Below, in pieces: positions 1-64,000 of a DNA stretch of 64,000 nucleotides. The notes under the pieces are model-generated. The model did no database searches. It saw only the letters and a list, made by a program, of their open reading frames with translations, and was not told the origin of the DNA. Position 1 is the first letter of the stretch. Every line of letters starts with the position of its first letter. A program made the position numbers and the translations under genes. The stretch is from Herpetosiphon geysericola (GTDB lineage: Bacteria; Chloroflexota; Chloroflexia; Chloroflexales; Herpetosiphonaceae): NCBI RefSeq assembly GCF_001306135.1, contig NZ_LGKP01000042.1, positions 62,001 through 126,000 on the forward strand, written 5' to 3'.

Positions 1-162
1 ACGCGCGGTAAAGACTGGCCAGAAAGCTAGCACAGCCAGCACAATCATCATCAAGGGTGCAAGAATCAGACTAAATTCTACAAGCGCTTGGCCGTGGACT
101 TTTCGTTGGCTACGACCAAGCCCCATTACTCTGAGCCTCTGAAGAATTTGGGACATGTGCAT
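1..162 (-). CDS. TadE-like pseudopilin, N-terminal part (runs off left edge)
   Basis: Only the first 54 codons are in the window. After a short basic N-terminus the protein shows a G-Q-A-L-V-E-F motif followed by a hydrophobic stretch of about 20 residues, the layout of TadE/TadG-type pseudopilins, where the Glu follows the processing site and the hydrophobic segment anchors the protein in the membrane. The start at 162 has a GGAG about 7 bases upstream; a second in-frame ATG lies two codons later. It is last in the minus-strand run of secreted-protein genes, which fits a Tad/Flp pilus or surface-structure locus continuing to the left. The family assignment rests on the motif alone. Confidence 0.6.
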   Translation of the reverse strand, partial: MHMSQILQRLRVMGLGRSQRKVHGQALVEFSLILAPLMMIVLAVLAFWPVFTAR

Positions 163-257
163 CGTGGACTCCTTATAGTGACTAGAGGTGTCTCCATACA
201 ATTCCGTTGGTGGAATAGACATGCTGCTATCCCGCTCCTTATCTGTTGCTCTGGCGA

Positions 258-620
258 TTAGTATCGATAACTTCTTTCTCCATGCTGTTTGGCGATGCCA
301 CCAAGAACGTACACTCGCCCCCGTCCAGCACATTTCTTCCGAGAATTAGTCAGTTGTTCTTCTACCTCAACTCCAAGTGCAGACCATGCCAGAGTAAACG
401 CTGTGAGGTCTGTGGGAATCTCACGGGGAGTGAATTCACCAGTACCGCAGGCATTGAGGGTGAAGAAGATCGGGATAGGAAACGTATTAACTTCCACCGG
501 TATACCAACGGAACAAGCCGATGGGATTACATTGTGATGACGACAAAGACTTACTTTGTCGGCACCTAGGATGACCTGATAGCGGCGTTCGTGTTCGTCA
601 ATATAGATTTCTACTTCCAC
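258..620 (-). CDS. Hypothetical 120-residue protein, coupled to the upstream secreted-protein gene
   Basis: GTG start seven bases after the stop codon of the large secreted protein, with GAGG in the stop-codon region, so translation is probably coupled. The product is a small mixed-charge protein with no signal peptide, two Cys in the middle (C-R-H-H and N-A-C-G-T-G) and no recognised domain. A TadE-like gene follows about 100 bases downstream on the same strand, so it may be part of the same surface operon. It is kept because of the tight spacing and an open frame of sensible composition, but function cannot be named and a non-coding reading is possible. Confidence 0.45.
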   Translation of the reverse strand: MEVEIYIDEHERRYQVILGADKVSLCRHHNVIPSACSVGIPVEVNTFPIPIFFTLNACGTGEFTPREIPTDLTAFTLAWSALGVEVEEQLTNSRKKCAGRGRVYVLGGIAKQHGERSYRY

Positions 621-627
621 GCGGGCC

Positions 628-3600
628 TCACTTGGTGGTGACTACAGCGAGCATGTTGATAACAAAGGTTCCGTCCATGACCGTGTATTGCTTCCACGTT
701 TGCCCTGTGGCAGTAAACACCACACGGGTTTCAACGAGTGCGCTGACCTTCATATCGACGGCCCGAATTTGAGATAGGCGGTAGGCGTACACATTTGGCG
801 CAACGTTGGGAGCATTGGGTACACTCCAGTGTAAACGTGCCTGAGCGCCCATCTGTGCCGCACTAGGGTTATCTCTATAGCGAAACACACAGCCACGCAG
901 TAAGGATGTATCGATGCCTGCTGGCGGCGCATCAGCCCCTGGCCGACAGCCAGTCCGACCAAGGCCATCAGCTTTTCGCGCCTCAATACCCATTGAACCG
1001 TTATAGCTCCAAGCCACAACCTCCTGTTCATAGCGATAGCCGGGCGGTGGATCTCCAAGTGGTTGGAGTTCAACATAGGGCATGAAATCGCCGGTTTCGG
1101 CGTGCGGCCACGACATCGTTGGACTGTCTGCCAAGGTAACACCCTTCGCTGGATCAAGATAGCCATGGTATCGTGGCCGCATTGTTCCATTGGGAATGGG
1201 CACTGGTGGGGGAGGAGGTAGCTCACGCAGTCGGAAGATATAACCCAATGCTGTACCTCCCGTGGATGGAACATCAATTTGCAGTGTTCCTCTATTTCCA
1301 GACCAAGACACATTGGTTGATCCCCAAGTCCCCGTACCGACAACCTCATCAACATAGGCATTCAGATCCGCCATGCGATTAAATGAAAGAGTAATATTGG
1401 TAGTTATTGGTGGCGTTGCCATTGGAACACGCGCTTCAAATGATCCTTCTGCACTAACCGGGATGTTATAGGTAACACGACTACCCCCTGTGTTACGCAA
1501 GGAAACACTTCCAAAGGGGCCTCGGACAGTTGTTCCATCAATCTTTTTGAGTTCGACATGACCACGAATTGTTGCAAATATGGGGTTTGCTGTTTCAACT
1601 AAATTGAATACATTGCCGACAGAGTTGCCTGGTGTGAACCGGAGCGCATTTGTATCACTGTCCACCACACTATTCGTTCCAGGCGTTGGGTCGATCTGCT
1701 CATACATAAGGTAAGCAGGGGGCGGGGGAGGGCTATACATGAGCGTCCAGCCAAGCTGGCCCACGCGAGGACGCAACTGGTTTCCTGTCAAGGAGAATGT
1801 GGTTGCCCCCATACCAGGTGTCACCTGAGCGATTGTGCCGCCTTGCGAACCTAGGAGTGAGAGGGTGCCGCCACTAAAGACCTGCCATATGCCGTCAACA
1901 TTGCGCTTCTGTACCCGGGCATCAATCGTGGGGATTTGGATATAGTAGAAAATGGCACTGCATCCACCAGCAGTTAGGTTTCGTAGTGCACCCGCAGGGC
2001 CTGCTGCGCCAGCATCGAGCGCAGTCAGAACACCAGGCTGGGTTGTACAACTGCCCTCAATTTTCCAGACGAAATCTGTCTCAGCGAGATCAGGGCGCAG
2101 ATTGATATAATTATTGGGAGCAACTGGCATCGTCGTTGGCCATGCGAGAACAGCGTTGCCATTAGAATCAGACCGAAGTATTGTATTCGTGCCGAATGTA
2201 GGGTTATGCCACGTTATAGACTGGTTAGCGATTGGTCCAGCATCTGCGCCAGCCATTGTTGCTCGTCGAAGAGAAATTGTGATAGATGGGTCAGTAGTTC
2301 GAAAGTAGGCAAACTGAACCAAACCGTTTTGCCATTGTCCACAACCAGTTGATTGACCAAAAATCTCAACCCGATAGTAACGGCCAGCAATGGTTGGCAC
2401 GCTTAGCTCAGGATTTGGACCACTTGGCTTCAGTTCCCAAAAATTACGCCAGTGATTTGAGAATGATGGAGGTGGGACTCCATCAGTTACGATATAGTAA
2501 CCATCCTCGATATGATTTGCACCACTGTTACGGATAGCATGACGAAATGCATTATTGAGGATGACTCCTTGTCCAGCATGCGTAAATGGATAAATACCAG
2601 CCAAATCACCATAGTAGGGGGCTCCTGGAGGCCCATCATTTGTCCAACTTGTTGATGGATTCCAGTTGATTGCATATTGATAGCGATCAGCGGGCTGATC
2701 ATACGCATAGAGTATTGGCAGAGCAGTAATCTGCGTAGCACTGAGTTGATCAAATGGTACTTGAGATTCACGCACCTTAAGAAACATTCCCTGTCCATAC
2801 CGTGAGCGTACGGCCCCCCATGAAAAGGTATTTGTGCCAACTGGTACAAGTCGGCCCGGACTCTGTGTATCTAAATTACCTGATAATGAAACATTTGGTA
2901 TTGCGGGTGCCCCAGGGCATGATGGAGGTGGGATGGTGGGTGTTAAAGCTGGAGTAGGTGATGGATTGACACCACAGAGGCCAGCATTTGATAGGCGATT
3001 CATGTTAATGGTAATAGACTGGCCTGCGCGACCCAACGCAGTGGTTGTCTGATAGTCACCATAGCCTGCCGCCAAAACTGTTACCGTCTGCCCATGATTG
3101 ACGGAAAATGATGCAGAAGAGACACCATCGAAACCTTGCGAGTTATCTGCGAGTTGAATGCGTGTTTGGAATGGATTGCCACAGGCAATCACGCTGATGG
3201 CCAATACTCCGGGCTGCGGCGTTGCAGTCGGGATCGGAGTAGGTGTTGGCGTAGGTTGCGGTGGAACATTCCAGACATGCACATCGTCATGACGGAACAC
3301 ATCCTCATACCCGTTGCCATTAGGATCATAACTGGGATACCATTCCCCAGCTGCGTACAGGCCTTGCGGTGGAGTAGGAATAGAAATCCCGACGATACTT
3401 GAAGGCCATTGTTCACGATCAACCCGATTGTCACCATAGCCAGGGTCCTGAATTGATGATGAACGGCCAACACCAATCGGAGGTCTACGCCATGAGCCCC
3501 ACCAGCGAATACCATCACTGCCAGTACATGGAGCACCACCACGGTTGGTTTCATGTACTTCAGCTCGATAACTGTTATTTGATAGTGTGCTCGCAGTCCA

Positions 3601-3765
3601 ATTTTGACCTTCAACCCAAATGGTAGTCCTCGACCAACCACCAGGATTCAATGCCTCATTGCACGAGGATGCTGCCACTGATTCAGTATATCCAAACGTA
3701 ATGAATAGTGCTGCTAGAAAAGCCACAACCCCTGCAACCATATGGGGTAATGTAAAGTGACGCAT
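628..3765 (-). CDS. Large secreted Thr/Pro-linker surface protein
   Basis: 1045 residues. A signal peptide covers about residues 1-32 (basic N-terminus, hydrophobic core, V-A-A-S-S). Two Pro/Thr linkers near residues 170-190 and 265-285 separate beta-rich modules. Several stretches in the C-terminal half read like carboxypeptidase-regulatory or SpaA-like Ig folds (R-G-H-V-E-L, S-V-S-L-R-N-T-G-G). No LPXTG anchor or catalytic motif is seen. The start at 3765 has a GGAGA six bases upstream, and the CAP-domain gene stops 15 bases before it, so the two are an operon. Probably an exported or cell-surface structural protein linked to the TadE-like gene downstream; the exact role is unknown. Confidence 0.8.
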   Translation of the reverse strand: MRHFTLPHMVAGVVAFLAALFITFGYTESVAASSCNEALNPGGWSRTTIWVEGQNWTASTLSNNSYRAEVHETNRGGAPCTGSDGIRWWGSWRRPPIGVGRSSSIQDPGYGDNRVDREQWPSSIVGISIPTPPQGLYAAGEWYPSYDPNGNGYEDVFRHDDVHVWNVPPQPTPTPTPIPTATPQPGVLAISVIACGNPFQTRIQLADNSQGFDGVSSASFSVNHGQTVTVLAAGYGDYQTTTALGRAGQSITINMNRLSNAGLCGVNPSPTPALTPTIPPPSCPGAPAIPNVSLSGNLDTQSPGRLVPVGTNTFSWGAVRSRYGQGMFLKVRESQVPFDQLSATQITALPILYAYDQPADRYQYAINWNPSTSWTNDGPPGAPYYGDLAGIYPFTHAGQGVILNNAFRHAIRNSGANHIEDGYYIVTDGVPPPSFSNHWRNFWELKPSGPNPELSVPTIAGRYYRVEIFGQSTGCGQWQNGLVQFAYFRTTDPSITISLRRATMAGADAGPIANQSITWHNPTFGTNTILRSDSNGNAVLAWPTTMPVAPNNYINLRPDLAETDFVWKIEGSCTTQPGVLTALDAGAAGPAGALRNLTAGGCSAIFYYIQIPTIDARVQKRNVDGIWQVFSGGTLSLLGSQGGTIAQVTPGMGATTFSLTGNQLRPRVGQLGWTLMYSPPPPPAYLMYEQIDPTPGTNSVVDSDTNALRFTPGNSVGNVFNLVETANPIFATIRGHVELKKIDGTTVRGPFGSVSLRNTGGSRVTYNIPVSAEGSFEARVPMATPPITTNITLSFNRMADLNAYVDEVVGTGTWGSTNVSWSGNRGTLQIDVPSTGGTALGYIFRLRELPPPPPVPIPNGTMRPRYHGYLDPAKGVTLADSPTMSWPHAETGDFMPYVELQPLGDPPPGYRYEQEVVAWSYNGSMGIEARKADGLGRTGCRPGADAPPAGIDTSLLRGCVFRYRDNPSAAQMGAQARLHWSVPNAPNVAPNVYAYRLSQIRAVDMKVSALVETRVVFTATGQTWKQYTVMDGTFVINMLAVVTTK

Positions 3766-3780
3766 GGATTCTCCTTAGCC

Positions 3781-4530
3781 TTAATAGAATAGGACGACGA
3801 GCGTCCCTCCAGTATCCCAACCATCGACTCTACCTACACCAATGCCGATCCGGCTATAGCGAGCAGATGACAATGGGCCATAGGCTCCATCCTCAAGAAG
3901 AGACGTGAGTTGATCGACATTATGCTGAGCCGCGATAATGTCAGCCGGTAGGGGAATCATATCAACCGAGAGTGGGCCACCTTCAGTGATACCAAAAGAT
4001 TCCAGCCATACCGCCTGATGCATCCGAAAAACAGTGCTGTCTTCGTTATAGAGGCGGAATGCCAAGCGGGACTGAGCCATCGCGCCAGCGCGTTGGAGAA
4101 GATCCTCATCGAGAACCAGTGGTTGCATGTGCTTATCAGTACGTAAGGTATTAAATGCCGAAATGATGGCCATAGCTTGCGCCGAATCGTTCTGCAGTTG
4201 GAGTGTACTAGTGAGCGGCAGCCACTCCACTAAGCGAAATGAAGCTTGTTCTTCTGGAGACAGGTCTAATTCGACCGGCATAGTCAGCGCGGAGATCATC
4301 GTAAATGCTGGCAAATTGATGCTTGGTGCTTGTACCTCACTCCCTGCTGGGCTAACGATGACCGATGTGGTATTACGAGATTGCAGCTGCCGATTCTCAA
4401 CGTTTGGAATATAACCAACTGGATTACGAGGCAACACCAGAGCACGTATGAGTAGTACACAACACATAACCCCGATACCTGTCCAGACAGCCCAATGAGA
4501 AAAGAAGCGTTTGAGTCGATATAGATCCAT
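3781..4530 (-). CDS. Membrane-anchored CAP (SCP/PR-1-like) domain protein
   Basis: 249 residues from the ATG at 4530, chosen because GGAGG lies six bases before it; an upstream in-frame extension lacks a ribosome site. A single hydrophobic segment at about residues 12-32 acts as signal anchor, followed by a spacer and a C-terminal domain with CAP-like pattern: L-N-T-L-R-x-D near the start, L-D-x-D-L-L-Q-R-A-G-A-M-A-Q, then a final G-I-G-V-G-R strand ending in hydrophobic residues. CAP proteins are extracellular and often act in adhesion or as binding modules. It precedes the large secreted protein in the same operon. Its leader holds one of two copies of a conserved 40-bp element plus a terminator-like hairpin. 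Confidence 0.7.
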   Translation of the reverse strand: MDLYRLKRFFSHWAVWTGIGVMCCVLLIRALVLPRNPVGYIPNVENRQLQSRNTTSVIVSPAGSEVQAPSINLPAFTMISALTMPVELDLSPEEQASFRLVEWLPLTSTLQLQNDSAQAMAIISAFNTLRTDKHMQPLVLDEDLLQRAGAMAQSRLAFRLYNEDSTVFRMHQAVWLESFGITEGGPLSVDMIPLPADIIAAQHNVDQLTSLLEDGAYGPLSSARYSRIGIGVGRVDGWDTGGTLVVLFY

Positions 4531-4550
4531 CAAAAACCTCCACAACGAAA

Positions 4551-4599
4551 TCAAATTAAAAACGCCTGTTAGTCCACATTCGGTGGATCAACAGGCGTT
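4551..4599 (-). terminator. Terminator-like hairpin in the leader of the CAP-domain gene
   Basis: Ten-base arms (4561-4570 and 4590-4599) form AACGCCTGTT / AACAGGCGTT with a small inner hairpin, followed on the minus strand by a T-rich run (TTTTTAATTT). It sits between the conserved 40-bp element and the ribosome site of the CAP gene, the layout of a leader attenuator, although it could simply end the upstream 88-residue gene. Confidence 0.6.
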
Positions 4600-4639
4600 A
4601 GCCTTCTAAGCGTTTGCCCCCGCTCCGGGGTCTAATTGT
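4600..4639 (-). repeat. Conserved 40-bp leader element, copy 1
   Basis: 38 of 40 bases match the copy at 4995-5034. On the minus strand it contains a CCCC-ggag-CGGGG hairpin and a GCTT-aga-AGGC hairpin; the base that differs in the second hairpin between copies keeps a G-U/A-U pair, which favours an RNA structure. It lies directly after a stop codon and before a terminator-like hairpin. Confidence 0.6.
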
Positions 4640-4649
4640 CATTTCTGGA

Positions 4650-4916
4650 TTAAGCTGGTACGTCTTTCAGGAGGCGCTTTAATCCTCGCCGTGCTTGTCG
4701 TACAAAGCCGCTTGGTTTACCACACGCTCTATCTGCTTCTAATAATTCTGCAATCTCCTTCAATGTTGTAACAAAATAACGAGGAACGATGAGGGTACAA
4801 GTGTCTATATCTTCGTCAGAGGGAAGCTCCGATAGAACAGGCGAAATAATGGAGAACATTGGTCTGCGCGATGCCTGCGCAGACTCATGTATAAACTCTT
4901 TATGGTGTGCAGACAT
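4650..4916 (-). CDS. Hypothetical 88-residue protein
   Basis: Begins at an ATG with GGAG seven bases upstream. Cytosolic, no membrane segment, no recognised domain. The C-terminal third is basic (R-Q-A-R-R-G-L-K-R-L-L-K) and could form an amphipathic helix. It sits between the Chloroflexota-type secreted protein and the CAP protein, and both it and the next gene carry the same 40-bp element plus a terminator-like hairpin in their leaders, so they are probably under one control. The composition and ribosome site support it as real; the function is unknown. Confidence 0.55.
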   Translation of the reverse strand: MSAHHKEFIHESAQASRRPMFSIISPVLSELPSDEDIDTCTLIVPRYFVTTLKEIAELLEADRACGKPSGFVRQARRGLKRLLKDVPA

Positions 4917-4933
4917 GCGCGACTCCTTTGCAT

Positions 4934-4986
4934 TAAAAACGGGCTTGTATTCTCCATCTGAGTGATAGAGAAAAGTACAAGCCCGT
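4934..4986 (-). terminator. Terminator-like hairpin in the leader of the 88-residue gene
   Basis: Eleven-base arms 4939-4949 and 4976-4986 (ACGGGCTTGTA / TACAAGCCCGT) followed on the minus strand by TTTTTAAT. The order matches the other copy: conserved element, then hairpin with T-run, then ribosome site and start. Confidence 0.6.
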
Positions 4987-4994
4987 CAACTGAC

Positions 4995-5034
4995 AGCTTT
5001 CTAAGCGCTTGCCCCCGCTCCGGGGTCTAATTGT
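4995..5034 (-). repeat. Conserved 40-bp leader element, copy 2
   Basis: Second copy of the element at 4600-4639. Both copies are located 10 bases or less after a stop codon (4650 and 5044) and immediately upstream of a terminator-like hairpin. Confidence 0.6.
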
Positions 5035-5043
5035 TGGTATAGA

Positions 5044-5805
5044 CTAGGGATAGGCGATGCCAGAAACGCGATCGCACGTCTCGGAATTGAACAAATTGTC
5101 TCCCATTCGACCCGTACATTTAGTTTGCACATACCACACGCCCAGTCTATCACCAAGCGTCGGTTTACCAGTGATTTCAGGGTGATATTCTAAGATAGCA
5201 CGCTCGAAAACCTGCCATGTGTAGGGTTTCGCCGAGCTCCCCTTCTCTGCACGTAATGGCATTCCGAATAAGGCAACGCTCTCGGCTCGACTCTTTCCTG
5301 ATTGGCCATCAAATTCCAGACCATTTGTTTGCCAAAATGCCGAAACATTCTCGCCAACATTCTGTTTGGTTTCCTCAAAATAGAGGGGCATCTCAGGAAA
5401 ACCATAGGAACGTGCTCGAGCATCCTCTTCGCGCCAATTTGGGCTTGTCCAGTCCGACTTGACAGCACCCAGCCGACCCAAAAGAACATCGTAGGGAGCA
5501 TTATTCTCTGGGTGCAGTTCGAAGCGCTGGCGCTCAAAGTACTGTGTGAGGTACACCCGGCCGGTATCCTCGTTGACTTGCTCGAACGCACTTGTGATCG
5601 GATATCCAAACACCGCTACGCCACCATTATCTTCCCAAAATTGGAGGAATCGACCTTCAATACAATCTGGAATCAGTGCCACGTCAAAACATTTCCGTTG
5701 CTCTGCAGCTTGCACCGATGGATGCACCAACATTCCAATAATCACCAAGAGCATCAAGACGAGAACACCGATAAAACGAATGCCCTTCATATGAATGGAC
5801 TTCAT
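5044..5805 (-). CDS. Secreted Chloroflexota-type protein (FGYPIS / YFERQRFE repeats)
   Basis: 253 residues with a clear signal peptide at residues 1-33 ending A-E-Q. The mature part carries F-L-Q-F-W-E-D-N-G-G-V-A-V-F-G-Y-P-I, then Y-L-T-Q-Y-F-E-R-Q-R-F-E and L-L-G-R-L-G, a pattern I recognise from many exported proteins of Chloroflexus, Roseiflexus and Herpetosiphon; it recurs in weaker form in the second half (F-W-Q-T-N-G-L-E-F, V-F-E-R-A-I-L-E-Y-H-P-E). No catalytic motif is evident; a carbohydrate or peptidoglycan binding role is a guess. GGAG lies eight bases before the ATG. It is the first gene of the minus-strand surface group and the main taxonomic marker here. Confidence 0.75.
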   Translation of the reverse strand: MKSIHMKGIRFIGVLVLMLLVIIGMLVHPSVQAAEQRKCFDVALIPDCIEGRFLQFWEDNGGVAVFGYPITSAFEQVNEDTGRVYLTQYFERQRFELHPENNAPYDVLLGRLGAVKSDWTSPNWREEDARARSYGFPEMPLYFEETKQNVGENVSAFWQTNGLEFDGQSGKSRAESVALFGMPLRAEKGSSAKPYTWQVFERAILEYHPEITGKPTLGDRLGVWYVQTKCTGRMGDNLFNSETCDRVSGIAYP

Positions 5806-5963
5806 GTGATTTTCTCCTTTCGTGACATGGTGTTCTATAAAACTAATCCAGCCATGACTAGAGTATCAGATTGAATCGTTGAGTTCAGTACTTTTTAGAA
5901 AAAGATCCGATGGACATCCGATGGATTTCGGATTGTATACCCATCGAACGGAGAAGAAGTTGG

Positions 5964-6209
5964 TTAATTCTCCGAACTCTGCCCTCCACAATCATTTTTC
6001 TCCTTCTTATTCTCCTTAGCTATAGCAGCCTTAAGCAAGGCTTCTCGTCGTTCGCCCACACTCAGCATATTCTCAATGAAGAGCTGTTCAGCTTCGCGTT
6101 CTTTGTCGGTCTGTCCAAATGGTGAACCTACCCATATACGGTATCCACCTGATGTGCGACCTGCAGGCCGTCCCCGTTTTCTTTTGTTGGGTGGCTGATC
6201 ATCTGCCAA
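5964..6209 (-). CDS. Small basic protein with AT-hook-like N-terminus
   Basis: 81 residues from a TTG start with GGAGG nine bases upstream. The N-terminus reads K-R-K-R-G-R-P-A-G-R, similar to an AT-hook, and the C-terminal half is a charged helix. A perfect 36-bp palindrome lies 19 bases before the start and overlaps the probable promoter, suggesting autoregulation or control by a dimeric repressor. No family recognised; a small DNA-associated protein is a reasonable inference. Confidence 0.5.
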   Translation of the reverse strand: MADDQPPNKRKRGRPAGRTSGGYRIWVGSPFGQTDKEREAEQLFIENMLSVGERREALLKAAIAKENKKEKNDCGGQSSEN

Positions 6210-6227
6210 GAAAATGCACCTCCATTT

Positions 6228-6263
6228 GTATTTTCTACGGTATTAGAATACCGTAGAAAATAC
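6228..6263. promoter_or_regulatory. Perfect 36-bp palindrome, probable operator
   Basis: Two 17-base arms (6228-6244 and 6247-6263, beginning GTATTTTCTACGG) separated by AG, upstream of the AT-hook-like gene. There is no T-run suited to a terminator and no gene ends just here, so an operator for a dimeric regulator is preferred. The rest of 6264-6518 shows nothing convincing. Confidence 0.55.
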
Positions 6264-6518
6264 ACTAAGTTTATGTAGTTGTCAATAAGGGGTTAAACGC
6301 AAGACCACTCAAATAAGGGGTAGGGCGCTGGGCAATGCGTCCATTGGAAGGGTGGTGGTCGTCCGGGATCACGGATCGGATCACCCGTCAGCGTGACCCG
6401 ACAAATGGCATCGTCAAAACATCCCCTTGGCTGGTTCCGCTGCGCATGGTCTGGGCCTTTCCGCAGAAATTTCGTCATTTTTTGCTTGACCACGCGCGGA
6501 TTGATCCGGAAACGCTTG

Positions 6519-6749
6519 ATGGATCTTTCCATGCCAGGAATGTCGGGTATTGAGGCGACGCAGCAGGTGCGGCGCATCAGCCCACGGTCGCAGGCGGTTG
6601 TGCTGACCTCATTTGTGGAGGATACCGACATTTTTCCTGCAATCAAGGCTGGGGCGATTGCCTATCTGCTGAAAGATGTGGGGCCACAGGAGGTTGCTGC
6701 GGCAATTCGAGCATCGGCACATGGGCAAGCAACCATTCACCCACGCATC
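6519..6749 (+). pseudogene. NarL-type response regulator receiver fragment
   Basis: The frame encodes M-D-L-S-M-P-G-M-S-G-I-E-A-T and later V-V-L-T-S-F and Y-L-L-K-D-V, the second half of a receiver domain (phospho-Asp loop, conserved Thr/Ser and Lys). The N-terminal third is missing and after H-P-R-I there is no LuxR-type DNA-binding domain, so this is a remnant. It ends next to a 12-bp inverted repeat and a resolvase remnant on the other strand, consistent with decay after insertions. Confidence 0.7.
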
Positions 6750-6767
6750 CCAAACCATGGGAGCGAT

Positions 6768-6798
6768 GCACTGGTCATGCAGTATCCATGACCAGTGC
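6768..6798. repeat. 12-bp perfect inverted repeat between two gene fragments
   Basis: Arms GCACTGGTCATG (6768-6779) and CATGACCAGTGC (6787-6798) with a 7-base loop, at the junction of the response-regulator and resolvase fragments. Could be a remnant terminator or recombination site. Confidence 0.4.
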
Positions 6799-6815
6799 GT
6801 CATCACAGTGGTGTA

Positions 6816-7017
6816 TCGTCCGCCTTTCCTTCCACGCGCTTGCGCTGCGGCGAGGCCACCGGTCGTCCGTTCACGAATGAGATCGTGTTCGAACTCTGCC
6901 AAGGCAGCAAAGAAATGAAAAATCAATTTGCCCCCAGAATTGGTGGTATCGAGGTGCTTTTGGAGGGCACGAAAACCAACCTCACGTTGATGGAAATCCT
7001 TACCACAACTCTCAAGA
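6816..7017 (-). pseudogene. Serine resolvase/invertase fragment
   Basis: Read on the minus strand the frame gives V-G-F-R-A-L-Q, L-D-T-T-N-S-G-G-K-L-I-F-H, F-A-A-L-A-E-F-E and L-I-R-E-R-T, then R-G-R-K-G-G-R, the central and hinge part of Tn3-type resolvases. The catalytic N-terminus and the helix-turn-helix are both absent, so only about 67 codons survive. It marks a former transposon or plasmid resolution gene. Confidence 0.75.
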
Positions 7018-7059
7018 AGTTATAAAGTCCTTAGGTCTTGATCACGTAAATTTTGTAGC

Positions 7060-10000
7060 TTATTCCATTTGTTCACCCCTATCAAGAGCCGCCATGCATG
7101 TAACAAGCTGGTTTTTTGTTTTGTGTGTATCGGGATGCGTAGCACCAAGCATGGTCGTTTGAATATTCAACGCTCGTTCTAGCAGCACTCTTGCTGCCGT
7201 ATACTCTTCAGTTACTTGATAGAGTTCAGCGAGACTCCTCAGGCTGGTTGCAATATCAGGATGATCCGGGTCAACGGTAGCCTCTCGAATGGATAACGCT
7301 TCCTCCAATACGCTTCGTGCTATTTTATAATCTCCAAGACATTGATACAGTAATCCTAAATTATTGAGTCCATACGCAACATCAGGATGGCGTTCCCCAA
7401 GTGTTTCTTTAAGCATGCTCACGGCTTGCTCATAGCATCGTTGTGCTGCGTTATAGTCCTTCATGCTCTGAAGCGTGCGACCTAGATTGTTAAGGTATAT
7501 CGCTTTAATCGAATCGTTCTCAGTTTCATCACAGATCACCAATGCACGCTCATAGAGCGCTTTTGCGCTAGTATATTCTCCTAGGCCCTCAAGTATACGT
7601 GCAAGACAATTAAGACTAATCGCAACATCGGGGTGCCGAGAACCAAGAACCGATTCTCGAATGGATAATGCTTGCTCTGCGAAACGACGGGCACGTTTAT
7701 AATCAGCCATCGAATCCAGCAAGGTTGCAAGCGCTCCTATAGATGTCGCTGTATCCGGGTGATTAATGCCCCACGTTTCGGTAAAAATCTCGATAGCACG
7801 CTCATAAAAATAAAATGAACGATTAAATTTGCCTGTAGTATGCATAAAGGCACCTAAATTGTGGAATGATTGCGCTGTCGCAGGGTGCTTTGGTCCTTGA
7901 ATTTGTTCCCGAATCGCAAGCGCCCGCTCATAAAGCTCATAGGCTTCGCTATAGTTTCCAACAAATTCCATTAACAGAGCACGGTTGTTGAGGCTTGTTG
8001 CCATATCAGGATGGACTGGGCCAACAGTCTGTTCATAAATGGCAATTGCTTGCTCGCTTGGGAGATACGCTGATTCGTAATCCCCCATGCTTATGAGAAA
8101 CAAACCAAGGTTATTAAGACTTTCGGCAGTCGCGGCGTGAATAGAGCCGAGTGTTGTCTCAAAAATAGACAAGGCTTCTTTACAGAGCATGCATGCAGTT
8201 TTAGAGTCACCAAGACTATATGCCACTGCACCAAGATCATTTAATGTTTTCGCGGTTGTCGCATGAATTCTTCCAAACAGGTCCTCTTCAATTGCAAGGG
8301 CACGCTCATAATGTGTCTGTGCCATAGCAAAGTTTCCCATAGACCAATACACCTCGGCCAGGGAATTAAGACAGGTTGCGGTATCAGGATGCATATCGCC
8401 GAATGTTATCTCATAAAGACGCAGGGCATGTTCGTAGGCTGGTTGGGCTGATCTAAAATCACCTATTGTTTTAAGGCAGAGTCCCCAGTGGAACCAAAGC
8501 TGTGCCATTGCAGTCTCAACACGATTCGCTCCACGATGAATAACCCACTCAAGATGAACCAGCATACGTTTCATGCTGCTAACATCACCATTCTGGCTAA
8601 TGTTCTTCACATGGGTAATCAGAGACTCTTCAACCGTTGATTGCGCAGTTACATCGAGAATGACTGCTTGGGCAAAGTTCGCGACGAGGCGATGCAAACG
8701 CACCCCTGTATCCTCCACAATCATTAATCCAAGATCGGCTAGCCGACCTATTGCAGCTTGACCTTGCATCATTTGAGGGCGAAGATTGACGCTCGTAAGA
8801 AGAAGTTCAATGGGGATGAGCATGCCTGGAGCAAAACAAGCAGCTCGTATGAGAATCGCACTGGCCATACGATCTCGTTCATTCTGTAAATCAAGTCGTC
8901 GATAGCTCATCAGAAAGGTTCGTTCAACATCACGATCATGCTTGGTCGTAGAAATGTCATTTTCATGTTCGCCACGGAGCGAAGGATGGGCCATAATCAT
9001 AGCATTTCGCAGCTCATTGATATAGTCCTCACTGCTTGTCCACCTGAATTCTGCGAGATAGCTTCCGGCAAGTTGTAAGGCTAAGGGTAAATCACCCAAC
9101 TCTTCTGCAATAGCATCCGCCTCATTCGATAATAACCGTGGGGCAAGTCCTTGGAGAAGACTTATACTTGCGGAACGATCCAGAATATCTAGACGATAAA
9201 CAGGAATATCGAAACTCGATGGCCAGCGCTGGCGTTGACTTGTGATAAGAACGCGACAACCACCAGTCATTGGTAACCACTGTTGCACGAGGAGAGGGTC
9301 ATCACAATTATCAAAAACAAGGAGCCGCGGTATGTTCTGCTCCCAGGCGTTTTGAACTAAACGCACTTGGTCATCAAGCGTCAAATCACCATTAGAGCGG
9401 TAGAGTTCGAGAAATCCCGGCCCTCCACACGCTGCAACCTCGCGTGCTATTGCCGCCGCATCTCCAAAATTTAGCCAGAAAACACCACTGAAATAACATC
9501 CATATCGACGCACAAATTCTACAGCGATGCTCGTTTTACCAACACCACCCAGTCCCGCAAGGATCACTCGCGATCCTAAGTCAAGTGCCGCATCCGCATA
9601 AAAGCGATGCGCGAGGGTCATTAACACGTCATCACGGCCAACAAAGTGTGGATTTGCGGCAAAAGGTATTCGTGAACCAGACGGGGGTGCGCTAATTGGA
9701 GGGACAACTGTTAGGGGTATCTCATTGAGTAACTGCTGCATGCCACTAAGGTGCGTGATATCACTTTTCCAAGAAACAAACAATGCTTGATCTTTCTCAT
9801 CAAGCACCTGTTGAAATAAAAGCTCAAGCGATGGAAGACCTGCGGTAGTCAAGAGCGAGTTAGTTTGGCCTCGTGCCAGCTTTAATACAACGGCTGTTTG
9901 AAGCAAATACCGCCAGTTTTGGACAGTTTGCGTTTTCCCTCTATCCCATCGCTTGATCGTGCCAAGCGGCACATTACTTTTATGCGCAAGCTCCTCTCGG

Positions 10001-10065
10001 CTGAATGCTGTTGCCTCCCGATATCGCCGAAATAGTTCTCCAAAAGGTGTAGGGGGTATCGACAC
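7060..10065 (-). CDS. XRE-HTH / NB-ARC ATPase / TPR signalling protein
   Basis: 1001 residues. A Cro/C1-type helix-turn-helix occupies about residues 8-60 (S-R-E-E-L-A-H-K-S-N-V-P-L-G-T-I-K-R-W). An NB-ARC/STAND ATPase follows: F-V-G-R-D entry, Walker A G-L-G-G-V-G-K-T-S near residue 175, Walker B-like L-L-V-F-D-N-C-D, R-V-L-I-T-S-Q-R sensor and the G-D-L-P-L-A-L-Q GxP motif. From about residue 535 at least ten TPR_10/TPR_12 units of 42 residues (A-x-x-x-Y-E-R-A-L-A-I-x-E ... H-P-D-x-A-x-S-L-N-N-L) fill the rest. Such proteins are ligand-gated regulators or cell-fate switches, abundant in Herpetosiphon-like genomes. The start lies just inside the predicted HTH; the ribosome site GAGG is about 10 bases upstream. 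Confidence 0.9.
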   Translation of the reverse strand: MSIPPTPFGELFRRYREATAFSREELAHKSNVPLGTIKRWDRGKTQTVQNWRYLLQTAVVLKLARGQTNSLLTTAGLPSLELLFQQVLDEKDQALFVSWKSDITHLSGMQQLLNEIPLTVVPPISAPPSGSRIPFAANPHFVGRDDVLMTLAHRFYADAALDLGSRVILAGLGGVGKTSIAVEFVRRYGCYFSGVFWLNFGDAAAIAREVAACGGPGFLELYRSNGDLTLDDQVRLVQNAWEQNIPRLLVFDNCDDPLLVQQWLPMTGGCRVLITSQRQRWPSSFDIPVYRLDILDRSASISLLQGLAPRLLSNEADAIAEELGDLPLALQLAGSYLAEFRWTSSEDYINELRNAMIMAHPSLRGEHENDISTTKHDRDVERTFLMSYRRLDLQNERDRMASAILIRAACFAPGMLIPIELLLTSVNLRPQMMQGQAAIGRLADLGLMIVEDTGVRLHRLVANFAQAVILDVTAQSTVEESLITHVKNISQNGDVSSMKRMLVHLEWVIHRGANRVETAMAQLWFHWGLCLKTIGDFRSAQPAYEHALRLYEITFGDMHPDTATCLNSLAEVYWSMGNFAMAQTHYERALAIEEDLFGRIHATTAKTLNDLGAVAYSLGDSKTACMLCKEALSIFETTLGSIHAATAESLNNLGLFLISMGDYESAYLPSEQAIAIYEQTVGPVHPDMATSLNNRALLMEFVGNYSEAYELYERALAIREQIQGPKHPATAQSFHNLGAFMHTTGKFNRSFYFYERAIEIFTETWGINHPDTATSIGALATLLDSMADYKRARRFAEQALSIRESVLGSRHPDVAISLNCLARILEGLGEYTSAKALYERALVICDETENDSIKAIYLNNLGRTLQSMKDYNAAQRCYEQAVSMLKETLGERHPDVAYGLNNLGLLYQCLGDYKIARSVLEEALSIREATVDPDHPDIATSLRSLAELYQVTEEYTAARVLLERALNIQTTMLGATHPDTHKTKNQLVTCMAALDRGEQME

Positions 10066-10227
10066 CAGTAGCCTCCTCTTTATAACCGCGATCCAAAACG
10101 ATCTATAGCTGATTCCTACTAAAACCGGATTCTTTGTCTATGCTAAAGGCATTCACTCTGGCAGCCAAGAGTTTAGACTGACCGCCGTCATGTGCACTGA
10201 CGACGGTTCGTTATCCGGAGAATGGCA

Positions 10228-10419
10228 ATGACGATCCAATATCTGACACCACGCGAGAAGAAAGTGCTGGAATTAGTGGCGGAGGGTCTCCAAAATAAGG
10301 AGATTGCGGACAAACTTGGCATTTCAATCTCAACTGTTGAGAATCATCTTAAGGCCATATTCCCAAAACTTGGCGTTGGAAATCGAACCGAGGCAGCACG
10401 AGTATATTGGCAATCATAG
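10228..10419 (+). CDS. Stand-alone LuxR/GerE-type DNA-binding protein
   Basis: 63 residues that are essentially one GerE helix-turn-helix: L-T-P-R-E-K-K-V-L-E-L-V-A-E-G-L-x-N-K-E-I-A, then I-S-x-S-T-V-E-N-H-L-K-A-I-F-P-K-L-G-V. The start at 10228 is preferred over 10222 because GGAG is seven bases before it. No receiver or ligand domain is attached. It is divergent from the NB-ARC-TPR gene and followed by a palindromic repeat that could be its binding site. Such stand-alone GerE proteins usually act as small transcription factors. Confidence 0.8.
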   Translation: MTIQYLTPREKKVLELVAEGLQNKEIADKLGISISTVENHLKAIFPKLGVGNRTEAARVYWQS

Positions 10420-10444
10420 CATCTTATTGCCTATTAATCACCTC

Positions 10445-10506
10445 GATAACCGCTATATGTGATATCGGTCACATATAGCGGTTATCCGCTATATGTGATA
10501 TCGGTC
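10445..10506. repeat. Inverted and direct repeat cluster downstream of the LuxR-type gene
   Basis: An 18-bp inverted repeat (10445-10462 and 10469-10486, GATAACCGCTATATGTGA) with a 6-base spacer, followed by a direct copy of 10450-10470 at 10486-10506, period 36 bp. Could be an operator array or a terminator plus duplication; no T-run is seen. Confidence 0.6.
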
Positions 10507-10829
10507 GATTGCGGTAGTGTATCCTCATACTATTACATCCCACCAAAACCAACCATAAATGCGCGTCGTTAAGGAATAAGGAGAAATGTGCCTATGCCAT
10601 AGGAATGATGTTAACTAGTTTCTTGATGCTCATAGCAAGGAGCTTAGCCACTGCTCCCAACGCAGTACATGCTGCCTGAAATGGGCAACAGATCCAAATG
10701 GCGGTATACGGAAGTAACTTTACCAAATTAAGATCGAAGGCTCGAACCAACACGGTAATTGGACGGTTTGAGAAACCACCTTCGACCCTACAAAAATGAA
10801 CTACCAAATTTATTCATGAAGGAGACCTT
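10507..10829. other. Gene-free stretch
   Basis: No open frame with a ribosome site, no convincing hairpin and no recognisable RNA gene. It presumably holds the promoter of the secreted protein that starts at 10830. Confidence 0.5.
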
Positions 10830-11306
10830 ATGAAAATCTCAAAGATCATTCTCACGTTCCTTTTTACTATCACTGCCCTCGTGGTTCCAAACCCTTCGGC
10901 CTATGCCCAATCCAAAGAGCCTGTTCCAACTGAAACGCCTGTGAAAGAGCCTGTTCCAACTGAAACACCCGGCGATGATCCCGATCGGAATTTCTGGTCA
11001 AATACAACAGCCGTCTTTTTCGATGCTGGTATCCATAATAATGCGCCTGCATATATTAGTTTTATCTCTGTTGCATACACTGATGGAAGTAACGAGTTTC
11101 AAACATCGTTCACCCCGTGGACGTATACAGGAGCACTTGTTGATGGTGGTCGCCGCACATGGACACTCAAAAACGGCATCAAGATCAAGTTTGATCTTGA
11201 TGGATATGGTCGTCGAGAATGTACGGTTTCCACTTCTAGTCGGTATGCATTTTGGAGTTATACAACGGTAACCTACTTAGGCAATAACACATGTAGTATC
11301 AAATAA
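10830..11306 (+). CDS. Secreted 158-residue protein with short Pro/Thr/Glu repeat
   Basis: ATG preceded by GGAG at a distance of six bases. Signal peptide at residues 1-27 (K-I-S-K-I-I-L then hydrophobic core, A-Y-A-Q). A duplicated K-E-P-V-P-T-E-T-P motif follows, then a compact domain with two conserved-looking Cys near the end (E-C-T-V-S-T and N-N-T-C-S-I-K) that may form a disulfide. No known family. The last 110 residues look like a small beta-sandwich. Orphan gene, probably monocistronic. Confidence 0.65.
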   Translation: MKISKIILTFLFTITALVVPNPSAYAQSKEPVPTETPVKEPVPTETPGDDPDRNFWSNTTAVFFDAGIHNNAPAYISFISVAYTDGSNEFQTSFTPWTYTGALVDGGRRTWTLKNGIKIKFDLDGYGRRECTVSTSSRYAFWSYTTVTYLGNNTCSIK

Positions 11307-11421
11307 CCGTCGCGTCTGCGCATCACTACGGTGCTATCGATACGCATTACTTCACCTATAAAGAATATACAAAAAAGGCATGGTTTGTATTTCAATAGAG
11401 CTCATGATCTCCGCATCGTAA

Positions 11422-11517
11422 ATGATGGTTCTGGAATATTCTTTATCAAGCGATATTTATACGGTTTGTCAGCGTTTATCGCGACGTATGGATCGCTCAA
11501 CGTTCCAGAACCATCAT
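11422..11517. repeat. Long-range inverted repeat, 15-bp arms
   Basis: ATGATGGTTCTGGAA at 11422-11436 recurs inverted at 11503-11517, with a second nested pairing (CGATA / TATCG) inside. The 96-bp unit looks like a small palindromic element or a strong RNA hairpin between two secreted-protein genes; otherwise 11307-11658 is gene-free. Confidence 0.5.
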
Positions 11518-11658
11518 CTCCACTCTACCAGGTGCTGAAATTTTGGAGTTCTTAACCATGCTGTCGTCTTACTCTTCCGGCGGGAGGGGAATCGATAGAC
11601 CACCTCTTCTCGCCTCATCAGCCATGGGATGTCCAGATACCACGCTAGGAGGATTCCA

Positions 11659-14600
11659 ATGGATGCACGGTTTCGGTATTCAAGCCTGCTTTTGATATTG
11701 GTATTCGTGTTCGGCGGCGCACTGGTCATGCTGTCTCCCAGACAGGCGTTGGCTTCCAGCCATTCTGAGACACGCTTGAGCGGTCAGTATGAGTCCAATA
11801 ATGGTGGGACAACAATCTGGTTGCGCTTGTGTGGTGCCGGCGCCAAGTATCGATTCCGATCCGTGCGTGTCGCCGACGGGGCGGTGCTCTGGGATCGAAC
11901 CTACGATACGATCAACGGGTGTCTGCCATTCTCGTATCGCGCGATTATTGGCGCTCGAACGGGTGAGCAATTTCGCTTCTACACCATGGTCCTCGACGCG
12001 CCTATCAGCGATGCGGAGTTTCTCAAGCGGGCACGGCGGGATTTCTGCCGCGTCGACAACGGTGCGGCTGGTACGATCACGTGCCAGCGCGAATCTGTAT
12101 CGTCTCCAGGATCGGACATTAACGAACCGTCGAACAACCAGACGCTGCATGATGCTATCACTGTTCGCGGCTGGTACCTAGATCTGGCGGCGACCGAAAA
12201 TTCCGGTATTAGTGAAGTCCATGTTCATCTGATCGATGGATCCAGTGATCGCTTTATTGGCGCAGCCACCTATGGCATCAGTCGGCCCGATGTCGCCGCT
12301 GCGTATGGCGATACGCGGTTCACTAACTCGGGCTACTCTCTGAGTTTTGATACCCGCAATTATCCTAATGGAACCTACACATTGCGGGTTGACGGCCACA
12401 GCATTATGTCTGGTGCTTGGAGTTCGAATGCCCGAACTGTGACCATTGCCAATGCCGTAAATCAGCCGCCTAACCCACCCAGTCTGTCCGCTCCTGCCAA
12501 TGGTGCCACGCTCGCCAGCCGCACCATCACACTTGGCTGGCAAGATGCTGGTGATCCAGATAACGGGCCACGTTCCTACCGCGATTACTCCGGCGAGGTC
12601 TGGAATACTGATCGGTCTTGGGGTGCAACCATCAATTGGCAGACGGCTACCAGCGCCAGCGTGACCGTTCCCGCCGACGGCGCTTATTCGTGGCATATGC
12701 GCTCCGGAGATGGGGGAGCATCCAGTTCGTGGTCAAGCACGTGGAATTTCACCGTCAGCACGCAGGCGTCCGCTCATCACGATGATACACGCCTGCGCGG
12801 CGCGGCCGAATGGAGCGGAACGACGATCTTTCTCCAGGTCTGCGGTGGCGGGCCGAATTATCGCTTCCGTAGTGAGTCAATCACGAGCGGGCAAGTCCTT
12901 TGGGACTATACCTATGGGTCACTCAATGGATGTTCTCCAGATTACCGAGCGGTCATCACGGCGGCGCCGGGCGAGAAGTTCCGCTTTTACTCGACGGTGA
13001 TGAACAGTCCTCTGGCAGATGCGGATTTTCTGGCACGAGCGCGCCGTGACTCCTGCATTGTTGAATCGCGCGGCATCATCCGCTGTCAGCAGGGCGATAC
13101 GCCTCCCGAACCGGTGGCGCATACTGACACCCGGCTGCGCGGCGCAGCGGAGAACAACCGTACGACCGTATTTCTAACGATCTGCGGTCAAGGTCCAAAC
13201 TATCGTTTTCGGAGCGAGGCCATTGGCAGCGGCGCCGTGCTGTGGGACCAGACCTATGGCGCCATCAATGGCTGCTCGCCGAACTACCGCGCCGTGGTCA
13301 ACGCTGTCCCCGGCGAAACGTTTCGCTTTTACTCAACCGTGATGAGCGGCTCGTTGTCCGATAGCGATTTTCTGGCGCGGGCGCGCCGCGACAGCTGCAG
13401 GATCGACTCAGGAGGTGTCATTCGCTGCCGTCCAGGTAATACGCCGCCAGACCCGATTGGCGGTAGCGGCGGGAACCATACGGTATTGAGCCAGCGGCAA
13501 GGATTCGATGCCTGTACGGCGCCGTCGCTGAGCATGATGCAGACGTGGGTTAATAGCAGCCCCTACCGCAATATTGGCATCTATATCGGTGGTTCCGCAC
13601 GCGCCTGCCACCAGAACAATCTGACCCGCGATTGGGTGGCAGCGACGAGCCAGCAAGGCTGGACATTTATCCCGATCTGGGTTGGCCCGCAGGCTCCATG
13701 CACTGGCTTTGGCTCACGCATCAGCAGCGATGTGGCAACGGCGCGCAATCAGGGTACGCAAGAGGCCGATGCAGCGATTTCAGCCGCCGGAGGGTTGGGC
13801 CTTACCGATGCGGACAACGCTCAGAGCATCATTTACTACGATATGGAGGCCTACAATACTAACGACAGCGGGTGTCGCGCGGCAGTCAAGGCCTTTTTGG
13901 ACGGCTGGGTAAGTCAACTACACTCACGTAACAACAAAGCTGGTATTTATGGTTCGGCCTGTGGGACGGCGGCCAACGACTGGGCCTCGCTGGCGAATGT
14001 GCCGGATGTTGCTTGGATCGCGGCCTGGTATCGGTCTTCCTACGACTCCGGCGCGAGCGTGTACGGATTACCATGCGTCCCGGACGGCAACTGGAGCAAT
14101 CACCGACGTATCCGCCAGTATGCCGGTGGTCACCGTGAAACGTGGGGCGGCGTGACCATCAACATTGACTCGAATGCGGTGGACGGATTAGTGGCAACCG
14201 GCATTGCCCAAAGCATCGCCACTAATCTGTCCACTGCCGACGCGGTGGACACCGACGCATCGGCTGGACTGAATACCACGACGGCATCGCTGTCAATCCA
14301 AGCGATGAACCTTGTCCTGCCGGGACAAGGCTGGGTGCTGCGCAGCCAACGTTTGCTATGGACTGCGGATACGGGCGCGAGCTGGCGCGATATCACGCCG
14401 GTCTTAGCTGACGGAGTTGATATTCAGAGCGTGTTTTTCCGTGATGCCGATCACGGCTGGATGGTAGCCGTGCGTACCGCCGATGGCGGCGCGGAGGTGG
14501 TCTGCTTCCGAACGGCTGATGGCGGCGCGTCCTGGCAGGTAAGCACGCTAGCCGCATTCACACAGGCTGACGGAGTCGCGCCTCCGAGCATGAGCTACCT

Positions 14601-15297
14601 TGATTTTATCGACTCCACGACCGGCGGAATTGTGATCAAATCTGCGTCGGGGGTGAATTTCAGCCAGGGACAGTTGTTTAAGACAACTGATGGCGGTGCA
14701 ACGTGGAGTCAGCATAACGTGCCGATTGGGGCACCAGTGCGCTTTAGCTCAGCCAGCGACGGCTGGCTTGTTGGCGGCCCGGCCGGCGATCAAGCCTATG
14801 TCACTCGCGATGGCGGCCTAACCTGGATCGCGCAGGCTATCGGGGCCGAGGCCGGGACAGGCGAGGTGCGCAGCTACATGCTGCCAACCTTCACCGATAC
14901 TCAGCATGGGGCGTTTCCCGTCATCCGCGGCGATGCTGATCAGTCACGGGTTGAGCTCTACCGGACAACCGACGCTGGCGCGACATGGCTGCTCGATGAA
15001 ACGCGGGATCTTCAAGTCGGGATCGAAGTCGGTGCGACAGTTCCCGTTGCGGTCGCAGATATCGATCACTGGGTGGTTGGTGGGCCGAGTGCTGGGTCTA
15101 CTTTGCCCAGCGACGTGGTGGAGTTGAAGTTTGCCAATGCTGATCAGGGATGGGCACGCACAAACAGTGGAAGCTGTTCAAACCAGACGGTTTGCTCGTT
15201 CACGACCTCGCTGTTCCAAACCAGCGATGGAGGCCAGACGTGGAGTGTTTTGAACACACCGCGGAATGACATCTACCTTCCGTTGCTGCAACGCTAA
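11659..15297 (+). CDS. Secreted multidomain protein with Rv2525c-like (DUF1906) glycoside-hydrolase-like domain
   Basis: 1212 residues from the ATG at 11659 (GGAGG six bases upstream; signal peptide to about residue 32). A roughly 100-residue module with R-L-C-G-x-G-x-x-Y-R-F-R-S and F-R-F-Y-x-x-V occurs three times (about residues 35-130, 373-475, 488-590). An Ig-like and an fn3-like domain sit between copies 1 and 2. Residues 611-845 read as a DUF1906 TIM-barrel domain (G-F-D-A-C start, Y-Y-D-M-E-A-Y acidic motif, Y-G-S acceptor, W-I-A-A-W-Y). The C-terminus is a YCF48/BNR-type beta-propeller with repeated T-x-D-G-G-A-x-W. It is probably a cell-wall or polysaccharide active exoenzyme. GC is clearly higher than in its neighbours, suggesting separate ancestry. 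Confidence 0.85.
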
Positions 15298-15324
15298 GTT
15301 TTTCACCGGTTCTATCGGCTCTCT

Positions 15325-15360
15325 AGCGGAGCGATGTATGTTTAGTCACATCGCTCCGCT
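15325..15360 (+). terminator. Hairpin after the DUF1906 gene
   Basis: 13-bp arms AGCGGAGCGATGT / ACATCGCTCCGCT (15325-15337 and 15348-15360) with a 10-base loop; the T-run comes later (TTTTTTT near 15378), so it may be a weak intrinsic terminator. Confidence 0.6.
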
Positions 15361-15396
15361 AACCTAGCTCATCAAACTTTTTTGGGGGGCATAGCT

Positions 15397-15686
15397 ATGT
15401 ACATCAAGGAACACGGATTACTGAATCGTCCATCGTCGAGGCGGGACTTGTTTTAGCGGTGGCGGTCATGATGGTGTATAGTCACGGCCTTAATGCCTTT
15501 GCTGCTAAAAATGCGCTCTTAGCCTATCTTGATGTGAGCATTGCGGCGCGCCGCTGCCAGCCGACTGCTGGCCAACGGACACTGGTTCAGTTGCGCCCAA
15601 TCTTCCCCCAGTTTCCTGACGAACTTCCAATGCTGGCGCTGTTGGCAGAAGACCGCTATATCAGTCCTCGCTTTTTGTATGAGTAA
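15397..15686 (+). pseudogene. Frameshifted TadE/Flp-like small pseudopilin
   Basis: A G-rich ribosome site and ATG at 15397 open one frame that stops after 19 codons. The neighbouring frame, entered by a one-base shift within the first few codons, gives T-E-S-S-I-V-E-A-G-L-V-L-A-V-A-V, a TadE-like Glu plus hydrophobic anchor, and runs to 15686. Either the gene is broken by a one-base indel near 15400-15415 or it begins at an atypical codon. It resembles the TadE-like fragment at the left edge in general plan. Confidence 0.45.
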
Positions 15687-15917
15687 TTCTTACAATTTTG
15701 CGCGTTACTGCTGAGTCACAACGATGGAATAACACTCCCTCCTTGCGGAAGTCTTGGGTTGGATATGCCAGAAATTGCAATCCATGGTATCTCTATACAG
15801 GAAGAACATAAAAACTCCCTCCCACGATGCAAGATGCCCAACCATGACGCGCTCGAACACATGCTGATCGCGTGCATGGACTGCATCCCGTGTCCCACGA
15901 TTATTTGGAGGTTGTCC

Positions 15918-17753
15918 ATGACGCAGCCCGGTGAATCCGATGACCGTATCCGTGCCATCCAGCGCCTCTTTCCGACCCTCAGTGATACCGAGCATGCAGC
16001 GCTCCTGCGTGCGCTTGATCAGCACCAGACGATTCCCTATGGAACGCACCATCTTAACCGTGGCCCGACGGGGGATGTCCGCGTGACCAATAGCTCCGTC
16101 TATGGCCCCGTCATTGGGCTTAATACCGGAGTCGTGTTTTGGTTTGTCCAGACGACGGGAACCGCCGCCCGTCCTCGACCGGTGGGTCTGCCACGCACCC
16201 GTCATCCCATTGGCTATATGGCAATCCACCAAGCACTACACGCGACATGGGCGGAGATGTGCCAGACGAAAACCCCCACTTGGGCGGTGTTAACCGGCGC
16301 ACGCGGCATGGGCCGCTTGCCAGTGGCCCTCGCACTTGGTCGCACGGCGGTGGCCGATGGTGGCCAGATGATCGTGCTCTCCTTTGCCCCTGATACCACA
16401 CTCCCACCGCTTGATCCTGCCTATGCAGCCGCAATTCGCACCCAATGGCCAAAGAACACCGAGGTCTTAGGCGATCCGTGGCTTCAGCTCATTGCTCAAC
16501 AATGGGACTCCTTTGCTGCGATTCCACCCACGATCACCCGCTGGGGGGTGGATGGAGCCGGAGCGCTGCATGATGTGCTGTATGCAGGAAATCGTCCGCT
16601 CGTGCTGATTCTTGATGGCTGGGAATATGCACCGGAACCATGGATTACGCTGCTGCGCGGGCTGCCGAGCCGTGGCCACGCATCCTATCCACTGCTGTTA
16701 ATAGCGACGCTCATGATGACCGCGCCTTGGGAAGCAGTGACGGAGGAATCCCACCGCGCTGCGATGGCCATTCGTGGCCAATCCCGCTATCCCACCGTTG
16801 TGCATTCGTGTCAGGGAGTAAGTCAGACCGAGATTGCCATGGCGCTGGGCATCGAACCAGGGAGTGACTTGGCTGCGATGCTGCACCAATGGTCGGGTGG
16901 TCATCCTGGTCTGGTGGAATATCTGTGGGATGATTGGCGTGATCAAGGATGGATTGCTTCACACCAGCAGCAGTGGCGATTAACCAAACCTATCGAAGCG
17001 CCGCACACCTATCGAACGCGCATGGAAGCACTGATTGACGCACGGCTTGCGGACAGAGAGCAGCTCCTCGTTCATGGAGAACCTGTTGCAATCCTTTATG
17101 GAGAAACCCTTCATCATGCGTTGGGCATTGCGGCTCTGGAAGGCTTCGTCTGGACAGCGCAGGTCGTAGCTCATGTCATTGGCTGCGATGCCGATGTTTT
17201 GATGGATACGATTGATTACTGCCTTGGGGAAACGACCACCGAAGCAGCCCTGATTGAGGATAGCGGCTTTTTGGAAGCGGCCCATGATATTACGGTCAAT
17301 CGCTATCAATTTACCAATAATACGCTGTGGTGTGCCTATCAGCAGCCTAATTCCCGCAATGCAGCAGAGCAGATGATGGAGCAGTCGGCGACGGCCCAAG
17401 CGCTCGAAACGGTGTATGGCGGTATGTATGATGATATTGCTGAGCAGATTTTGTCCCTGTATGAAGCGGCAGGGCAGCATGTGCGAGCGAAGCCCTATTA
17501 TCTGCGGCGAACGTATCGGCCAACGACCATCCTGCCCTTGGTGTGGCAATTGGATGCGGTAAATCCTTCAAAGCTGCGTGAATTAGATGCGGCAAATCCT
17601 TCAAAGCTGCGTGAATTAGATAAGGAAGATTCTCCAAAAAGGACATGCGGTGCGGGAATACTATCGACTCCTCGTAGAATGTGGTTATGTGTATTACCAA
17701 CAAGGCAACTATCCGCAAGCACAGCAGATGATGGGGCAGTTTTATGCCCCTGA
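15918..17753 (+). CDS. STAND-like NTPase, N-terminal part of a frameshifted NTPase-TPR gene
   Basis: Start at 15918 chosen for GGAGG six bases upstream. The protein has a poorly conserved N-terminal 110 residues, then a P-loop NTPase region with a degenerate Walker A (G-A-R-G-M-G-R-L-P: the Lys is Arg and the Ser/Thr is Leu), Walker B-like V-L-I-L-D-G-W, and helical C-terminal segments. After about residue 545 a 33-bp tandem duplication encodes L-D-A-x-N-P-S-K-L-R-E twice, and the frame then leaves the homologous reading. The TPR half continues in the next frame from about 17632. The degenerate P-loop and shifted frame suggest an inactive or decaying gene. Confidence 0.6.
   Translation: MTQPGESDDRIRAIQRLFPTLSDTEHAALLRALDQHQTIPYGTHHLNRGPTGDVRVTNSSVYGPVIGLNTGVVFWFVQTTGTAARPRPVGLPRTRHPIGYMAIHQALHATWAEMCQTKTPTWAVLTGARGMGRLPVALALGRTAVADGGQMIVLSFAPDTTLPPLDPAYAAAIRTQWPKNTEVLGDPWLQLIAQQWDSFAAIPPTITRWGVDGAGALHDVLYAGNRPLVLILDGWEYAPEPWITLLRGLPSRGHASYPLLLIATLMMTAPWEAVTEESHRAAMAIRGQSRYPTVVHSCQGVSQTEIAMALGIEPGSDLAAMLHQWSGGHPGLVEYLWDDWRDQGWIASHQQQWRLTKPIEAPHTYRTRMEALIDARLADREQLLVHGEPVAILYGETLHHALGIAALEGFVWTAQVVAHVIGCDADVLMDTIDYCLGETTTEAALIEDSGFLEAAHDITVNRYQFTNNTLWCAYQQPNSRNAAEQMMEQSATAQALETVYGGMYDDIAEQILSLYEAAGQHVRAKPYYLRRTYRPTTILPLVWQLDAVNPSKLRELDAANPSKLRELDKEDSPKRTCGAGILSTPRRMWLCVLPTRQLSASTADDGAVLCP
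17550..17615 (+). repeat. 33-bp tandem duplication at the frameshift point
   Basis: Units 17550-17582 and 17583-17615 differ at two positions, and a third partial unit follows. The reading frame of the NTPase-TPR gene is lost just after it, near a TCTCCAAAAAGG stretch (17631-17642). Confidence 0.75.
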
Positions 17754-18483
17754 ACCCTGGAAAAAGGGAGAATGTTTACCAACGAAGGAAGAGGAAATTC
17801 GAGCACTTAATTTGACTGGGCTGATTAATATAGAGCAAAGTCATTATGGCAAAGCAGAACAGCAATTGTGCCAGGCGGTTCAGTTAAGTGAAATGGTTTT
17901 TGGTATGGTGCATCCCTCGACGGCGCAGAGTGTGAACAATCTGGCGTTGGCTTTGTCGCGACAAGGGCGGTATGGGGAGGCGCAACCCTTATTTGAATGG
18001 GCCTTGGCTATTAATAAATCGGTGTTTGGGGCGGAGCATCCGAATACGGCACGGAGTGTGAACAATCTGGCTTCGGTCTTGGAGCGGCAAGGGCAATATG
18101 CCGAGGCGCAACCCTTATTTGAATGGGCCTTGGCTATTAATAAATCGGTGTTGGGGGCGGAACATCCGGATACGACGATGAGTGTGAACAATCTGGCTTC
18201 GGTCTTAGTGCAGCAAGGGCGATATGCCGAGGCGCAACCCTTATTTGAATGGGCCTTGGCTATTAATAAATCGGTGTTGGGGGCGGAGCATCCGAATACG
18301 GCGACGAGTGTGAACAATCTGGCTGGGGTCTTAGTGCAGCAAGGGCGATATGCCGAGGCGCTGCCCTTATTTGAATGGGCTTTGGCGGTACGGGAAATGG
18401 TGCTGGGGGCAGCGCATCGGCATACACAAGAGACACGCGAGAATATCGCCGCGTTACGAGCAGCAATGAAGGCAGACAACTAG
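17650..18483 (+). CDS. TPR part of the frameshifted NTPase-TPR gene
   Basis: The frame is open from before 17632; the earliest usable start is a GTG at 17650, without a good ribosome site, so independent translation is doubtful. It encodes H-A-V-R-E-Y-Y-R-L-L-V-E-C-G-Y-V-Y-Y-Q-Q-G-N-Y and then five TPR_10/12 units. Four of these are almost identical at the DNA level with a 126-bp period. It overlaps the NTPase frame by about 100 bases. Joined, the two halves would make an NTPase-TPR protein like the one at 7.1-10.1 kb. Sequencing error, programmed frameshift and pseudogene are all possible. Confidence 0.6.
   Translation: MREYYRLLVECGYVYYQQGNYPQAQQMMGQFYAPEPWKKGECLPTKEEEIRALNLTGLINIEQSHYGKAEQQLCQAVQLSEMVFGMVHPSTAQSVNNLALALSRQGRYGEAQPLFEWALAINKSVFGAEHPNTARSVNNLASVLERQGQYAEAQPLFEWALAINKSVLGAEHPDTTMSVNNLASVLVQQGRYAEAQPLFEWALAINKSVLGAEHPNTATSVNNLAGVLVQQGRYAEALPLFEWALAVREMVLGAAHRHTQETRENIAALRAAMKADN
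17932..18435 (+). repeat. Four near-identical 126-bp TPR-coding repeats
   Basis: Units starting at 17932, 18058, 18184 and 18310 each begin with GTGAACAATCTGGC and encode 42 residues with the core A-E-A-Q-P-L-F-E-W-A-L-A-I-N-K-S. The DNA identity shows recent expansion and makes this a likely copy-number-variable spot. Confidence 0.85.
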
Positions 18484-18805
18484 CAACAGTAACGAAAAAG
18501 TGTTTTATTATGTCAATTTAGGCGTTTCCGATACGATACTAGTATAGGAAATACTATCCCGACTTTAGGTTCAAAATAAGCTTAATGCGTAGGGGGAATT
18601 TACACTTAAGCTCTTTCACAACCCAATATTCGTGCTACCGCGTGCCACACCAGTAATATTATTTAATCCGAGGGCCATTTTTCACCGAATAGACATGCAA
18701 CCTGTAGGTGGATTGGCAGGGAGCAAGCGACGCTCGCGCAAGAGCATGGACGGGAATATATGGACAGCAATCCGCAGTTTAACGAGCGGTAGCGACCAGT
18801 GTTAC
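18484..18805. other. Gene-free stretch
   Basis: Only short shadow frames without ribosome sites. I see no RNA gene or strong inverted repeat here; it separates the plus-strand TPR gene from the minus-strand plasmid-type genes. Confidence 0.5.
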
Positions 18806-19687
18806 TTATTGTAAGGTCAACCAGTCAACGAATAGGGGTGCAATACGGCGTAGCCAAATGCGCCCCACATTATCAGGATGACAGCCAATAGTCTTGGCAA
18901 GATTATCTCGACCACCTTGAGCTAAGAGTGCGATAAGACCTCGTTTATCACTCCCTTCAAGTGTTTCAGAAAATTCACGGAGAAGTTGGCGCGTGCGATC
19001 CTTGCCACCTAATGCTGCATAAACGGTAAGCGATTGCTGTCGAATTGAGTCATCCTTCAAGTAACCCGAAGGGATTATAAGTAAGCGAAGTGCATTCCAC
19101 ATATCCTCAGATGTGGGAACACACATTCTGTTGGATTTTTGCTGCTGATTACGGATAGTGTCATACAGCACTACCGCTGCATCACGAAACCCAGCCCGCT
19201 CCCGACGAATAGATGCCTGCGTTCTCGCATCCAATGTAGGGTCAACACGATCAAGTTCAACAGACTGATCAAAGGTTGATGTCACAAATGTAGTGAGTTC
19301 CTCACGCGTTTTCGGTGCATTGATACATACACATCCAGCCCGTTCCGCACGAGTACGGCTTTGTTCTGATAGCTCATTTGTTGGCATAACAATCCATGCG
19401 GGTTGAATCACCGCTTCCTGCATCCAAATAGTCAATTGTGCGGCTAGCGGCCATGTGTCTTGGCCATACGTATCCTTTGGCGCCAAGATAACAATAGTTG
19501 ATGAGATTACAAGTTCATAGGCAAGGGATGCAATAACAAGGGCTTCTCCTGTTACCAGCGACGGCACCGCAATAACCGAGATTCCCACCTCATGCAGAGT
19601 ATTGGTAAAGGCAACATCAAGTTCGCCAATTACTAAAGCACATCGCTGTGTCATCGGTACAGTCGACTGGCACCTAAACTGTGACAT
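18806..19687 (-). CDS. Hypothetical 293-residue protein of the replication/control region
   Basis: Start at 19687 chosen for AGGA six bases upstream; the longer frame has no ribosome site. The first 150 residues alternate hydrophobic strands and helices (A-L-V-I-G-E-L-D, V-I-A-V-P-S-L, V-I-L-A-P-K-D), like a Rossmann or receiver-type fold. The C-terminal half is helical and basic, ending in a putative helix-turn-helix (N-L-A-K-T-I-G-C-H-P-D-N-V-G-R-I-W-L-R-R). It could be a DNA-binding regulator of replication. It shares a promoter box with the 22.4 kb gene. No family was recognised. Confidence 0.6.
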   Translation of the reverse strand: MSQFRCQSTVPMTQRCALVIGELDVAFTNTLHEVGISVIAVPSLVTGEALVIASLAYELVISSTIVILAPKDTYGQDTWPLAAQLTIWMQEAVIQPAWIVMPTNELSEQSRTRAERAGCVCINAPKTREELTTFVTSTFDQSVELDRVDPTLDARTQASIRRERAGFRDAAVVLYDTIRNQQQKSNRMCVPTSEDMWNALRLLIIPSGYLKDDSIRQQSLTVYAALGGKDRTRQLLREFSETLEGSDKRGLIALLAQGGRDNLAKTIGCHPDNVGRIWLRRIAPLFVDWLTLQ

Positions 19688-19774
19688 TCTTATTCCTGGT
19701 GACCTTTGCTCGGCTGCTTGTGGCATCATCATATGTGCTACCTTCACTATTTCAGTTGAAAACTCTTATATCGG

Positions 19775-19831
19775 TAGTCTATAAAAAACACAACTCTATG
19801 GCTATAGGGACTGTCGCACGTTTGTCGCACG
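19775..19831 (-). promoter_or_regulatory. Promoter with duplicated TGCGAC box, copy 1
   Basis: On the minus strand CGTGCGACAAACGTGCGAC (19831-19813) lies 29 bases before TATAGACTA (19783-19775), a -10-like element upstream of the 293-residue gene. No -35 hexamer is visible at the usual distance, so the TGCGAC pair may be an activator site. The same arrangement occurs at 22723-22778. Confidence 0.55.
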
Positions 19832-19858
19832 TATATCAAGGCCTACATTAGTATTTTT

Positions 19859-19911
19859 TATTTTCCTATAAAGATTGTTCTGCTATAAAGAACAATCTTT
19901 ATAGGAAAATA
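19859..19911. terminator. Perfect 23-bp inverted repeat between two minus-strand genes
   Basis: Arms 19859-19881 and 19889-19911 (beginning TATTTTCCTATAAAG) with a 7-base loop, about 30 bases after the Rep-like gene stop. AT-rich but flanked by a T/A run; it is a terminator, or a binding site given its symmetry. Confidence 0.6.
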
Positions 19912-19941
19912 ATATAGAACTTACTTCAAATATGACCATAA

Positions 19942-22242
19942 CTACCGATTAATCATAAGCACTCGAATATTCACTATTATTCCTAGTTCGGCAAATGCGT
20001 TGCGAAATACAGGAATAAGACGATCCTCCAGCTTAGACTTGACACTAATAGTTAATGCACCAATGTGGACAATCCTATCTTGCTTGGAGATAAATCGTGT
20101 CTGTCGTATAAGATCTTTGTCCGCGCCATTAACCATTTCTTGCGCCAATATTGATACCCGTGCCCATAGCTCGGCAGCAGAGATAGCTGATTCCAAGTCC
20201 TTAGCAAACCCCCAACTCAGGAATACTTTACCTGATATACCAGGTAAGGACTCAACGCACGAACGAATGAGCGTGTGATACTTACTTACTTCACAATATG
20301 CTGCGGCACTGGCACAGCACAGGCGTATATCCCCTGTTTCAGCCCAAGCCTCTGGATCGATCCAGAGGTCACCTGCAATGGATGCTATTGGCGCGGCCTG
20401 TTGGAGCATTATCCGAAGGCTATTTGTCAAATCTTCAGAGGAGATAGTTCCCTGTAAAGCGCTGTTTTCTTCAGTATTTATAGAGCGCTCATCGGGTAGC
20501 ATCGTAGGCTTCGGCACAACCACTTCACGTTCACCAAAGAAAGCTGCATATTTTCCTCCAAGTTCATACTTTCGGATATCAAATGTGTTGAGATTATGTG
20601 CTGCACCGTCGTTGTCTGCTGATTTCCGTGGCTGCCGACGTGCACAGGCAGCAGCGAAACCGATAGACTGGGTATCGCGGATCAACGACGCCACCCACGC
20701 GCCAAAATCGTTGATCTCATAGCCACTCGCCTGCTGCCGCTCAGCCTCAGTAATACATTTATTTATTATGTCAATTGAAACGGCGCGGGCAATTTTTTTT
20801 GCAAGGAATTTGACTCCCTTCTTGTTTAGAAGTTGTAAGGCTTCTTGATAGTTAGATCCTTGGTTCCTCTTTTCAAAAACGATAGGCTTTCCCTTCCTTT
20901 TCCTTTTTGGCGCTTTAGCGCTAGTGTCCATGGATGGATCAGGTCTATCAGATTGATTAGGTTCATGAGATTCTATACTCCATGAGCCGGATTTTGTCTC
21001 GACTGGAACACTATATTCCTCCCTTTCTAATGGTCTAATTAGCTCATTATCCACGTAATCTTGATCCGATCCTTCATCCTTGGCTGATCCGATCAATGGG
21101 TCGATCAATTCACCGATCAATGGGTCGATCAATTCACCGATCAATGGGTCGATCTTGGTCGATGAACAATGTGCTTTATCGTAATCGGTAGCCTGCCCTG
21201 TTTCCACGGGAGCAGATGGGCTAAGTGTCTGATTATGATCGCTTATGGCCGCTACCTCTGCCATCTGCAGTGTAAGATCTACCCTGCCAGCAGTCTGTGT
21301 GTCACGTTCTAATTCGGCCACCTGGATTGCTATGATCTCCTTATACCGTTCTTGATCCTCGCTGGTGAATAGTGGTGATGTGACAACAAACCGTAGCTCG
21401 CTCTGGAGTCTAGGAAAATACTGTTGGAGTGCACCTAGGCCACTATTACTGAATTTCACCGGCGTGTGCATATTGTTCTCAATCACATGGGTTAATTCGC
21501 CACGGAGGGCTTTTTGTAGAAGCACCTCCCGAGAGGGAACGGGGAGATAAGCTCCCTCTTTCGTGATAACCCCTAAGTTAATCAGTGTTGGTGTTGCTTT
21601 TTGACGGACATAGTGTCCCAGATCAACTAGATCGATCAGCGGTACTGCCCAATAGCGCTCAACTACACCCGTATCGATGTCAATTACACCAATAAGATCA
21701 TCGATCATCTCAACGGGAACTTTGATGGCTTCGTAGCCGCGGCCTCGAGGCTGACTTAATGCATGGCGTTCTTGTGGTCGATACATCCAAGGCAGAGGCT
21801 TCCCGGTTGTATCGACTCCCCATGTGGGGGTGTAGCGTGGCCGACGGCAGCTGCCTAACCTGTCACAATAGAGCCACCCCTTTTTGATAAGCCATTGCTT
21901 GGCTCGATGCACCTTTCCACGACTTGCTTTATTCCAAGGGAATGCAGTAAATGCACAGATCGCCTGATCAGTGATGTGAATAGAGCTATATCTAAGTCCC
22001 CATTGTCGAGCAAACAGAAGATAAACTCCAAGGTGTAAAGGTGTTGGAGCTGTATTGCGGAGCTTGATGGGAAGATACGACCAGTAGTCGCGGACTGGGG
22101 GACGATCCCGACGGTATCCTACTTGGAGGAAGGATATGTCTTCGAGTACAGCGGCCGTGTCTGTTGGAGCAGACGTATCAAAAGATGATCCGATCGCCTG
22201 TCTAGGTGCTTGCGTTGAGATTTGTTGGGTTGCCTGGGACAT
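19942..22242 (-). CDS. Rep-like DNA-binding protein (probable plasmid replication initiator)
   Basis: 766 residues. GGAG is eight bases before the ATG. Residues about 55-210 read as a winged-helix-like domain (Y-W-S-Y-L-P-I-K-L-R, L-H-L-G-V-Y-L-L-F-A-R-Q-W-G, K-V-H-R-A-K-Q-W-L-I-K-K-G-W), similar in style to plasmid replication or relaxosome proteins. The middle is acidic and low-complexity with the tandem D-P-L-I-G-E-L-I; a basic K-R-K-R-K-G-K-P patch follows; the last 150 residues form another alpha/beta domain. The combination with an antisense-RNA promoter pointing against its leader, internal iteron-like repeats and a partition operon nearby supports replication initiation. That role is inferred from context; no catalytic motif was identified. 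Confidence 0.55.
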   Translation of the reverse strand: MSQATQQISTQAPRQAIGSSFDTSAPTDTAAVLEDISFLQVGYRRDRPPVRDYWSYLPIKLRNTAPTPLHLGVYLLFARQWGLRYSSIHITDQAICAFTAFPWNKASRGKVHRAKQWLIKKGWLYCDRLGSCRRPRYTPTWGVDTTGKPLPWMYRPQERHALSQPRGRGYEAIKVPVEMIDDLIGVIDIDTGVVERYWAVPLIDLVDLGHYVRQKATPTLINLGVITKEGAYLPVPSREVLLQKALRGELTHVIENNMHTPVKFSNSGLGALQQYFPRLQSELRFVVTSPLFTSEDQERYKEIIAIQVAELERDTQTAGRVDLTLQMAEVAAISDHNQTLSPSAPVETGQATDYDKAHCSSTKIDPLIGELIDPLIGELIDPLIGSAKDEGSDQDYVDNELIRPLEREEYSVPVETKSGSWSIESHEPNQSDRPDPSMDTSAKAPKRKRKGKPIVFEKRNQGSNYQEALQLLNKKGVKFLAKKIARAVSIDIINKCITEAERQQASGYEINDFGAWVASLIRDTQSIGFAAACARRQPRKSADNDGAAHNLNTFDIRKYELGGKYAAFFGEREVVVPKPTMLPDERSINTEENSALQGTISSEDLTNSLRIMLQQAAPIASIAGDLWIDPEAWAETGDIRLCCASAAAYCEVSKYHTLIRSCVESLPGISGKVFLSWGFAKDLESAISAAELWARVSILAQEMVNGADKDLIRQTRFISKQDRIVHIGALTISVKSKLEDRLIPVFRNAFAELGIIVNIRVLMINR
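21091..21154. repeat. 24-bp iteron-like direct repeats inside the Rep-like gene
   Basis: Unit GATCAATGGGTCGATC plus AATTCACC at 21091-21114 and 21115-21138, then a 16-bp partial copy to 21154. Length and tandem head-to-tail layout are iteron-like, but they also encode an in-frame peptide repeat. Confidence 0.6.
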
Positions 22243-22278
22243 GAGAAAAACTCCTCACGTTCGCAGCATTCATATGGA

Positions 22279-22307
22279 TTGAACTATGCTCAACCCTATG
22301 ATATACT
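22279..22307 (+). promoter_or_regulatory. Consensus-like sigma-70 promoter facing the rep leader
   Basis: TTGAAC (22279-22284), 17-base spacer, TATACT (22302-22307). It points rightwards, opposite to the Rep-like gene that starts at 22242, and is followed 56 bases later by a strong intrinsic terminator. Confidence 0.7.
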
Positions 22308-22313
22308 TCGAAC

Positions 22314-22409
22314 AACTTGTACGTGCTATTTATGACCGTATGGGTAAGGGGCTAATTGATAAGAAGGACGTGCTGAGCTTGGCGGCAAGAGCATGTCCTT
22401 CGTTTTTTT
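22314..22409 (+). ncRNA. Candidate counter-transcribed RNA controlling the Rep-like gene
   Basis: Predicted 96-nt transcript from the promoter at 22279-22307 to an intrinsic terminator: 12-bp arms 22363-22374 and 22390-22401 (GAAGGACGTGCT / AGCATGTCCTTC, one G-U) followed by seven T. It contains no open frame with a ribosome site. It is complementary to the region upstream of the Rep-like start, where the rep mRNA leader should lie. Antisense RNAs in this position set copy number in many plasmids. Confidence 0.6.
22363..22409 (+). terminator. Intrinsic terminator of the candidate antisense RNA
   Basis: 12-bp stem with 15-base loop followed by CGTTTTTTT, at the end of the 96-nt transcript and touching the stop codon of the minus-strand gene at 22408. 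Confidence 0.75.
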
Positions 22410-22686
22410 AGTCTGTGTCTTCCTCATGTAATCCTCCTTGATTGCTCCGATCACTTAGTAGATCAAGTGTATGTACCGCAGTCTCGGTTCCAAAACTTTG
22501 AGTATTATTCGTTAGTCCAACAAGATTATGGATAATCTGTTCTGCCTTATCCGGGTTTGTTGCAGCCAAGCGTGTGACTGCCTCGACAAAGCGTTGGGCT
22601 TCAGCTTGTGCAGCGTAATGGAGCAAAGCTAATTGCTCTGTTGTGCGTGCTATGTCTATGCAAGAATCTGTTGTGCGTACTGTCAT
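22408..22686 (-). CDS. Hypothetical 92-residue helical protein
   Basis: ATG at 22686 with AAGGAA eleven bases upstream. All-helical, acidic C-terminus (H-E-E-D-T-D), no known domain. It is just upstream of the Rep-like gene and driven by a promoter that shares a TGCGAC box with the 18.8 kb gene, suggesting a small replication-control or partition accessory. The stop codon abuts the terminator of the opposing antisense RNA. Confidence 0.55.
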   Translation of the reverse strand: MTVRTTDSCIDIARTTEQLALLHYAAQAEAQRFVEAVTRLAATNPDKAEQIIHNLVGLTNNTQSFGTETAVHTLDLLSDRSNQGGLHEEDTD

Positions 22687-22710
22687 GGTATATGTTTCCT
22701 TGTAAGGCAA

Positions 22711-22778
22711 ACTAACGCTCGTTAGTCTATAGAAAACGGATCGTTTTGTTATCAGTTGAGTCGCAAGTTTGTCGCACG
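22711..22778 (-). promoter_or_regulatory. Promoter with duplicated TGCGAC box, copy 2, and 16-bp palindrome
   Basis: On the minus strand the box at 22778-22760 (CGTGCGACAAACTTGCGAC) lies 28 bases before TATAGACTA (22731-22723). A 16-bp palindrome ACTAACGCTCGTTAGT (22711-22726) overlaps the -10 region and looks like an operator. Confidence 0.55.
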
Positions 22779-23248
22779 ATTGAGATCGAGTGCAAATATG
22801 TCCTGTTTGGTAAATGCATACACGACGGTTAGCTTGGTAGCGACGGCAGCCACATATAGTTTGATAAAGAGATTGATCTAGTACATTGTGAATCTATACA
22901 GCATACGTTCTCTCCATATACATATTGCTTAGCCAGCACATAGAGTGTGATTAGTACATGTATTGCCATCAGCATACACAATAGATACTCGAGAAATAAT
23001 CCAAGACTTCACCAAGCAACACATCAAAGGTTTTGAAAAGGGATTCTCAAGGCTGCTGGGAGTTAGCTGAAAAAGGCGACGAAGAAGAGAACAAAAGCAC
23101 CGCTGCGCCAGTACTACAACGTTTGAAAAACAGCAATGAGAGAATGATGTGGTGGTGCTGCGCTGCGCTTGCACGCCTATAAGGATGTAGGAGGTCTGGA
23201 ACGAGGCATTTAGACCTTTATGATGCGATGAACAAATCCGACCGGATG
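22779..23248. other. Gene-free stretch
   Basis: Minus-strand frames here are Cys-rich shadows without a ribosome site. No RNA gene recognised. Confidence 0.5.
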
Positions 23249-23284
23249 GGTAATCGCATAGGTAATCGCATAGGTAATCGCACA
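23249..23284. repeat. Three tandem 12-bp repeats
   Basis: GGTAATCGCATA at 23249-23260, 23261-23272 and, with one change, 23273-23284. They could be short iterons or a variable-number repeat; the stretch is outside any convincing gene. Confidence 0.65.
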
Positions 23285-23365
23285 GGTGAATTTTCACCTT
23301 TTTATCAGGTTGCTTGTGATTTTTCATATTTTTCGCGCTCCTTTCAGCTCAAATAATAAAGAAGC

Positions 23366-23409
23366 CAACCCAAGAAGGGCCGTAAATATTTACGGCCCTT
23401 CTTGGGTTG
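23366..23409 (-). terminator. 44-bp perfect palindrome, terminator of the zinc-ribbon gene
   Basis: 22-base arms centred at 23387/23388 include the stop codon region of the minus-strand gene at 23390; a T-rich stretch follows on the minus strand (TTCTTTATTATTT). Confidence 0.7.
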
Positions 23410-24091
23410 CATCTGATGATAGAGAGTGACTGTTTGATTGAAGAAGCCGCTGACGATAGGCTGCAACATGGCTTCCCCGCATCGTTTGCCATTGCTCCAG
23501 CATCTTTCCCGTATCCATGCGATGTAAGCTCGCACCACTTAAAAGAGCTAATGGGCAGAATCGTGATGCTGGCGAATGGGAGCTGGCAAAGACCTCGTCA
23601 ACCGACCGACGGTACTCATTGCGGCATTGATCACAGACATGACACCCACTTGGAGTAAAGGCTCGGAATCCTGCACCGCTGATTCCTGTATGTTGGGCTA
23701 CTTTGGTGCGTAGTTTAATACGCGCTTCATCGGAGATGTTAAACGTGTGCTCATCACAGCCCCGAAGTATGACATCAGTTGAACCACAAGCGGGACAGCG
23801 ATTTTCTTCCCAGTTTCGAAGATTCCCCGCCAGAAATGCTTCCCACGTTGGCCACGTTGTTGATTCCCAAGCTGAACGAAGATCCGCTGATATAGGCCGT
23901 TGAAAAATCTGTTCCCACTGAATAACCATGCGTTGTACGAAGCAGCTTCGCATAGTTGAGATGAGATAGCGAGCTATACCGATGGGAAGTTCGGTGGGCC
24001 AGTTGGCCGGATTTGATCCACAGAGGCCACCACACTGTTCACATCGTGGCATACGTGTTAGAAGGGGGTGCTGAAGAAGATGGTCACGCAT
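23390..24091 (-). CDS. Zinc-ribbon-rich hypothetical protein
   Basis: 233 residues from the ATG at 24091 (GAGGG six bases upstream). Three Cys pairs suggest zinc binding: C-E-Q-C near residue 17, C-P-A-C near 95 and C-H-V-C-D-Q-C near 148. Between them are helical, aromatic-rich stretches. It may be a nucleic-acid-binding plasmid protein. No catalytic motif or family recognised. Confidence 0.6.
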   Translation of the reverse strand: MRDHLLQHPLLTRMPRCEQCGGLCGSNPANWPTELPIGIARYLISTMRSCFVQRMVIQWEQIFQRPISADLRSAWESTTWPTWEAFLAGNLRNWEENRCPACGSTDVILRGCDEHTFNISDEARIKLRTKVAQHTGISGAGFRAFTPSGCHVCDQCRNEYRRSVDEVFASSHSPASRFCPLALLSGASLHRMDTGKMLEQWQTMRGSHVAAYRQRLLQSNSHSLSSDATQEGP

Positions 24092-24214
24092 GAGCAACCC
24101 TCACTTCGTCGTATTTACGAGAAGGGGTATTTTGCAGCTCATAGATCAGATCTATGGTACAGCCGAGAGAATTGCTATTAATTTTATTGAAAATGCTGTC
24201 GGCAATATAAAGAC

Positions 24215-24237
24215 TATGTGCTATAATTAAGCACATA
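24215..24237 (+). promoter_or_regulatory. Extended -10 promoter inside a palindrome
   Basis: TG-C-TATAAT (24219-24227) is embedded in TATGTGCT / AGCACATA arms (24215-24222 and 24230-24237), as expected for a repressor-controlled promoter firing rightwards. Confidence 0.55.
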
Positions 24238-24364
24238 AAGAGTCCTTTCCTAGGAAATACCTAGAATGGTTAGTGAAGATAAAGACAAGTTTTCCAGGCT
24301 ACGGCTCTATCTTCGCTATGTGGCGATGCGTGCTATTGATTTTAATAGCACGTTTTGCTTTTAA
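24234..24364 (+). ncRNA. Short transcription unit: candidate small RNA or 32-residue peptide
   Basis: Runs from the extended -10 promoter to an intrinsic terminator (CGTGCTATT / AATAGCACG, 24329-24337 and 24344-24352, then TTTTGCTTTT). It contains several hairpins (GAAGATA / TATCTTC). A 32-codon frame (24266-24364) with AGGA ten bases before the ATG would end at the terminator, so a small basic peptide is an alternative product. Confidence 0.45.
24329..24362 (+). terminator. Intrinsic terminator of the short unit
   Basis: Nine-base arms with a 6-base loop followed by TTTTGCTTTT. Confidence 0.75.
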
Positions 24365-24483
24365 CTTTTTATGCTACTAGAGTGATATTAGACTTTCTTC
24401 AAATATGTCGGATTATCGTTAAAGAATTATTGATCATACCTTGTACCATTGTCAAGGTAATATGTTACGAATGTAGATGGTTT

Positions 24484-24915
24484 TCACGTGTTTGAGGATA
24501 GAGTCGATGGTTTTAGATAGTTATCTGGAAATAAAGAACGACCAGGGGCTGGCTTAACATAGGCGGCCAGTTTGCTTACAAAGGCAACGTCTTCGAGGTA
24601 TAAAAGATCATTTTCGTTAACTCTAATTATTCCACGATCTCGATATCGTAAAAGGCTCACTCTACTAATACCATATTTTTGTTCGGCTTCATACCCTGAA
24701 ATATATTTCCCATAAGCATCACATCTAACTTTTTTAAGCTCTACTGCCAATTCTATCAATATAGAAGGCTCGATCAGCATACCCAAGGTTGGATGATCAG
24801 CGAAGACTAATACTTTGTCTCGCCGTGCGAGTTGCTGTACTAATTCAATTGTAAGGCCTGAACAATCAGCTAATAGGATAGCTTCTTGGACAGGAACAAA
24901 ACTAATTTCAGTCAT
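24484..24915 (-). CDS. MerR/excisionase-like DNA-binding protein
   Basis: 143 residues. The C-terminal half contains Y-I-S-G-Y-E-A-E-Q-K-Y-G-I-S-R-V-S-L-L-R-Y-R-D-R-G-I-I-R-V, which reads as a winged MerR/excisionase-type helix-turn-helix (recognition helix then wing). The N-terminal 60 residues look like a small alpha/beta domain. It is divergent from a candidate ncRNA and from the parM-like operon, so it may regulate one of them. The ribosome site is weak. Confidence 0.6.
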   Translation of the reverse strand: MTEISFVPVQEAILLADCSGLTIELVQQLARRDKVLVFADHPTLGMLIEPSILIELAVELKKVRCDAYGKYISGYEAEQKYGISRVSLLRYRDRGIIRVNENDLLYLEDVAFVSKLAAYVKPAPGRSLFPDNYLKPSTLSSNT

Positions 24916-24933
24916 TGTATATACCTATGTAGG

Positions 24934-24961
24934 TTGTCATGGATCTATGTCATTTTATAGT
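24934..24961 (+). promoter_or_regulatory. Promoter of the 24.97-25.20 kb candidate ncRNA
   Basis: TTGTCA (24934-24939), 16-base spacer, TATAGT (24956-24961), directed rightwards into a structured gene-free stretch that ends in an intrinsic terminator. Confidence 0.5.
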
Positions 24962-24967
24962 AGCATA

Positions 24968-25199
24968 TTCGTTTATATGTTTTAAAGGTGCGAACGACTA
25001 TGTTCAGGTTGCTCACGTAGGCTGTGAAGCTTACGTGAGCAATCATCGAACGTTAATACCACCTTGCTGTGAAACCTGGTGGGCAGTCGTTCGCACCTTC
25101 CAATTAGTATGGTAGGATTGCGACAGCCTCAAGTCCTGGTTGGTCAGGATAGGAGGTTAGCGATGGTATTGGGGGTAGGAGCCCGATACCATCGTGTTT
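24968..25199 (+). ncRNA. Candidate structured RNA with three-way junction
   Basis: Outer 13-bp helix GGTGCGAACGACT / AGTCGTTCGCACC (24987-24999, 25085-25097) encloses two hairpins: TTGCTCACGTA / TACGTGAGCAA (25009-25019, 25032-25042) and CCACC / GGTGG (25059-25063, 25078-25082). Both hairpin loops carry GCTGTGAA. The unit ends with a terminator hairpin at 25161-25194. No open frame fits. It does not match a tRNA, 6S RNA, tmRNA or RNase P pattern that I can recognise. Confidence 0.5.
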
Positions 25200-25200
25200 T
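25161..25200 (+). terminator. Intrinsic terminator of the candidate structured RNA
   Basis: CGATGGTATTGGG / CCCGATACCATCG (one T-G pair) at 25161-25173 and 25182-25194 followed by TGTTTT. Confidence 0.7.
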
Positions 25201-25337
25201 ATTAACGCTTTATTTATCGTAGCAGAGTAGATCATGTGCGTCAACAAAGAGATTTATCCTATTTGTGAGCGAATTAAGTGAATCCGTAAAAATCTGATAA
25301 TTCATGGGTTATTGAGCTTCCAGAGAGTCTCCGCGAG

Positions 25338-25381
25338 TCGCTCTTACTCGCTTGAGCGAATGGAGCAGCGAATAAGAGCGA
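25338..25381. repeat. 15-bp inverted repeat upstream of the parM-like operator
   Basis: TCGCTCTTACTCGCT (25338-25352) against AGCGAATAAGAGCGA (25367-25381), one mismatch, 14-base loop. Could be a centromere or terminator component. Confidence 0.5.
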
Positions 25382-25393
25382 GCTTTTATAGAT

Positions 25394-25474
25394 AGATGCT
25401 AATAGATGCTAATAGATGCTTGACTATGAATTTGAAAAACTATATAATGATGCTATTAGCATCTATTAGCATCT
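25394..25474 (+). promoter_or_regulatory. Consensus promoter flanked by repeated 10-bp operators (parM-like operon)
   Basis: TTGACT (25420-25425), 17-base spacer, TATAAT (25443-25448). Left of it lie three direct copies of AGATGCTAAT-type repeats (25394-25420); right of it two inverted copies (AGCATCTATT AGCATCT, 25458-25474). A regulator binding both sides would shut the promoter. The layout also matches a parC-like centromere bound by an adaptor (ParR). Confidence 0.75.
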
Positions 25475-25492
25475 TATATCTAAGGAAGCCTT

Positions 25493-26728
25493 ATGAATGT
25501 GCAAACAGTTTATCAACTCCTATTGAATAAGCAGAAGGTTCGAGAGGAAGGTTTTACTTTATCTGGAATAAATGTGGTTGGCGAGATCACACAAATTAAG
25601 ATTGGCTGGGATAGGGGTAATGGGCAAGCAAAGCTTGCCTCTTCTCGAATTGACGGAACAATTGTTACACGAGAAGTTCCTAATGTTTATCGATCTGCTG
25701 AAGAAGTTCGTGCTGGAGAGCGTGTTACAACATATGGGCTTGCTACAAAACTGAGTGATGGCTCATGGTCCAGTTTTGGACAACCTTATTGGATTGGCGA
25801 AGAAGCGTTTGTTGGTGGTCAGTCTCTCCAGATTGGCTCCACTGATTTACGCTTAACTGATGTTCGACAGATCGAGTTTGATTTAGCTGTTTGTGTTCAG
25901 TTTCTTCGTGCTCTGGGGTTAAAGCCTGGTTCCTATAATATTGTATCTACATTTGCTTTACCAAATAATGAAATTATTCTGCCTAAACCCGGTGAGAAAA
26001 ATATAGGCATTCTTCCAGCAACACGCAAATCCCTCAAAACACATTATTTTAATAAATGGTATAAAGTTCAAGAGAAGGATAAAGATGGGCATAGTCATGA
26101 ATGGGTATTATATTTTGATAAGTTTGGAACGCAGTCACAAACTATGGGTTCATTTATTATGTATACTCGTAGCCCAAGTGGTAAAGAGCAAACCTATGGA
26201 TTAACTGAATTGAATGTATATGATCTCGGGTTTGGAGATACACAAGTCACCCAATTCACATTACGGCCCAAGTATCGTATGGTAGCACGACGATTAGGTG
26301 ATGGAATGCGTCGTGTTGCAGAGGGACTGGTCAAACGGGTCCAATCAGAAATTAGCCAACAAGGTAGAGTAAATCAATCACGGCTTAATATTGCAAAAGC
26401 CCAAATGATCGTGCGGACGAAAAAAATTATCAGTAAAGGTAAAGAGCAAGATATTTCTAAAGTTGTGGCAGAAGTAACAGAACGTGAAGGTGCAAACTTA
26501 GCTGGGGAAATTTTGGAAGATTTGCGTACTACCTCAGCATATTGTGTTTTTGTTGGTGGAGCAACTAAGGATAAGGGCATTCGCGAGATGATTGAACGTC
26601 ATGCAAATCATATATGGGGTGACGAGGCTGAAGAAACATATCATATTATTGATGAATCATTAGCAAGCGAAGCCAATGCGATAGGAGCTTTCTTGACAAC
26701 AGCATGGCACTTTGCTGCACAGGGTTAG
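25493..26728 (+). CDS. ParM/StbA-like actin-family plasmid segregation protein
   Basis: 411 residues; AAGGA seven bases before the ATG. It shows actin-superfamily hallmarks: I-G-W-D-R-G-N-G-Q-A-K-L as phosphate-1 motif near residue 40, V-F-V-G-G-A-T-K-D-K-G as adenosine motif near residue 355, and S-L-A-S-E-A-N-A-I-G-A-F at the C-terminus, as in ParM and Alp proteins. These polymerise and push plasmid copies apart. It is the first gene of an operon with a small acidic protein, a membrane protein and an FtsK-like ATPase, behind a repeat-rich promoter that may double as centromere. The region is AT-richer than the flanks. Confidence 0.75.
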   Translation: MNVQTVYQLLLNKQKVREEGFTLSGINVVGEITQIKIGWDRGNGQAKLASSRIDGTIVTREVPNVYRSAEEVRAGERVTTYGLATKLSDGSWSSFGQPYWIGEEAFVGGQSLQIGSTDLRLTDVRQIEFDLAVCVQFLRALGLKPGSYNIVSTFALPNNEIILPKPGEKNIGILPATRKSLKTHYFNKWYKVQEKDKDGHSHEWVLYFDKFGTQSQTMGSFIMYTRSPSGKEQTYGLTELNVYDLGFGDTQVTQFTLRPKYRMVARRLGDGMRRVAEGLVKRVQSEISQQGRVNQSRLNIAKAQMIVRTKKIISKGKEQDISKVVAEVTEREGANLAGEILEDLRTTSAYCVFVGGATKDKGIREMIERHANHIWGDEAEETYHIIDESLASEANAIGAFLTTAWHFAAQG

Positions 26729-26732
26729 GACC

Positions 26733-27170
26733 ATGCCTATACGTAAAACAGTTCCACTAAGTACACTCGCTGAGACTATTCTACCTCACCTTCTTCAAAG
26801 CCTTAAGCAGCGTGAGGCAACGACCGAAACACAGGCATTAACGGAGGCTGTTACAAAAGGACTTATTACGATGCTTCCTCGAGCATGGGCAGCGGGCGAA
26901 CATCAATATGGTGGATTACCTTTGGACCAGTTGCTCGAAGAACTTCGCCATCTTGTGTCTCCTATCCTCGTCTTTATGGCTGAAAATGATGCTCTTACCG
27001 CATTACTCAAACCATATTCTGTTGTAATAAGTGACCCTGGAGAATTTAATGGAGATGATTTATATCTAAAAAATAATGAGGAGGATTTAATTCAACAGAA
27101 TATTATTTCTGCTATGAGTGATATGGATGATTTAGGATTTTCTATGAGTTTTGATGATGAGGATGATTGA
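26733..27170 (+). CDS. Small acidic protein downstream of parM-like gene (candidate adaptor)
   Basis: 145 residues, ATG four bases after the parM-like stop. The first half is helical (T-L-A-E-T-I-L-P-H-L-L-Q-S-L-K-Q-R), and the last 40 residues are strongly acidic (S-F-D-D-E-D-D end). The position directly after an actin-like gene is where ParR-type adaptors are found, but there is no recognisable ribbon-helix-helix, so the adaptor role is only inferred from position. The acidic tail could interact with the filament or with the membrane/FtsK partners. Confidence 0.55.
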   Translation: MPIRKTVPLSTLAETILPHLLQSLKQREATTETQALTEAVTKGLITMLPRAWAAGEHQYGGLPLDQLLEELRHLVSPILVFMAENDALTALLKPYSVVISDPGEFNGDDLYLKNNEEDLIQQNIISAMSDMDDLGFSMSFDDEDD

Positions 27171-27350
27171 TACACGCCCGATTTTATTCAAATTGATGTA
27201 GTTTGACATATAATCTATACTACAAACTAAATCAAGAATTTCTCGCGCTCTAGCGTGACAGTTTAGAGCGCGAGTTAAGGCTAACCTGATGGTTCCAGGC
27301 CGCCGCAAAAATCATACCATATGCTGCGGCCCCAACGTAAGGGGTACATT

Positions 27351-28136
27351 ATGCCAGTTGAGTATACTCCTCAACCTGAAGTATCAAAAGATCGAGTAAG
27401 TGCGGATACAATAGTTCTAAAACCACCCATATCAGAGACTTTACCAACCGTACCGATTTTTGCAGAAAAAAAACAGGCTGAACAACAGACGATCTCACGT
27501 CCTAAACCAACAAAGCCGAAGCGAAAAAGTCCACTAGTTGAATCATGGAGCGGATCCGCGGTTATGTACTGGACGTTCGAGGTTTTGCTTGCTCTTGGTA
27601 TGATCATCTTTGCTGCTATTTTGTGGAGACAAGATGGTTTATTCACTATCCGATTTGTTGGTGCGCAAATTGCATCGTTTCGAGATGCTGATCTGTGGAA
27701 ACAGTGGCTAATTCCTATTTTTTTTACTGCTGGATTCTTAGGCGCTTATCCTCGTAAAAGTTTACGATTAAAAATGAATAAGGCTTTGGAGTTATGGCAA
27801 CAAACACAAGAAGATTCGGCAGCAGATAAATATTATGCGTTACGAAAAAGCATTATTAAACGTTTTATCGCTGCTACATTTATTCAATTAGTGAATATGG
27901 CTACATCGTTTTCAGGATTAATTTTAACTATATCTGGGAAAACGTATGAATTTTTTGTTCCAATCACATTTCCTAAAGAGGGCATTGGATTACTGATTCC
28001 TACTTTTCTTGTTTCTGGCATACTAGCCTTTGGACCTGAACTCATCACACGATGGGCATTGCCATATTTGGGAGAATTGCTCCGGCGAGCTTGGGAAATT
28101 ATTTCAAATGGTGTACCAACGCGAGTAAAAGTGTAA
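27351..28136 (+). CDS. Membrane protein of the partition/FtsK operon
   Basis: 261 residues from the ATG at 27351 (GGGG nine bases upstream). A Pro/Lys-rich cytosolic N-terminus of about 65 residues is followed by four hydrophobic segments (around residues 70-90, 120-137, 180-200 and 217-240). No known family. Its place between the segregation genes and an FtsK-like ATPase suggests it anchors the ATPase or filament at the membrane. Confidence 0.6.
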   Translation: MPVEYTPQPEVSKDRVSADTIVLKPPISETLPTVPIFAEKKQAEQQTISRPKPTKPKRKSPLVESWSGSAVMYWTFEVLLALGMIIFAAILWRQDGLFTIRFVGAQIASFRDADLWKQWLIPIFFTAGFLGAYPRKSLRLKMNKALELWQQTQEDSAADKYYALRKSIIKRFIAATFIQLVNMATSFSGLILTISGKTYEFFVPITFPKEGIGLLIPTFLVSGILAFGPELITRWALPYLGELLRRAWEIISNGVPTRVKV

Positions 28137-28163
28137 GTTTTGTTTTGATACGAGGCGGTACAT

Positions 28164-29735
28164 ATGAGTTTATCCTTAACTTTATCTTTAATAATGCTCT
28201 GTTTTGCCATAATTTGGTTTTATCAGGGACGTGATCTTTGGCGCAGATGGCAAAGGTTTCGCGCATGGGAGTTGGAAGAATTATCAGGTATGAATAACCA
28301 AAATAATTCTTCTCCCATTATTACTGACAAACCTGTTGTTATTTCACCAGAACCTAAAGTTTTGGCTTCTACTGATCACCGTCATGATCATGTTGGTGGG
28401 ATCTATCGTGCTGATGGATTACCTTCATTTAGATACAATACGATTCCAAGTGGCTCGATTCTGCCAAATGCAGGGATTGCTATGGCAAACCCACCGAGTG
28501 ATCTACGCATTTCGATTGCAGAAATGGATCGCTTATATCCCGATCTGAGCTATCTTTTTCCTGTAGGCTGGTCTATTTCAGAAACGGGGCCAAAACTAAC
28601 AGCATGTGCCTTTGTCGGTGATGTAAACCATGTTTTGGTGACAGGATTTACAGATTCAGGCAAAGACTCACTTGTAAATAGTTGGTTGTATGCCTTATGT
28701 TATCGCTATAATCCTAGTCAATTACAGCTTGCTATTATTGATGGAAAGAATGGTTTATCGCTACGCGGTTGGTATGAAAAAGAGCATGTGTGGTTATTTG
28801 CTCGTCAACCTCATGAACTAGAGTCCGCACTTCTATCAGTCCGTCAAGAGCGTCAGCGCCGTGAAAAAATTCTATGGGATTCACGATGTGAAAAATGGGA
28901 AGAGTATGAAGGGGAACAAATACCGCTTCTTATTGTTTATGTATCAGAACTTCTTGTGCTTGAGTCCATTCTTGGTAAGACAGGATTAGGTGACTGGCTT
29001 AATGTTGAGCTTTCGGCATGTCGTGCTGCTGGCATACGCTTTATCATTGGTGCTCAAAATGTTACTCGAATGGACACACGATGGCGTGGGCAATGTGGGT
29101 TATTATGTGCTGGATATCAACAAGCAGATAGTGCAGACGAACCAAATACTGGATTAACCACGCAGGCGCTACGTAAGTTAGGTACATTTGGTGAAAAGGT
29201 TGTTGGTGTTCCTCCCTCCGAGTTACCTATTCCACCTGGTGGAGCCGGAGTATTTACGCTAGTACAAGGTCGGACTGTTTTAACTATTCGTGCACCACGA
29301 ATCGATAGGGTACAACGTGAATGGTGGTTAGCACATATTCCAGACCGTTCAGAAGGACAAGGACTATTTCCTATTGCGAATCGCTCATGGGAGATGCTCT
29401 CCTTTAATCAAACTACTGATAATAAACAAATAGTAGTTTCAGAAACCGAAAAAATTCCCGTTATAGCACTCTTGAAGACTGTAGAGTCACCAATTCAAGG
29501 TTATGATCCAAACGAGTTAGCAGAATTACTTGCAAATTCCAAATTAAAAGACCTACCTGATAATCCCATTTTTATTTCAGCTTGTATAGCTGCTTATCAG
29601 ATTCGTAAATCTTATATGGGAGTTGCAAAGGATTTTTGGGGAACATCAAGCGGAAGTCGTGAGGCTGTTATTAAGCAAGCTTTAGGTCATAATCATCCAG
29701 AAGTTACCCGATCAGAACTTGCTCCAGCTGCATAA
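28164..29735 (+). CDS. FtsK/SpoIIIE-like membrane-anchored DNA translocase
   Basis: 523 residues. GAGG precedes the ATG by eight bases. One transmembrane segment at residues 3-20, then a linker and an FtsK-type motor: Walker A G-F-T-D-S-G-K-D-S near residue 160, I-I-D-G-K-N-G, a Walker B-like strand L-L-I-V-Y-V-S-E, and I-I-G-A-Q-N-V-T-R-M-D followed by the Arg-rich exit. The C-terminal 100 residues resemble a small winged helix. It probably pumps or couples plasmid DNA during segregation or transfer. A strong terminator follows 13 bases after the stop, ending the operon. Confidence 0.75.
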   Translation: MSLSLTLSLIMLCFAIIWFYQGRDLWRRWQRFRAWELEELSGMNNQNNSSPIITDKPVVISPEPKVLASTDHRHDHVGGIYRADGLPSFRYNTIPSGSILPNAGIAMANPPSDLRISIAEMDRLYPDLSYLFPVGWSISETGPKLTACAFVGDVNHVLVTGFTDSGKDSLVNSWLYALCYRYNPSQLQLAIIDGKNGLSLRGWYEKEHVWLFARQPHELESALLSVRQERQRREKILWDSRCEKWEEYEGEQIPLLIVYVSELLVLESILGKTGLGDWLNVELSACRAAGIRFIIGAQNVTRMDTRWRGQCGLLCAGYQQADSADEPNTGLTTQALRKLGTFGEKVVGVPPSELPIPPGGAGVFTLVQGRTVLTIRAPRIDRVQREWWLAHIPDRSEGQGLFPIANRSWEMLSFNQTTDNKQIVVSETEKIPVIALLKTVESPIQGYDPNELAELLANSKLKDLPDNPIFISACIAAYQIRKSYMGVAKDFWGTSSGSREAVIKQALGHNHPEVTRSELAPAA

Positions 29736-29747
29736 ACAGCCTTTTGA

Positions 29748-29783
29748 AACAGGGTTGTTATATGAAAATATAACAACCCTGTT
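29748..29783 (+). terminator. Terminator of the partition operon
   Basis: 15-bp arms AACAGGGTTGTTATA (29748-29762) and its complement (29769-29783), 6-base loop, then TTCTAGTTT. Confidence 0.8.
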
Positions 29784-29921
29784 TTCTAGTTTAAATCGAA
29801 TTTATTCTATTCGATACATCCTAGTTTGTTTGGAAGAGGGACTTTCCACCATCATCGTATTAACGTGTTATGATCTAGATAATTTTTTGCGCAGAAATAA
29901 TTAGTAGACTAGAGAATACAA

Positions 29922-32363
29922 ATGACATCTGTAGAAGAGCAACCATGGACAGAGGCTCATATAAGATTGCTCTTGTTAAACCCAATAGAGCTACTCCTTA
30001 CAGATCCCTGGAGAGCGTGGGTTCGTGATCGTGGGGGACTAGATACAGTTCTTAGCCAAATTGTAAAACTGCCCTATTTACCACATGAGCAGAGGGCCTT
30101 AGAGCTTATTATTACGGAACCTGGTGAAAAGCCTCAAAAGTATGCTGATGCATTAGCCATGGACCGTGCAACCTTTTATCGCCACCTTAAGGCACTTATA
30201 CAGAAGATTGCCTCCTATCTTAGCGCTGGCGCACTAGATATCGTTAAGCCTGTTCCAATCACACCAGAAATCTTTCAAGGTGTTGCACCTAATGTACCTC
30301 TTCCTGCCTATCCTATTATTGGCAGGAATGATCTGTTGAAGTCACTATCCAGCCTCTTGCTTCAATCTAATATGCTAACTCTTACAGGACCGGGTGGGAT
30401 TGGCAAGACTCGATTAGCCCTATATTTAGCACATCATCTCTACAAAGCGTTTAAGGATGGAGTCATTTTTGTTCAGCTTGCGACAGTTAGAGATATAGAC
30501 CTTGTTGTCTCTGCTATCGCTCAAACTGTGGGAATATCTGAAAGTGGTAGTAACTCTCTTGTAGATCAGCTCAAATCTTATTTTGCTAATAAGCATGTCT
30601 TATTGATTCTTGATAATTTTGAGCAGTTGATACAAGCAGGAACAATGATTGGTGATCTGATTTCCTATAGCCCACATCTCCATGTGCTCATTACAAGCCG
30701 TGAATCGTTGAGAATCTATGGAGAGCGAGAATACCCTATCCCTACGCTCGCGTTACCCGACATTGAGTGCGAATATTCTCTTGATGAGCTTGCTGAATTT
30801 TCGTCGGTGGCACTATTTGTTCAGCGAGCATCTGCCTTTAATCAGAGATTCCGCCTGACGGAAGAGAATGGGAGGGTAATTGCAGAGATATGCACACGCT
30901 TGGATGGTTTGCCGTTGGCAATTGAACTTATTGCGGCTCGATCTAAATACTTCTCACCTCAAGCACTCTTGTCCCGGTTGCAGAATAGTTCTCTCGCATT
31001 GCTCACAGGTGGCCCACAAAATCTGCCTACACGCCAGCAAACTCTTCGTGCTGCAATAACGTGGAGTTATGAGCTACTTTCTCTTGATGAACGACATCTC
31101 TTTTGTCGTATTGCAGTGTTTCATGGTGGATTTACTATTGATGCAGTGAAGCAAATATGTAATGGACTTGATGAAACTATTATTGATCTTGTTGATATTC
31201 TTCTGTCCCTTTCGGACAAAAGTCTTCTTCAGCAACGTGAAGAGAAGGATGGCGAGCCTCGGTTCTTTATGCTGGAAACACTCCGGGAATATGCATTGGA
31301 ACATCTGAAATTAGCACAATTGGATGGGGAATTGCAAAAGTGTCATGCTATGTACTATTTGGCATTTGTTGAGGAAGCTGAGCTGCACTTAAGTGGTCAA
31401 AATCAGGTTACTTGGCTTAATCTCCTAGAGAAGGAGCACGGGAATATACGAGCTGCACTAGAGTGGTCTATTAGTCATACCATTGTGGATGTTATGGTTA
31501 AAATGAGCGGTAGCCTATGGAAGTTCTGGTATACACGGGGGTATATAACAGAAGGTCGCCATTGGCTTGATCAAGTGCTTGCTAATAAAGGAAATTATCA
31601 AGAAGATATAGCATTTGCTAAAGCATTAGATGCTTCAGGTATTTTTGCTATGATACAGGTTGATTATTCGCTGGCGAGAGATTATCACGAACAATCTCTT
31701 AAGGTGTATCGCGGCCTAGGCAATAAAAAAGGTATATCTGGTAATTTGGAATCCCTTGCTATGATATGCATGTACTTACGAGACTATGATACATCGTTTG
31801 AACTGTTCTGCGAAAGTCTACAACTTCGTAGAGAGATTGACGATCTTGATGGTATTTCAGCATCTCTTACGAATCTGGGTAATGTGGCTACTCTACAAGA
31901 AAAATACGATCAAGCATTGGTTTATGTTGAAGAGGCACTCGAGATTGATAGAAAAACAGGTAATACACAAGCTATTGTTTGCACATTGCGAAATGTTGGG
32001 GCAATTGCATATTATCAACGGGATTATTTAAAATCTTACAGAATGTATAGGGAGTCATTGATAATAAATCAGGATTTAGCTGATATGGATAACAATGCTT
32101 TATGTTTAGAAGGTATAGCATTGTCATTTGCATCGCTAGATAGAATGACTCAAGCTGCAATATTATTTGGTGCCGCTGACAAGATTCGTAATCGCTCTGG
32201 CATACCTGCCCATAATCCTACCCATGAGCTAATGAAGAAAACGATAGACATAGGTCGGATAAATTTAGGGAATGAATGGGATATACTATGGAAAAATGGC
32301 TGTTCTAAGTCATTGGCTGAGATCATTGAACAGTTCGTTATAGATGATATTTTTTCTGCTTAA
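29922..32363 (+). CDS. ATPase-TPR transcriptional regulator of the RiPP cluster
   Basis: 813 residues. An N-terminal helix-turn-helix-like region (Y-A-D-A-L-A-M-D-R-A-T-F-Y-R-H-L-K-A-L near residue 75) precedes a STAND ATPase of the AfsR/COG3903 kind: I-I-G-R entry, Walker A G-P-G-G-I-G-K-T-R near residue 160, L-L-I-L-D-N-F-E-Q Walker B, L-I-T-S-R-E-S-L-R and L-D-G-L-P-L-A-I-E-L. TPR units cover about residues 530-760. It ends 15 bases before the M29 aminopeptidase gene, so it probably is cotranscribed and controls the cluster. The GC content is low, like the rest of 25-38 kb. Confidence 0.85.
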   Translation: MTSVEEQPWTEAHIRLLLLNPIELLLTDPWRAWVRDRGGLDTVLSQIVKLPYLPHEQRALELIITEPGEKPQKYADALAMDRATFYRHLKALIQKIASYLSAGALDIVKPVPITPEIFQGVAPNVPLPAYPIIGRNDLLKSLSSLLLQSNMLTLTGPGGIGKTRLALYLAHHLYKAFKDGVIFVQLATVRDIDLVVSAIAQTVGISESGSNSLVDQLKSYFANKHVLLILDNFEQLIQAGTMIGDLISYSPHLHVLITSRESLRIYGEREYPIPTLALPDIECEYSLDELAEFSSVALFVQRASAFNQRFRLTEENGRVIAEICTRLDGLPLAIELIAARSKYFSPQALLSRLQNSSLALLTGGPQNLPTRQQTLRAAITWSYELLSLDERHLFCRIAVFHGGFTIDAVKQICNGLDETIIDLVDILLSLSDKSLLQQREEKDGEPRFFMLETLREYALEHLKLAQLDGELQKCHAMYYLAFVEEAELHLSGQNQVTWLNLLEKEHGNIRAALEWSISHTIVDVMVKMSGSLWKFWYTRGYITEGRHWLDQVLANKGNYQEDIAFAKALDASGIFAMIQVDYSLARDYHEQSLKVYRGLGNKKGISGNLESLAMICMYLRDYDTSFELFCESLQLRREIDDLDGISASLTNLGNVATLQEKYDQALVYVEEALEIDRKTGNTQAIVCTLRNVGAIAYYQRDYLKSYRMYRESLIINQDLADMDNNALCLEGIALSFASLDRMTQAAILFGAADKIRNRSGIPAHNPTHELMKKTIDIGRINLGNEWDILWKNGCSKSLAEIIEQFVIDDIFSA

Positions 32364-32378
32364 TAAGGGGTAAGAAAT

Positions 32379-33482
32379 ATGTTTGATCCACGTCTACAAA
32401 AATTGGCTCAGATTATTACTCAATACTCTCTGGATCTTAAGCCGAGAGATGTTGTACGAATAAAAGGTAGCACAATCGCACTGCCGCTCCTTTACGAGAT
32501 CTATAGGGAAGCGTTGCATGCTGGTGCTTTCGTTGTTCCACGACTAAGTGACCCCTTCTTTGATGAAATTCTCTTCAAAGAAGGTACGGCAGAGCAGCTT
32601 CAATTTGTACCTGCTTTATTGAGACAAGAAATAGAATACTTCACCAAATACCTAGATCTATATAGCGATACAAATACAAAGCAGTTCAATCATGTTGATT
32701 CAGATAAAATGGCTATAAATAATAGTTCTTCAGAAAAAGAGCAGCAATTATTCAACCAATATAGTGCTGAAGGAAGAATACAATGGTGTAATGTTTTATA
32801 CCCAACTGAAGGATATGCACAGGATGCAGGTATGTCACTATGGAGCTTTGAGGAATTTGTTTTTAGTGCCTGTCTTGTAGATCAGCCAGATCCTGTTGCT
32901 GCATGGAAACAAGTATATGCTGATCAACAGAAAATTACTGATTTCCTCAACAATAGTCGACATATTCGTATTGTTGCGGAAGGGACTGATTTGTCATATC
33001 GCTGCGAGGGTAGAACTTGGATTAACTGTGCAGGAAAGCAAAACCTTCCAGACGGAGAAGTCTATACGGCACCTATTGAGAACTCTGTTAATGGTCATAT
33101 TACTATTTCTTATCCTTCTATCTATAATGGTACTTTGGTTGATGGTATTCGATTAACTCTCCAAGATGGTCGAATTGTAAGAGCTACTGCAGATCGGGGT
33201 GAGGACTTCTTAAATTCGATGCTTGATATGGACGTTGGCGCTCGATATATTGGAGAGTGTGCTTTTGGCTTGAACTATGGAATCAGACATGCTACAGGAC
33301 ATACATTATTTGATGAGAAAATTGGTGGAACCATGCATCTGGCTCCAGGGTGGGCATACCCTGAATCTGGTGGAACGAATGAATCGAATCTTCACTGGGA
33401 TCTCGTTTGTGACCTACGAAACGGTGAGGTTTATGCTGACGAAGAACTCTGCTATAAAAAAGGAAAGTTTTTAATCTCCTGA
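32379..33482 (+). CDS. M29-family (thermophilic-type) metallo-aminopeptidase
   Basis: 367 residues, GGGG about ten bases before the ATG. All metal ligands of the M29 family can be placed: Glu227 (G-E-V-Y-T), Glu293 (I-G-E-C-A-F-G), His320 (T-M-H-L-A), Tyr327 (W-A-Y-P-E), His339 and Asp341 (H-W-D). The spacing is close to that of Thermus aminopeptidase T. It removes N-terminal residues from peptides in the cytosol. Position between the regulator and the radical SAM gene of a RiPP cluster suggests that it trims the leader remnant or matures the peptide N-terminus; a housekeeping role is less likely given the operon. Confidence 0.85.
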   Translation: MFDPRLQKLAQIITQYSLDLKPRDVVRIKGSTIALPLLYEIYREALHAGAFVVPRLSDPFFDEILFKEGTAEQLQFVPALLRQEIEYFTKYLDLYSDTNTKQFNHVDSDKMAINNSSSEKEQQLFNQYSAEGRIQWCNVLYPTEGYAQDAGMSLWSFEEFVFSACLVDQPDPVAAWKQVYADQQKITDFLNNSRHIRIVAEGTDLSYRCEGRTWINCAGKQNLPDGEVYTAPIENSVNGHITISYPSIYNGTLVDGIRLTLQDGRIVRATADRGEDFLNSMLDMDVGARYIGECAFGLNYGIRHATGHTLFDEKIGGTMHLAPGWAYPESGGTNESNLHWDLVCDLRNGEVYADEELCYKKGKFLIS

Positions 33483-33663
33483 TTTTCAACATAGTTGAGG
33501 CCTCTAAGATAGGTAAAAATGCGTCATTGTCATAGTATATTGAAGGAGGCCTCCATAGTGAAGTCTATCGAGAGAATAGAATCGACCCAATAGTGTGTAT
33601 ATTGAGTGCTGAACAGGTAATTTATAGAGAGCCTTTATCTACCAACCAATAGGGAGATGTATT

Positions 33664-35655
33664 ATGTCACAACATAGAAGTGATCGGCATGAAGGTAATG
33701 GTATTGATCTCGTATTAATCAGTATGCCCTTTGGTATTCTTAACCATCCCTCGATAGCACTAAGTCTGCTTAGTGGAAGCCTAAGTTCTATGCAAGTGTC
33801 CTCGAAAATTATCCATTTTACACTCCCTTTTGCAGAGATGATTGGCCCCTCGCTCTATAAAAGTATTGCACTTGGTAGGCATTCTACTATCGATCAGGTT
33901 GGGGAGTGGATATTTAGTAAGGCCTTCTTTCCTGGCTACAACACCGATGACTATATAGACAACGTAATTCTTGAAAATAATTCTCCTAATCCTCCTGATC
34001 TGACTCACGAGGTGAAGGAATTTTGCCGTAGCATTCTCGAATTGCGAGATAAAGTTGATGGATTCTTAGCCTGGTGCTTAGAAGAAGTAATGAAGCTTCG
34101 GCCAAGGGTTGTGGGGTTTACATCAGTATTTCAGCAACAGGTGGCCTCATTAGCTTTGGCTCAGCGGATAAAGCAACATAACCCTGATGTGTCTATTATT
34201 CTCGGTGGTGCTAACTGCGAAGGTGTCATGGGGGCTGAAGTCATACGACAATTCCCTTTTATTGATGCTGTTGTCTCTGGTGAAGGAGATATTGTTTTTC
34301 CTGAACTGATTTCCAGAATATTGGAGCATAAATCATTATCAGATTTAGCTGGTGTATACACTTCTAATAACATTGGTTTTATTGGTGTTAATAATATTTA
34401 TCTGAACGCTACTTCTGTACGAGATATGGATTCCTTGCCAGTTCCTAATTATGAAGAGTATTTTGCCCAAAAATCCAGCTTAGGCCTTGATGATCTGGAA
34501 TCAATTATCCCCTTTGAGACATCAAGGGGTTGTTGGTGGGGCGCAAAGAATCACTGTACCTTCTGTGGACTTAATGGAATAACTATGAATTTCCGCAGTA
34601 AAACGGGCTCGCGAGCGCTGGATGAATTGTTACATTTAGCTAATAATCATCCAGGTCAACCCATTGCTGCAGTAGATAATATCTTAGATACTAAATACTT
34701 TAGGACATTTATTCCAGCGCTCATAGAGCATAATCTGGATTTGAAGTTGTTCTATGAAGTAAAAGCGAACCTCAAGAAGCATGAGCTTCAATTATTAAGT
34801 GAGGCTGGTATAACCAAGATTCAACCAGGTATTGAGAGTCTCAGCACTTCCATTTTGCAAGGAATGCGCAAAGGGATAAAATTTCTACAAAATATTCAAC
34901 TCTTGAAATGGTGCAAGGAATTTGGGATTGAGCCGTCATGGAATATTCTGTGGGGATTTCCAGGTGAAGATCCAGAAGAATATAGAGTTATGGCAAGTGT
35001 CCTTCCATTACTTGCACATTTTACTCCCCCCATTACGGCGGGAGCTGTTCGTCTTGATAGATTTAGTCCTCTTTATGTCCAAGGCGAACAAAATGGAGTA
35101 ATGAATATTAGGCCGTATCCTGCATATTCTTATGTGTATCCTGCATTATCTGACGAAAGCAGAGCTAACCTAGCATATTACTTCACATATGACTATGTAG
35201 ATGAGCGGAACGTAGCCGAATATACGAAGTGTATTCCAACTAGTGTTGATGAGTGGAAGCAGATTCACTTTAAAAGCGATTTGTATATTGTCCCTTACGG
35301 TAGCGATATTCTCTTGTGGGATCTGCGTCCAATAGCAGAAACCATGATCATAAGGTTAGGCGGTCTAGAAAAAGATCTTTACCTTGCTTGTGATGCTGTT
35401 CAAGGTATTACTGAGCTAGCAAAAGTCTCAGAACTCCATCTAGGGCCTATTGTCAAAGATCAAATAAAAATGCTCATGATGAGCTTTGTTGATCTAAAGA
35501 TGATGCTCAATGAGGGTGACTCGTTCTTGAGTCTAGCCGTACTTCTTCATCAAGACGCACCTAAAATGGTGGAGTTTCAGGATATATTACGTATCCTTGA
35601 GATGCTTAACCGAATTCCAGACTACTATCTCCTAGAGAAGGTTATTCCTTCGTAG
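33664..35655 (+). CDS. B12-dependent radical SAM RiPP maturase (C-methyltransferase type)
   Basis: 663 residues, GGAGA six bases before the ATG. The first 250 residues form a cobalamin-binding-like Rossmann domain (V-V-G-F-T-S-V-F-Q, I-I-L-G-G-A-N-C-E, D-A-V-V-S-G-E-G-D). The radical SAM cluster motif is C290-x7-C298-x2-C301 in S-R-G-C-W-W-G-A-K-N-H-C-T-F-C-G-L-N-G, the signature of the RiPP maturation radical SAM protein 1 family (rSAM_ocin_1). Members are predicted or shown to methylate unactivated carbons of precursor peptides. The precursor gene starts 51 bases downstream, which fits. The C-terminal 150 residues are a less conserved helical domain. Confidence 0.85.
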   Translation: MSQHRSDRHEGNGIDLVLISMPFGILNHPSIALSLLSGSLSSMQVSSKIIHFTLPFAEMIGPSLYKSIALGRHSTIDQVGEWIFSKAFFPGYNTDDYIDNVILENNSPNPPDLTHEVKEFCRSILELRDKVDGFLAWCLEEVMKLRPRVVGFTSVFQQQVASLALAQRIKQHNPDVSIILGGANCEGVMGAEVIRQFPFIDAVVSGEGDIVFPELISRILEHKSLSDLAGVYTSNNIGFIGVNNIYLNATSVRDMDSLPVPNYEEYFAQKSSLGLDDLESIIPFETSRGCWWGAKNHCTFCGLNGITMNFRSKTGSRALDELLHLANNHPGQPIAAVDNILDTKYFRTFIPALIEHNLDLKLFYEVKANLKKHELQLLSEAGITKIQPGIESLSTSILQGMRKGIKFLQNIQLLKWCKEFGIEPSWNILWGFPGEDPEEYRVMASVLPLLAHFTPPITAGAVRLDRFSPLYVQGEQNGVMNIRPYPAYSYVYPALSDESRANLAYYFTYDYVDERNVAEYTKCIPTSVDEWKQIHFKSDLYIVPYGSDILLWDLRPIAETMIIRLGGLEKDLYLACDAVQGITELAKVSELHLGPIVKDQIKMLMMSFVDLKMMLNEGDSFLSLAVLLHQDAPKMVEFQDILRILEMLNRIPDYYLLEKVIPS

Positions 35656-35706
35656 TAATTTCTGTATAATATACCAATCTCTATATTTGAAAGGAGTCTA
35701 AAAGGA

Positions 35707-35928
35707 ATGCAATCTGCAATTGAACAGGTGTTGGGGCGGCTTCTCACAGATAATAGTTTTCGTAACCAAATGATGCTAAAACCTCAGCAAGCATTAGCGG
35801 GTTATAACCTTGGTCAGGAAGAATTGGATGCATTGGGACAATTGGATCTTGCTAGATGGACGAAAGTTGAGAACAGTGATGGACGAAATGGATTCCCGGA
35901 TATAGTGGGCGGACGGAGAACTCTCTAA
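35707..35928 (+). CDS. RiPP precursor peptide with LigA-like/Os1348-type leader
   Basis: 73 residues; AGGAG ten bases before the ATG. Residues 1-47 read as a helical leader (E-Q-V-L-G-R-L-L-T-D-N-S-F-R-N-Q, A-L-A-G-Y-N-L, E-E-L-D-A-L), a pattern seen in NHLP-clan precursors named Os1348-type and in LigA-like domains. The C-terminal core, roughly T51-L73, is rich in Gly, Asn, Asp and Arg and has no Cys, so lanthionine or sactionine chemistry is unlikely and C-methylation by the adjacent maturase fits. A terminator follows 13 bases after the stop. The leader/core boundary is a guess. Confidence 0.75.
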   Translation: MQSAIEQVLGRLLTDNSFRNQMMLKPQQALAGYNLGQEELDALGQLDLARWTKVENSDGRNGFPDIVGGRRTL

Positions 35929-35940
35929 AGAATAAATTTT

Positions 35941-35982
35941 TAAAAGGCCTACTCCCATAATAAGCTGTGGAGAGGCCTTTTA
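35941..35982 (+). terminator. Terminator after the RiPP precursor
   Basis: Arms TAAAAGGCCT (35941-35950) and AGGCCTTTTA (35973-35982), 22-base loop, T-rich 3' side. Confidence 0.7.
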
Positions 35983-36172
35983 AAATTGAAGGTCTGCACT
36001 GAAAGTACACAATTTCATCTTCCCCATCCATCATTCTAACTATTTATTGATGTGATATTCCACCTGAAGTCGTAGTTATCTTGATCATATGCATACTATT
36101 ATAGATCTGGGCATTTTGAAGAGAGTTTCTATAAGATAGTCTAATAATTATGAAAGAAAGATTGTATCTGCC

Positions 36173-37858
36173 ATGGATCTTCTATTTATCGATCCCTATA
36201 ACTGGAGTACTATTGAGCCTCTTTACCTAGATCTAGAAAAATGTGATCTTGAGGTAACTACGGTCGAAGAATGGCTCCAGCGCTGGAGCAAGATTGAGAT
36301 GGTATTACATGAGGCTTCTGCACAGGCTTATCGAATGACTACCGAGGATATAACCAATAGTGAGGCATTGAAAAACTATCGACATCTTATGAACGAGATA
36401 ACTCCCCGCGCGAAAAGCGCCGCTTATGTGCTGAAGCAACGTTTACTTAGTATTCACGACCTTCAAATGAATGTCAATATGCAAGAACTACTTCGACGAT
36501 TCCGTTGTGAGATACAGCTATTCCATGAAGAAAATATTAATTTGCAGTCCATTATTAACATAACTGCGCAGGAATATATGACTCTCACCGGAAGCATGAC
36601 TATTATCCATAACGGGTTGGTAATAACAATACCCGAGGCGGAAAGTTTATTGGAAGATGGTGATCGCCATGTACGTGAGAAAGTATGGCGTTTTGTTACT
36701 CATCGTCGTATGGAAGATAAACAAAATATAGATTCTCTTTTCTTGAAGTTATTTCATCTTCGTCGAGCACTCGCATCTAATAAAGATTTACCGGATTACA
36801 GAGCCTATCGGTGGATGGAAATGAATCGTCTAGACTATAATCCTGATGATTGCTTCCAGCTCCATAATTCAATTGAATTGGAAATCGTCCCCTTATGGTT
36901 GAAGATGATTCAAAAGCGTAAAAACCAACTAGGGTTGAGTATCCTCCGCCCATGGGATATGCGTGCCTATCCACAGAATCTGTCGCCTCTACGTCCCTTT
37001 ACCTCAGTTGATAGATTACAAGAATGTATTGGTTACATATTTACCGAATTGGATCCTGAACTATCAGGATTATTTAAATATATATGCAATGGTCCGCTCG
37101 ATCTAATGGCACGTCCTGGAAAGGCCCCAGGTGCATATTGCTATTTTTTGCCAATCAGTAGACACCCATACATTTTTATGAATGCTGTAGGAACAAATCA
37201 AGATATTATGACTTTTCTGCATGAAACTGGCCATGCCTTTCATGCATTGTTGTCGTATCACAACCATTCTTTATGTTGGTTTACTATTGATCTGCCTATT
37301 GAATTTGCTGAAGTTGCTTCGCAAGGATTAGAGCTTCTTATTCTTCCTTACCTTACCTCGCAACATGGTGGGTTTTATAATGAGGAAGAAATAAATCAAG
37401 CGACCTTTGATGAGCTTGAAGGGCTAATTAAATCAATACTTTGGTCCACTATAAGTGATATATTCCAACATTGGCTTTATGTGGAAGCTTCAGATAATAT
37501 TGAAATCGATGAAATCAATACGAAATGGGCTGAACTTATTAACCGATTTATGCCTGGTATCGACTGGACCGGATTAGAAGAAGTTCAACGTAGTGATTGG
37601 CATGTAGTATCCCATCTTTTCCTAATACCTTTCTACATGATTGAGTATGCAATTGCAGGCGTTGGAGCCTTGCAGTTATGGGAAAAAGCTCAACATGATC
37701 TTCCTGCAACTTTGGAAGATTACAGGACTGCTCTTTCTCTTGGAAGTTCCAAATCATTGCCAGATCTCTATGCCGCTGCCGGTATTCGTCTTGCATTTGA
37801 TCAATTAACCATTGGTAAGTTGGCTAGACTTATTACACAGCACCTCCAGCTCGAGTGA
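36173..37858 (+). CDS. M3-family (PepF-like) zinc oligopeptidase
   Basis: 561 residues. The zinc motif H350-E-T-G-H354 lies in F-L-H-E-T-G-H-A-F-H, and the downstream helix E-F-A-E-V-A-S-Q-G-L-E supplies the third ligand Glu, as in oligoendopeptidase F and M3B peptidases. These cut short peptides in a closed cavity. The gene is 190 bases after the precursor terminator on the same strand and ends at a bidirectional terminator, so it belongs to the RiPP locus but probably has its own promoter. The likely role is cutting or degrading the leader. The ribosome site is weak (AAAGA). Confidence 0.85.
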   Translation: MDLLFIDPYNWSTIEPLYLDLEKCDLEVTTVEEWLQRWSKIEMVLHEASAQAYRMTTEDITNSEALKNYRHLMNEITPRAKSAAYVLKQRLLSIHDLQMNVNMQELLRRFRCEIQLFHEENINLQSIINITAQEYMTLTGSMTIIHNGLVITIPEAESLLEDGDRHVREKVWRFVTHRRMEDKQNIDSLFLKLFHLRRALASNKDLPDYRAYRWMEMNRLDYNPDDCFQLHNSIELEIVPLWLKMIQKRKNQLGLSILRPWDMRAYPQNLSPLRPFTSVDRLQECIGYIFTELDPELSGLFKYICNGPLDLMARPGKAPGAYCYFLPISRHPYIFMNAVGTNQDIMTFLHETGHAFHALLSYHNHSLCWFTIDLPIEFAEVASQGLELLILPYLTSQHGGFYNEEEINQATFDELEGLIKSILWSTISDIFQHWLYVEASDNIEIDEINTKWAELINRFMPGIDWTGLEEVQRSDWHVVSHLFLIPFYMIEYAIAGVGALQLWEKAQHDLPATLEDYRTALSLGSSKSLPDLYAAAGIRLAFDQLTIGKLARLITQHLQLE

Positions 37859-37936
37859 TATTAGATGCCGGAATACGCTATTCGTATTTCTTTTTCAAAG
37901 GCTTTTTTTCATCATAGTGTTGCTCTCATATTAGAA

Positions 37937-37977
37937 AATTCAAAGGCCGTGATCACCACGATCACGGCCTTTGAATT
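37937..37977. terminator. Bidirectional terminator between convergent genes
   Basis: 18-bp perfect arms 37937-37954 and 37960-37977 (AATTCAAAGGCCGTGATC) with a 5-base loop and A/T-rich flanks, between the M3 peptidase and the DndC-like gene; it overlaps the DndC-like stop codon. Confidence 0.8.
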
Positions 37978-39382
37978 ATGTAAGGTCTAGGCTAGATTGA
38001 AAACCAGCTAGAGATACTTGCGTCAGTTGCATCGGCTTTTCTAGAAGATAGGCATCAGTAACCGGATCATTAGCACAGCTGAGGTTGGTTCCAGTAACCT
38101 CGTGGTAGATCTGAGGGATGTACGTACCATCGTCGAGACCATCAACCCACCAAAGATAACGAATGGCTCTCAGTTGTTCATCATCGATAAGCGTCAGGCC
38201 TGGATAAGGACTATCTCGTCGTAAATCACGTTGGATCTCCAACAGTCGGCGTACCAGCTTTTTACGGAAATTAAGCTTATAACGACCTGGAATTGCGCTG
38301 CCGTCCTGTCGCTGCTTTTTTTGTGCCACAATGGACGGTGTGGCGTTGATCTCACGAAACTCTAGTTTTCGCTCTGGTTTCGTGGTTTCGCGAAGCCATT
38401 CATATATATCCCAAAGCGGCTCCATCCAAGGCTCCTGATCAACAATGTTAAGCAATGACTGGTTCCCACTTGAAACTGTACACGGAAAACACCCGAAACG
38501 ACTATTACCGCACGCTTGGCCTTTGCCAATGTCACCAACAACGATTGGGCACTCACCAGCAGTGCTGGCCTGTCGGTAGAGCGCAAGGAGATCACGATTG
38601 CTCGCTCCCCATGGGCTCTGAACTTGAAGTAGATATGTCCACACATCATCTGTCGTCCAGTCGGAGATGGGAGTGTACACCAGAGCTCCAGGCATGGTAG
38701 CACTCCGGCTAAAAGTGGAATCGATTCGATGTTTCTTAATACTTGCGGCCCTCGCTGCCGATTCTGCTGATCTAACACCAAGAACCATAACTACTTGACC
38801 GCTCTTTACTATATGATCTTTTACAAAACGCTCATTTGGTGTACTTTTTAAGCGGCTGGTACACCAACGGAAGCGGGCTGTTGGCATTCCATAGCCGCGG
38901 CCGACAACACAAGTCCACATGCGGTCACTTACGGCCGGGATAGTTTTATGGGCACTGATAGGAAGGCCTTTCGTTTTAGCGCTAACGTTTACCTGCATAA
39001 GTATAGAGTCAATGCGTGCAGCAAAGGCCGGAAGTTCAATGAGCGTATCTCCAGCCACAACATACAGATGATTTTTTCGGAGTTTTGCTGGTAGTGCCTC
39101 GATGGCACTCCAGATGAGTTGGAGTGTTGCAGTCGAGTCTTTACCAAGGCTGGTCATGATGACCCACGGGACTGTTGATTGGAGATAAACGGACTGAATG
39201 TCCAAAATCTGCTGTGCTAGTGACCGTTTGTCAAAGATTGAACCTATGCTATCGCTTATCGTCTGTACTTTCGCTACACTCATCTTAGATGTGCGTGGTT
39301 TGTTGATTCGCATAGTTAATTGACCATTCATTCGGTGATTTTTTTGTTTAGATACTTCGTACAAAACGCGTTGCCGAGCCAA
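37976..39382 (-). CDS. DndC-like PAPS-reductase-family sulfurtransferase
   Basis: A TTG start at 39382 is proposed because GGGGAG lies nine bases before it and a 21-bp hairpin ends just upstream; the longest frame begins inside that hairpin. The protein carries the modified PP-loop S-L-G-K-D-S, G-R-G-Y-G-M-P, F-R-W-C-T-S-R-L-K and V-L-G-V-R-S-A-E-S, all typical of DndC, plus four Cys for an Fe-S cluster (E-C-P, A-C-G, G-C-F-P-C). In DNA phosphorothioation DndC passes sulfur to DNA with DndD. No DndA, B, D or E is visible in the window, so this is an orphan or works with the GHKL, PAPS-like and DpdA-like neighbours. Confidence 0.75.
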   Translation of the reverse strand: MARQRVLYEVSKQKNHRMNGQLTMRINKPRTSKMSVAKVQTISDSIGSIFDKRSLAQQILDIQSVYLQSTVPWVIMTSLGKDSTATLQLIWSAIEALPAKLRKNHLYVVAGDTLIELPAFAARIDSILMQVNVSAKTKGLPISAHKTIPAVSDRMWTCVVGRGYGMPTARFRWCTSRLKSTPNERFVKDHIVKSGQVVMVLGVRSAESAARAASIKKHRIDSTFSRSATMPGALVYTPISDWTTDDVWTYLLQVQSPWGASNRDLLALYRQASTAGECPIVVGDIGKGQACGNSRFGCFPCTVSSGNQSLLNIVDQEPWMEPLWDIYEWLRETTKPERKLEFREINATPSIVAQKKQRQDGSAIPGRYKLNFRKKLVRRLLEIQRDLRRDSPYPGLTLIDDEQLRAIRYLWWVDGLDDGTYIPQIYHEVTGTNLSCANDPVTDAYLLEKPMQLTQVSLAGFQSSLDLT

Positions 39383-39399
39383 GATGTCTAACTCCCCAA

Positions 39400-39455
39400 C
39401 AGCAGTTGCCTGCATACAAATTAGCATGTGCTAGTTTGTATGCAGGCAACTGCTG
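39400..39455 (-). promoter_or_regulatory. 21-bp perfect hairpin in the leader of the DndC-like gene
   Basis: Arms 39400-39420 and 39435-39455 (CAGCAGTTGCCTGCATACAA...) with an inner TAGC / GCTA pair. It ends three bases before the proposed GGGGAG ribosome site. It belongs to the group of strong leader hairpins in the 38-64 kb array. Confidence 0.7.
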
Positions 39456-39514
39456 CTCTATCTTTATCTTAAGTACCCGTGAAGAAAAAGAAGTATTAGT
39501 GTGAACTTGATCGT

Positions 39515-39943
39515 TCATGTTGAAGATTGTGGTATCTTCGTTTCAGGTATCCACGTGATGATAGTCCATCCACATTCACGTGATTCAGTCTGAATAGAGG
39601 GACAATTGCGTCGGTAATCCGTAATTGTGATCATATCAGGCTGAATTGTCATCGTGGAAGGTAACAATGGCTGACTATTGAAATCAACGTCCAGTTGGTA
39701 CAACCGATTATCAGAGTTGCGGAAATTGAGAAGAAGATAGGCATTTCTGGATGCTGAGGCAGCATGTTCTAGGTCAATATTCACTAGCGTATATTCTGTG
39801 AGTACCGATGTGTTTGGCGAATTGCTATCATTATGATAGAAAATACAGACGTGCTGATTGATGAGTGTGGTGTGCAATACAGCGATAATGCTATCTGCAT
39901 TTTCTATCACGATAGGTAAACGTATATCAGTTATAGTTGTCAT
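39515..39943 (-). CDS. Hypothetical 142-residue protein
   Basis: Beta-rich protein beginning M-T-T-I-T-D-I-R-L-P with alternating hydrophobic strands, no Cys clusters and no known domain. It lies between the DndC-like and GHKL ATPase genes in the same orientation, about 130 and 85 bases from them, so it is probably part of this modification locus. The ribosome site GGTGA is weak. No function can be given. Confidence 0.55.
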   Translation of the reverse strand: MTTITDIRLPIVIENADSIIAVLHTTLINQHVCIFYHNDSNSPNTSVLTEYTLVNIDLEHAASASRNAYLLLNFRNSDNRLYQLDVDFNSQPLLPSTMTIQPDMITITDYRRNCPSIQTESRECGWTIITWIPETKIPQSST

Positions 39944-40027
39944 ACTATATTTATCACCAATGATGCGCTGATTGCGTCACTAGTGTACGGTGAACGCGAT
40001 CTGCACGGTAGAAAATGGGATTGTCTT

Positions 40028-41713
40028 CTACTCTCTGCCAACAAGCGAAAGCTTTTTTTCTTGCCCTACCTCATTTCTAGTAGTAATAGCTGATGGCAAT
40101 ATATATCCATCTGTGTAGTGGTAATGAATAGAGATTATTCGTGAACTCTTATTCTCCATATGGCGCTGAATATCAAAGAGATTGCAATCTGGTGATATAC
40201 AATTACCCATTAACTGGCGAATGTAAACCATACGCGATTCATCATATGACTCATAAATTTCATCATATGAGTGATCTTCATGGTGTTGATCAAATCCAGC
40301 CCACGCCTTATGTCGATAGAATGCTAGAGGATCTGTGCAACCAACCATGAAATCAACCGCACCAACCTCCCAGCAATCGGCATCGTTAAAACCATAAACA
40401 GGGGCTCGGGTAACCTCACTCCATATCTCTGGTGGATTTGCATTCGTACTTAATCCCCATATACCAGGCTCATTAAAGCTATCTGCACGGCGATCACCAG
40501 GATTCCACCAGATCGTTTGAATATTTAACCGATCGCGATTGCCGCAAAGACACTCATAGGATGTCCCAATCATCGGTATGAAGCTTGGAATCCCATATCT
40601 GTAGACTTGTCCCTTATTATCTGATCCATGTTGGATCATAATCTCTGAGTTTATAATGCGTGGTTGATCTGTGTACCGAAGTAGAATAAGGTTTTCTTCA
40701 GGGCCCATATCATCCACGGATTCAACCTTCATTCCATTGGGCCACTGTCGTGCAACGAAGTATGGTGAAACTTGCTCTGCATCGCTAGGTGCGAATAGAT
40801 AGTAGTCATGAACCCACGAAGGCTGAATAAATGCCTCATTGAGTGGATCGAAGAGATAGTTGGATAATTTCTGCCCAATAAACCGATGCAGAATATTGAG
40901 TGCCTCATCTTGAATAAGAGACGCACGTGTTGGAGCAACAGGATTAACTGGGCGTCCGCTAGTGACGTGGAGGTAGAAACAAAGTCCTCCTGCATTGAGT
41001 GATGTTTTGATAAGCTGGCCGTACCAATTAATACATGAAAGTCCTCCTCCCCAAATGCCGATTCGGGATTTGTAGCCTATAATGAGCGTATTTCCTTCAA
41101 ACTTTGTCCTCACCAAGACGTGGTCTAGTTGTGCCCATTGCGGGAGTAGAGGGATGATCTTTTTTTCATCAATCCAAATCTGAGGGGTGTAATAATAGTT
41201 CTGGTCTTTATTAAAGAGCAATCGTAGCTCACAAACTAACTCGGACGTACAGGTCACCTCGATGGACAGACCTTGGACTGATTCGGGGTGGTATTCCATT
41301 CGCTCTGCCCATGTGGAGGCGTATACTTCGTCAGTCCACCACTGATGAGTATCAATTGTTAATCTAAGGATGCCTGAGCAGAAGGTAATGGACTTAATCG
41401 AGGTATGGGCAAGCAATGCATGAACCCCGACTCCCATGGGATCCTGGTTCGACTCGACGGTAGGATCATCGTAGTGTGTTGCCGCTATTTGGAGCAGCGT
41501 GTGGAATACTGTTGTATCGCGGAGTCCATGCCCATCATCTTGGAATCGAAAGCCGGTTTCATGGGTTGTGATATAGATGTTCTTTGCACCAGCACGCTGC
41601 GCATTTTGGAGCAACTCACCAATTGCTTCCGGAAGTTTGTTGGTAAATAATCGACGAACGACCGACTGACGAAATCGCTGTGTGTCAACGAGACTAGTTA
41701 AGGTGGGTGTCAT
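40028..41713 (-). CDS. GHKL (Hsp90-like fold) ATPase
   Basis: 561 residues, GGAG ten bases before the ATG. Bergerat-fold motifs: N-box E33-x3-N37 (A-I-G-E-L-L-Q-N-A-Q-R-A-G-A-K), G1 D-D-G-H-G at 59-63, and G2 G-V-G-V-H near 94-98. The remaining 450 residues are not recognised; they include a segment with R-P-V-N-P-V-A-P-T-R-A-S-L similar to Hsp90/MutL-type middle domains. Such ATPases act as clamps or chaperones in DNA repair and in anti-phage systems. Its leader contains the clearest interleaved inverted repeat of the array. It is flanked by two PAPS-reductase-fold genes. Confidence 0.8.
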   Translation of the reverse strand: MTPTLTSLVDTQRFRQSVVRRLFTNKLPEAIGELLQNAQRAGAKNIYITTHETGFRFQDDGHGLRDTTVFHTLLQIAATHYDDPTVESNQDPMGVGVHALLAHTSIKSITFCSGILRLTIDTHQWWTDEVYASTWAERMEYHPESVQGLSIEVTCTSELVCELRLLFNKDQNYYYTPQIWIDEKKIIPLLPQWAQLDHVLVRTKFEGNTLIIGYKSRIGIWGGGLSCINWYGQLIKTSLNAGGLCFYLHVTSGRPVNPVAPTRASLIQDEALNILHRFIGQKLSNYLFDPLNEAFIQPSWVHDYYLFAPSDAEQVSPYFVARQWPNGMKVESVDDMGPEENLILLRYTDQPRIINSEIMIQHGSDNKGQVYRYGIPSFIPMIGTSYECLCGNRDRLNIQTIWWNPGDRRADSFNEPGIWGLSTNANPPEIWSEVTRAPVYGFNDADCWEVGAVDFMVGCTDPLAFYRHKAWAGFDQHHEDHSYDEIYESYDESRMVYIRQLMGNCISPDCNLFDIQRHMENKSSRIISIHYHYTDGYILPSAITTRNEVGQEKKLSLVGRE

Positions 41714-41727
41714 GATAGTTAGACTCC

Positions 41728-41775
41728 AACAGCTCCCCCTGGCCGGGAGCTGTTCAATATACAGTCTTGGCCAGG
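41728..41775 (-). promoter_or_regulatory. Interleaved inverted repeat in the GHKL ATPase leader
   Basis: On the minus strand the order is CCTGGCC (41775-41769), 14 bases, AACAGCTCCC (41754-41745), GGCCAGG (41744-41738), GGGAGCTGTT (41737-41728). The whole 7-base hairpin loop is complementary to the upstream strand. The GGAG ribosome site follows immediately. Confidence 0.75.
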
Positions 41776-41884
41776 CGAAGCTATGGATCGAGGGTTAATA
41801 GAGATAGCTATCTGATGGAACTTCTTATCAATGCTCCATGGTCTGCATTAGGCGAGATATGTGCATCGCCCAATTAGGTGGTTT

Positions 41885-42844
41885 TTAATGGATGAGCAGA
41901 GGACCTGCTTGTTGCCACGTGTAGCCTGTTGCCATCTCAAAATCCTTCGCGCGATCTATGTATTGTCCTATTAAGTCTGGCGCAGTGTTGTAAGCATGCT
42001 GGAGGTGGGTTTGATTTGAGAAAATGCAGGTTACACAGCTCAGACGTGCCCGGCCACGCTCCGGGCGATATGGATCAAGCATTGCAGCCAACGTTTCTCC
42101 TTGGAGTTCGTAACCTGAATGCGGAGATATTCCAGCATTGAGAACCATTCGCGTGACTTGATAGAGTGCTAAGTCCACAACAGGACGCATCCACAACACC
42201 GCATGTCCATCGGGTCGGCGGCGTGAGGGCTGGAGTGGTATCCGCCACTCGGCGTGTAGCACATCCGCACGCTTGGAAGATTCCGCCCAGCGCTCACCTG
42301 ATAAGAGGATGGGCCGATTACCAAGTTCGTTGCGATGTGATCGGAGATCATGGTCACATAATTGGCCTTTTAAATACTTCGTGCAATATCGAATTCCCGA
42401 AGTAGGTGGCATATTAGACCGAGCTGCGACCAGATCCCACAGCGTTTTTACCGCCGCAGAGTCCGAATCGGTTGCTGGGCCAAATTTGTCCACATCATGA
42501 CTGCGGCGAAGCCGCAGACTTGCATGACCACCTGGTGTAATGCCGCCGCTTCTCTCATACACCGCTTGTCGAATCATGAGACGGCAATTGCCAAGAGCGA
42601 TAGCAAGATGTTCTAAGTGGTCTTGCGTTTGCGGCCAATCCATCTCTGCGAGATAAGCGTGCCACAAAACGAGAGGAAGATCTGGCCACCGTTGGCGCGC
42701 CCAAATAGCTGTAGCATCGCTATCAATGCCTCCAGATACGCTGATCCAGATACTGGTTGGTTCGTATGTCGCCAGCAACAAATCGATGTTACGGTTTGGA
42801 TTCATAGAGAGTGGCCATGGCATATCAAACATCGATGTTTGCAT
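41885..42844 (-). CDS. PAPS-reductase-family protein
   Basis: 319 residues; the ATG at 42844 has GAGG eight bases upstream, better than the longer TTG frame. PP-loop S-G-G-I-D-S at residues 37-42, then R-Y-C-T-K-Y-L-K-G and L-S-G-E-R-W-A-E-S-S-K-R-A (the E-S-x-x-R element of the family), and a C-terminal C-V-T-C-I-F pair. The second PAPS-like gene in this locus after the DndC-like one. Related proteins occur on phages and plasmids and adenylate or sulfur-modify substrates; the exact reaction is unknown. Confidence 0.75.
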   Translation of the reverse strand: MQTSMFDMPWPLSMNPNRNIDLLLATYEPTSIWISVSGGIDSDATAIWARQRWPDLPLVLWHAYLAEMDWPQTQDHLEHLAIALGNCRLMIRQAVYERSGGITPGGHASLRLRRSHDVDKFGPATDSDSAAVKTLWDLVAARSNMPPTSGIRYCTKYLKGQLCDHDLRSHRNELGNRPILLSGERWAESSKRADVLHAEWRIPLQPSRRRPDGHAVLWMRPVVDLALYQVTRMVLNAGISPHSGYELQGETLAAMLDPYRPERGRARLSCVTCIFSNQTHLQHAYNTAPDLIGQYIDRAKDFEMATGYTWQQAGPLLIH

Positions 42845-43004
42845 TCTTACCATCCTCGTCAAGCATTCCCCAATGAGAGGAATATGAACATATTATATTT
42901 ATTTGACATAATTATTGAATTAATCTTCTTTTACTTTCCTTCTGGACATCAGGGGTATTATTGCCGCCCTCGTGCAGAATGAGAGCAAAGGCTACATTGT
43001 GACC

Positions 43005-43406
43005 TTAAGTGCGAGGAATACGGGTGTGGAATTGATCTCCCCGTCGCTCAACGATGCTTCCGAGTGTGAAGAAATTAGCCACGGCGATAAGAATGTCTAT
43101 CTCTTCATCAATGATTGCTTGGAGCTCCTCTGTTGAGAGAAATTTGTCCCAGCCGCCTGTGATCATTCGTTGGTGCAGCAATTCTTTAAGTGTCTGCGCC
43201 GTTGCGGTGGGATCATCAATAATGGTCATTGTGGTTGTGGTCTTTCCTGTAAGCATTCCTACCATGCAGCGGCGGCAACCGCAGCGTCCATCAACGTCCT
43301 CTCGGTCACATTCACTTGAGAAACCAACCGGCTCATACATGTTTGTCCAACAAAAGTCATTCAATCGTTGGCCTTGCGTCTCGTTTGTTGCTACCAAAAC
43401 TTTCAT
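43005..43406 (-). CDS. DUF7715-like small Cys-containing protein
   Basis: 133 residues; the second ATG at 43406 has AAGGA eight bases upstream while the first is too close to it. Begins M-K-V-L-V-A-T-N-E-T-Q-G-Q-R-x-N-D-F-C-W and has E-C-D-R-E-D-x-D-G-R-C-G-C-R-R, then K-T-T-T-T-M, a pattern I associate with a family widespread in actinobacterial and plasmid genomes. Four Cys may bind a metal. The function is unknown. A 10-bp-arm hairpin lies in its leader. Confidence 0.6.
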   Translation of the reverse strand: MKVLVATNETQGQRLNDFCWTNMYEPVGFSSECDREDVDGRCGCRRCMVGMLTGKTTTTMTIIDDPTATAQTLKELLHQRMITGGWDKFLSTEELQAIIDEEIDILIAVANFFTLGSIVERRGDQFHTRIPRT

Positions 43407-43449
43407 ACTCATGTTCCTTTATGGCTAGGAACGAGTGGCACTGCTAACC

Positions 43450-43485
43450 CACAACGGGTCATGCAGCTCTGCATCACCCGTTGTG
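43450..43485 (-). promoter_or_regulatory. Nested leader hairpin of the DUF7715-like gene
   Basis: CACAACGGGT / ACCCGTTGTG (43450-43459, 43476-43485) enclosing ATGCAG / CTGCAT. About 45 bases before the start. Confidence 0.6.
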
Positions 43486-43539
43486 ATCGATTAGTCAAGA
43501 AGATTTATTCAAGCTTGAATGATCAGCGCAGGAAGATCT

Positions 43540-44004
43540 TCAAGTCAGTGTTGCCTGAAAGAAGTATCCTTCATCAAATGCGTTTTTCGGAGGCGGATAG
43601 CAAGCCACACACAACACCAGCAATCCCAACGCGAGTGGAAGCGAACTTGATCTTGCTCCCCAGATATACACATCGGTGCTGACACTCGAACTTATTTGAA
43701 CCCAAGTACTGTTATTCTTTACATGTCCCACGACCAGTACATACTCCTTGAGTAGTGTAGTTTTCGTGCACAGATAATTAATGGATGTCTCGGTTGAGTT
43801 GAGAATGGTATCCGTATTTTTCACTCCGGCTCTGCGCAAAGCAATTGCCAAGTTCTCAAAGGTTATTGGCCAAGAGGGAATACGATTTGCCTTCCCTAGA
43901 GCAGTTAGCATATCGGCTTCCTGATCGCTGAGCCAAGCCTTAATCTGTCCAATTGTTGCTCTCTCAATTGGCTTTCGTCTTGTGGGTGGTTTTTTGAGGC
44001 TCAT
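43540..44004 (-). CDS. Hypothetical 154-residue protein
   Basis: ATG at 44004 with GGAG eight bases upstream. A basic N-terminus (S-L-K-K-P-P-T-R-R-K-P) precedes a helical domain (I-G-Q-I-K-A-W-L-S-D-Q-E-A-D-M-L), and a single hydrophobic segment occurs near the C-terminus (L-A-L-G-L-L-V-L-C-V-A-C-Y) that could be a membrane anchor. No family recognised. Its leader carries an interleaved inverted repeat. Confidence 0.55.
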   Translation of the reverse strand: MSLKKPPTRRKPIERATIGQIKAWLSDQEADMLTALGKANRIPSWPITFENLAIALRRAGVKNTDTILNSTETSINYLCTKTTLLKEYVLVVGHVKNNSTWVQISSSVSTDVYIWGARSSSLPLALGLLVLCVACYPPPKNAFDEGYFFQATLT

Positions 44005-44020
44005 CGCAATTGCTCCTTGT

Positions 44021-44065
44021 CCGCCTACTACCCTAGGCGGGAACATGACTGTTCACCTGGAGTAG
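44021..44065 (-). promoter_or_regulatory. Interleaved inverted repeat, leader of the 154-residue gene
   Basis: Minus strand: CTACTC (44064-44059), A arm CCGCCT (44040-44035), loop GGGTAG (44033-44028, one G-U with CTACTC), A' AGGCGG (44026-44021), then the GGAG ribosome site. Confidence 0.5.
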
Positions 44066-44222
44066 CAGGGGACGGCGTATAACGATATGATGAACGAGGC
44101 TGAGTAAGGCCTCCATGGAATGACCCTAATCGGGACACTCAAGCAATATATGAGAGCGGCCCGACCATCGTATGATTGGTTTTTCCAGCTGTATATATAA
44201 TTTCCTGGCGTGCGGCCATGAT

Positions 44223-44621
44223 CTAATATTCGGCTCGAATGATCTCCGCTTGCGTTGGCGCAATTTCTTGTGCCAACTCGTAGATGGATTCAAGCGTGAT
44301 CTCCCGCATCTCGCCGTCGGCATTCATAGCCACCCCATAGGCGCATAGGTAGTCATCCTCAATTCCAACTTCAAGAATAATTGCTACTTGATTGTCAGCA
44401 AGATGCGGTGCTAATTCCTGAAAGAAATCAAGCTCATGATACTTACCTGTTGTATCACGGGTATCCATAGGGACTCCATTTTCAAAGAAAACGCTGACTA
44501 GGCCTGGATTTTGATGAGGGTTCGAGTGAACCCTCATACCAAGCGATGTACACCAAGCTTCGAAGGCTGATACATCTCTGACTGCGAAGTAGTTAGCCCG
44601 CGCCTGTTTTCCATAACACAT
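44223..44621 (-). CDS. Hypothetical 132-residue acidic protein
   Basis: ATG with GAGGA eight bases upstream. Strongly acidic, alpha/beta pattern (V-A-I-I-L-E-V-G-I-E-D-D-Y-L-C-A-Y-G, E-I-T-L-E-S-I-Y-E-L-A-Q-E-I) typical of small plasmid or phage accessory proteins. It precedes, 45 bases downstream of the array order, the DpdA-like gene. No known domain. Confidence 0.6.
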   Translation of the reverse strand: MCYGKQARANYFAVRDVSAFEAWCTSLGMRVHSNPHQNPGLVSVFFENGVPMDTRDTTGKYHELDFFQELAPHLADNQVAIILEVGIEDDYLCAYGVAMNADGEMREITLESIYELAQEIAPTQAEIIRAEY

Positions 44622-44636
44622 CTGAATAATCCTCTA

Positions 44637-44680
44637 CAGTCACCGCATCGCCAAGTGACTGCGCAACGGCAATCCCGGCG
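44637..44680 (-). promoter_or_regulatory. Leader hairpin with loop complementarity, 132-residue gene
   Basis: CAGTCAC / GTGACTG arms (44661-44655 and 44643-44637 on the minus strand); the loop TGGCG can pair with CGCCG at 44680-44676, only 4-5 bp, so a weak member of the interleaved group. GAGGA follows. Confidence 0.4.
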
Positions 44681-44720
44681 AAGGGGAAATAGAAGAATAG
44701 AATAGCGGAGTCGATATGGC

Positions 44721-45521
44721 TTATATGGCCATCTTATACTGATACGAACGTACGGTAGCTGACTGTGTTTGAATTCGATCTCGGAATGCTTCTGCTTCGC
44801 GCCAGTCATTCTGGTTGCGCTTTTCACGTCGGGCTGCGTAGCTCCAAGACATACTGTCTGCACTGTGAAGGATGCACTGAATGATACTGCTGCTGAGGCT
44901 GCGTGTTTTGAGGGCATAACCATGGTATTGAAGATCTGGTCGTGCATCAAAAATAGGCACTAGAATCTGCTCAATGAGCTTCGGTTTTGCGCTGCGCCTA
45001 CAGAGACTGCCGATGCCAACCCGCATACCAAGGGTCAGTCGAGAGCCATATGCAGCGAGATGTTCTAGATACTCACAAGGCTGGTAGCCTTGTAGCACTG
45101 GAACCACAGTGATTTCTGGAGGGAGGATAGCCCGAATGGCATCAAACCGCTCAATAGTCCGGCGTTGATGCTCTATCACGCTCAGCCCTGTGAGTGTTAC
45201 AAAATGCGGATCACAAAGAAAATCCTGTGACGAGACAGCCTCCACATTGCATAAATTCGCAATATGGAGCACTGCTTCACAGAACTCTTCGACTGTTTCT
45301 GGGTAGTCTTTGTAGTCGGAAAGAATGGTGAATGCACCGCAGTCGAGGAAGATAGAACTTTTAATTGGCTTGCGCCGAATTTTAAGTAATCCATCCCGCC
45401 GACGTGCATATGTCCCATCTTGGGATCGGGTAATCAGTCGGTTGATGCTGATCATTGCATGGGTAAAATGGGTTGCGTGCGCAGGATTTGGCAACCCAAC
45501 ATAGAACTTTGGGTTGGCCAT
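44721..45521 (-). CDS. DpdA-like 7-deazaguanine DNA/tRNA transglycosylase
   Basis: 266 residues; GGAGG seven bases before the ATG. The pattern F-Y-V-G-L-P-x-P-A-x-A-x-x-F, I-F-L-D-C-G-A-F-T, A-V-S-S-Q-D-F-L-C-D-P, P-V-L-Q-G-Y-Q-P-x-x-Y-x-x-H, R-V-G-I-G-S-L-C-R-R and S-A-D-S-M-S-W-S-Y-A-A-R matches phage/bacterial DpdA proteins of the TGT superfamily, which exchange guanine in DNA for 7-deazaguanine derivatives. The other Dpd proteins are not seen. It is the first gene (5'-most) of the 38-45.5 kb minus-strand locus that also carries DndC-like and PAPS-like genes, pointing to nucleic-acid modification. Confidence 0.75.
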   Translation of the reverse strand: MANPKFYVGLPNPAHATHFTHAMISINRLITRSQDGTYARRRDGLLKIRRKPIKSSIFLDCGAFTILSDYKDYPETVEEFCEAVLHIANLCNVEAVSSQDFLCDPHFVTLTGLSVIEHQRRTIERFDAIRAILPPEITVVPVLQGYQPCEYLEHLAAYGSRLTLGMRVGIGSLCRRSAKPKLIEQILVPIFDARPDLQYHGYALKTRSLSSSIIQCILHSADSMSWSYAARREKRNQNDWREAEAFRDRIQTQSATVRSYQYKMAI

Positions 45522-45680
45522 TCCTTAGCCTCCTGCGCCCGTATGGGCGCACATAGTGACACCACAGAGGTTGCTAGGAGTAGATCCGCATGACTAAAAC
45601 AAAAAACGCCGGAAGTGCAATGCGACACACCGCTGGATTGATTATCCAGTGGTAATTAGCCTGCTTGTACTCTGGCGAAG

Positions 45681-46000
45681 GTGTGAAAACCAGCGTCGTG
45701 TGATGCTGGCAGATGGGAGTGCGATCACCTCGCAACGTTTGGCGTTGGCAGATCGAGCACCGAATCCATAAAAGCTCAACCCCGTTGGGATCGGGGGAAC
45801 ATGAAGAAACGTACCAACACGCGAGTCAGCGAGGTATTATCCCAGTCCTGCGGACGCTACGGTTGGCTCGGAGCTATGACTCCATAACCTGTACATCGCT
45901 CACAATGAGTAAGGATGTCCATAATGGATGGTTGTCAAGGAGCCATAGGCTGCTTGATGGAATAACCATAAGCAATGATGAAGGTCTTCATCACAGAATC
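45681..46000 (+). ncRNA. Possible 5' fragment of a group II intron ribozyme
   Basis: Starts GTGTG (group II introns begin GUGYG), followed by a CCAGC-stem hairpin. It contains GGAACATGAAGAAACGTACC, then CACGCGAGTCAG and TCCCAGTCCTGCGGACG, strings typical of domain I of bacterial group II introns. No reverse transcriptase frame and no domain V hairpin are found, so it would be a truncated remnant. Recognition is from memory of such introns and not from a covariance model. Confidence 0.45.
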
Positions 46001-46328
46001 AGGGCGATTAGGGCGGTCAGGGCGATCATGTTGGCCTAAAAATCGGCCTGGTGATGGGCGCTAACGGCTGCTAATGGGCGCTGGTTAGGTAATGAATTGT
46101 TAATCACAGCCAAATAGTATGTGCCAATCAAGCAACAGGTTTGATTATACACTATGATCTTAGGGAGAGGCAAGGACAAATGTCGAGACTCTTGTTATTC
46201 TGCTTCTACCCTCCGAACGAGGATATGGCCAAACCTTTACATGAATAGAAAGAATATTGAAACATATTAAGATATTTTTACGTAAAGTGATTGTCAATGA
46301 CAACCATTCACATTCAAAGGAGGTTTCC
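46001..46328. other. Gene-free stretch before the large secreted protein
   Basis: Contains three loose GGGCG-type repeats (about 46000-46035) and a small GGCC hairpin near 46035-46055; the promoter of the 46.3 kb gene should lie here. No gene recognised. Confidence 0.45.
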
Positions 46329-49300
46329 ATGAGCCCCGTTTCACGCCGTTTATTCTCCTTTGGTATCCTAATCTTTCTCATGTTAAGTGGATTCATACGC
46401 CCACAACGCGCTCTTGCGGTTGATCCCTATATTGCTATTACTATTAATTCTCCTAATCCAGGCACCAGTAAAGTTGGAACGGATACGACCATAAATCTTT
46501 CTGTCAATCTCTCAGCTCCTTCGCAAGGGACCTTATTAGTCACCATAGGACCACCAAGCTCGTCGCATCTTGGAGGATATACTAGCTATCAGTGCTTAAC
46601 ATATACAGCTATAGCATCACAACGCTATGACCTCTCCTTTCCGCTTGAATCTCCTCCGGCTCCACAAAATCAGCAGTACAGAATTTCAGCTTACTTTCGA
46701 CCTCAGAATCCCTCAACCTGTCCAACGTTCTCTTCATCAATGCCAGGATCTGTGACAACTTCTGCACTTTATGAGATGGATTGGCAACCGGGTGAAGCGC
46801 CTCCGATTATCCTGAGTGGTCCATTTATTAATGTTCATTCCACCTCAGCCGAAGTTCGATGGACTACTGATCGACCTGCAAGTACGGAGCTAATTGATAT
46901 TGATCCAGATGATAACATTGAGGTGATTAAAAGCGTTATTGGCTATGAACACAAGCTGTGGATTTCGCGCCTGTATCCTGGTGATACCTATAGCGTGCAA
47001 TTTCGATCATGTAATAGCGTTGGATGTAGCGCTACTCGTTCCACAGCATTTACAACGAAGCCGGGGTGCCTCCAAATATCTTTCTTTCATGATGGTAGGT
47101 TGCAAAATCCTGATTGGTGGAATAATGAATGGGATAGACCAATCCGCCTAGATATTGGTGGTGTATCCCCAAAACAGTATCAAATTCGCATTCGAGCGCT
47201 GGTTGATACTGCTGCAGCAGCAAGTTCGTCTGCACGGTGGGAGCCACATACAATAACTCATATTGGCGATCTCTCTTATCAAGCGTCCCTTCCTGATTTT
47301 ACGCATGGTGGCCTCCGCAGCTACGGTGATACAGTAGGGCGCTATCAGTTAACGAAGTCAGGAACCATCGCTTCTGATGGCGGCACCGATATTTATTATT
47401 CGTTGCCAGTGTTTAAGTCGATTGATGTGCGTTCCTTAAGCATTAACCTTTCTATTACAGGAGGTCGTGGTCGGTACAACGGTCATGAAAGTGGCATATG
47501 TCCAAGTAATACAGCAACTGAAAAATATGGAAATGTCCGGTTCTCATATCGTCCCACTCCCCTCAGTACTGGGCAATTTCAGGTAACAGAGGGGGATGTC
47601 CGCCTTTGGGAAAGCATTAAAGACGAAGAGGCCAAGCGGAAATGGACCGACGATGCAATGCTCAATGCGTTTGGTTTCTTGCCAGCGCCATATTGGTTTG
47701 GTGTGGCGTTGACGGTTGGCCAAATAGCACTAGGATACAATAATCTCGATGAAGCCGATGTTTCTACTATCGATAACTTTATTCCAATCGATAATGAGAA
47801 CGTAAAGTGGACGGTATATAGTATCGCCGGTGTCGGGGTTAATGGCCAAGCAACAGCACACCGCTCATATTATGTGATGTATGGTCGGAGAATTGTGACG
47901 AGTCCAGAAGGACAAACGCCTCCTATCATTGAGCCACGAGTATGGCAGGGAATCGTGCATGGCTATCCGCGTTGGCTTATTGGGTCAAGTGCCCAAGTTA
48001 AATTTACGGACTGTCAGGCTTGGAATGGTTCAGTCCTCAATCCCGAAGCCTGTATGGGTGTCGAATCTTTTTCACCAATTGAACTTCAAGCCCAGGATAC
48101 GAATGGAAATATTCTTGATAAACACACCAATACGCTCGGTGGCATGTATAGTGTCATTCCAGAGTCGGATGGAGGCATTGGGGAAGATCTTTGGGGACCT
48201 TCGTCCGATTACACGTATCGCATTCATGGAGTTGCGAGTGCTCCATTTTCCCTTTTCTTTATTCGTCCATATCAAGGTAAATGGCAGGGCATTTTGTATG
48301 ATCAAGTCCCGATTCAACAAAGTCAAACCCTCTCTCTCGTGATACCTAGTGAAGGTTATGTCCCTGCACTTCAATTACCAAACGGTCAGAATCTTTGGCC
48401 GGTTGATTTTGTTTCTCCTAAGACTAACATTATTCCTGATCCTATCATTCCGAATGGAAATAATGGCTGGTATACCCAAGATATTACTATCACCACGCAG
48501 GCTTTTGATAATTTGACTGGTATAGCACATACGCTTTGTCAGATAAATGACACGACATGGTTTACCTACACACAGCAATTTATTATCTCTGAGGAACGAG
48601 GCGATAATCAAGCATCCTGTTATTCTACTGATAATGCAGGAGCTCAAGAGGATCTGCAAAAGGCTTTCTTCAAACTTGATAAAACGCCACCAACAACAAC
48701 AGTATCCATAACTGGAACATTGGGGCAGAATGGCTGGTTTACCTCAACGGTGGAAGTAATATTTCAGTCCTATGATGCAACATCAGGCATTGACTATACC
48801 CAATATCGCATTAATGGTAGTCAGTGGATGAAGTATAACCAGAGATTATATATTGAAAGTGAAGGTGTCCATATACTCGAATTTCGCTCGGTTGATCGTG
48901 CTGGAAATATTGAGCAAGATCATTCCCAACAGGTGAAAATCGATAAAACTCCACCACAGTTAGACGCATGGTTGAATCAGTTAGATTACCTTCGTCTCGA
49001 TATGCTCACACTCAACTATACAGCCACTGACAGAGTTTCAGGTGTGTATACAGTGACAGCAAATCTGTTGGGAGATGCAATCACCAAAAATCGCCCGTAT
49101 GAACTCTTATGGCCACCTGTAGGACAACACACACTTTCTGTCGTTGCCCAGGATTTTGCGGGGTGGACGTCAAGCCAGTCTCTTCCATTTTCCTTATCAA
49201 CGAATCTCGAACGCTTACGAGCAACGATACTGCGTCTTCGAGTGCTGAAAGAAATTGATCGTGATGGTATTGTGAATGGTCTTACCACGAAGGTTGATGG

Positions 49301-49460
49301 GGCTATTACTGCGTATCAGCGAGGTAAAATTAATGTTGCCATTAACCATATAAATGCCCTCATCCATGAGGTTGAAGGGATTCGTGATCATCGCATTACT
49401 GTGCGAGGAGCTGATTTGCTGGTTGATGATAGCTCCTACATTCAAGAGCATATACGGTAA
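46329..49460 (+). CDS. Large secreted adhesin-like protein with fn3 and OmpL47-type repeats
   Basis: 1043 residues from the ATG at 46329, which has AAAGGAGG directly upstream. Signal peptide to about residue 33 (R-A-L-A-V-D). An fn3-like domain near residue 160-240 (S-A-E-V-R-W-T-T-D-R-P-A-S-T-E-L), a less defined middle, then two OmpL47-like beta modules (D-K-T-P-P-T-T-T-V with W-M-K-Y and S-V-D-R-A-G-N-I) near residues 700-870 and an F-I-V-A-R-like helical tail. No enzyme motif. Probably a cell-surface or matrix protein. The IS982 copy lies six bases after its stop codon. Confidence 0.8.
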   Translation: MSPVSRRLFSFGILIFLMLSGFIRPQRALAVDPYIAITINSPNPGTSKVGTDTTINLSVNLSAPSQGTLLVTIGPPSSSHLGGYTSYQCLTYTAIASQRYDLSFPLESPPAPQNQQYRISAYFRPQNPSTCPTFSSSMPGSVTTSALYEMDWQPGEAPPIILSGPFINVHSTSAEVRWTTDRPASTELIDIDPDDNIEVIKSVIGYEHKLWISRLYPGDTYSVQFRSCNSVGCSATRSTAFTTKPGCLQISFFHDGRLQNPDWWNNEWDRPIRLDIGGVSPKQYQIRIRALVDTAAAASSSARWEPHTITHIGDLSYQASLPDFTHGGLRSYGDTVGRYQLTKSGTIASDGGTDIYYSLPVFKSIDVRSLSINLSITGGRGRYNGHESGICPSNTATEKYGNVRFSYRPTPLSTGQFQVTEGDVRLWESIKDEEAKRKWTDDAMLNAFGFLPAPYWFGVALTVGQIALGYNNLDEADVSTIDNFIPIDNENVKWTVYSIAGVGVNGQATAHRSYYVMYGRRIVTSPEGQTPPIIEPRVWQGIVHGYPRWLIGSSAQVKFTDCQAWNGSVLNPEACMGVESFSPIELQAQDTNGNILDKHTNTLGGMYSVIPESDGGIGEDLWGPSSDYTYRIHGVASAPFSLFFIRPYQGKWQGILYDQVPIQQSQTLSLVIPSEGYVPALQLPNGQNLWPVDFVSPKTNIIPDPIIPNGNNGWYTQDITITTQAFDNLTGIAHTLCQINDTTWFTYTQQFIISEERGDNQASCYSTDNAGAQEDLQKAFFKLDKTPPTTTVSITGTLGQNGWFTSTVEVIFQSYDATSGIDYTQYRINGSQWMKYNQRLYIESEGVHILEFRSVDRAGNIEQDHSQQVKIDKTPPQLDAWLNQLDYLRLDMLTLNYTATDRVSGVYTVTANLLGDAITKNRPYELLWPPVGQHTLSVVAQDFAGWTSSQSLPFSLSTNLERLRATILRLRVLKEIDRDGIVNGLTTKVDGAITAYQRGKINVAINHINALIHEVEGIRDHRITVRGADLLVDDSSYIQEHIR

Positions 49461-49465
49461 GATCT

Positions 49466-50486
49466 ATACGCCTGATGTGAGTTATGACGAAAGAAACGCT
49501 TGACAAAGCAAGACGGAAGTCCGACGATGGATGTGCTTACCAACCATCAACAGGAGTTCCGTCCATGCCTAGTATACCATTTTCTGATGTGATGACCATG
49601 CTGTATGTGCTGGTTGATGATTGGTATCAATCAACCAACCGTTCTCCCAAGGCAGCTGCCCCAGGGCCGGCTCCCGCCCTCGCGCCAAGCGAGGTGCTCA
49701 CCATTTTGTTGGCAATGGATCTGGTACCCTTTCCCAGCGAACGCGGCTTCTTAGGATTTCTCCGGTCAACGCATGGCGATCTATTTCCAACCCTGCCGCA
49801 CCAAAGTCAATTTAATCGCCATGCCCGCCGACTGTGTGGTCTGCTCGAACCCGTACGTCGCTCATGGCTCGCGTCATGGGCCATGGTGGACGGCCCACAG
49901 GTCATCCTTGATACCAAACCGATTCCGGTCATGGGCTATACGCGTCCGAAAACCCGCAGCGATTTCGCTGGAAGCGCGAGTTATGGCTATTGTGCCAGCC
50001 GAAAATTACCGTATTTTGGGTATAAACTGGTGATGCTCACGACCCTCGATGGCATTCCGGTGGCCTATGACCTTGTACCGGCCCATACCGATGAGCGCGC
50101 CGCTGCGGACGAAATTCTGGACCAGATCACCAATGCCGACGTGTGGGCGGATAAAGGATTTCTCGGTGAACAGTGGCATCAGGAAGTCCGAGCCACCACC
50201 GATAATCGCATCTGGACGGCCAAACGCCACAACCAACGGCAGAATCCTGCGCCATTTGATTCCCTGCTCGGGTCGATCCGCGAACGGATCGAAGGGACGT
50301 TTCATGAACTGCAAAACACGGGACGGAACAGTGAGCGCTTGTTGGCCAAAACGGTGGAAGGCTTGGTAACGCGCATTGCCAGTAAGGTGACGCATCTCGT
50401 CGTGAAGGCCGTGTTGCGTGCGCGATTTGGCATTGATGTCCTCACCTTTACCGTGATCAAAGAAGTCTAACTCACATCAGGCGTAT
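49466..50486 (+). mobile_element. IS982-family insertion sequence, complete
   Basis: 1021 bp bounded by 19-bp perfect inverted repeats ATACGCCTGATGTGAGTTA (49466-49484; complement at 50468-50486). It encodes one transposase. A clear target-site duplication is not visible at the ends (flanks GATCT and CTATG), so it may be old or a recombined copy. Confidence 0.85.
49565..50470 (+). CDS. IS982-family transposase
   Basis: 301 residues; start at 49565 chosen for GGAG eight bases upstream. DDE-type catalytic core with V-I-L-D-T-K-P-I-P-V (first Asp), V-W-A-D-K-G-F-L-G (second Asp) and R-E-R-I-E-G-T-F-H-E-L (Glu), plus G-Y-K-L-V-M-L-T-T-L-D-G-I-P, as in IS982 and IS5-related enzymes. The frame is intact, so it should be active. 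GC is higher than in the flanks. Confidence 0.9.
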   Translation: MPSIPFSDVMTMLYVLVDDWYQSTNRSPKAAAPGPAPALAPSEVLTILLAMDLVPFPSERGFLGFLRSTHGDLFPTLPHQSQFNRHARRLCGLLEPVRRSWLASWAMVDGPQVILDTKPIPVMGYTRPKTRSDFAGSASYGYCASRKLPYFGYKLVMLTTLDGIPVAYDLVPAHTDERAAADEILDQITNADVWADKGFLGEQWHQEVRATTDNRIWTAKRHNQRQNPAPFDSLLGSIRERIEGTFHELQNTGRNSERLLAKTVEGLVTRIASKVTHLVVKAVLRARFGIDVLTFTVIKEV

Positions 50487-50631
50487 CTATGTATATTTAT
50501 ACCGTATATGTGAGAAAGTTTCCGGATACTATGCTCACACATATGGTATTCCATTAAAGAGGATCTATGAAAGTATCTTCGATTTCGATCTGCCTATGAT
50601 TAATAAGCTGTGAGCTAAATTCAGGACTTTA

Positions 50632-50679
50632 AATCAGAACAACTCGGGGTGGTCTTGACCACCCCGAGTTGTTCTGATT
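50632..50679 (-). terminator. 23-bp-arm terminator at the end of the 50.6-64 kb array
   Basis: Nearly perfect palindrome 50632-50654 / 50657-50679 around the stop codon of the SWIM gene at 50678, with A/T-rich flanks; it ends the minus-strand array. Confidence 0.8.
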
Positions 50680-51295
50680 AAGCAGCCATCACTGCTTCAT
50701 TGGTATCAATGATGTTTGTATGGTTATCCCACTGGGCAGCATAGGCGAGAATAGCGGAGGCTGCCGCGTGTTTACATGGAGCGCCAGCGGAAAACGCCGG
50801 TATAGCTCCCATACAGGTGCATTTGTATCCGTGTTCGAGATTACCATCCTTATCCATTAATGTAACGGTATAGGGTGTCAGCCGTGATCCCTGGACTTCA
50901 AACACTATTTCGCTGATGCGCTTGGCATGGCCAGACAGTAGAAGGATCAAGGTATCAAGTTGTTGTTTTCTGCTCAGGCTTTCCGCAACGTAGCTGAACC
51001 AAAGACCAAACTGTTCCCAATAATCACTGATAGTCGTCTGTGCCTTGTTGCGCTTATATAACAGACCAATGGCTGCCATTACCATATTGGTTGAACCTTC
51101 TGGTGACTTCAGGCGCTTGGCATCCAATGATGAAGCTGCTATAAGCGTTCCATCCAGCTGTATAAATTCATCGCCACGAATCATAAAGAGGGCTGCGGCT
51201 TTGGCGATCGCATGCGCTTCTGCCTCAGCTACGGCCACCACTAATGTGCTCGCATCAGCGAGGATCTGCCATTTCAACAGTGTATGATCAGCCAT
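50678..51295 (-). CDS. SWIM zinc-finger protein (first of two)
   Basis: 205 residues; ATG at 51295, GGAG about eleven bases upstream. The C-terminal segment C-T-C-M-G-A-I-P-A-F-S-A-G-A-P-C-K-H fits the SWIM motif C-x-C-x(n)-C-x-H. The rest is helical with no known domain. In YehQ-type systems SWIM proteins are encoded with a MoxR ATPase and a VWA protein, and both occur just upstream here. It is the last gene of the array and ends at a strong terminator. Confidence 0.75.
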   Translation of the reverse strand: MADHTLLKWQILADASTLVVAVAEAEAHAIAKAAALFMIRGDEFIQLDGTLIAASSLDAKRLKSPEGSTNMVMAAIGLLYKRNKAQTTISDYWEQFGLWFSYVAESLSRKQQLDTLILLLSGHAKRISEIVFEVQGSRLTPYTVTLMDKDGNLEHGYKCTCMGAIPAFSAGAPCKHAAASAILAYAAQWDNHTNIIDTNEAVMAA

Positions 51296-51319
51296 GGTGT
51301 ACAATTCTCCTGTTCTATT

Positions 51320-51358
51320 ATCATGAGGATGGGCGAGGCTGTTCCATGATGTGACAGC
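51320..51358 (-). promoter_or_regulatory. Interleaved inverted repeat, leader of the first SWIM gene
   Basis: Minus strand order GCTGT (51358-51354), ATCATG (51350-51345), ACAGC (51342-51338), CATGAT (51325-51320). Arms of only 5-6 bp, so a weaker member. Confidence 0.4.
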
Positions 51359-51381
51359 TTCGGTGTGCTTTTGATTGCTGC

Positions 51382-51864
51382 TCAGCGCTTATGCTCCGGC
51401 AATTGGAGTTGCGGATTTTCCGTGTGTTTGAGGATCGCGACCGTGATGTCTTCACAGACCTCAAGGCCGTCTACTAGGAATCCTTCCCGCAGTCGCATCT
51501 GGACAAAGGCTAATGCAAGGCGATTATCCAGTGTCCGCTTGATCAATGGTTTCCCATCGATATCCATTCCATCAAGCGCTGCTATTGCGAGTTCTTCATC
51601 ACTAACTACAAGCTTGAGGGTTCGCCGCAGCTGTACCCCTCCCCACGTATTGGAAGCGCCAGCACCTACGTTGGCTAATGCCTCTATTGTTAGTCGTTGG
51701 ATATCCACACTATCAGCCGCCTCAAGCCGCTTGAGTTCTGCTTTCTGTTTCGCAATGGTTGCTTCAAAAACCGTCTTTGCATCCCGAATTTCTTGTTCCA
51801 GCTCCGCGATGCGGGCACGACGTGCATGAACACCATCCAACAGGTCATTCCATGACATGGTCAT
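51382..51864 (-). CDS. Coiled-coil hypothetical protein
   Basis: 160 residues with ATG at 51864 and GGAG six bases upstream. Residues 15-55 form a coiled coil (R-I-A-E-L-E-Q-E-I-R-D-A-K, K-Q-K-A-E-L-K-R-L-E), followed by a mixed C-terminal domain. No known family. It stands between the SWIM gene and the VWA gene, with an interleaved inverted repeat in its leader, so it probably belongs to the MoxR-VWA-SWIM group. Confidence 0.65.
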   Translation of the reverse strand: MTMSWNDLLDGVHARRARIAELEQEIRDAKTVFEATIAKQKAELKRLEAADSVDIQRLTIEALANVGAGASNTWGGVQLRRTLKLVVSDEELAIAALDGMDIDGKPLIKRTLDNRLALAFVQMRLREGFLVDGLEVCEDITVAILKHTENPQLQLPEHKR

Positions 51865-51875
51865 TGTGTGCTCCA

Positions 51876-51920
51876 GTGCGGAATGCCTACCGCACGTATC
51901 GATGAAACAGGAGGCATTCC
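51876..51920 (-). promoter_or_regulatory. Interleaved inverted repeat, leader of the coiled-coil gene
   Basis: Minus strand: AATGCCT (51918-51912), 16 bases, GTGCGG (51895-51890), AGGCATT (51888-51882), CCGCAC (51881-51876), then T and the GGAG ribosome site. Confidence 0.7.
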
Positions 51921-51927
51921 GAAGATG

Positions 51928-53670
51928 TTATTTGGTGGTCTGATATTTTTTGAGAATACGGCCCAGTCGAGTCGGCAATTCATTGAGATTGGCAACACCA
52001 ATGGTCCATTCCGGACTGAAGATTCGTTGAACAGAACTGATAGAGCCTTGATCTCCGATAAAAAGGCCAATGACCAGCGTGTGTTGTCGCCGCACACGGA
52101 CAACATTGTCGCGAACTGTTTCCCAGGGTTCATCGACAGGCTGGCCGTCATGAATGTAAATAATGAGTTTACGCGCCTCTGTTCGTTCACGGAGTTTCTG
52201 CTGAGCAATGGCAAGTGATTGGCTTACTGCTTCAACACCACCATCGCCATACATCCCTGCGATAAGCGCGCGTGGCCCTTCCGCATTAGGTGGGGTTGCC
52301 CAATCACGAATCCACATGACTGGTGAGGGAGGACTATAGACATGGTAGCGATCCAAGTGGGGTGATTGAATGCGATCCCGTGCATAACCAATACAGAGTG
52401 GAATAGCCAGATTGGCGCACGCTCGATCAAACAGTAGGGTAGCCCTCCGCATGTGGGGAAGTCGGCCATGATTAAAGGAGTTCATATCGCTCGGGCGGCC
52501 ATCAGGAGTAATGCCCTCCAATCCGCCCCCCATTGAGGTTGTTCCGTCCAAGAGAAGGACAATTGCCATACCTCCTGGATCATCGGATTCATCTTCCTCA
52601 CGCACAACCGGAGTCCCTCCCTTTGATCGGACACATGTACGGCTATCAAACCGCCCACGCCGATTGTTCGCAATAGGGTCTCTATCTGGAGTCTGTACTT
52701 TGAGTTCCTTGGTGAGCCGACGTACATCTCCCAGGATGGATTCTTGAAGCTCATGATAGGGCTGTGGCCATAAGGTGCCACCGCTTGGATCGATGTCTAA
52801 TGCTCCAGAGGAGAGGAGCATATCTTCAATATCAGGATCATCGACAAGCGTGGGTGCTGCCTCGCTGTCGATATGTCCATCAAGGACGATCATCGGATCA
52901 TCACTATCACGGAGACCCATTGGACTACCGTCGGGTGCGTTGCCTTGAAGTACAAGGGCTATCGTATTATTTTCAGGTGCAATATCAAGGTGTTGCAGGA
53001 TGTCAAGTGCTATTTCTGAGACACGCTGGCTTGTAGGCGCAACCCAAGCTGCTTCGACGAGTGGCTTAATTGTTTCATGCCAGAAATCGTGATCATCGGG
53101 TGGAATTGTCAATTTTGACGTGCTCGCAGCTGGGCGTTCATGATCCCAACGATGTGAGAGACAGCTGTTCAACAAGGTGCTGTTTCGATCACCTTTCTCA
53201 GGTTGAATATTCATCCAACATCGCAAGCCAAGCTCAGCAAAGTCGCGTGCAGCAGGGCGATAGTATGCGGCTGTAAGCCGCTCCATTCGTTCGTCCTCAA
53301 GCGCATTCCAGAGCCACTTATGGGTTGGCCCATATACCGTTGGGTTGTCGGTAAAGAGCACATGGCCGCCTTCGTGGAACGCTAGCGCTCTCGCAGTCAC
53401 TACTTGGAGGGTGCTGTCTCTCACGATTGATCGTCCTCCCCACTGACATGGCACACGACGAGCGTCAGGAGCCATGTCATCAGGAAAGTTTGGTTTGACC
53501 GCAATTGTATGCGTAGCCCAGTTTATCCATGAGCCAGCATCTGGCCCAGGATCTGGATTATATTTGACTGTAAAGGGTCGTGCACCGATAAGGACACGAA
53601 CCCATTCTTCCAGACGTTGTTTCGCGCGTTCTTTATCCCACCATTTAAGCCAAGTCCGTGGTGTTGTCAT
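51928..53670 (-). CDS. VWA-domain protein with HEGGH metallopeptidase-like motif (CobT/YehP-like)
   Basis: 580 residues; GAGGA six bases before the ATG. The N-terminal part has A-F-H-E-G-G-H-V-L-F near residue 99 and an E-D-E-R-M-E helix, the arrangement of a zinc metallopeptidase fold seen in CobT-like proteins. The C-terminal half is a VWA domain with D-G-T-T-S MIDAS near residue 375. With the MoxR-type AAA gene just upstream it forms a MoxR-VWA chaperone pair. Such pairs insert metals or remodel protein complexes. The HEGGH could be structural only. Confidence 0.8.
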   Translation of the reverse strand: MTTPRTWLKWWDKERAKQRLEEWVRVLIGARPFTVKYNPDPGPDAGSWINWATHTIAVKPNFPDDMAPDARRVPCQWGGRSIVRDSTLQVVTARALAFHEGGHVLFTDNPTVYGPTHKWLWNALEDERMERLTAAYYRPAARDFAELGLRCWMNIQPEKGDRNSTLLNSCLSHRWDHERPAASTSKLTIPPDDHDFWHETIKPLVEAAWVAPTSQRVSEIALDILQHLDIAPENNTIALVLQGNAPDGSPMGLRDSDDPMIVLDGHIDSEAAPTLVDDPDIEDMLLSSGALDIDPSGGTLWPQPYHELQESILGDVRRLTKELKVQTPDRDPIANNRRGRFDSRTCVRSKGGTPVVREEDESDDPGGMAIVLLLDGTTSMGGGLEGITPDGRPSDMNSFNHGRLPHMRRATLLFDRACANLAIPLCIGYARDRIQSPHLDRYHVYSPPSPVMWIRDWATPPNAEGPRALIAGMYGDGGVEAVSQSLAIAQQKLRERTEARKLIIYIHDGQPVDEPWETVRDNVVRVRRQHTLVIGLFIGDQGSISSVQRIFSPEWTIGVANLNELPTRLGRILKKYQTTK

Positions 53671-53690
53671 ACTGTATCCTCATTGAGACA

Positions 53691-53747
53691 CAGGATGTTC
53701 GTACCGCACGGCATGAACATCCTGATCAAGGTTGTATGCCATGCGGC
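53691..53747 (-). promoter_or_regulatory. Interleaved inverted repeat, leader of the VWA gene
   Basis: Minus strand: CCGCATGGCAT (53746-53736), A CAGGATGTTC (53724-53715), B' ATGCCGTGCGG (53714-53704), A' GAACATCCTG (53700-53691). One B/B' position is a G-U pair, which favours RNA structure. Confidence 0.7.
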
Positions 53748-53756
53748 AGGGTCGTA

Positions 53757-55739
53757 TTAGAGAATTTCTGGAGCGTGGCGGGTCACAATGTTGACTAGGG
53801 CTGTAAAGACGGTCTGATCACGACGACTGCCCTTGAGTGGACAGACCATATCGATCCAGACATCTTTTGCTGCGGTGATAAACGCATCCTTGATTTGTAC
53901 CCGTCCTCGCGTTTTTGTGGCTGTAGCTGCCCAGCGCTTCACATCAATGCCCCAGTTAATGAGGATTGCGAGGTTGGTCTCCATCACGAGGGATTCCTCT
54001 TTAGCCTGATAGGCTTGAACCTCTTGGTCAGCGCGAATGAGCGCTGAAATGAGTGCATGGGTGGCAGGGATATCGAGGTGCTTGGCCAAGATCTGGGCCA
54101 ACTCCTGCGGGGTATAGGGATCGAGTTGATAGAATCCCGCAGTCCACCTCCGGCGGAAGGCGGGATCACTCAGATCCATGCCTTGATAGGAATCGCCTAG
54201 ATTCGCGGTCGCAATAATCTTAACCAGATCTATGGGGAATACGAAGGTTTCCATCGTATCGAAGACACGGACGATGTGATATGGTCCTGCTGTCTCGGGA
54301 ATGGGAATACCCATCGCACTTAATTCATCAGCTGTATAGGTGTTTAGCAGATCCATCACACCATCAGCCACGGATTTATGACCGCGGGCAAGCTCATCAA
54401 GGATGAGTACGACCTTTTCTCCTTTGCTGGCGCGACGTGCCCAGCTCACGACCGGGCCATCACGCCATTCCCAGCGACGATCTTCATTCTGGACGGACGT
54501 ACCATACACATGTTCATCCTTGACACCGGGCTTGAATACAACGATTTCCAAGCCCCAACCATTCGCGATCGCGACTTGTTTTGACCACATGGTTTTTCCT
54601 GTAGCGGTTTCGCCATAGAGAAAAAGCCCACCTGGTCGGCAAAATGCACGATTAATTCGTTCGTAGCTGCTTGTTCCCACCACCGGGAGTATTTTTTTCT
54701 TTTGCTCTGCTGCAGCGTGTTCTGCTGCTTTTGCGTCAGCTGCTGCCATCTCCTTGCGCGTTACTTCAGCACGTTCAGCATCTGCTTTCTTGGTCGATTC
54801 CTCCGCCGATGACGGTTCAGGCTTTGGTTTGCGTACTCGTGCGGGTTTGGGAGATTTTGGCGCTGCTGGAGCAGTCGTTGGTGGTGTTTTTGTGTCTGGG
54901 TCGCATGCAGGTGCTGTGTCGACATCAAGGTCGATATCGAGGTCACCATCGAGGTCGCCGTCAGGCAAGCGTGTTTCCGTTGGAGATGTGGATGGGGCTT
55001 TCGCTCCAGCCATATCCCGCTCATCCACTGTATAGGGATTCATTAATTCATTCGACAGAAGCCGCGTGGTTCCTTCATGTCCATGAAGAACTGACGACTC
55101 TTGAACAAAGACACCTCGAATCGTGCTGATGTCCGGTAATGGATAACACATGGCAAAGTACAGTTCATCAGCAACATTTTCAATGGCCTTCCGAATCCAT
55201 GTATTTGCCGCTGTGTTCTCGCACGCTGTGCGGATCGTTCTGCTATCCCAGCCCATGGATGTATCAGTGCGAGGGTAGCAGGCATCCATCTGGCGTAGGA
55301 GGGTATACCACGCGCTTACGAGGGCATTATTTCCATGCGATTCTGCAGTAGAACGAACCACCTCCATCACGAGGCCGACCATCGCTGCCTGATAGGCCGG
55401 GCCATTGATGAAGCCACCAAGCAGGAGATCTGTTCCCCGTCGGTCCCAAGACATTTGATACATGCCGCTGGCACCTAATGACGCGATAGTTACCTTCCCT
55501 GTTCGGGTATCGTCATCAAAGGTGCAGCCACGAACAGCTCCTGATAGAACGGCCAGAATGGCTTGAACAAAGCCCATTCCTAAAGCGCTATCAGTTTTGC
55601 TGCGTTGGGTGTTGTATACGCTGAGGTTGTCTGGTTGAATGCGGTGGCCACGCAGGTAGATATCACCCGAAAGGCCACATACTTTTTTGTTCATCAGACA
55701 GGTGATCGTATCTTTACGGAGGATACTTGAAGTGGTCAT
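53757..55739 (-). CDS. MoxR-type AAA+ ATPase (YehL-like)
   Basis: 660 residues. The start at 55739 has AGGAG nine bases upstream; a longer frame overlaps the leader hairpin. An unrecognised N-terminal 270 residues and an Asp/Pro/Lys-rich linker (D-L-D-G-D-L-D, K-P-K-P-E-P) precede the AAA+ core: Walker A G-E-T-A-T-G-K-T near residue 375, Walker B V-L-I-L-D-E-L near 445, sensor 1 I-I-A-T-A-N-L-G and the Arg-finger region D-P-A-F-R-R-R-W. MoxR ATPases pair with VWA proteins such as its neighbour; together with SWIM proteins the group resembles yehL/yehP/yehQ. The partner complex is unknown. Confidence 0.8.
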   Translation of the reverse strand: MTTSSILRKDTITCLMNKKVCGLSGDIYLRGHRIQPDNLSVYNTQRSKTDSALGMGFVQAILAVLSGAVRGCTFDDDTRTGKVTIASLGASGMYQMSWDRRGTDLLLGGFINGPAYQAAMVGLVMEVVRSTAESHGNNALVSAWYTLLRQMDACYPRTDTSMGWDSRTIRTACENTAANTWIRKAIENVADELYFAMCYPLPDISTIRGVFVQESSVLHGHEGTTRLLSNELMNPYTVDERDMAGAKAPSTSPTETRLPDGDLDGDLDIDLDVDTAPACDPDTKTPPTTAPAAPKSPKPARVRKPKPEPSSAEESTKKADAERAEVTRKEMAAADAKAAEHAAAEQKKKILPVVGTSSYERINRAFCRPGGLFLYGETATGKTMWSKQVAIANGWGLEIVVFKPGVKDEHVYGTSVQNEDRRWEWRDGPVVSWARRASKGEKVVLILDELARGHKSVADGVMDLLNTYTADELSAMGIPIPETAGPYHIVRVFDTMETFVFPIDLVKIIATANLGDSYQGMDLSDPAFRRRWTAGFYQLDPYTPQELAQILAKHLDIPATHALISALIRADQEVQAYQAKEESLVMETNLAILINWGIDVKRWAATATKTRGRVQIKDAFITAAKDVWIDMVCPLKGSRRDQTVFTALVNIVTRHAPEIL

Positions 55740-55778
55740 GCCAGGAAACTCCTTGGTTATAAAAAAGCGCTGACATGA

Positions 55779-55816
55779 CCACCTGCGTATCGCAGATGGC
55801 ATTGCCAGACGATACG
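55779..55816 (-). promoter_or_regulatory. Interleaved inverted repeat, leader of the MoxR gene
   Basis: Minus strand: CGTATCG (55816-55810), CCATCTG (55799-55793), loop CGATACG (55792-55786), CAGGTGG (55785-55779). The loop is fully complementary to the upstream strand; the A stem has one G-U pair. Confidence 0.7.
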
Positions 55817-55841
55817 CGGGAACAGAACTAGGACCATGAAA

Positions 55842-56324
55842 TTAGATATTTGAGGAGAGACGATCGCGGGAACCAGCACGGCTGGCCTCTGCTGTGTTTC
55901 GTTGAAATGGATCAGTAATGGTACTGATGGCATTGATGATGTGCCAGGCTGCTAAATGCCAACACCATCCTGTGGGATTAGCACGCGATGGCCGAGCAGG
56001 ACAAGGACATGCAGCACCATCACAGCTATAGGTCTGAACCTGACGACGCTTCGTACCTGATGCACTTTGGATCGTCAAGATGCCGTCGGTAAATGTCCAG
56101 GGTAAACTCATGGTTCCAAGGACATACTTAATGGCATTTCGCGCACACCGTGCAAAAGATGGGTCATCAAAGTGAGCCACAAGGGCATGTACTTGGTGCT
56201 GTACAACCTGTGGTTTGAGTCGCAATGGTAGTGGGAACACAGGGTACTCCTTTTGGTGCCATTCTCGTAGAAGGGACGGTGTTGCACGAAACCTTGGTAG
56301 GACGTTGTGTAAGGGTCTACACAT
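55842..56324 (-). CDS. SWIM zinc-finger protein (second)
   Basis: 160 residues; the ATG at 56324 overlaps the stop of the helicase gene by eight bases (ATGTGTAG), so it is translationally coupled. The SWIM pattern C-P-C-P-x(n)-C-W-H lies near residue 110-130. The rest is mixed alpha/beta. A second SWIM protein upstream of the MoxR and VWA genes strengthens the YehQ-like reading. No enzyme motif. Confidence 0.65.
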   Translation of the reverse strand: MCRPLHNVLPRFRATPSLLREWHQKEYPVFPLPLRLKPQVVQHQVHALVAHFDDPSFARCARNAIKYVLGTMSLPWTFTDGILTIQSASGTKRRQVQTYSCDGAACPCPARPSRANPTGWCWHLAAWHIINAISTITDPFQRNTAEASRAGSRDRLSSNI

Positions 56325-58785
56325 CCATAGCCCACTGTTCGCGCTCGATTGTGATTGTATTCTTTGCTCCGCGAGGCTTTCCATCAAGCCGAATGATAAC
56401 CGTCTTGTACAATTCCACTGCTTCTGGAGCAGAAGGGGCCTCCACGATGATCGCGAATGGGCCGCTGGAAATGATCACGTCGTCTGGTCCAACTGAGGTT
56501 GCCTCGCGTGCGTGATGCTCAAGACAGCGTGGAGATGGCAATGGAATCTCGTCGGTTACACCAAGGAGATCAGCGATACCACGCTCCATCGATGATTTAA
56601 TGGACTTCGCGCTTTCCTGGAGCATGGCGCGGACATCTGCATTCATCATACTGTCTTCACCGTTACGAATTGCTTTTGCCAGCTCCTCTAACAGTGACAT
56701 GCCAGCGTCAAATTCCAACAGACCTTTGGTGAGATCTGCCCCGTTTAGGATTGCTGCGCTAGCCGCCTTACGGGCAACAACACCGAGTGCACGTTCGCTC
56801 ATCGTGTCGCTATAGCCAACAAAGATGACTTCACAGTCTTGGCGATTGGTCGGGCGATACGCACGGCGTTTTGCCTGAAACAAATCATATAGGCTGTAGA
56901 CAGGCTCGAGTACGACAATGGACGACCATGCAATCAGGTTCAGACCGGTTTTCACGAGTCTGGGATTGCAGATGACGACCTGTGTGTCATCCTCTTCACG
57001 CTCCTTAAACCATTGGGCCCGTTCACCAGGTTTCACGGTTGTTGAGCGGAGGATCGCAATCTTGAGCGGGGTTTCGTGGTTGAGTCCTGCCAGTTCCGCC
57101 ACTTTGTGCTGGAGATCAATACAAATATCGTGCTTATCACCGGTATGCTCGACAAAAACAAGCACACGGCGACCAGTATTAATCCGCTCAGCACAGAATT
57201 CTGCGAGGTACTCGTGATGGGGAAGAATTGTATCTGAAGCTAGGGTATCGGCCTGATATACCTCATTCACAATCTTTGATGCGATGGTGACCTCGCGCCA
57301 TGGTTGATAGGGGTAGCGAAGCGTTCCCCTAAGATACGATGCGAGCGCATCATATCCACCAGCGGCAATCATACGTCTGCCCACATCTTCAAGATCGTCA
57401 TACTGAGCACGAACATTTGGTGGCATGCTCAGCAAGACCATATCTTCCGTATAGCCGGGCATGTTGAACCCCATCTGATCGATAAGGGCCATAACCGATG
57501 TATTTTGGACAATGGTTGCGAGCTGCGCAGTAATACCCGGTCGCTCACGCACGACTGTTTCACAGCGTGATTTACCACTATAGTGGCCAGCATCATCGCG
57601 GCGTTCAATCTCACGGTCAATGACTGCAGTGATTCCTGCTTCTCGGACAAACTGCGGCTGGTTGTTCCAACCCCAGCGATCTATAACGATCTTGTTATCC
57701 ATCCGGAGTAAGAGTCCATACAAGGTACTTGCATACCCGCCATACAATGTCCCGGTGAGGCCGATGGTATAGCGGCTGGCCTTTTTCATCGCGCCAAAAG
57801 CACGACCAAGTGCTGTGGTGAGACCCTTGCATTCGTGGATTTCATCCGCTAGGTACACATCAACCATGCCGGCGTAGCGTTTGCCAATGAGCAGTCCCAG
57901 CGCATAGCGGGCATTGCTGGTCGGTCGTTCTCCAGGTAGAGCACGGTATCCATTCTCGTCATAGTAAAACTCCTGCCATTCTGGTGTTTGCCAGATTGGA
58001 TGCGTGCGATCATGGACATTGTCCTGAACCCGACTGGCTTGGCCAAGCCGTTCGTTACAGTACACACAGGTGATCGTGCGAAGTCCTTTTCGTCGCAGCA
58101 TTGCTGGTGAGATCCCAGCACCTTTTTGATTCAGTGCACGTCGGCCGCAGCGGGGGCAGCATACCCCATGGCGCGGAAGGACAAATGTTTGTCGCAGGAT
58201 GCGATCCCGCTCTCGCTTCCATAGCGGGAGCCGGAGTATCTTCGTTTCCCCATCAGCATTTATGTAGCTATGTTCCCACTGTATTGGTTCATCCGTGGTG
58301 GGGCTCTCTGCATCAGCACCAACGGTTGCCTCAACCTGCTTGGCTTTTTGACGTTGCCGCTTATAGGCAGCCTCGTTGGCCTCGATCTCGGCATCAACAT
58401 TGGCATAGAACCGATCCCGCTTGGCGCGGAGCATGTCGAGTCGTGTTGCTGTAGTGCTTGTTCTGGTGATTGCTCCGCGCTCCAGTTCGCGTATCTCAGC
58501 TCCAAGCGTTGCACCGGAGTCGAGCTTAAGTTTGGAGTTGGCGATCATGCCAACGAGTGGTTTTGTAGGGGTATGCACCGCATCGCGGAAGAATTGTCCC
58601 ACATCTGAGGGGGACTCAAGGATGCGAATATCCCATGTATTGCCAAGATACTGATTCCATTCGTCGTACCATGGTGGCAGTGCTGCCCCTTTTTTGCCGG
58701 CGTAGAAATCAGCGACTTGTTTGGCCTCCCCGATAAGGTGGCCAGGTCCGGTAACAATCGTAACAAATGCACGTGAGCGGGTCAT
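56317..58785 (-). CDS. SF2 helicase, motifs Ia-VI (P-loop lies in the upstream gene)
   Basis: 822 residues. It starts directly before motif Ia (V-T-I-V-T-G-P-G-H-L-I). Motif II D-E-I-H, a zinc ribbon with two Cys pairs (C-C-P-R-C-G and C-V-Y-C), motif III T-G-T-L-Y-G, and motifs V-VI (T-G-L-N-L, Q-A-K-R-R-A-Y-R-P-T) all follow, but there is no Walker A. The missing G-G-G-K-T-S is the last part of the upstream gene's extein, 102 bases away, and an in-frame stop prevents a direct joining. The start has AAGGA ten bases upstream. A four-codon frame (ATG TCA CCA TGA) lies inside the ribosome-site gap. It may be a genuinely split helicase or a recently broken fusion. Confidence 0.85.
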   Translation of the reverse strand: MTRSRAFVTIVTGPGHLIGEAKQVADFYAGKKGAALPPWYDEWNQYLGNTWDIRILESPSDVGQFFRDAVHTPTKPLVGMIANSKLKLDSGATLGAEIRELERGAITRTSTTATRLDMLRAKRDRFYANVDAEIEANEAAYKRQRQKAKQVEATVGADAESPTTDEPIQWEHSYINADGETKILRLPLWKRERDRILRQTFVLPRHGVCCPRCGRRALNQKGAGISPAMLRRKGLRTITCVYCNERLGQASRVQDNVHDRTHPIWQTPEWQEFYYDENGYRALPGERPTSNARYALGLLIGKRYAGMVDVYLADEIHECKGLTTALGRAFGAMKKASRYTIGLTGTLYGGYASTLYGLLLRMDNKIVIDRWGWNNQPQFVREAGITAVIDREIERRDDAGHYSGKSRCETVVRERPGITAQLATIVQNTSVMALIDQMGFNMPGYTEDMVLLSMPPNVRAQYDDLEDVGRRMIAAGGYDALASYLRGTLRYPYQPWREVTIASKIVNEVYQADTLASDTILPHHEYLAEFCAERINTGRRVLVFVEHTGDKHDICIDLQHKVAELAGLNHETPLKIAILRSTTVKPGERAQWFKEREEDDTQVVICNPRLVKTGLNLIAWSSIVVLEPVYSLYDLFQAKRRAYRPTNRQDCEVIFVGYSDTMSERALGVVARKAASAAILNGADLTKGLLEFDAGMSLLEELAKAIRNGEDSMMNADVRAMLQESAKSIKSSMERGIADLLGVTDEIPLPSPRCLEHHAREATSVGPDDVIISSGPFAIIVEAPSAPEAVELYKTVIIRLDGKPRGAKNTITIEREQWAMDV

Positions 58786-58830
58786 GGTGACATAATCCTT
58801 TCAAAAAAAAAGAACGCCGAATCACCATGA

Positions 58831-58878
58831 CACGCCCCAGTGGGCGTGCGATGGGATCGCAGTGTCCACTGGGGTGTG
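58831..58878 (-). promoter_or_regulatory. Hairpin in the gap between the two helicase halves
   Basis: CACGCCCCAGTGG (58831-58843) against CCACTGGGGTGTG (58866-58878), one wobble, enclosing GCGAT-ggg-ATCGC. It is nested and not interleaved. The unit is the only sequence between the P-loop gene stop and the helicase ribosome site. Confidence 0.65.
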
Positions 58879-58886
58879 ATCATTCA

Positions 58887-61556
58887 TCAAAGAAGCCCTG
58901 AATCATCGAGGTGATGGAGAATATGGGCAATGCCTAGCCCAATACTGGTGTTATGGCTGACAATTCCGTTGGAAATGAAGGCATGGGTTTCTGGTACTGT
59001 CAGGTCATAACAGGGCTGGAGTCCAGTATCTTCAATGGTGACGATTTTGTCCCAAAAGAAGGCTGGGGTGGTGAGTGACTGGAGCTCAGGATAATGCTCA
59101 GCCATCTGGCGAAGTTTTGCATATCCAGGTGCCTGTAATTTGCGGAGATACATCCGAAACTCACGGGGAACCTTGTCGAACTGAATCGCTGGGAGATGCG
59201 GAACGACGTCGATATTCGTATTCGATGTGATTGGCAAGAGATGTCTGCGCTCCTGCTTGCGTTCAAGGCGAAAGCCGATATGCTCGTAAAACGCCTTGGC
59301 CTGGGTCCCGTTCATGGCGATCATCCATGCGCCTGCCTTCGAGTTGGGCCTAAACCGCCGGGTGGCAATGATGCCAAACTGGAGGAGCAAGAGATGAACC
59401 TGGTGAGCCAGGCGTTTTGATGCTGAGCAGAATTCAACCGTTCCATCATTCAGGGCTGACCCATCGGTATCAAACAAGCCTTGCAAGAACGCACGGATGA
59501 TTGACTGGGGAGCCTGAAGAATGCAGGGTGGGATTTCCTTGTGAAGTGATAGAACGTTCATGAATCCCAGCTGATTGAGCCACTCCTTGAAGAGCCGACT
59601 ATGGATACGATAGCCGTAGGAGGCGTTTTTCGTTTCAACGAGCGTTAACCCCATAGGCTTAATCTCAGTGCTGATGGCATTGAGCAGGGGGGCATCGGCT
59701 GACGTAAAGCCGACACTATTAATATGCCGCATACATCCGTCCCCTAGGATCAACCCAAACAGATAGGCTAGATCCTCGGTAAGATGTGATGGATATTCCA
59801 CAGGTTTTGGATGTCCTCCCGGGATGTTGATAGGGGTGAATGGCGGCAACGCTGTCGTATTGCCCCATACCTGATCATGGCGCTGAATGGCGATGTACTC
59901 ACCAACGGTGACATCAGCAAGCTGTTTCCACCGTCGCTCTCCATCGCGGCCGAGCACAAGAACGGGGTGGACGAGTGTTCCAGTTAGCTCATATCCGCAG
60001 CGTGACATAACACGCAGAGTGCGTTTGACACCGCTGTTGTAAAAGTGGCTAGTGTGACGGGGACCATCCGGTGTTTGCACAACGATATCTAGTCGAGCAA
60101 ATGAGTCCTCTGGCGTATGGGCAGGCATAAGCGATTCAATGGAGACAAGCCCTTGTGCTGTTGGGATAAGAGTTCCGGCACAAACGCACTTCCCGCCGCC
60201 CATTTCGACGGCCAGAAAGCCGGCATCAGGGGTTTCCCCCCACGCATCATCGTAGGTCGTCAAAAATCGCACCATCGCTGCTGCGAGGTGTTTTTGCATC
60301 GGGATAAGTCCAGGCTCATAGCCAGGAAGTGCCCGCCCGTCAGCTCGTTGGAGGTCGTTTAACCAGCCGGCCGTCAGCGGGTCCATATCCAAGCCGTATT
60401 TCGGTGGGGCCGCAGTCGTGACCGCATCTAGGAGGCTTTGAGCCGTCCCTTTGTTGGCCATCAGTTCTGCCATACCGCGATCACCGCTGTAACACCGAAG
60501 TGTTCCATCGCTTTCATCAAGCGTAAAGACCACGGGGACTCGCCGAGTGACATTGATCGTGTCTGTGATCGTAGCGCTGGTTGTTTCCCTCGTCTCGGTG
60601 TATTTTTCGGTTTTCTCTTCGGTTGATCCTTTAATCAGTTGCAATCGGCCACCGATTTCGAGGACTTCGCCGTTGATTTCGCCGTCGGCAATCCGGATCA
60701 TAGACTGGGACGGATTGAGCGGTGCTGCAGGGCGCAGCCGGGCATGAGTCAAGGTTCCGTGGGCGGCCGTATGGCTTTTTGAGCGCCAGGCTCCTCCACC
60801 CTTGATCACATCCTGCATCGCCATCGTTGGCGTACCGAGCGACCCATCCTTCCATATGATCTTCTTCTTCGTGCCAATGGGCTTCGGAAGGACATACAAC
60901 GATTCCGGCTGCTGCTCTAGGATGGGGAGGTCGCTGGCCAAAAGTTCTTTGATCCGGGCTGCTTCAGCGCGAAGCTCGGTGCCAATACGCGGAACGTCAC
61001 GCACGACCCCAAAGACAACGGCCTCTCGCCAGCGCCGGTGCTCGTCAGGAAATTGATAGATGCGGAGGTTGTCATAACACCGTGCGAGGTGATTGACCCC
61101 TTCCTGGCGGGCGAAGATGTCTTGCGGGGTGACCAAGATAGTAACACCACCGGGCTGCACCCAGCCCCCTTCTTCGATGACGCGGCGGAATCCTTTGATT
61201 TCCAGCCGACCACCGCCTTCGTGCTTCGTGTCTTCACTGAAGGGTGGATTGAGGTATGCCAGTTGGCTAAAGTGGCGTGTGGCTTGGAGCGCCTTCAAGG
61301 TGTCGCAGCACGTCACGTGGGTGGCGTGTGTGGCACACTCTTTAGCACGCTCATCGTGGATATCATTGAGATAGAGTCGTCCAGTTGGGATAGCACACTG
61401 GGCTGCAATAATGCTGGCTGCGATAGCACGACCGGCATAGGCATCCAGCATTCGGGCCGCCCCATGGGGGTCGGATACAAACGACGCCATCATTGCGGCG
61501 ACATCTGCATGGACTTCTTGGAAGCCGAAATCGGTCCAGTTTGCGATACGAGCCAT
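58887..61556 (-). CDS. DUF6094-like methylase-helicase N-terminus with intein in the Walker A motif
   Basis: 889 residues before splicing; AGGAG nine bases before the ATG. The N-terminal part reads as a methyltransferase-like fold (L-D-A-Y-A-G-R-A SAM loop and Y-L-N-P-P-F catalytic motif). After about residue 440 comes the extein junction E-M-G-G-G-K, the intein (residues 457-869), then T-S-I-G-L-G-I-A-H-I-L and the stop. Spliced, the P-loop reads G-G-G-K-T-S. The protein then stops exactly where motif Ia should follow; that motif begins the next gene. The mature product is about 476 residues. Confidence 0.85.
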   Translation of the reverse strand: MARIANWTDFGFQEVHADVAAMMASFVSDPHGAARMLDAYAGRAIAASIIAAQCAIPTGRLYLNDIHDERAKECATHATHVTCCDTLKALQATRHFSQLAYLNPPFSEDTKHEGGGRLEIKGFRRVIEEGGWVQPGGVTILVTPQDIFARQEGVNHLARCYDNLRIYQFPDEHRRWREAVVFGVVRDVPRIGTELRAEAARIKELLASDLPILEQQPESLYVLPKPIGTKKKIIWKDGSLGTPTMAMQDVIKGGGAWRSKSHTAAHGTLTHARLRPAAPLNPSQSMIRIADGEINGEVLEIGGRLQLIKGSTEEKTEKYTETRETTSATITDTINVTRRVPVVFTLDESDGTLRCYSGDRGMAELMANKGTAQSLLDAVTTAAPPKYGLDMDPLTAGWLNDLQRADGRALPGYEPGLIPMQKHLAAAMVRFLTTYDDAWGETPDAGFLAVEMGGGKCVCAGTLIPTAQGLVSIESLMPAHTPEDSFARLDIVVQTPDGPRHTSHFYNSGVKRTLRVMSRCGYELTGTLVHPVLVLGRDGERRWKQLADVTVGEYIAIQRHDQVWGNTTALPPFTPINIPGGHPKPVEYPSHLTEDLAYLFGLILGDGCMRHINSVGFTSADAPLLNAISTEIKPMGLTLVETKNASYGYRIHSRLFKEWLNQLGFMNVLSLHKEIPPCILQAPQSIIRAFLQGLFDTDGSALNDGTVEFCSASKRLAHQVHLLLLQFGIIATRRFRPNSKAGAWMIAMNGTQAKAFYEHIGFRLERKQERRHLLPITSNTNIDVVPHLPAIQFDKVPREFRMYLRKLQAPGYAKLRQMAEHYPELQSLTTPAFFWDKIVTIEDTGLQPCYDLTVPETHAFISNGIVSHNTSIGLGIAHILHHLDDSGLL
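58950..60188 (-). other. Intein with LAGLIDADG homing endonuclease
   Basis: 413 residues from Cys457 (C-V-C-A-G-T-L-I-P-T) to the terminal His-Asn (I-V-S-H-N) before Thr870. Block B-like T-L-V-H-P-V, two dodecapeptides L-F-G-L-I-L-G-D-G and L-Q-G-L-F-D-T-D-G, and C-terminal E-T-H-A-F-I-S-N-G are all in order, so splicing and endonuclease parts look intact. The insertion point between Lys and Thr of a P-loop is a common intein site. Confidence 0.9.
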
Positions 61557-61579
61557 AGTGAGTCACTCCTTATGTACGT

Positions 61580-61636
61580 GTGCGGAGTGTCCAGGTGGCC
61601 CACAGGTGCGGGCGGTCACACTGGACACTCCCGCAC
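61580..61636 (-). promoter_or_regulatory. Interleaved inverted repeat, leader of the intein-bearing gene
   Basis: Minus strand: GTGCGGG (61636-61630), CTGGACACT complement AGTGTCCAG (61629-61621), CCCGCAC (61612-61606), CTGGACACT (61594-61586) and then CCGCAC (61585-61580). The GTGCGGG strand can pair with either CCCGCAC copy, one competing with and one extending the other stem, as in a switch. Confidence 0.65.
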
Positions 61637-61645
61637 AGGGTTTGT

Positions 61646-62926
61646 TTAATCAAGCGATTCATCATCGTCATGCTCAGCGTCTGCTCCTTCAGAGACAATC
61701 ACGGGCATGAGGATGGTTTCATCTGGGTCATTAAGCCCAAACATTTCAATGGTTCCATCCGCATCAGGAACACCAACGCAGAATGAAACGATTTTTCCCC
61801 AACGGGTGCACTCGCCAGCAAGAACCCAATACCCGGTGCAGCCGGATGCTGGGATCTTGATGATGAGCCCAGCTTTGATACCCTCTTCCCATAGTCGAGC
61901 CGCCCACTCATGGCGAACTGGCAGGGGAGATGCAATATCCAACTGGTTAAAGAAGTGATCAAGATCAGCGATGCCATCTTCTCCCGTGATATGGAGAAAT
62001 GGCTGACCTACCTTTGGACGGTGGACCGTCCAATGTTCGACGACGATATGTCCGAGGCCGCTGGTTTCGAGCGGCGCATCATTCCAATGCTGACGATATT
62101 GCCCTTTTCCTTCAACACGGCGGGCTGCTGTGTAGAGTGGCATGTCAGCAATGCGATAGCCGAGGGCAACCAAGGGATTCCATTCGCGCGTCGGGAGTTT
62201 GACCAGCGCTCGCTTGGAATCCATAAAGGTAGCCCATAATGCCGTCAGTTTCTTATGTCCCCCAACAGCGCTGAAATACACAACTTCAGGAAATTGTCCT
62301 GAGGGTGTGAGCGTTGCTGGAAGGGCTGCCCAACACACCATGTCTACGCTGGCCTTGCTGGGCAATTCGGTGATCATGGGTTTTCCATCGCGCATATGAT
62401 TGCGCAGCGGATTGTTAGGGAGTGTTCTGATAAGCGACTCACCATCTTCATTGATATGCCACGAGGTACCACCGAGTGCTGTTAAACAGACAGCAAGGTG
62501 GATTGGCAGATGGTCGAGATCAGGCACATCAGTGCTTAATCCATAGTCATAGAGCCGTCGTTGTTTCCACCAGACGGTAAGTGTCTCCGCAAAAAGCATT
62601 TGGGTGATGCTTCCATCTGGGTTTGCATGCCCAACACTAGACAGCAGCGCCGTATGAATATCTCGCAGGAAGTTACTAAGAAAGCGAACGTAGGTGTATG
62701 GGCGCTGCCATGTTGCAGGGAGCCGTTCCACCTTGGCTCCATACCCATAGTAATAGGGTAGTAAGCGAAATCCTAATGTGGGCAAGATGCTGTCTGCCAT
62801 CGGATCTGCAAGAACCAGTTTCATAGGCTCGCTGGTTTCGCTGACGTTCTCAGCAGCCTTGTGTGCACGTGCATGAAGTGTGTGAATCGCCTCTCCGTCA
62901 GAGAGGCGAGAAAAAATACTGTTCAT
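61646..62926 (-). CDS. Hypothetical 426-residue protein
   Basis: ATG at 62926 with GGAGG five bases upstream; a longer frame is less likely. No known domain. Sequence alternates helices and strands with conserved-looking aromatic and Pro residues (P-Y-Y-Y-G-Y-G-A-K-V-E-R) and an acidic C-terminus (E-H-D-D-D-E-S-L-D). Located between the methylase-like gene and small plasmid genes, in the same orientation. A role in the modification/helicase system is possible but unsupported. Confidence 0.65.
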   Translation of the reverse strand: MNSIFSRLSDGEAIHTLHARAHKAAENVSETSEPMKLVLADPMADSILPTLGFRLLPYYYGYGAKVERLPATWQRPYTYVRFLSNFLRDIHTALLSSVGHANPDGSITQMLFAETLTVWWKQRRLYDYGLSTDVPDLDHLPIHLAVCLTALGGTSWHINEDGESLIRTLPNNPLRNHMRDGKPMITELPSKASVDMVCWAALPATLTPSGQFPEVVYFSAVGGHKKLTALWATFMDSKRALVKLPTREWNPLVALGYRIADMPLYTAARRVEGKGQYRQHWNDAPLETSGLGHIVVEHWTVHRPKVGQPFLHITGEDGIADLDHFFNQLDIASPLPVRHEWAARLWEEGIKAGLIIKIPASGCTGYWVLAGECTRWGKIVSFCVGVPDADGTIEMFGLNDPDETILMPVIVSEGADAEHDDDESLD

Positions 62927-63005
62927 AAAAACCTCCACAGCCGCCCAGATGAACGGCTGCATCATGCAATCGTTCCCTTGGAGCGGCGTGAACGGTTCGG
63001 TTCAA

Positions 63006-63425
63006 TCAGATCAGGCGCGCTAGTGCCTCGTCAAGTCGTTGGAGAAGCTGGCCCGAATCATCTGTGTGAACAAAGGTTGTGGTCGCCAAACTATGTTGTT
63101 CGCTTACTCGCCAGTGGCGTGAAGCATTAAAACATACTTCGACTGAGATTCCTTGTGGGTTGAGTAAATCGTTGTTACCTCCTCCTGTTGGAAGAGTAAA
63201 CCGTGCCATCCACGCAATATCACGTTCATAGCGAACGCTATACTGTGTGGTAAAGGTTGTGCCAAATGCCTGCTCAAAAAGAGCTTGGGCGTACGCTGCT
63301 GTGAAAATGCCGCGAGTGCAGTCTTCTTGTGTGGCCCATTGAAGGGGCCAATAGTGGATATTTGGGGCTGAATCGTCGCCAATCCAATGTTCATATGTTG
63401 GATCATGCGGGTCATAGAGGTACAT
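63006..63425 (-). CDS. Hypothetical 139-residue protein
   Basis: ATG with AGGAG seven bases upstream. Small alpha/beta protein with several Trp and His in the first 40 residues and no metal cluster or membrane segment. No family recognised. It precedes the 426-residue gene in the array by about 80 bases and shares its orientation and spacing habit. Confidence 0.55.
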   Translation of the reverse strand: MYLYDPHDPTYEHWIGDDSAPNIHYWPLQWATQEDCTRGIFTAAYAQALFEQAFGTTFTTQYSVRYERDIAWMARFTLPTGGGNNDLLNPQGISVEVCFNASRHWRVSEQHSLATTTFVHTDDSGQLLQRLDEALARLI

Positions 63426-63441
63426 ATGCTATCTCCTTAGC

Positions 63442-63494
63442 CATCCTTTCGGACAGCTGCATAAAAAGCGTCCAGAAGAGGAAGGTAAAGGATG
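63442..63494 (-). promoter_or_regulatory. Nested leader hairpin of the 139-residue gene
   Basis: CATCCTTT / AAAGGATG (63442-63449, 63487-63494) enclosing GGAC / GTCC. A nested, not interleaved, member of the leader group. Confidence 0.5.
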
Positions 63495-63498
63495 TATT

Positions 63499-63699
63499 TC
63501 AGGCTACATAAGCATCATCAGTTGGTGTTGATGGTTCGATTGTCGGCTGGAGGATGGGCTTGCTCAACAAGTCATACACAAGCCGATTTAATCGTGTCTC
63601 TGCTTCGAGATAGGTTGGTGCATATCCAACTAATTCTCCATTGAGATAGAGTGCAAAGTCTCCGGTTTTTCGATCATAGACGATCTGTTTTTGATACAT
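63499..63699 (-). CDS. Small plasmid/phage-type protein (66 residues)
   Basis: ATG with AGGAG about eight bases upstream. The core D-F-A-L-Y-L-N-G-E-L-V-G-Y-A-P-T-Y-L-E-A-E is a pattern I have seen in small orphan proteins of phages and Chloroflexota plasmids. The function is unknown. Its leader holds the longest interleaved repeat of the array. Confidence 0.65.
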   Translation of the reverse strand: MYQKQIVYDRKTGDFALYLNGELVGYAPTYLEAETRLNRLVYDLLSKPILQPTIEPSTPTDDAYVA

Positions 63700-63722
63700 G
63701 ACAGGAGCTCCTTCAAAAAGAA

Positions 63723-63780
63723 GGATTGCACACTAGAGTCCCTAATGAGGGCACACCGTGTGCAATCCTCATTAGGGACT
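63723..63780 (-). promoter_or_regulatory. Long interleaved inverted repeat, leader of the 66-residue gene
   Basis: Minus strand: AGTCCCTAATGA (63780-63769), GGATTGCACAC (63768-63758), TCATTAGGGACT (63748-63737), GTGTGCAATCC (63733-63723). Two 11-12 bp stems that cannot both form fully because the connecting strands are too short; a mutually exclusive pair is likely. Confidence 0.75.
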
Positions 63781-63827
63781 AATATGGAACGAATAGAAGG
63801 TATGCTTGTTTGTGATCTGAGGCTCCA

Positions 63828-64000
63828 TCAATGATGAAGCATTGTCTTTGTTTGATTCGCAGTCTGTTGGAGAACTTGTTGTGCCGCTATTTGCAGGGCA
63901 GTACCAGCGGAATCATCTGCGCGTGGTTTCCACACAGTCGCAATATGCGCCAAGTGTTCTACCTGAAGTTCGCCAAGTCTTTTGCCCCGAGTAATGGTGC
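63828..64000 (-). CDS. C-terminal part of a protein running off the right edge
   Basis: An open frame enters from the right edge and ends at 63828. It encodes 56 residues, including T-R-G-K-R-L-G-E-L-Q-V-E-H-L and A-L-Q-I-A-A-Q-Q-V-L, loosely like the C-terminal helical tails of exonuclease or phage-type small domains. No firm assignment. It is in the same orientation as the array and would be its next upstream member. Confidence 0.5.
   Translation of the reverse strand, partial: TITRGKRLGELQVEHLAHIATVWKPRADDSAGTALQIAAQQVLQQTANQTKTMLHH

Follow-up and report, generated by a model that had tools for sequence, protein, structure and literature searches.

Can the ATPase core of an SF2 helicase be divided between two proteins, so that the Walker A motif sits on one chain and the later motifs on another? 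The question is raised by two adjacent reverse-strand genes in a stretch of Herpetosiphon geysericola DNA (64,000 nucleotides of contig NZ_LGKP01000042.1; hereafter, the window, in whose numbering positions are given). The original prediction described a helicase split between motif I, which holds an intein, and motif Ia, at 58785–61556 (a range that leaves most of the second gene outside), and raised the possibility that Walker A is supplied in trans. Inter-domain splits are easily pictured; here, Walker A is parted from Walker B by a cut within the ATPase core.

The upstream gene (58887–61556, minus strand) encodes a DUF6094-like methyltransferase domain followed by the first helicase segment with Walker A, inside which lies a predicted intein; we refer to its product as the N-part. 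The precursor has 889 amino acids, 476 of which would be left after predicted splicing. Toward the end of the gene, EMGGGK (the 5′ part of Walker A, MGGGK, is at 60189–60203, minus strand) is followed by the intein, then by the C-extein TSIGLGIAHILHHLDDSGLL (58890–58949, minus strand), whose first residue is the Walker A threonine (58947–58949, minus strand), and then by the stop codon TGA (58887–58889), 20 residues past the Walker A lysine. This is the order of elements that had been read at the outset. We take the C-extein to be the helix that follows the P-loop.

The downstream gene (56317–58785, minus strand; 822 amino acids; the C-part) begins with MTRSRAFVTIVTGPGHLIG and comprises the remainder of an SF2 helicase, from motif Ia onward, including a DExH box. 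It carries DEIHE, TGT, VKTGLN, and QAKRRAYRP, and the names that we give to its motif words (Ia, II, III, V, and VI) are presumptive assignments. In alignment with the fused homolog of Khr17, DE.H, TG(T/S), V(K/E)TG(L/M)NLIAW, and QA(K/R)(R/K)RA.RP are kept, and SF2 motifs Ia, II, III, V, and VI are conserved. The C-part also matches the profile of phrog_62 DNA helicase (7.5e-20) and, under Pfam's own cut-off, Helicase_C (0.0019). A P-loop pattern scan of the six C-parts considered below found no Walker A. It should be noted that a P-loop-like AGHY(S/D)GK(S/T) occurs at residues 386–399 in three of the six and is absent from the other three; because it lies downstream from motif II and is unconserved, we do not regard it as a Walker A. 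The pattern scan and the motif alignment thus bear out the claim that the second gene starts at motif Ia and has the later motifs without a P-loop.

Where the Herpetosiphon genes are cut, the fused homolog runs unbroken through the split site (GCGKSPCSAGAAEVIRQLLPTNQGRAFTVLVVAPNHLIG in Khr17), and, on this gene (L042), the match of the window N-part ends 12 nt from where that of the C-part begins. With the fused Khr17 protein as query, there was no sequence match to a solved structure at E ≤ 1, and an AF2 model of the fused core, built from a seven-row alignment, had a mean pLDDT of 40.7 and is too poor for use. Upstream lies a partner gene (61646–62965, minus strand; 439 amino acids) that is conserved beside split and fused forms: the window protein is 34% identical over 300 amino acids to that encoded at the matching place on pHAU01, which in turn is 30% identical to that encoded upstream of the fused helicase of OHK40.

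The cut occurs at the identical place in all six copies found in five Herpetosiphon genomes. These are the window copy, a second copy on another contig of the window's own genome (C18, which has no intein), the pair on plasmid pHAU01 of H. aurantiacus (Haur_5232 and Haur_4999), and those of G034, G043, and G078. N-parts stop 17–20 residues past the Walker A lysine, and each adjoins a C-part. Both parts are present in five of the six genomes of the genus and neither in the sixth (G274), and no fused ORF was found in the genus, from which all intact split copies come. The window N-part is 45%–46% identical to the intein-free N-parts of the other Herpetosiphon copies. Walker A is present in 6/6 N-parts and DExH in 6/6 C-parts, so that motif I is always on the N-protein and motif II on the C-protein, whereas fused and other relatives carry both in one chain, as a single-chain SF2 helicase does. 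The six copies, together with the fused homologs and the purifying selection described below, support the reading of a single SF2 helicase that is divided between motifs I and Ia, with Walker A on a separate protein. Neither outcome named at the outset as a refutation turned up: the genus yielded no fused ORF, and the C-parts no second P-loop.

The gap between the two cistrons (58786–58886, minus strand) is 101 nt long, one fewer than the 102 bp first counted, and the "in-frame stop" ascribed to it was inexact because the two ORFs do not share a frame (offset 2). The second ATG has a ribosome site in front of it, as originally noted (GAAAGGA, 58796–58802), and equivalents are found in all other copies (AGGAG in four, CGGAG in G043). 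The fold of 58780–58890 has a predicted energy of −49.9 kcal/mol (z −5.7; the gap of pHAU01 gives z −3.5), with a first hairpin at 58832–58877 and a second predicted stem at 58781–58831 (both minus strand). The latter, known from the fold only, encloses the ribosome site and ATG; in both the window and pHAU01 types, the predicted fold would place the ribosome site within a stem. In the five close copies (i.e., all but that of the window), 74 of 95 gap columns are invariant and pairs are 84%–93% identical; fourfold sites of the flanking genes are 69%–81% identical pairwise. The stretch before the N gene is likewise conserved in these copies (61 of 89 columns invariant), as are the first ~100 nt past the C gene, and inverted repeats can be seen by eye before the N gene and after the C gene. 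The window stretch ahead of the N gene folds strongly (z −5.5), as does 53671–53756 (z −4.6); five other stretches range from −2.2 to +1.2. Thus, the hairpin that had been pointed out is real, but it is not specific to the split, because two other intergenic stretches of the operon fold strongly too, and the gap looks like other conserved intercistronic regions of the operon. A family of mobile gap elements was considered and rejected, there being one match per genome; no second gap match was found at E ≤ 0.01 in the six genomes of the genus. No known RNA family scored above its gathering threshold in 53000–64000 (three subthreshold matches were judged to be chance), and no intrinsic terminator was called in the gap, where a scan showed no excess over shuffles.

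Many perfect or near-perfect inverted repeats occur in the window as a whole, several of the longest being intergenic (e.g., 19858–19912, 50632–50679, and 39400–39455). Other features include a large protein at 46257–50470, with a subthreshold Ig-like match, that adjoins a DDE transposase gene, and a set of genes at 37976–45521 of PAPS-reductase type (37976–39427), with HATPase_c_3 (40028–41713), and DpdA-like (44721–45521; Pfam 3e-27). Together with an FtsK-like gene at 28164–29735, this set looks like a DNA-modification or defense island.

Is the joined or the split state the older one? Matches at 1e-20 were found in 11 of 82 genomes of the order, and a search of the class (158 genomes, 1e-40) returned the same 11. 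The junction is continuous and full-length in Khr17 (Chloroploca) and OHK40, where both parts form one gene, and continuous as far as the contig end in C. asiatica. The copy of Viridilinea mediisalina is broken (a deletion over the P-loop region plus further breaks), with the end of the helix still continuing into motif Ia, and that of C. mongolica is without the N half, so that its junction is unreadable (these two broken copies are loci L055 and L056). Of the 38 match places in Chloroflexota beyond the order, 29 were examined at the junction, nine short or broken ones being left out. Walker A and motif Ia lie in one ORF at 27 of the 29, and the other two are unreadable (L023/L074 is cut by a contig end; in L029/L070, the upstream half is out of frame). 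Three of the 27 were accepted beyond the motif pattern: L076, with a variant P-loop, by eye, and L064 and L073, which have an intein in Walker A. A first viral scan gave no relative and a second gave one viral contig, which is joined; there were also four remote matches among phage records. One further fragment (L058), on a contig labeled as a Gemmatimonadaceae MAG, is 94% identical to the fused helicase of Khr17 and represents either a misbinned contig or a recent transfer.

Plasmids offer a different comparison. From 65 matching records, ten plasmid helicases were chosen (Thermus [two], Oceanithermus, Thermoanaerobacterium, Paenibacillus, Priestia, Vibrio, Shewanella, Stutzerimonas, and Paraburkholderia); all are joined and have their own Walker A. 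In nine of the ten plasmid regions, DUF6094 and the helicase are two genes, adjacent or nearby, cut at the domain border. The Herpetosiphon cut lies ~120 residues past this border, after Walker A, and differs from an ordinary domain border because the plasmid helicase gene has its own P-loop. Given that Walker A and motif Ia are joined elsewhere, the joined state is most simply ancestral. The homolog search for an ancestral fused form that had been proposed at the outset is thereby answered, with the nuance that, in most of these plasmid regions, DUF6094 is a gene of its own beside a helicase with a complete P-loop.

The plasmid DUF6094 proteins match the pHAU01 N-part over its first ~350 residues, and this N-part itself matches Pfam DUF6094 (PF19587; 1.8e-10, 40.5 bits, cut-off 22.8). 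Khr17 scores 26.8 bits against the same model; OHK40 was not among the matches at E ≤ 1, and the intein-bearing window N-part had no DUF6094 match at E ≤ 0.1. DUF6094, the N-domain of the relatives, is an uncharacterized family of methyltransferase-like proteins. NPPF is present in 6/6 N-parts and DPCAGEG in five, words that we take to be the catalytic motif and the SAM-binding motif I, respectively. In the window copy, the latter is the degenerate DAYAGRA (61425–61445, N-part residues 38–44), so this N-part may not bind SAM normally and the window copy may be changing function. The pHAU01 N-part also has a weak match to PADLOC mads_2 (7.5e-6), and RadC, DnaN, RepB, ParA, or conjugation genes are close by in some plasmid regions. 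From such neighbors, one might guess at a role of the module in plasmid/ICE DNA maintenance, modification, or anti-restriction.

One genome of another family, G420, complicates the history. Its N-part is damaged and stops at the same place (...GTGKTAMGLCAAELLRQLDEQGAF-stop); its C-part, on another contig, starts near ...RSRAFTVIVAG and is damaged as well (L099 and L100, contigs 96 and 594). The contig ends overlap at 130 of 131 bases, which would put about 407 nt between the parts. In a C-part tree without G420, the six split copies fall on one side of a branch (94/83), beside the fused ones. With G420 and outgroups included, there is a near-trichotomy of the window copy, the five close copies, and G420 plus the fused pair. 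The best outgroup-rooted tree places G420 with the fused pair (91/93) and requires two changes, and the split copies come together in only 8% of 200 bootstrap trees, yet a single split clade is not rejected (p-AU 0.15). These trees are compatible with a single fission followed by re-fusion, with two fissions at a shared site, or with a single fission in which G420 is misplaced in the tree.

The intein of the window copy (58950–60188, minus strand; 413 amino acids) lies between GGGK and T of Walker A, as precursor residues 457–869. It has what is expected of an intein from its sequence: splicing blocks, Cys1, a C-terminal His-Asn followed by Thr at +1, and a LAGLIDADG endonuclease domain (Pfam Intein_splicing 9.6e-11, LAGLIDADG_3 1.9e-18, NCBIfam intein_Cterm 3.1e-8). 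Its other matches in the same genome are weak (2.8e-5, 2.5e-4). Could it have caused the split? This was rejected, as the five other split copies are without an intein and unsplit homologs in G120 (L064) and G112 (L073) have inteins at the identical Walker A position; most simply, the intein is later than the split. With three such cases (window, G120, and G112), Walker A is a recurring intein target in the DUF6094-helicase family. A second intein of L073 lies in motif II, where L070 (G225) has an apparent one too.

We consider it probable that natural gene fission within the first RecA-like domain produced this pair, and that the two proteins assemble into one ATPase. A DUF6094-helicase of plasmid/ICE type would have been cut such that the N-protein kept the methyltransferase-like domain with strand 1, the P-loop, and helix 1, and the C-protein everything from motif Ia onward. 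Each half would have its own translation start, and the proteins would join with Walker A provided in trans, the last ~65 residues of the N-protein filling the gap in the core of the C-protein. In the window copy, the intein would have to splice out of Walker A beforehand. The cut presumably lies in the loop between the post-P-loop helix and the motif Ia strand, a position that we take to be permissive for fragment complementation.

How well do other explanations account for the same observations? An assembly error or a decaying pseudogene might be suspected from the visibly broken copies of C. mongolica, Viridilinea, and G420. A check of the assembly at the split had been advised, and six loci in five assemblies agree on it, including that of pHAU01, which is described as a complete circular Sanger sequence in the excerpted text of PMC3368417. 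The reading frames are intact, and across the ten pairs among the five close copies, dN/dS is 0.077–0.152 for the N-part and 0.082–0.174 for the C-part, well below 1. The split is old and conserved and is not a sequencing error, both halves are under purifying selection, and decay or misassembly is hardly credible. It could also be that the two proteins work apart, the first as a methyltransferase with a leftover P-loop tail and the second as a DNA-binding, nonhydrolyzing protein, as might be expected if the ordinary state were that of the nine plasmid regions in which DUF6094 and the helicase are distinct proteins. We think this unlikely. Constraint on the tail (LPGY to the end, which contains the P-loop) is no weaker than on the methyltransferase body, with a dN/dS of 0.063 versus 0.113 for the rest when summed over pairs of the five close copies, a difference that is rough given a tail of only ~65 codons. 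Similarly, identity between the window and the close copies is much the same for tail (0.45–0.49) and body (0.45–0.46). Moreover, Walker A and DExH are kept in every copy, and the halves always occur together in the genus.

Alternatively, recoding might yield some fused protein, either by a ribosome hop or, in C18, by stop readthrough, with the gap as signal. The gap is strongly structured, with a near-invariant core in five copies, and in these five close copies (L003/L004 and four others) the C frame is open across the gap to the N stop. In C18, the C frame is the N frame, with a single UAA between the ORFs. Further, in each of the five, the last sense codon of the N gene is found again in the C frame, upstream of AFTT, which is what a hop would require (AAA at ORF codon 4–9 in four; in pHAU01, ACA, which lies five codons ahead of the ATG). 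Against this, gap lengths are 101, 93, 94, 95, 92, and 94 nt (window, C18, pHAU01, G034, G043, and G078, respectively), or 2, 0, 1, 2, 2, and 1 modulo 3. Relative frames thus take all three values, so one readthrough or frameshift cannot fit all copies, and we rejected either as a shared mechanism. Take-off and landing codons match in five of the six copies only. The window copy lacks a landing codon, even a synonymous one, which excludes a hop there; a stop also lies in its C frame, six codons upstream of the ATG. The landing codon of pHAU01 differs. The recurrence itself is expected ~0.8 times by chance (AAA makes up 2.0% of codons, 95 of 4691, with ~39 candidate positions). Every copy has a ribosome site and ATG for the second gene, and the gap is not the only intergenic stretch of the operon to be conserved and folded. 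Taken together, recoding seems very improbable, although a hop is less easily dismissed in the five close copies.

Assembly of the two proteins around a P-loop supplied in trans is the best explanation, because selection acts on both halves and they occur together. A stronger version, which we put forward tentatively and would sooner doubt than assume, is an obligate two-protein SF2 motor that fires only with its methyltransferase-like partner docked and, in the window strain, only after splicing. If true, the break would be no neutral accident but a regulatory joint that is maintained; and if the G420 break at the same site and the fused sister lineage are taken at face value, the joint would have been opened, or opened and closed again, repeatedly. 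The split has lasted while copies diverged to about 45%–50% identity. It offers a natural case in which to ask if two chains can make up a RecA-like domain, and if a helicase can be switched by a methyltransferase-like partner that supplies the P-loop.

In the literature that we searched, no helicase with a break between motifs I and Ia is described, which is no proof of absence. The plasmid/ICE pairs of DUF6094 and DEAD/DEAH (SNF2-like) helicases consist of homologous proteins, yet their helicase genes own Walker A and the Herpetosiphon helicase is cut after it. The reverse gyrases of Nanoarchaeum equitans and Methanopyrus kandleri, according to excerpts of PMC8185306, each consist of two polypeptides and, like the Herpetosiphon pair, contain a helicase; the N. 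equitans cut is described there as lying between two domains, and the M. kandleri pieces as not matching its two domains.

Split phage enzymes that reassemble form the nearest precedents. As described in parts of PMC2988022, fission in a functionally critical region is known from nrdA of phage Aeh1, whose reductase is fully active though split, and from the T4 topoisomerase gene 60. There, a free-standing homing endonuclease gene is inserted at the break; the Herpetosiphon gap has none. The window intein is unlike these break-point endonucleases, being 20 residues from the break and present in a single copy, and a split by homing endonuclease insertion was rejected, the gaps being just 92–101 nt in 6/6 copies. 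The same excerpts describe a DNA polymerase gene split into 43A and 43B in Aeromonas phages 25 and 44RR; the split in 44RR is made by an untranslated sequence termed IC-UTS, and the phage 25 products copurify and have polymerase activity. Those are B-family polymerases of phages, whereas here the break concerns the P-loop of a helicase at plasmid and chromosomal loci of Chloroflexota; the likeness is that of a core enzyme divided into two cistrons, in 44RR by an untranslated sequence, and the short structured gap of Herpetosiphon is a candidate counterpart of the IC-UTS.
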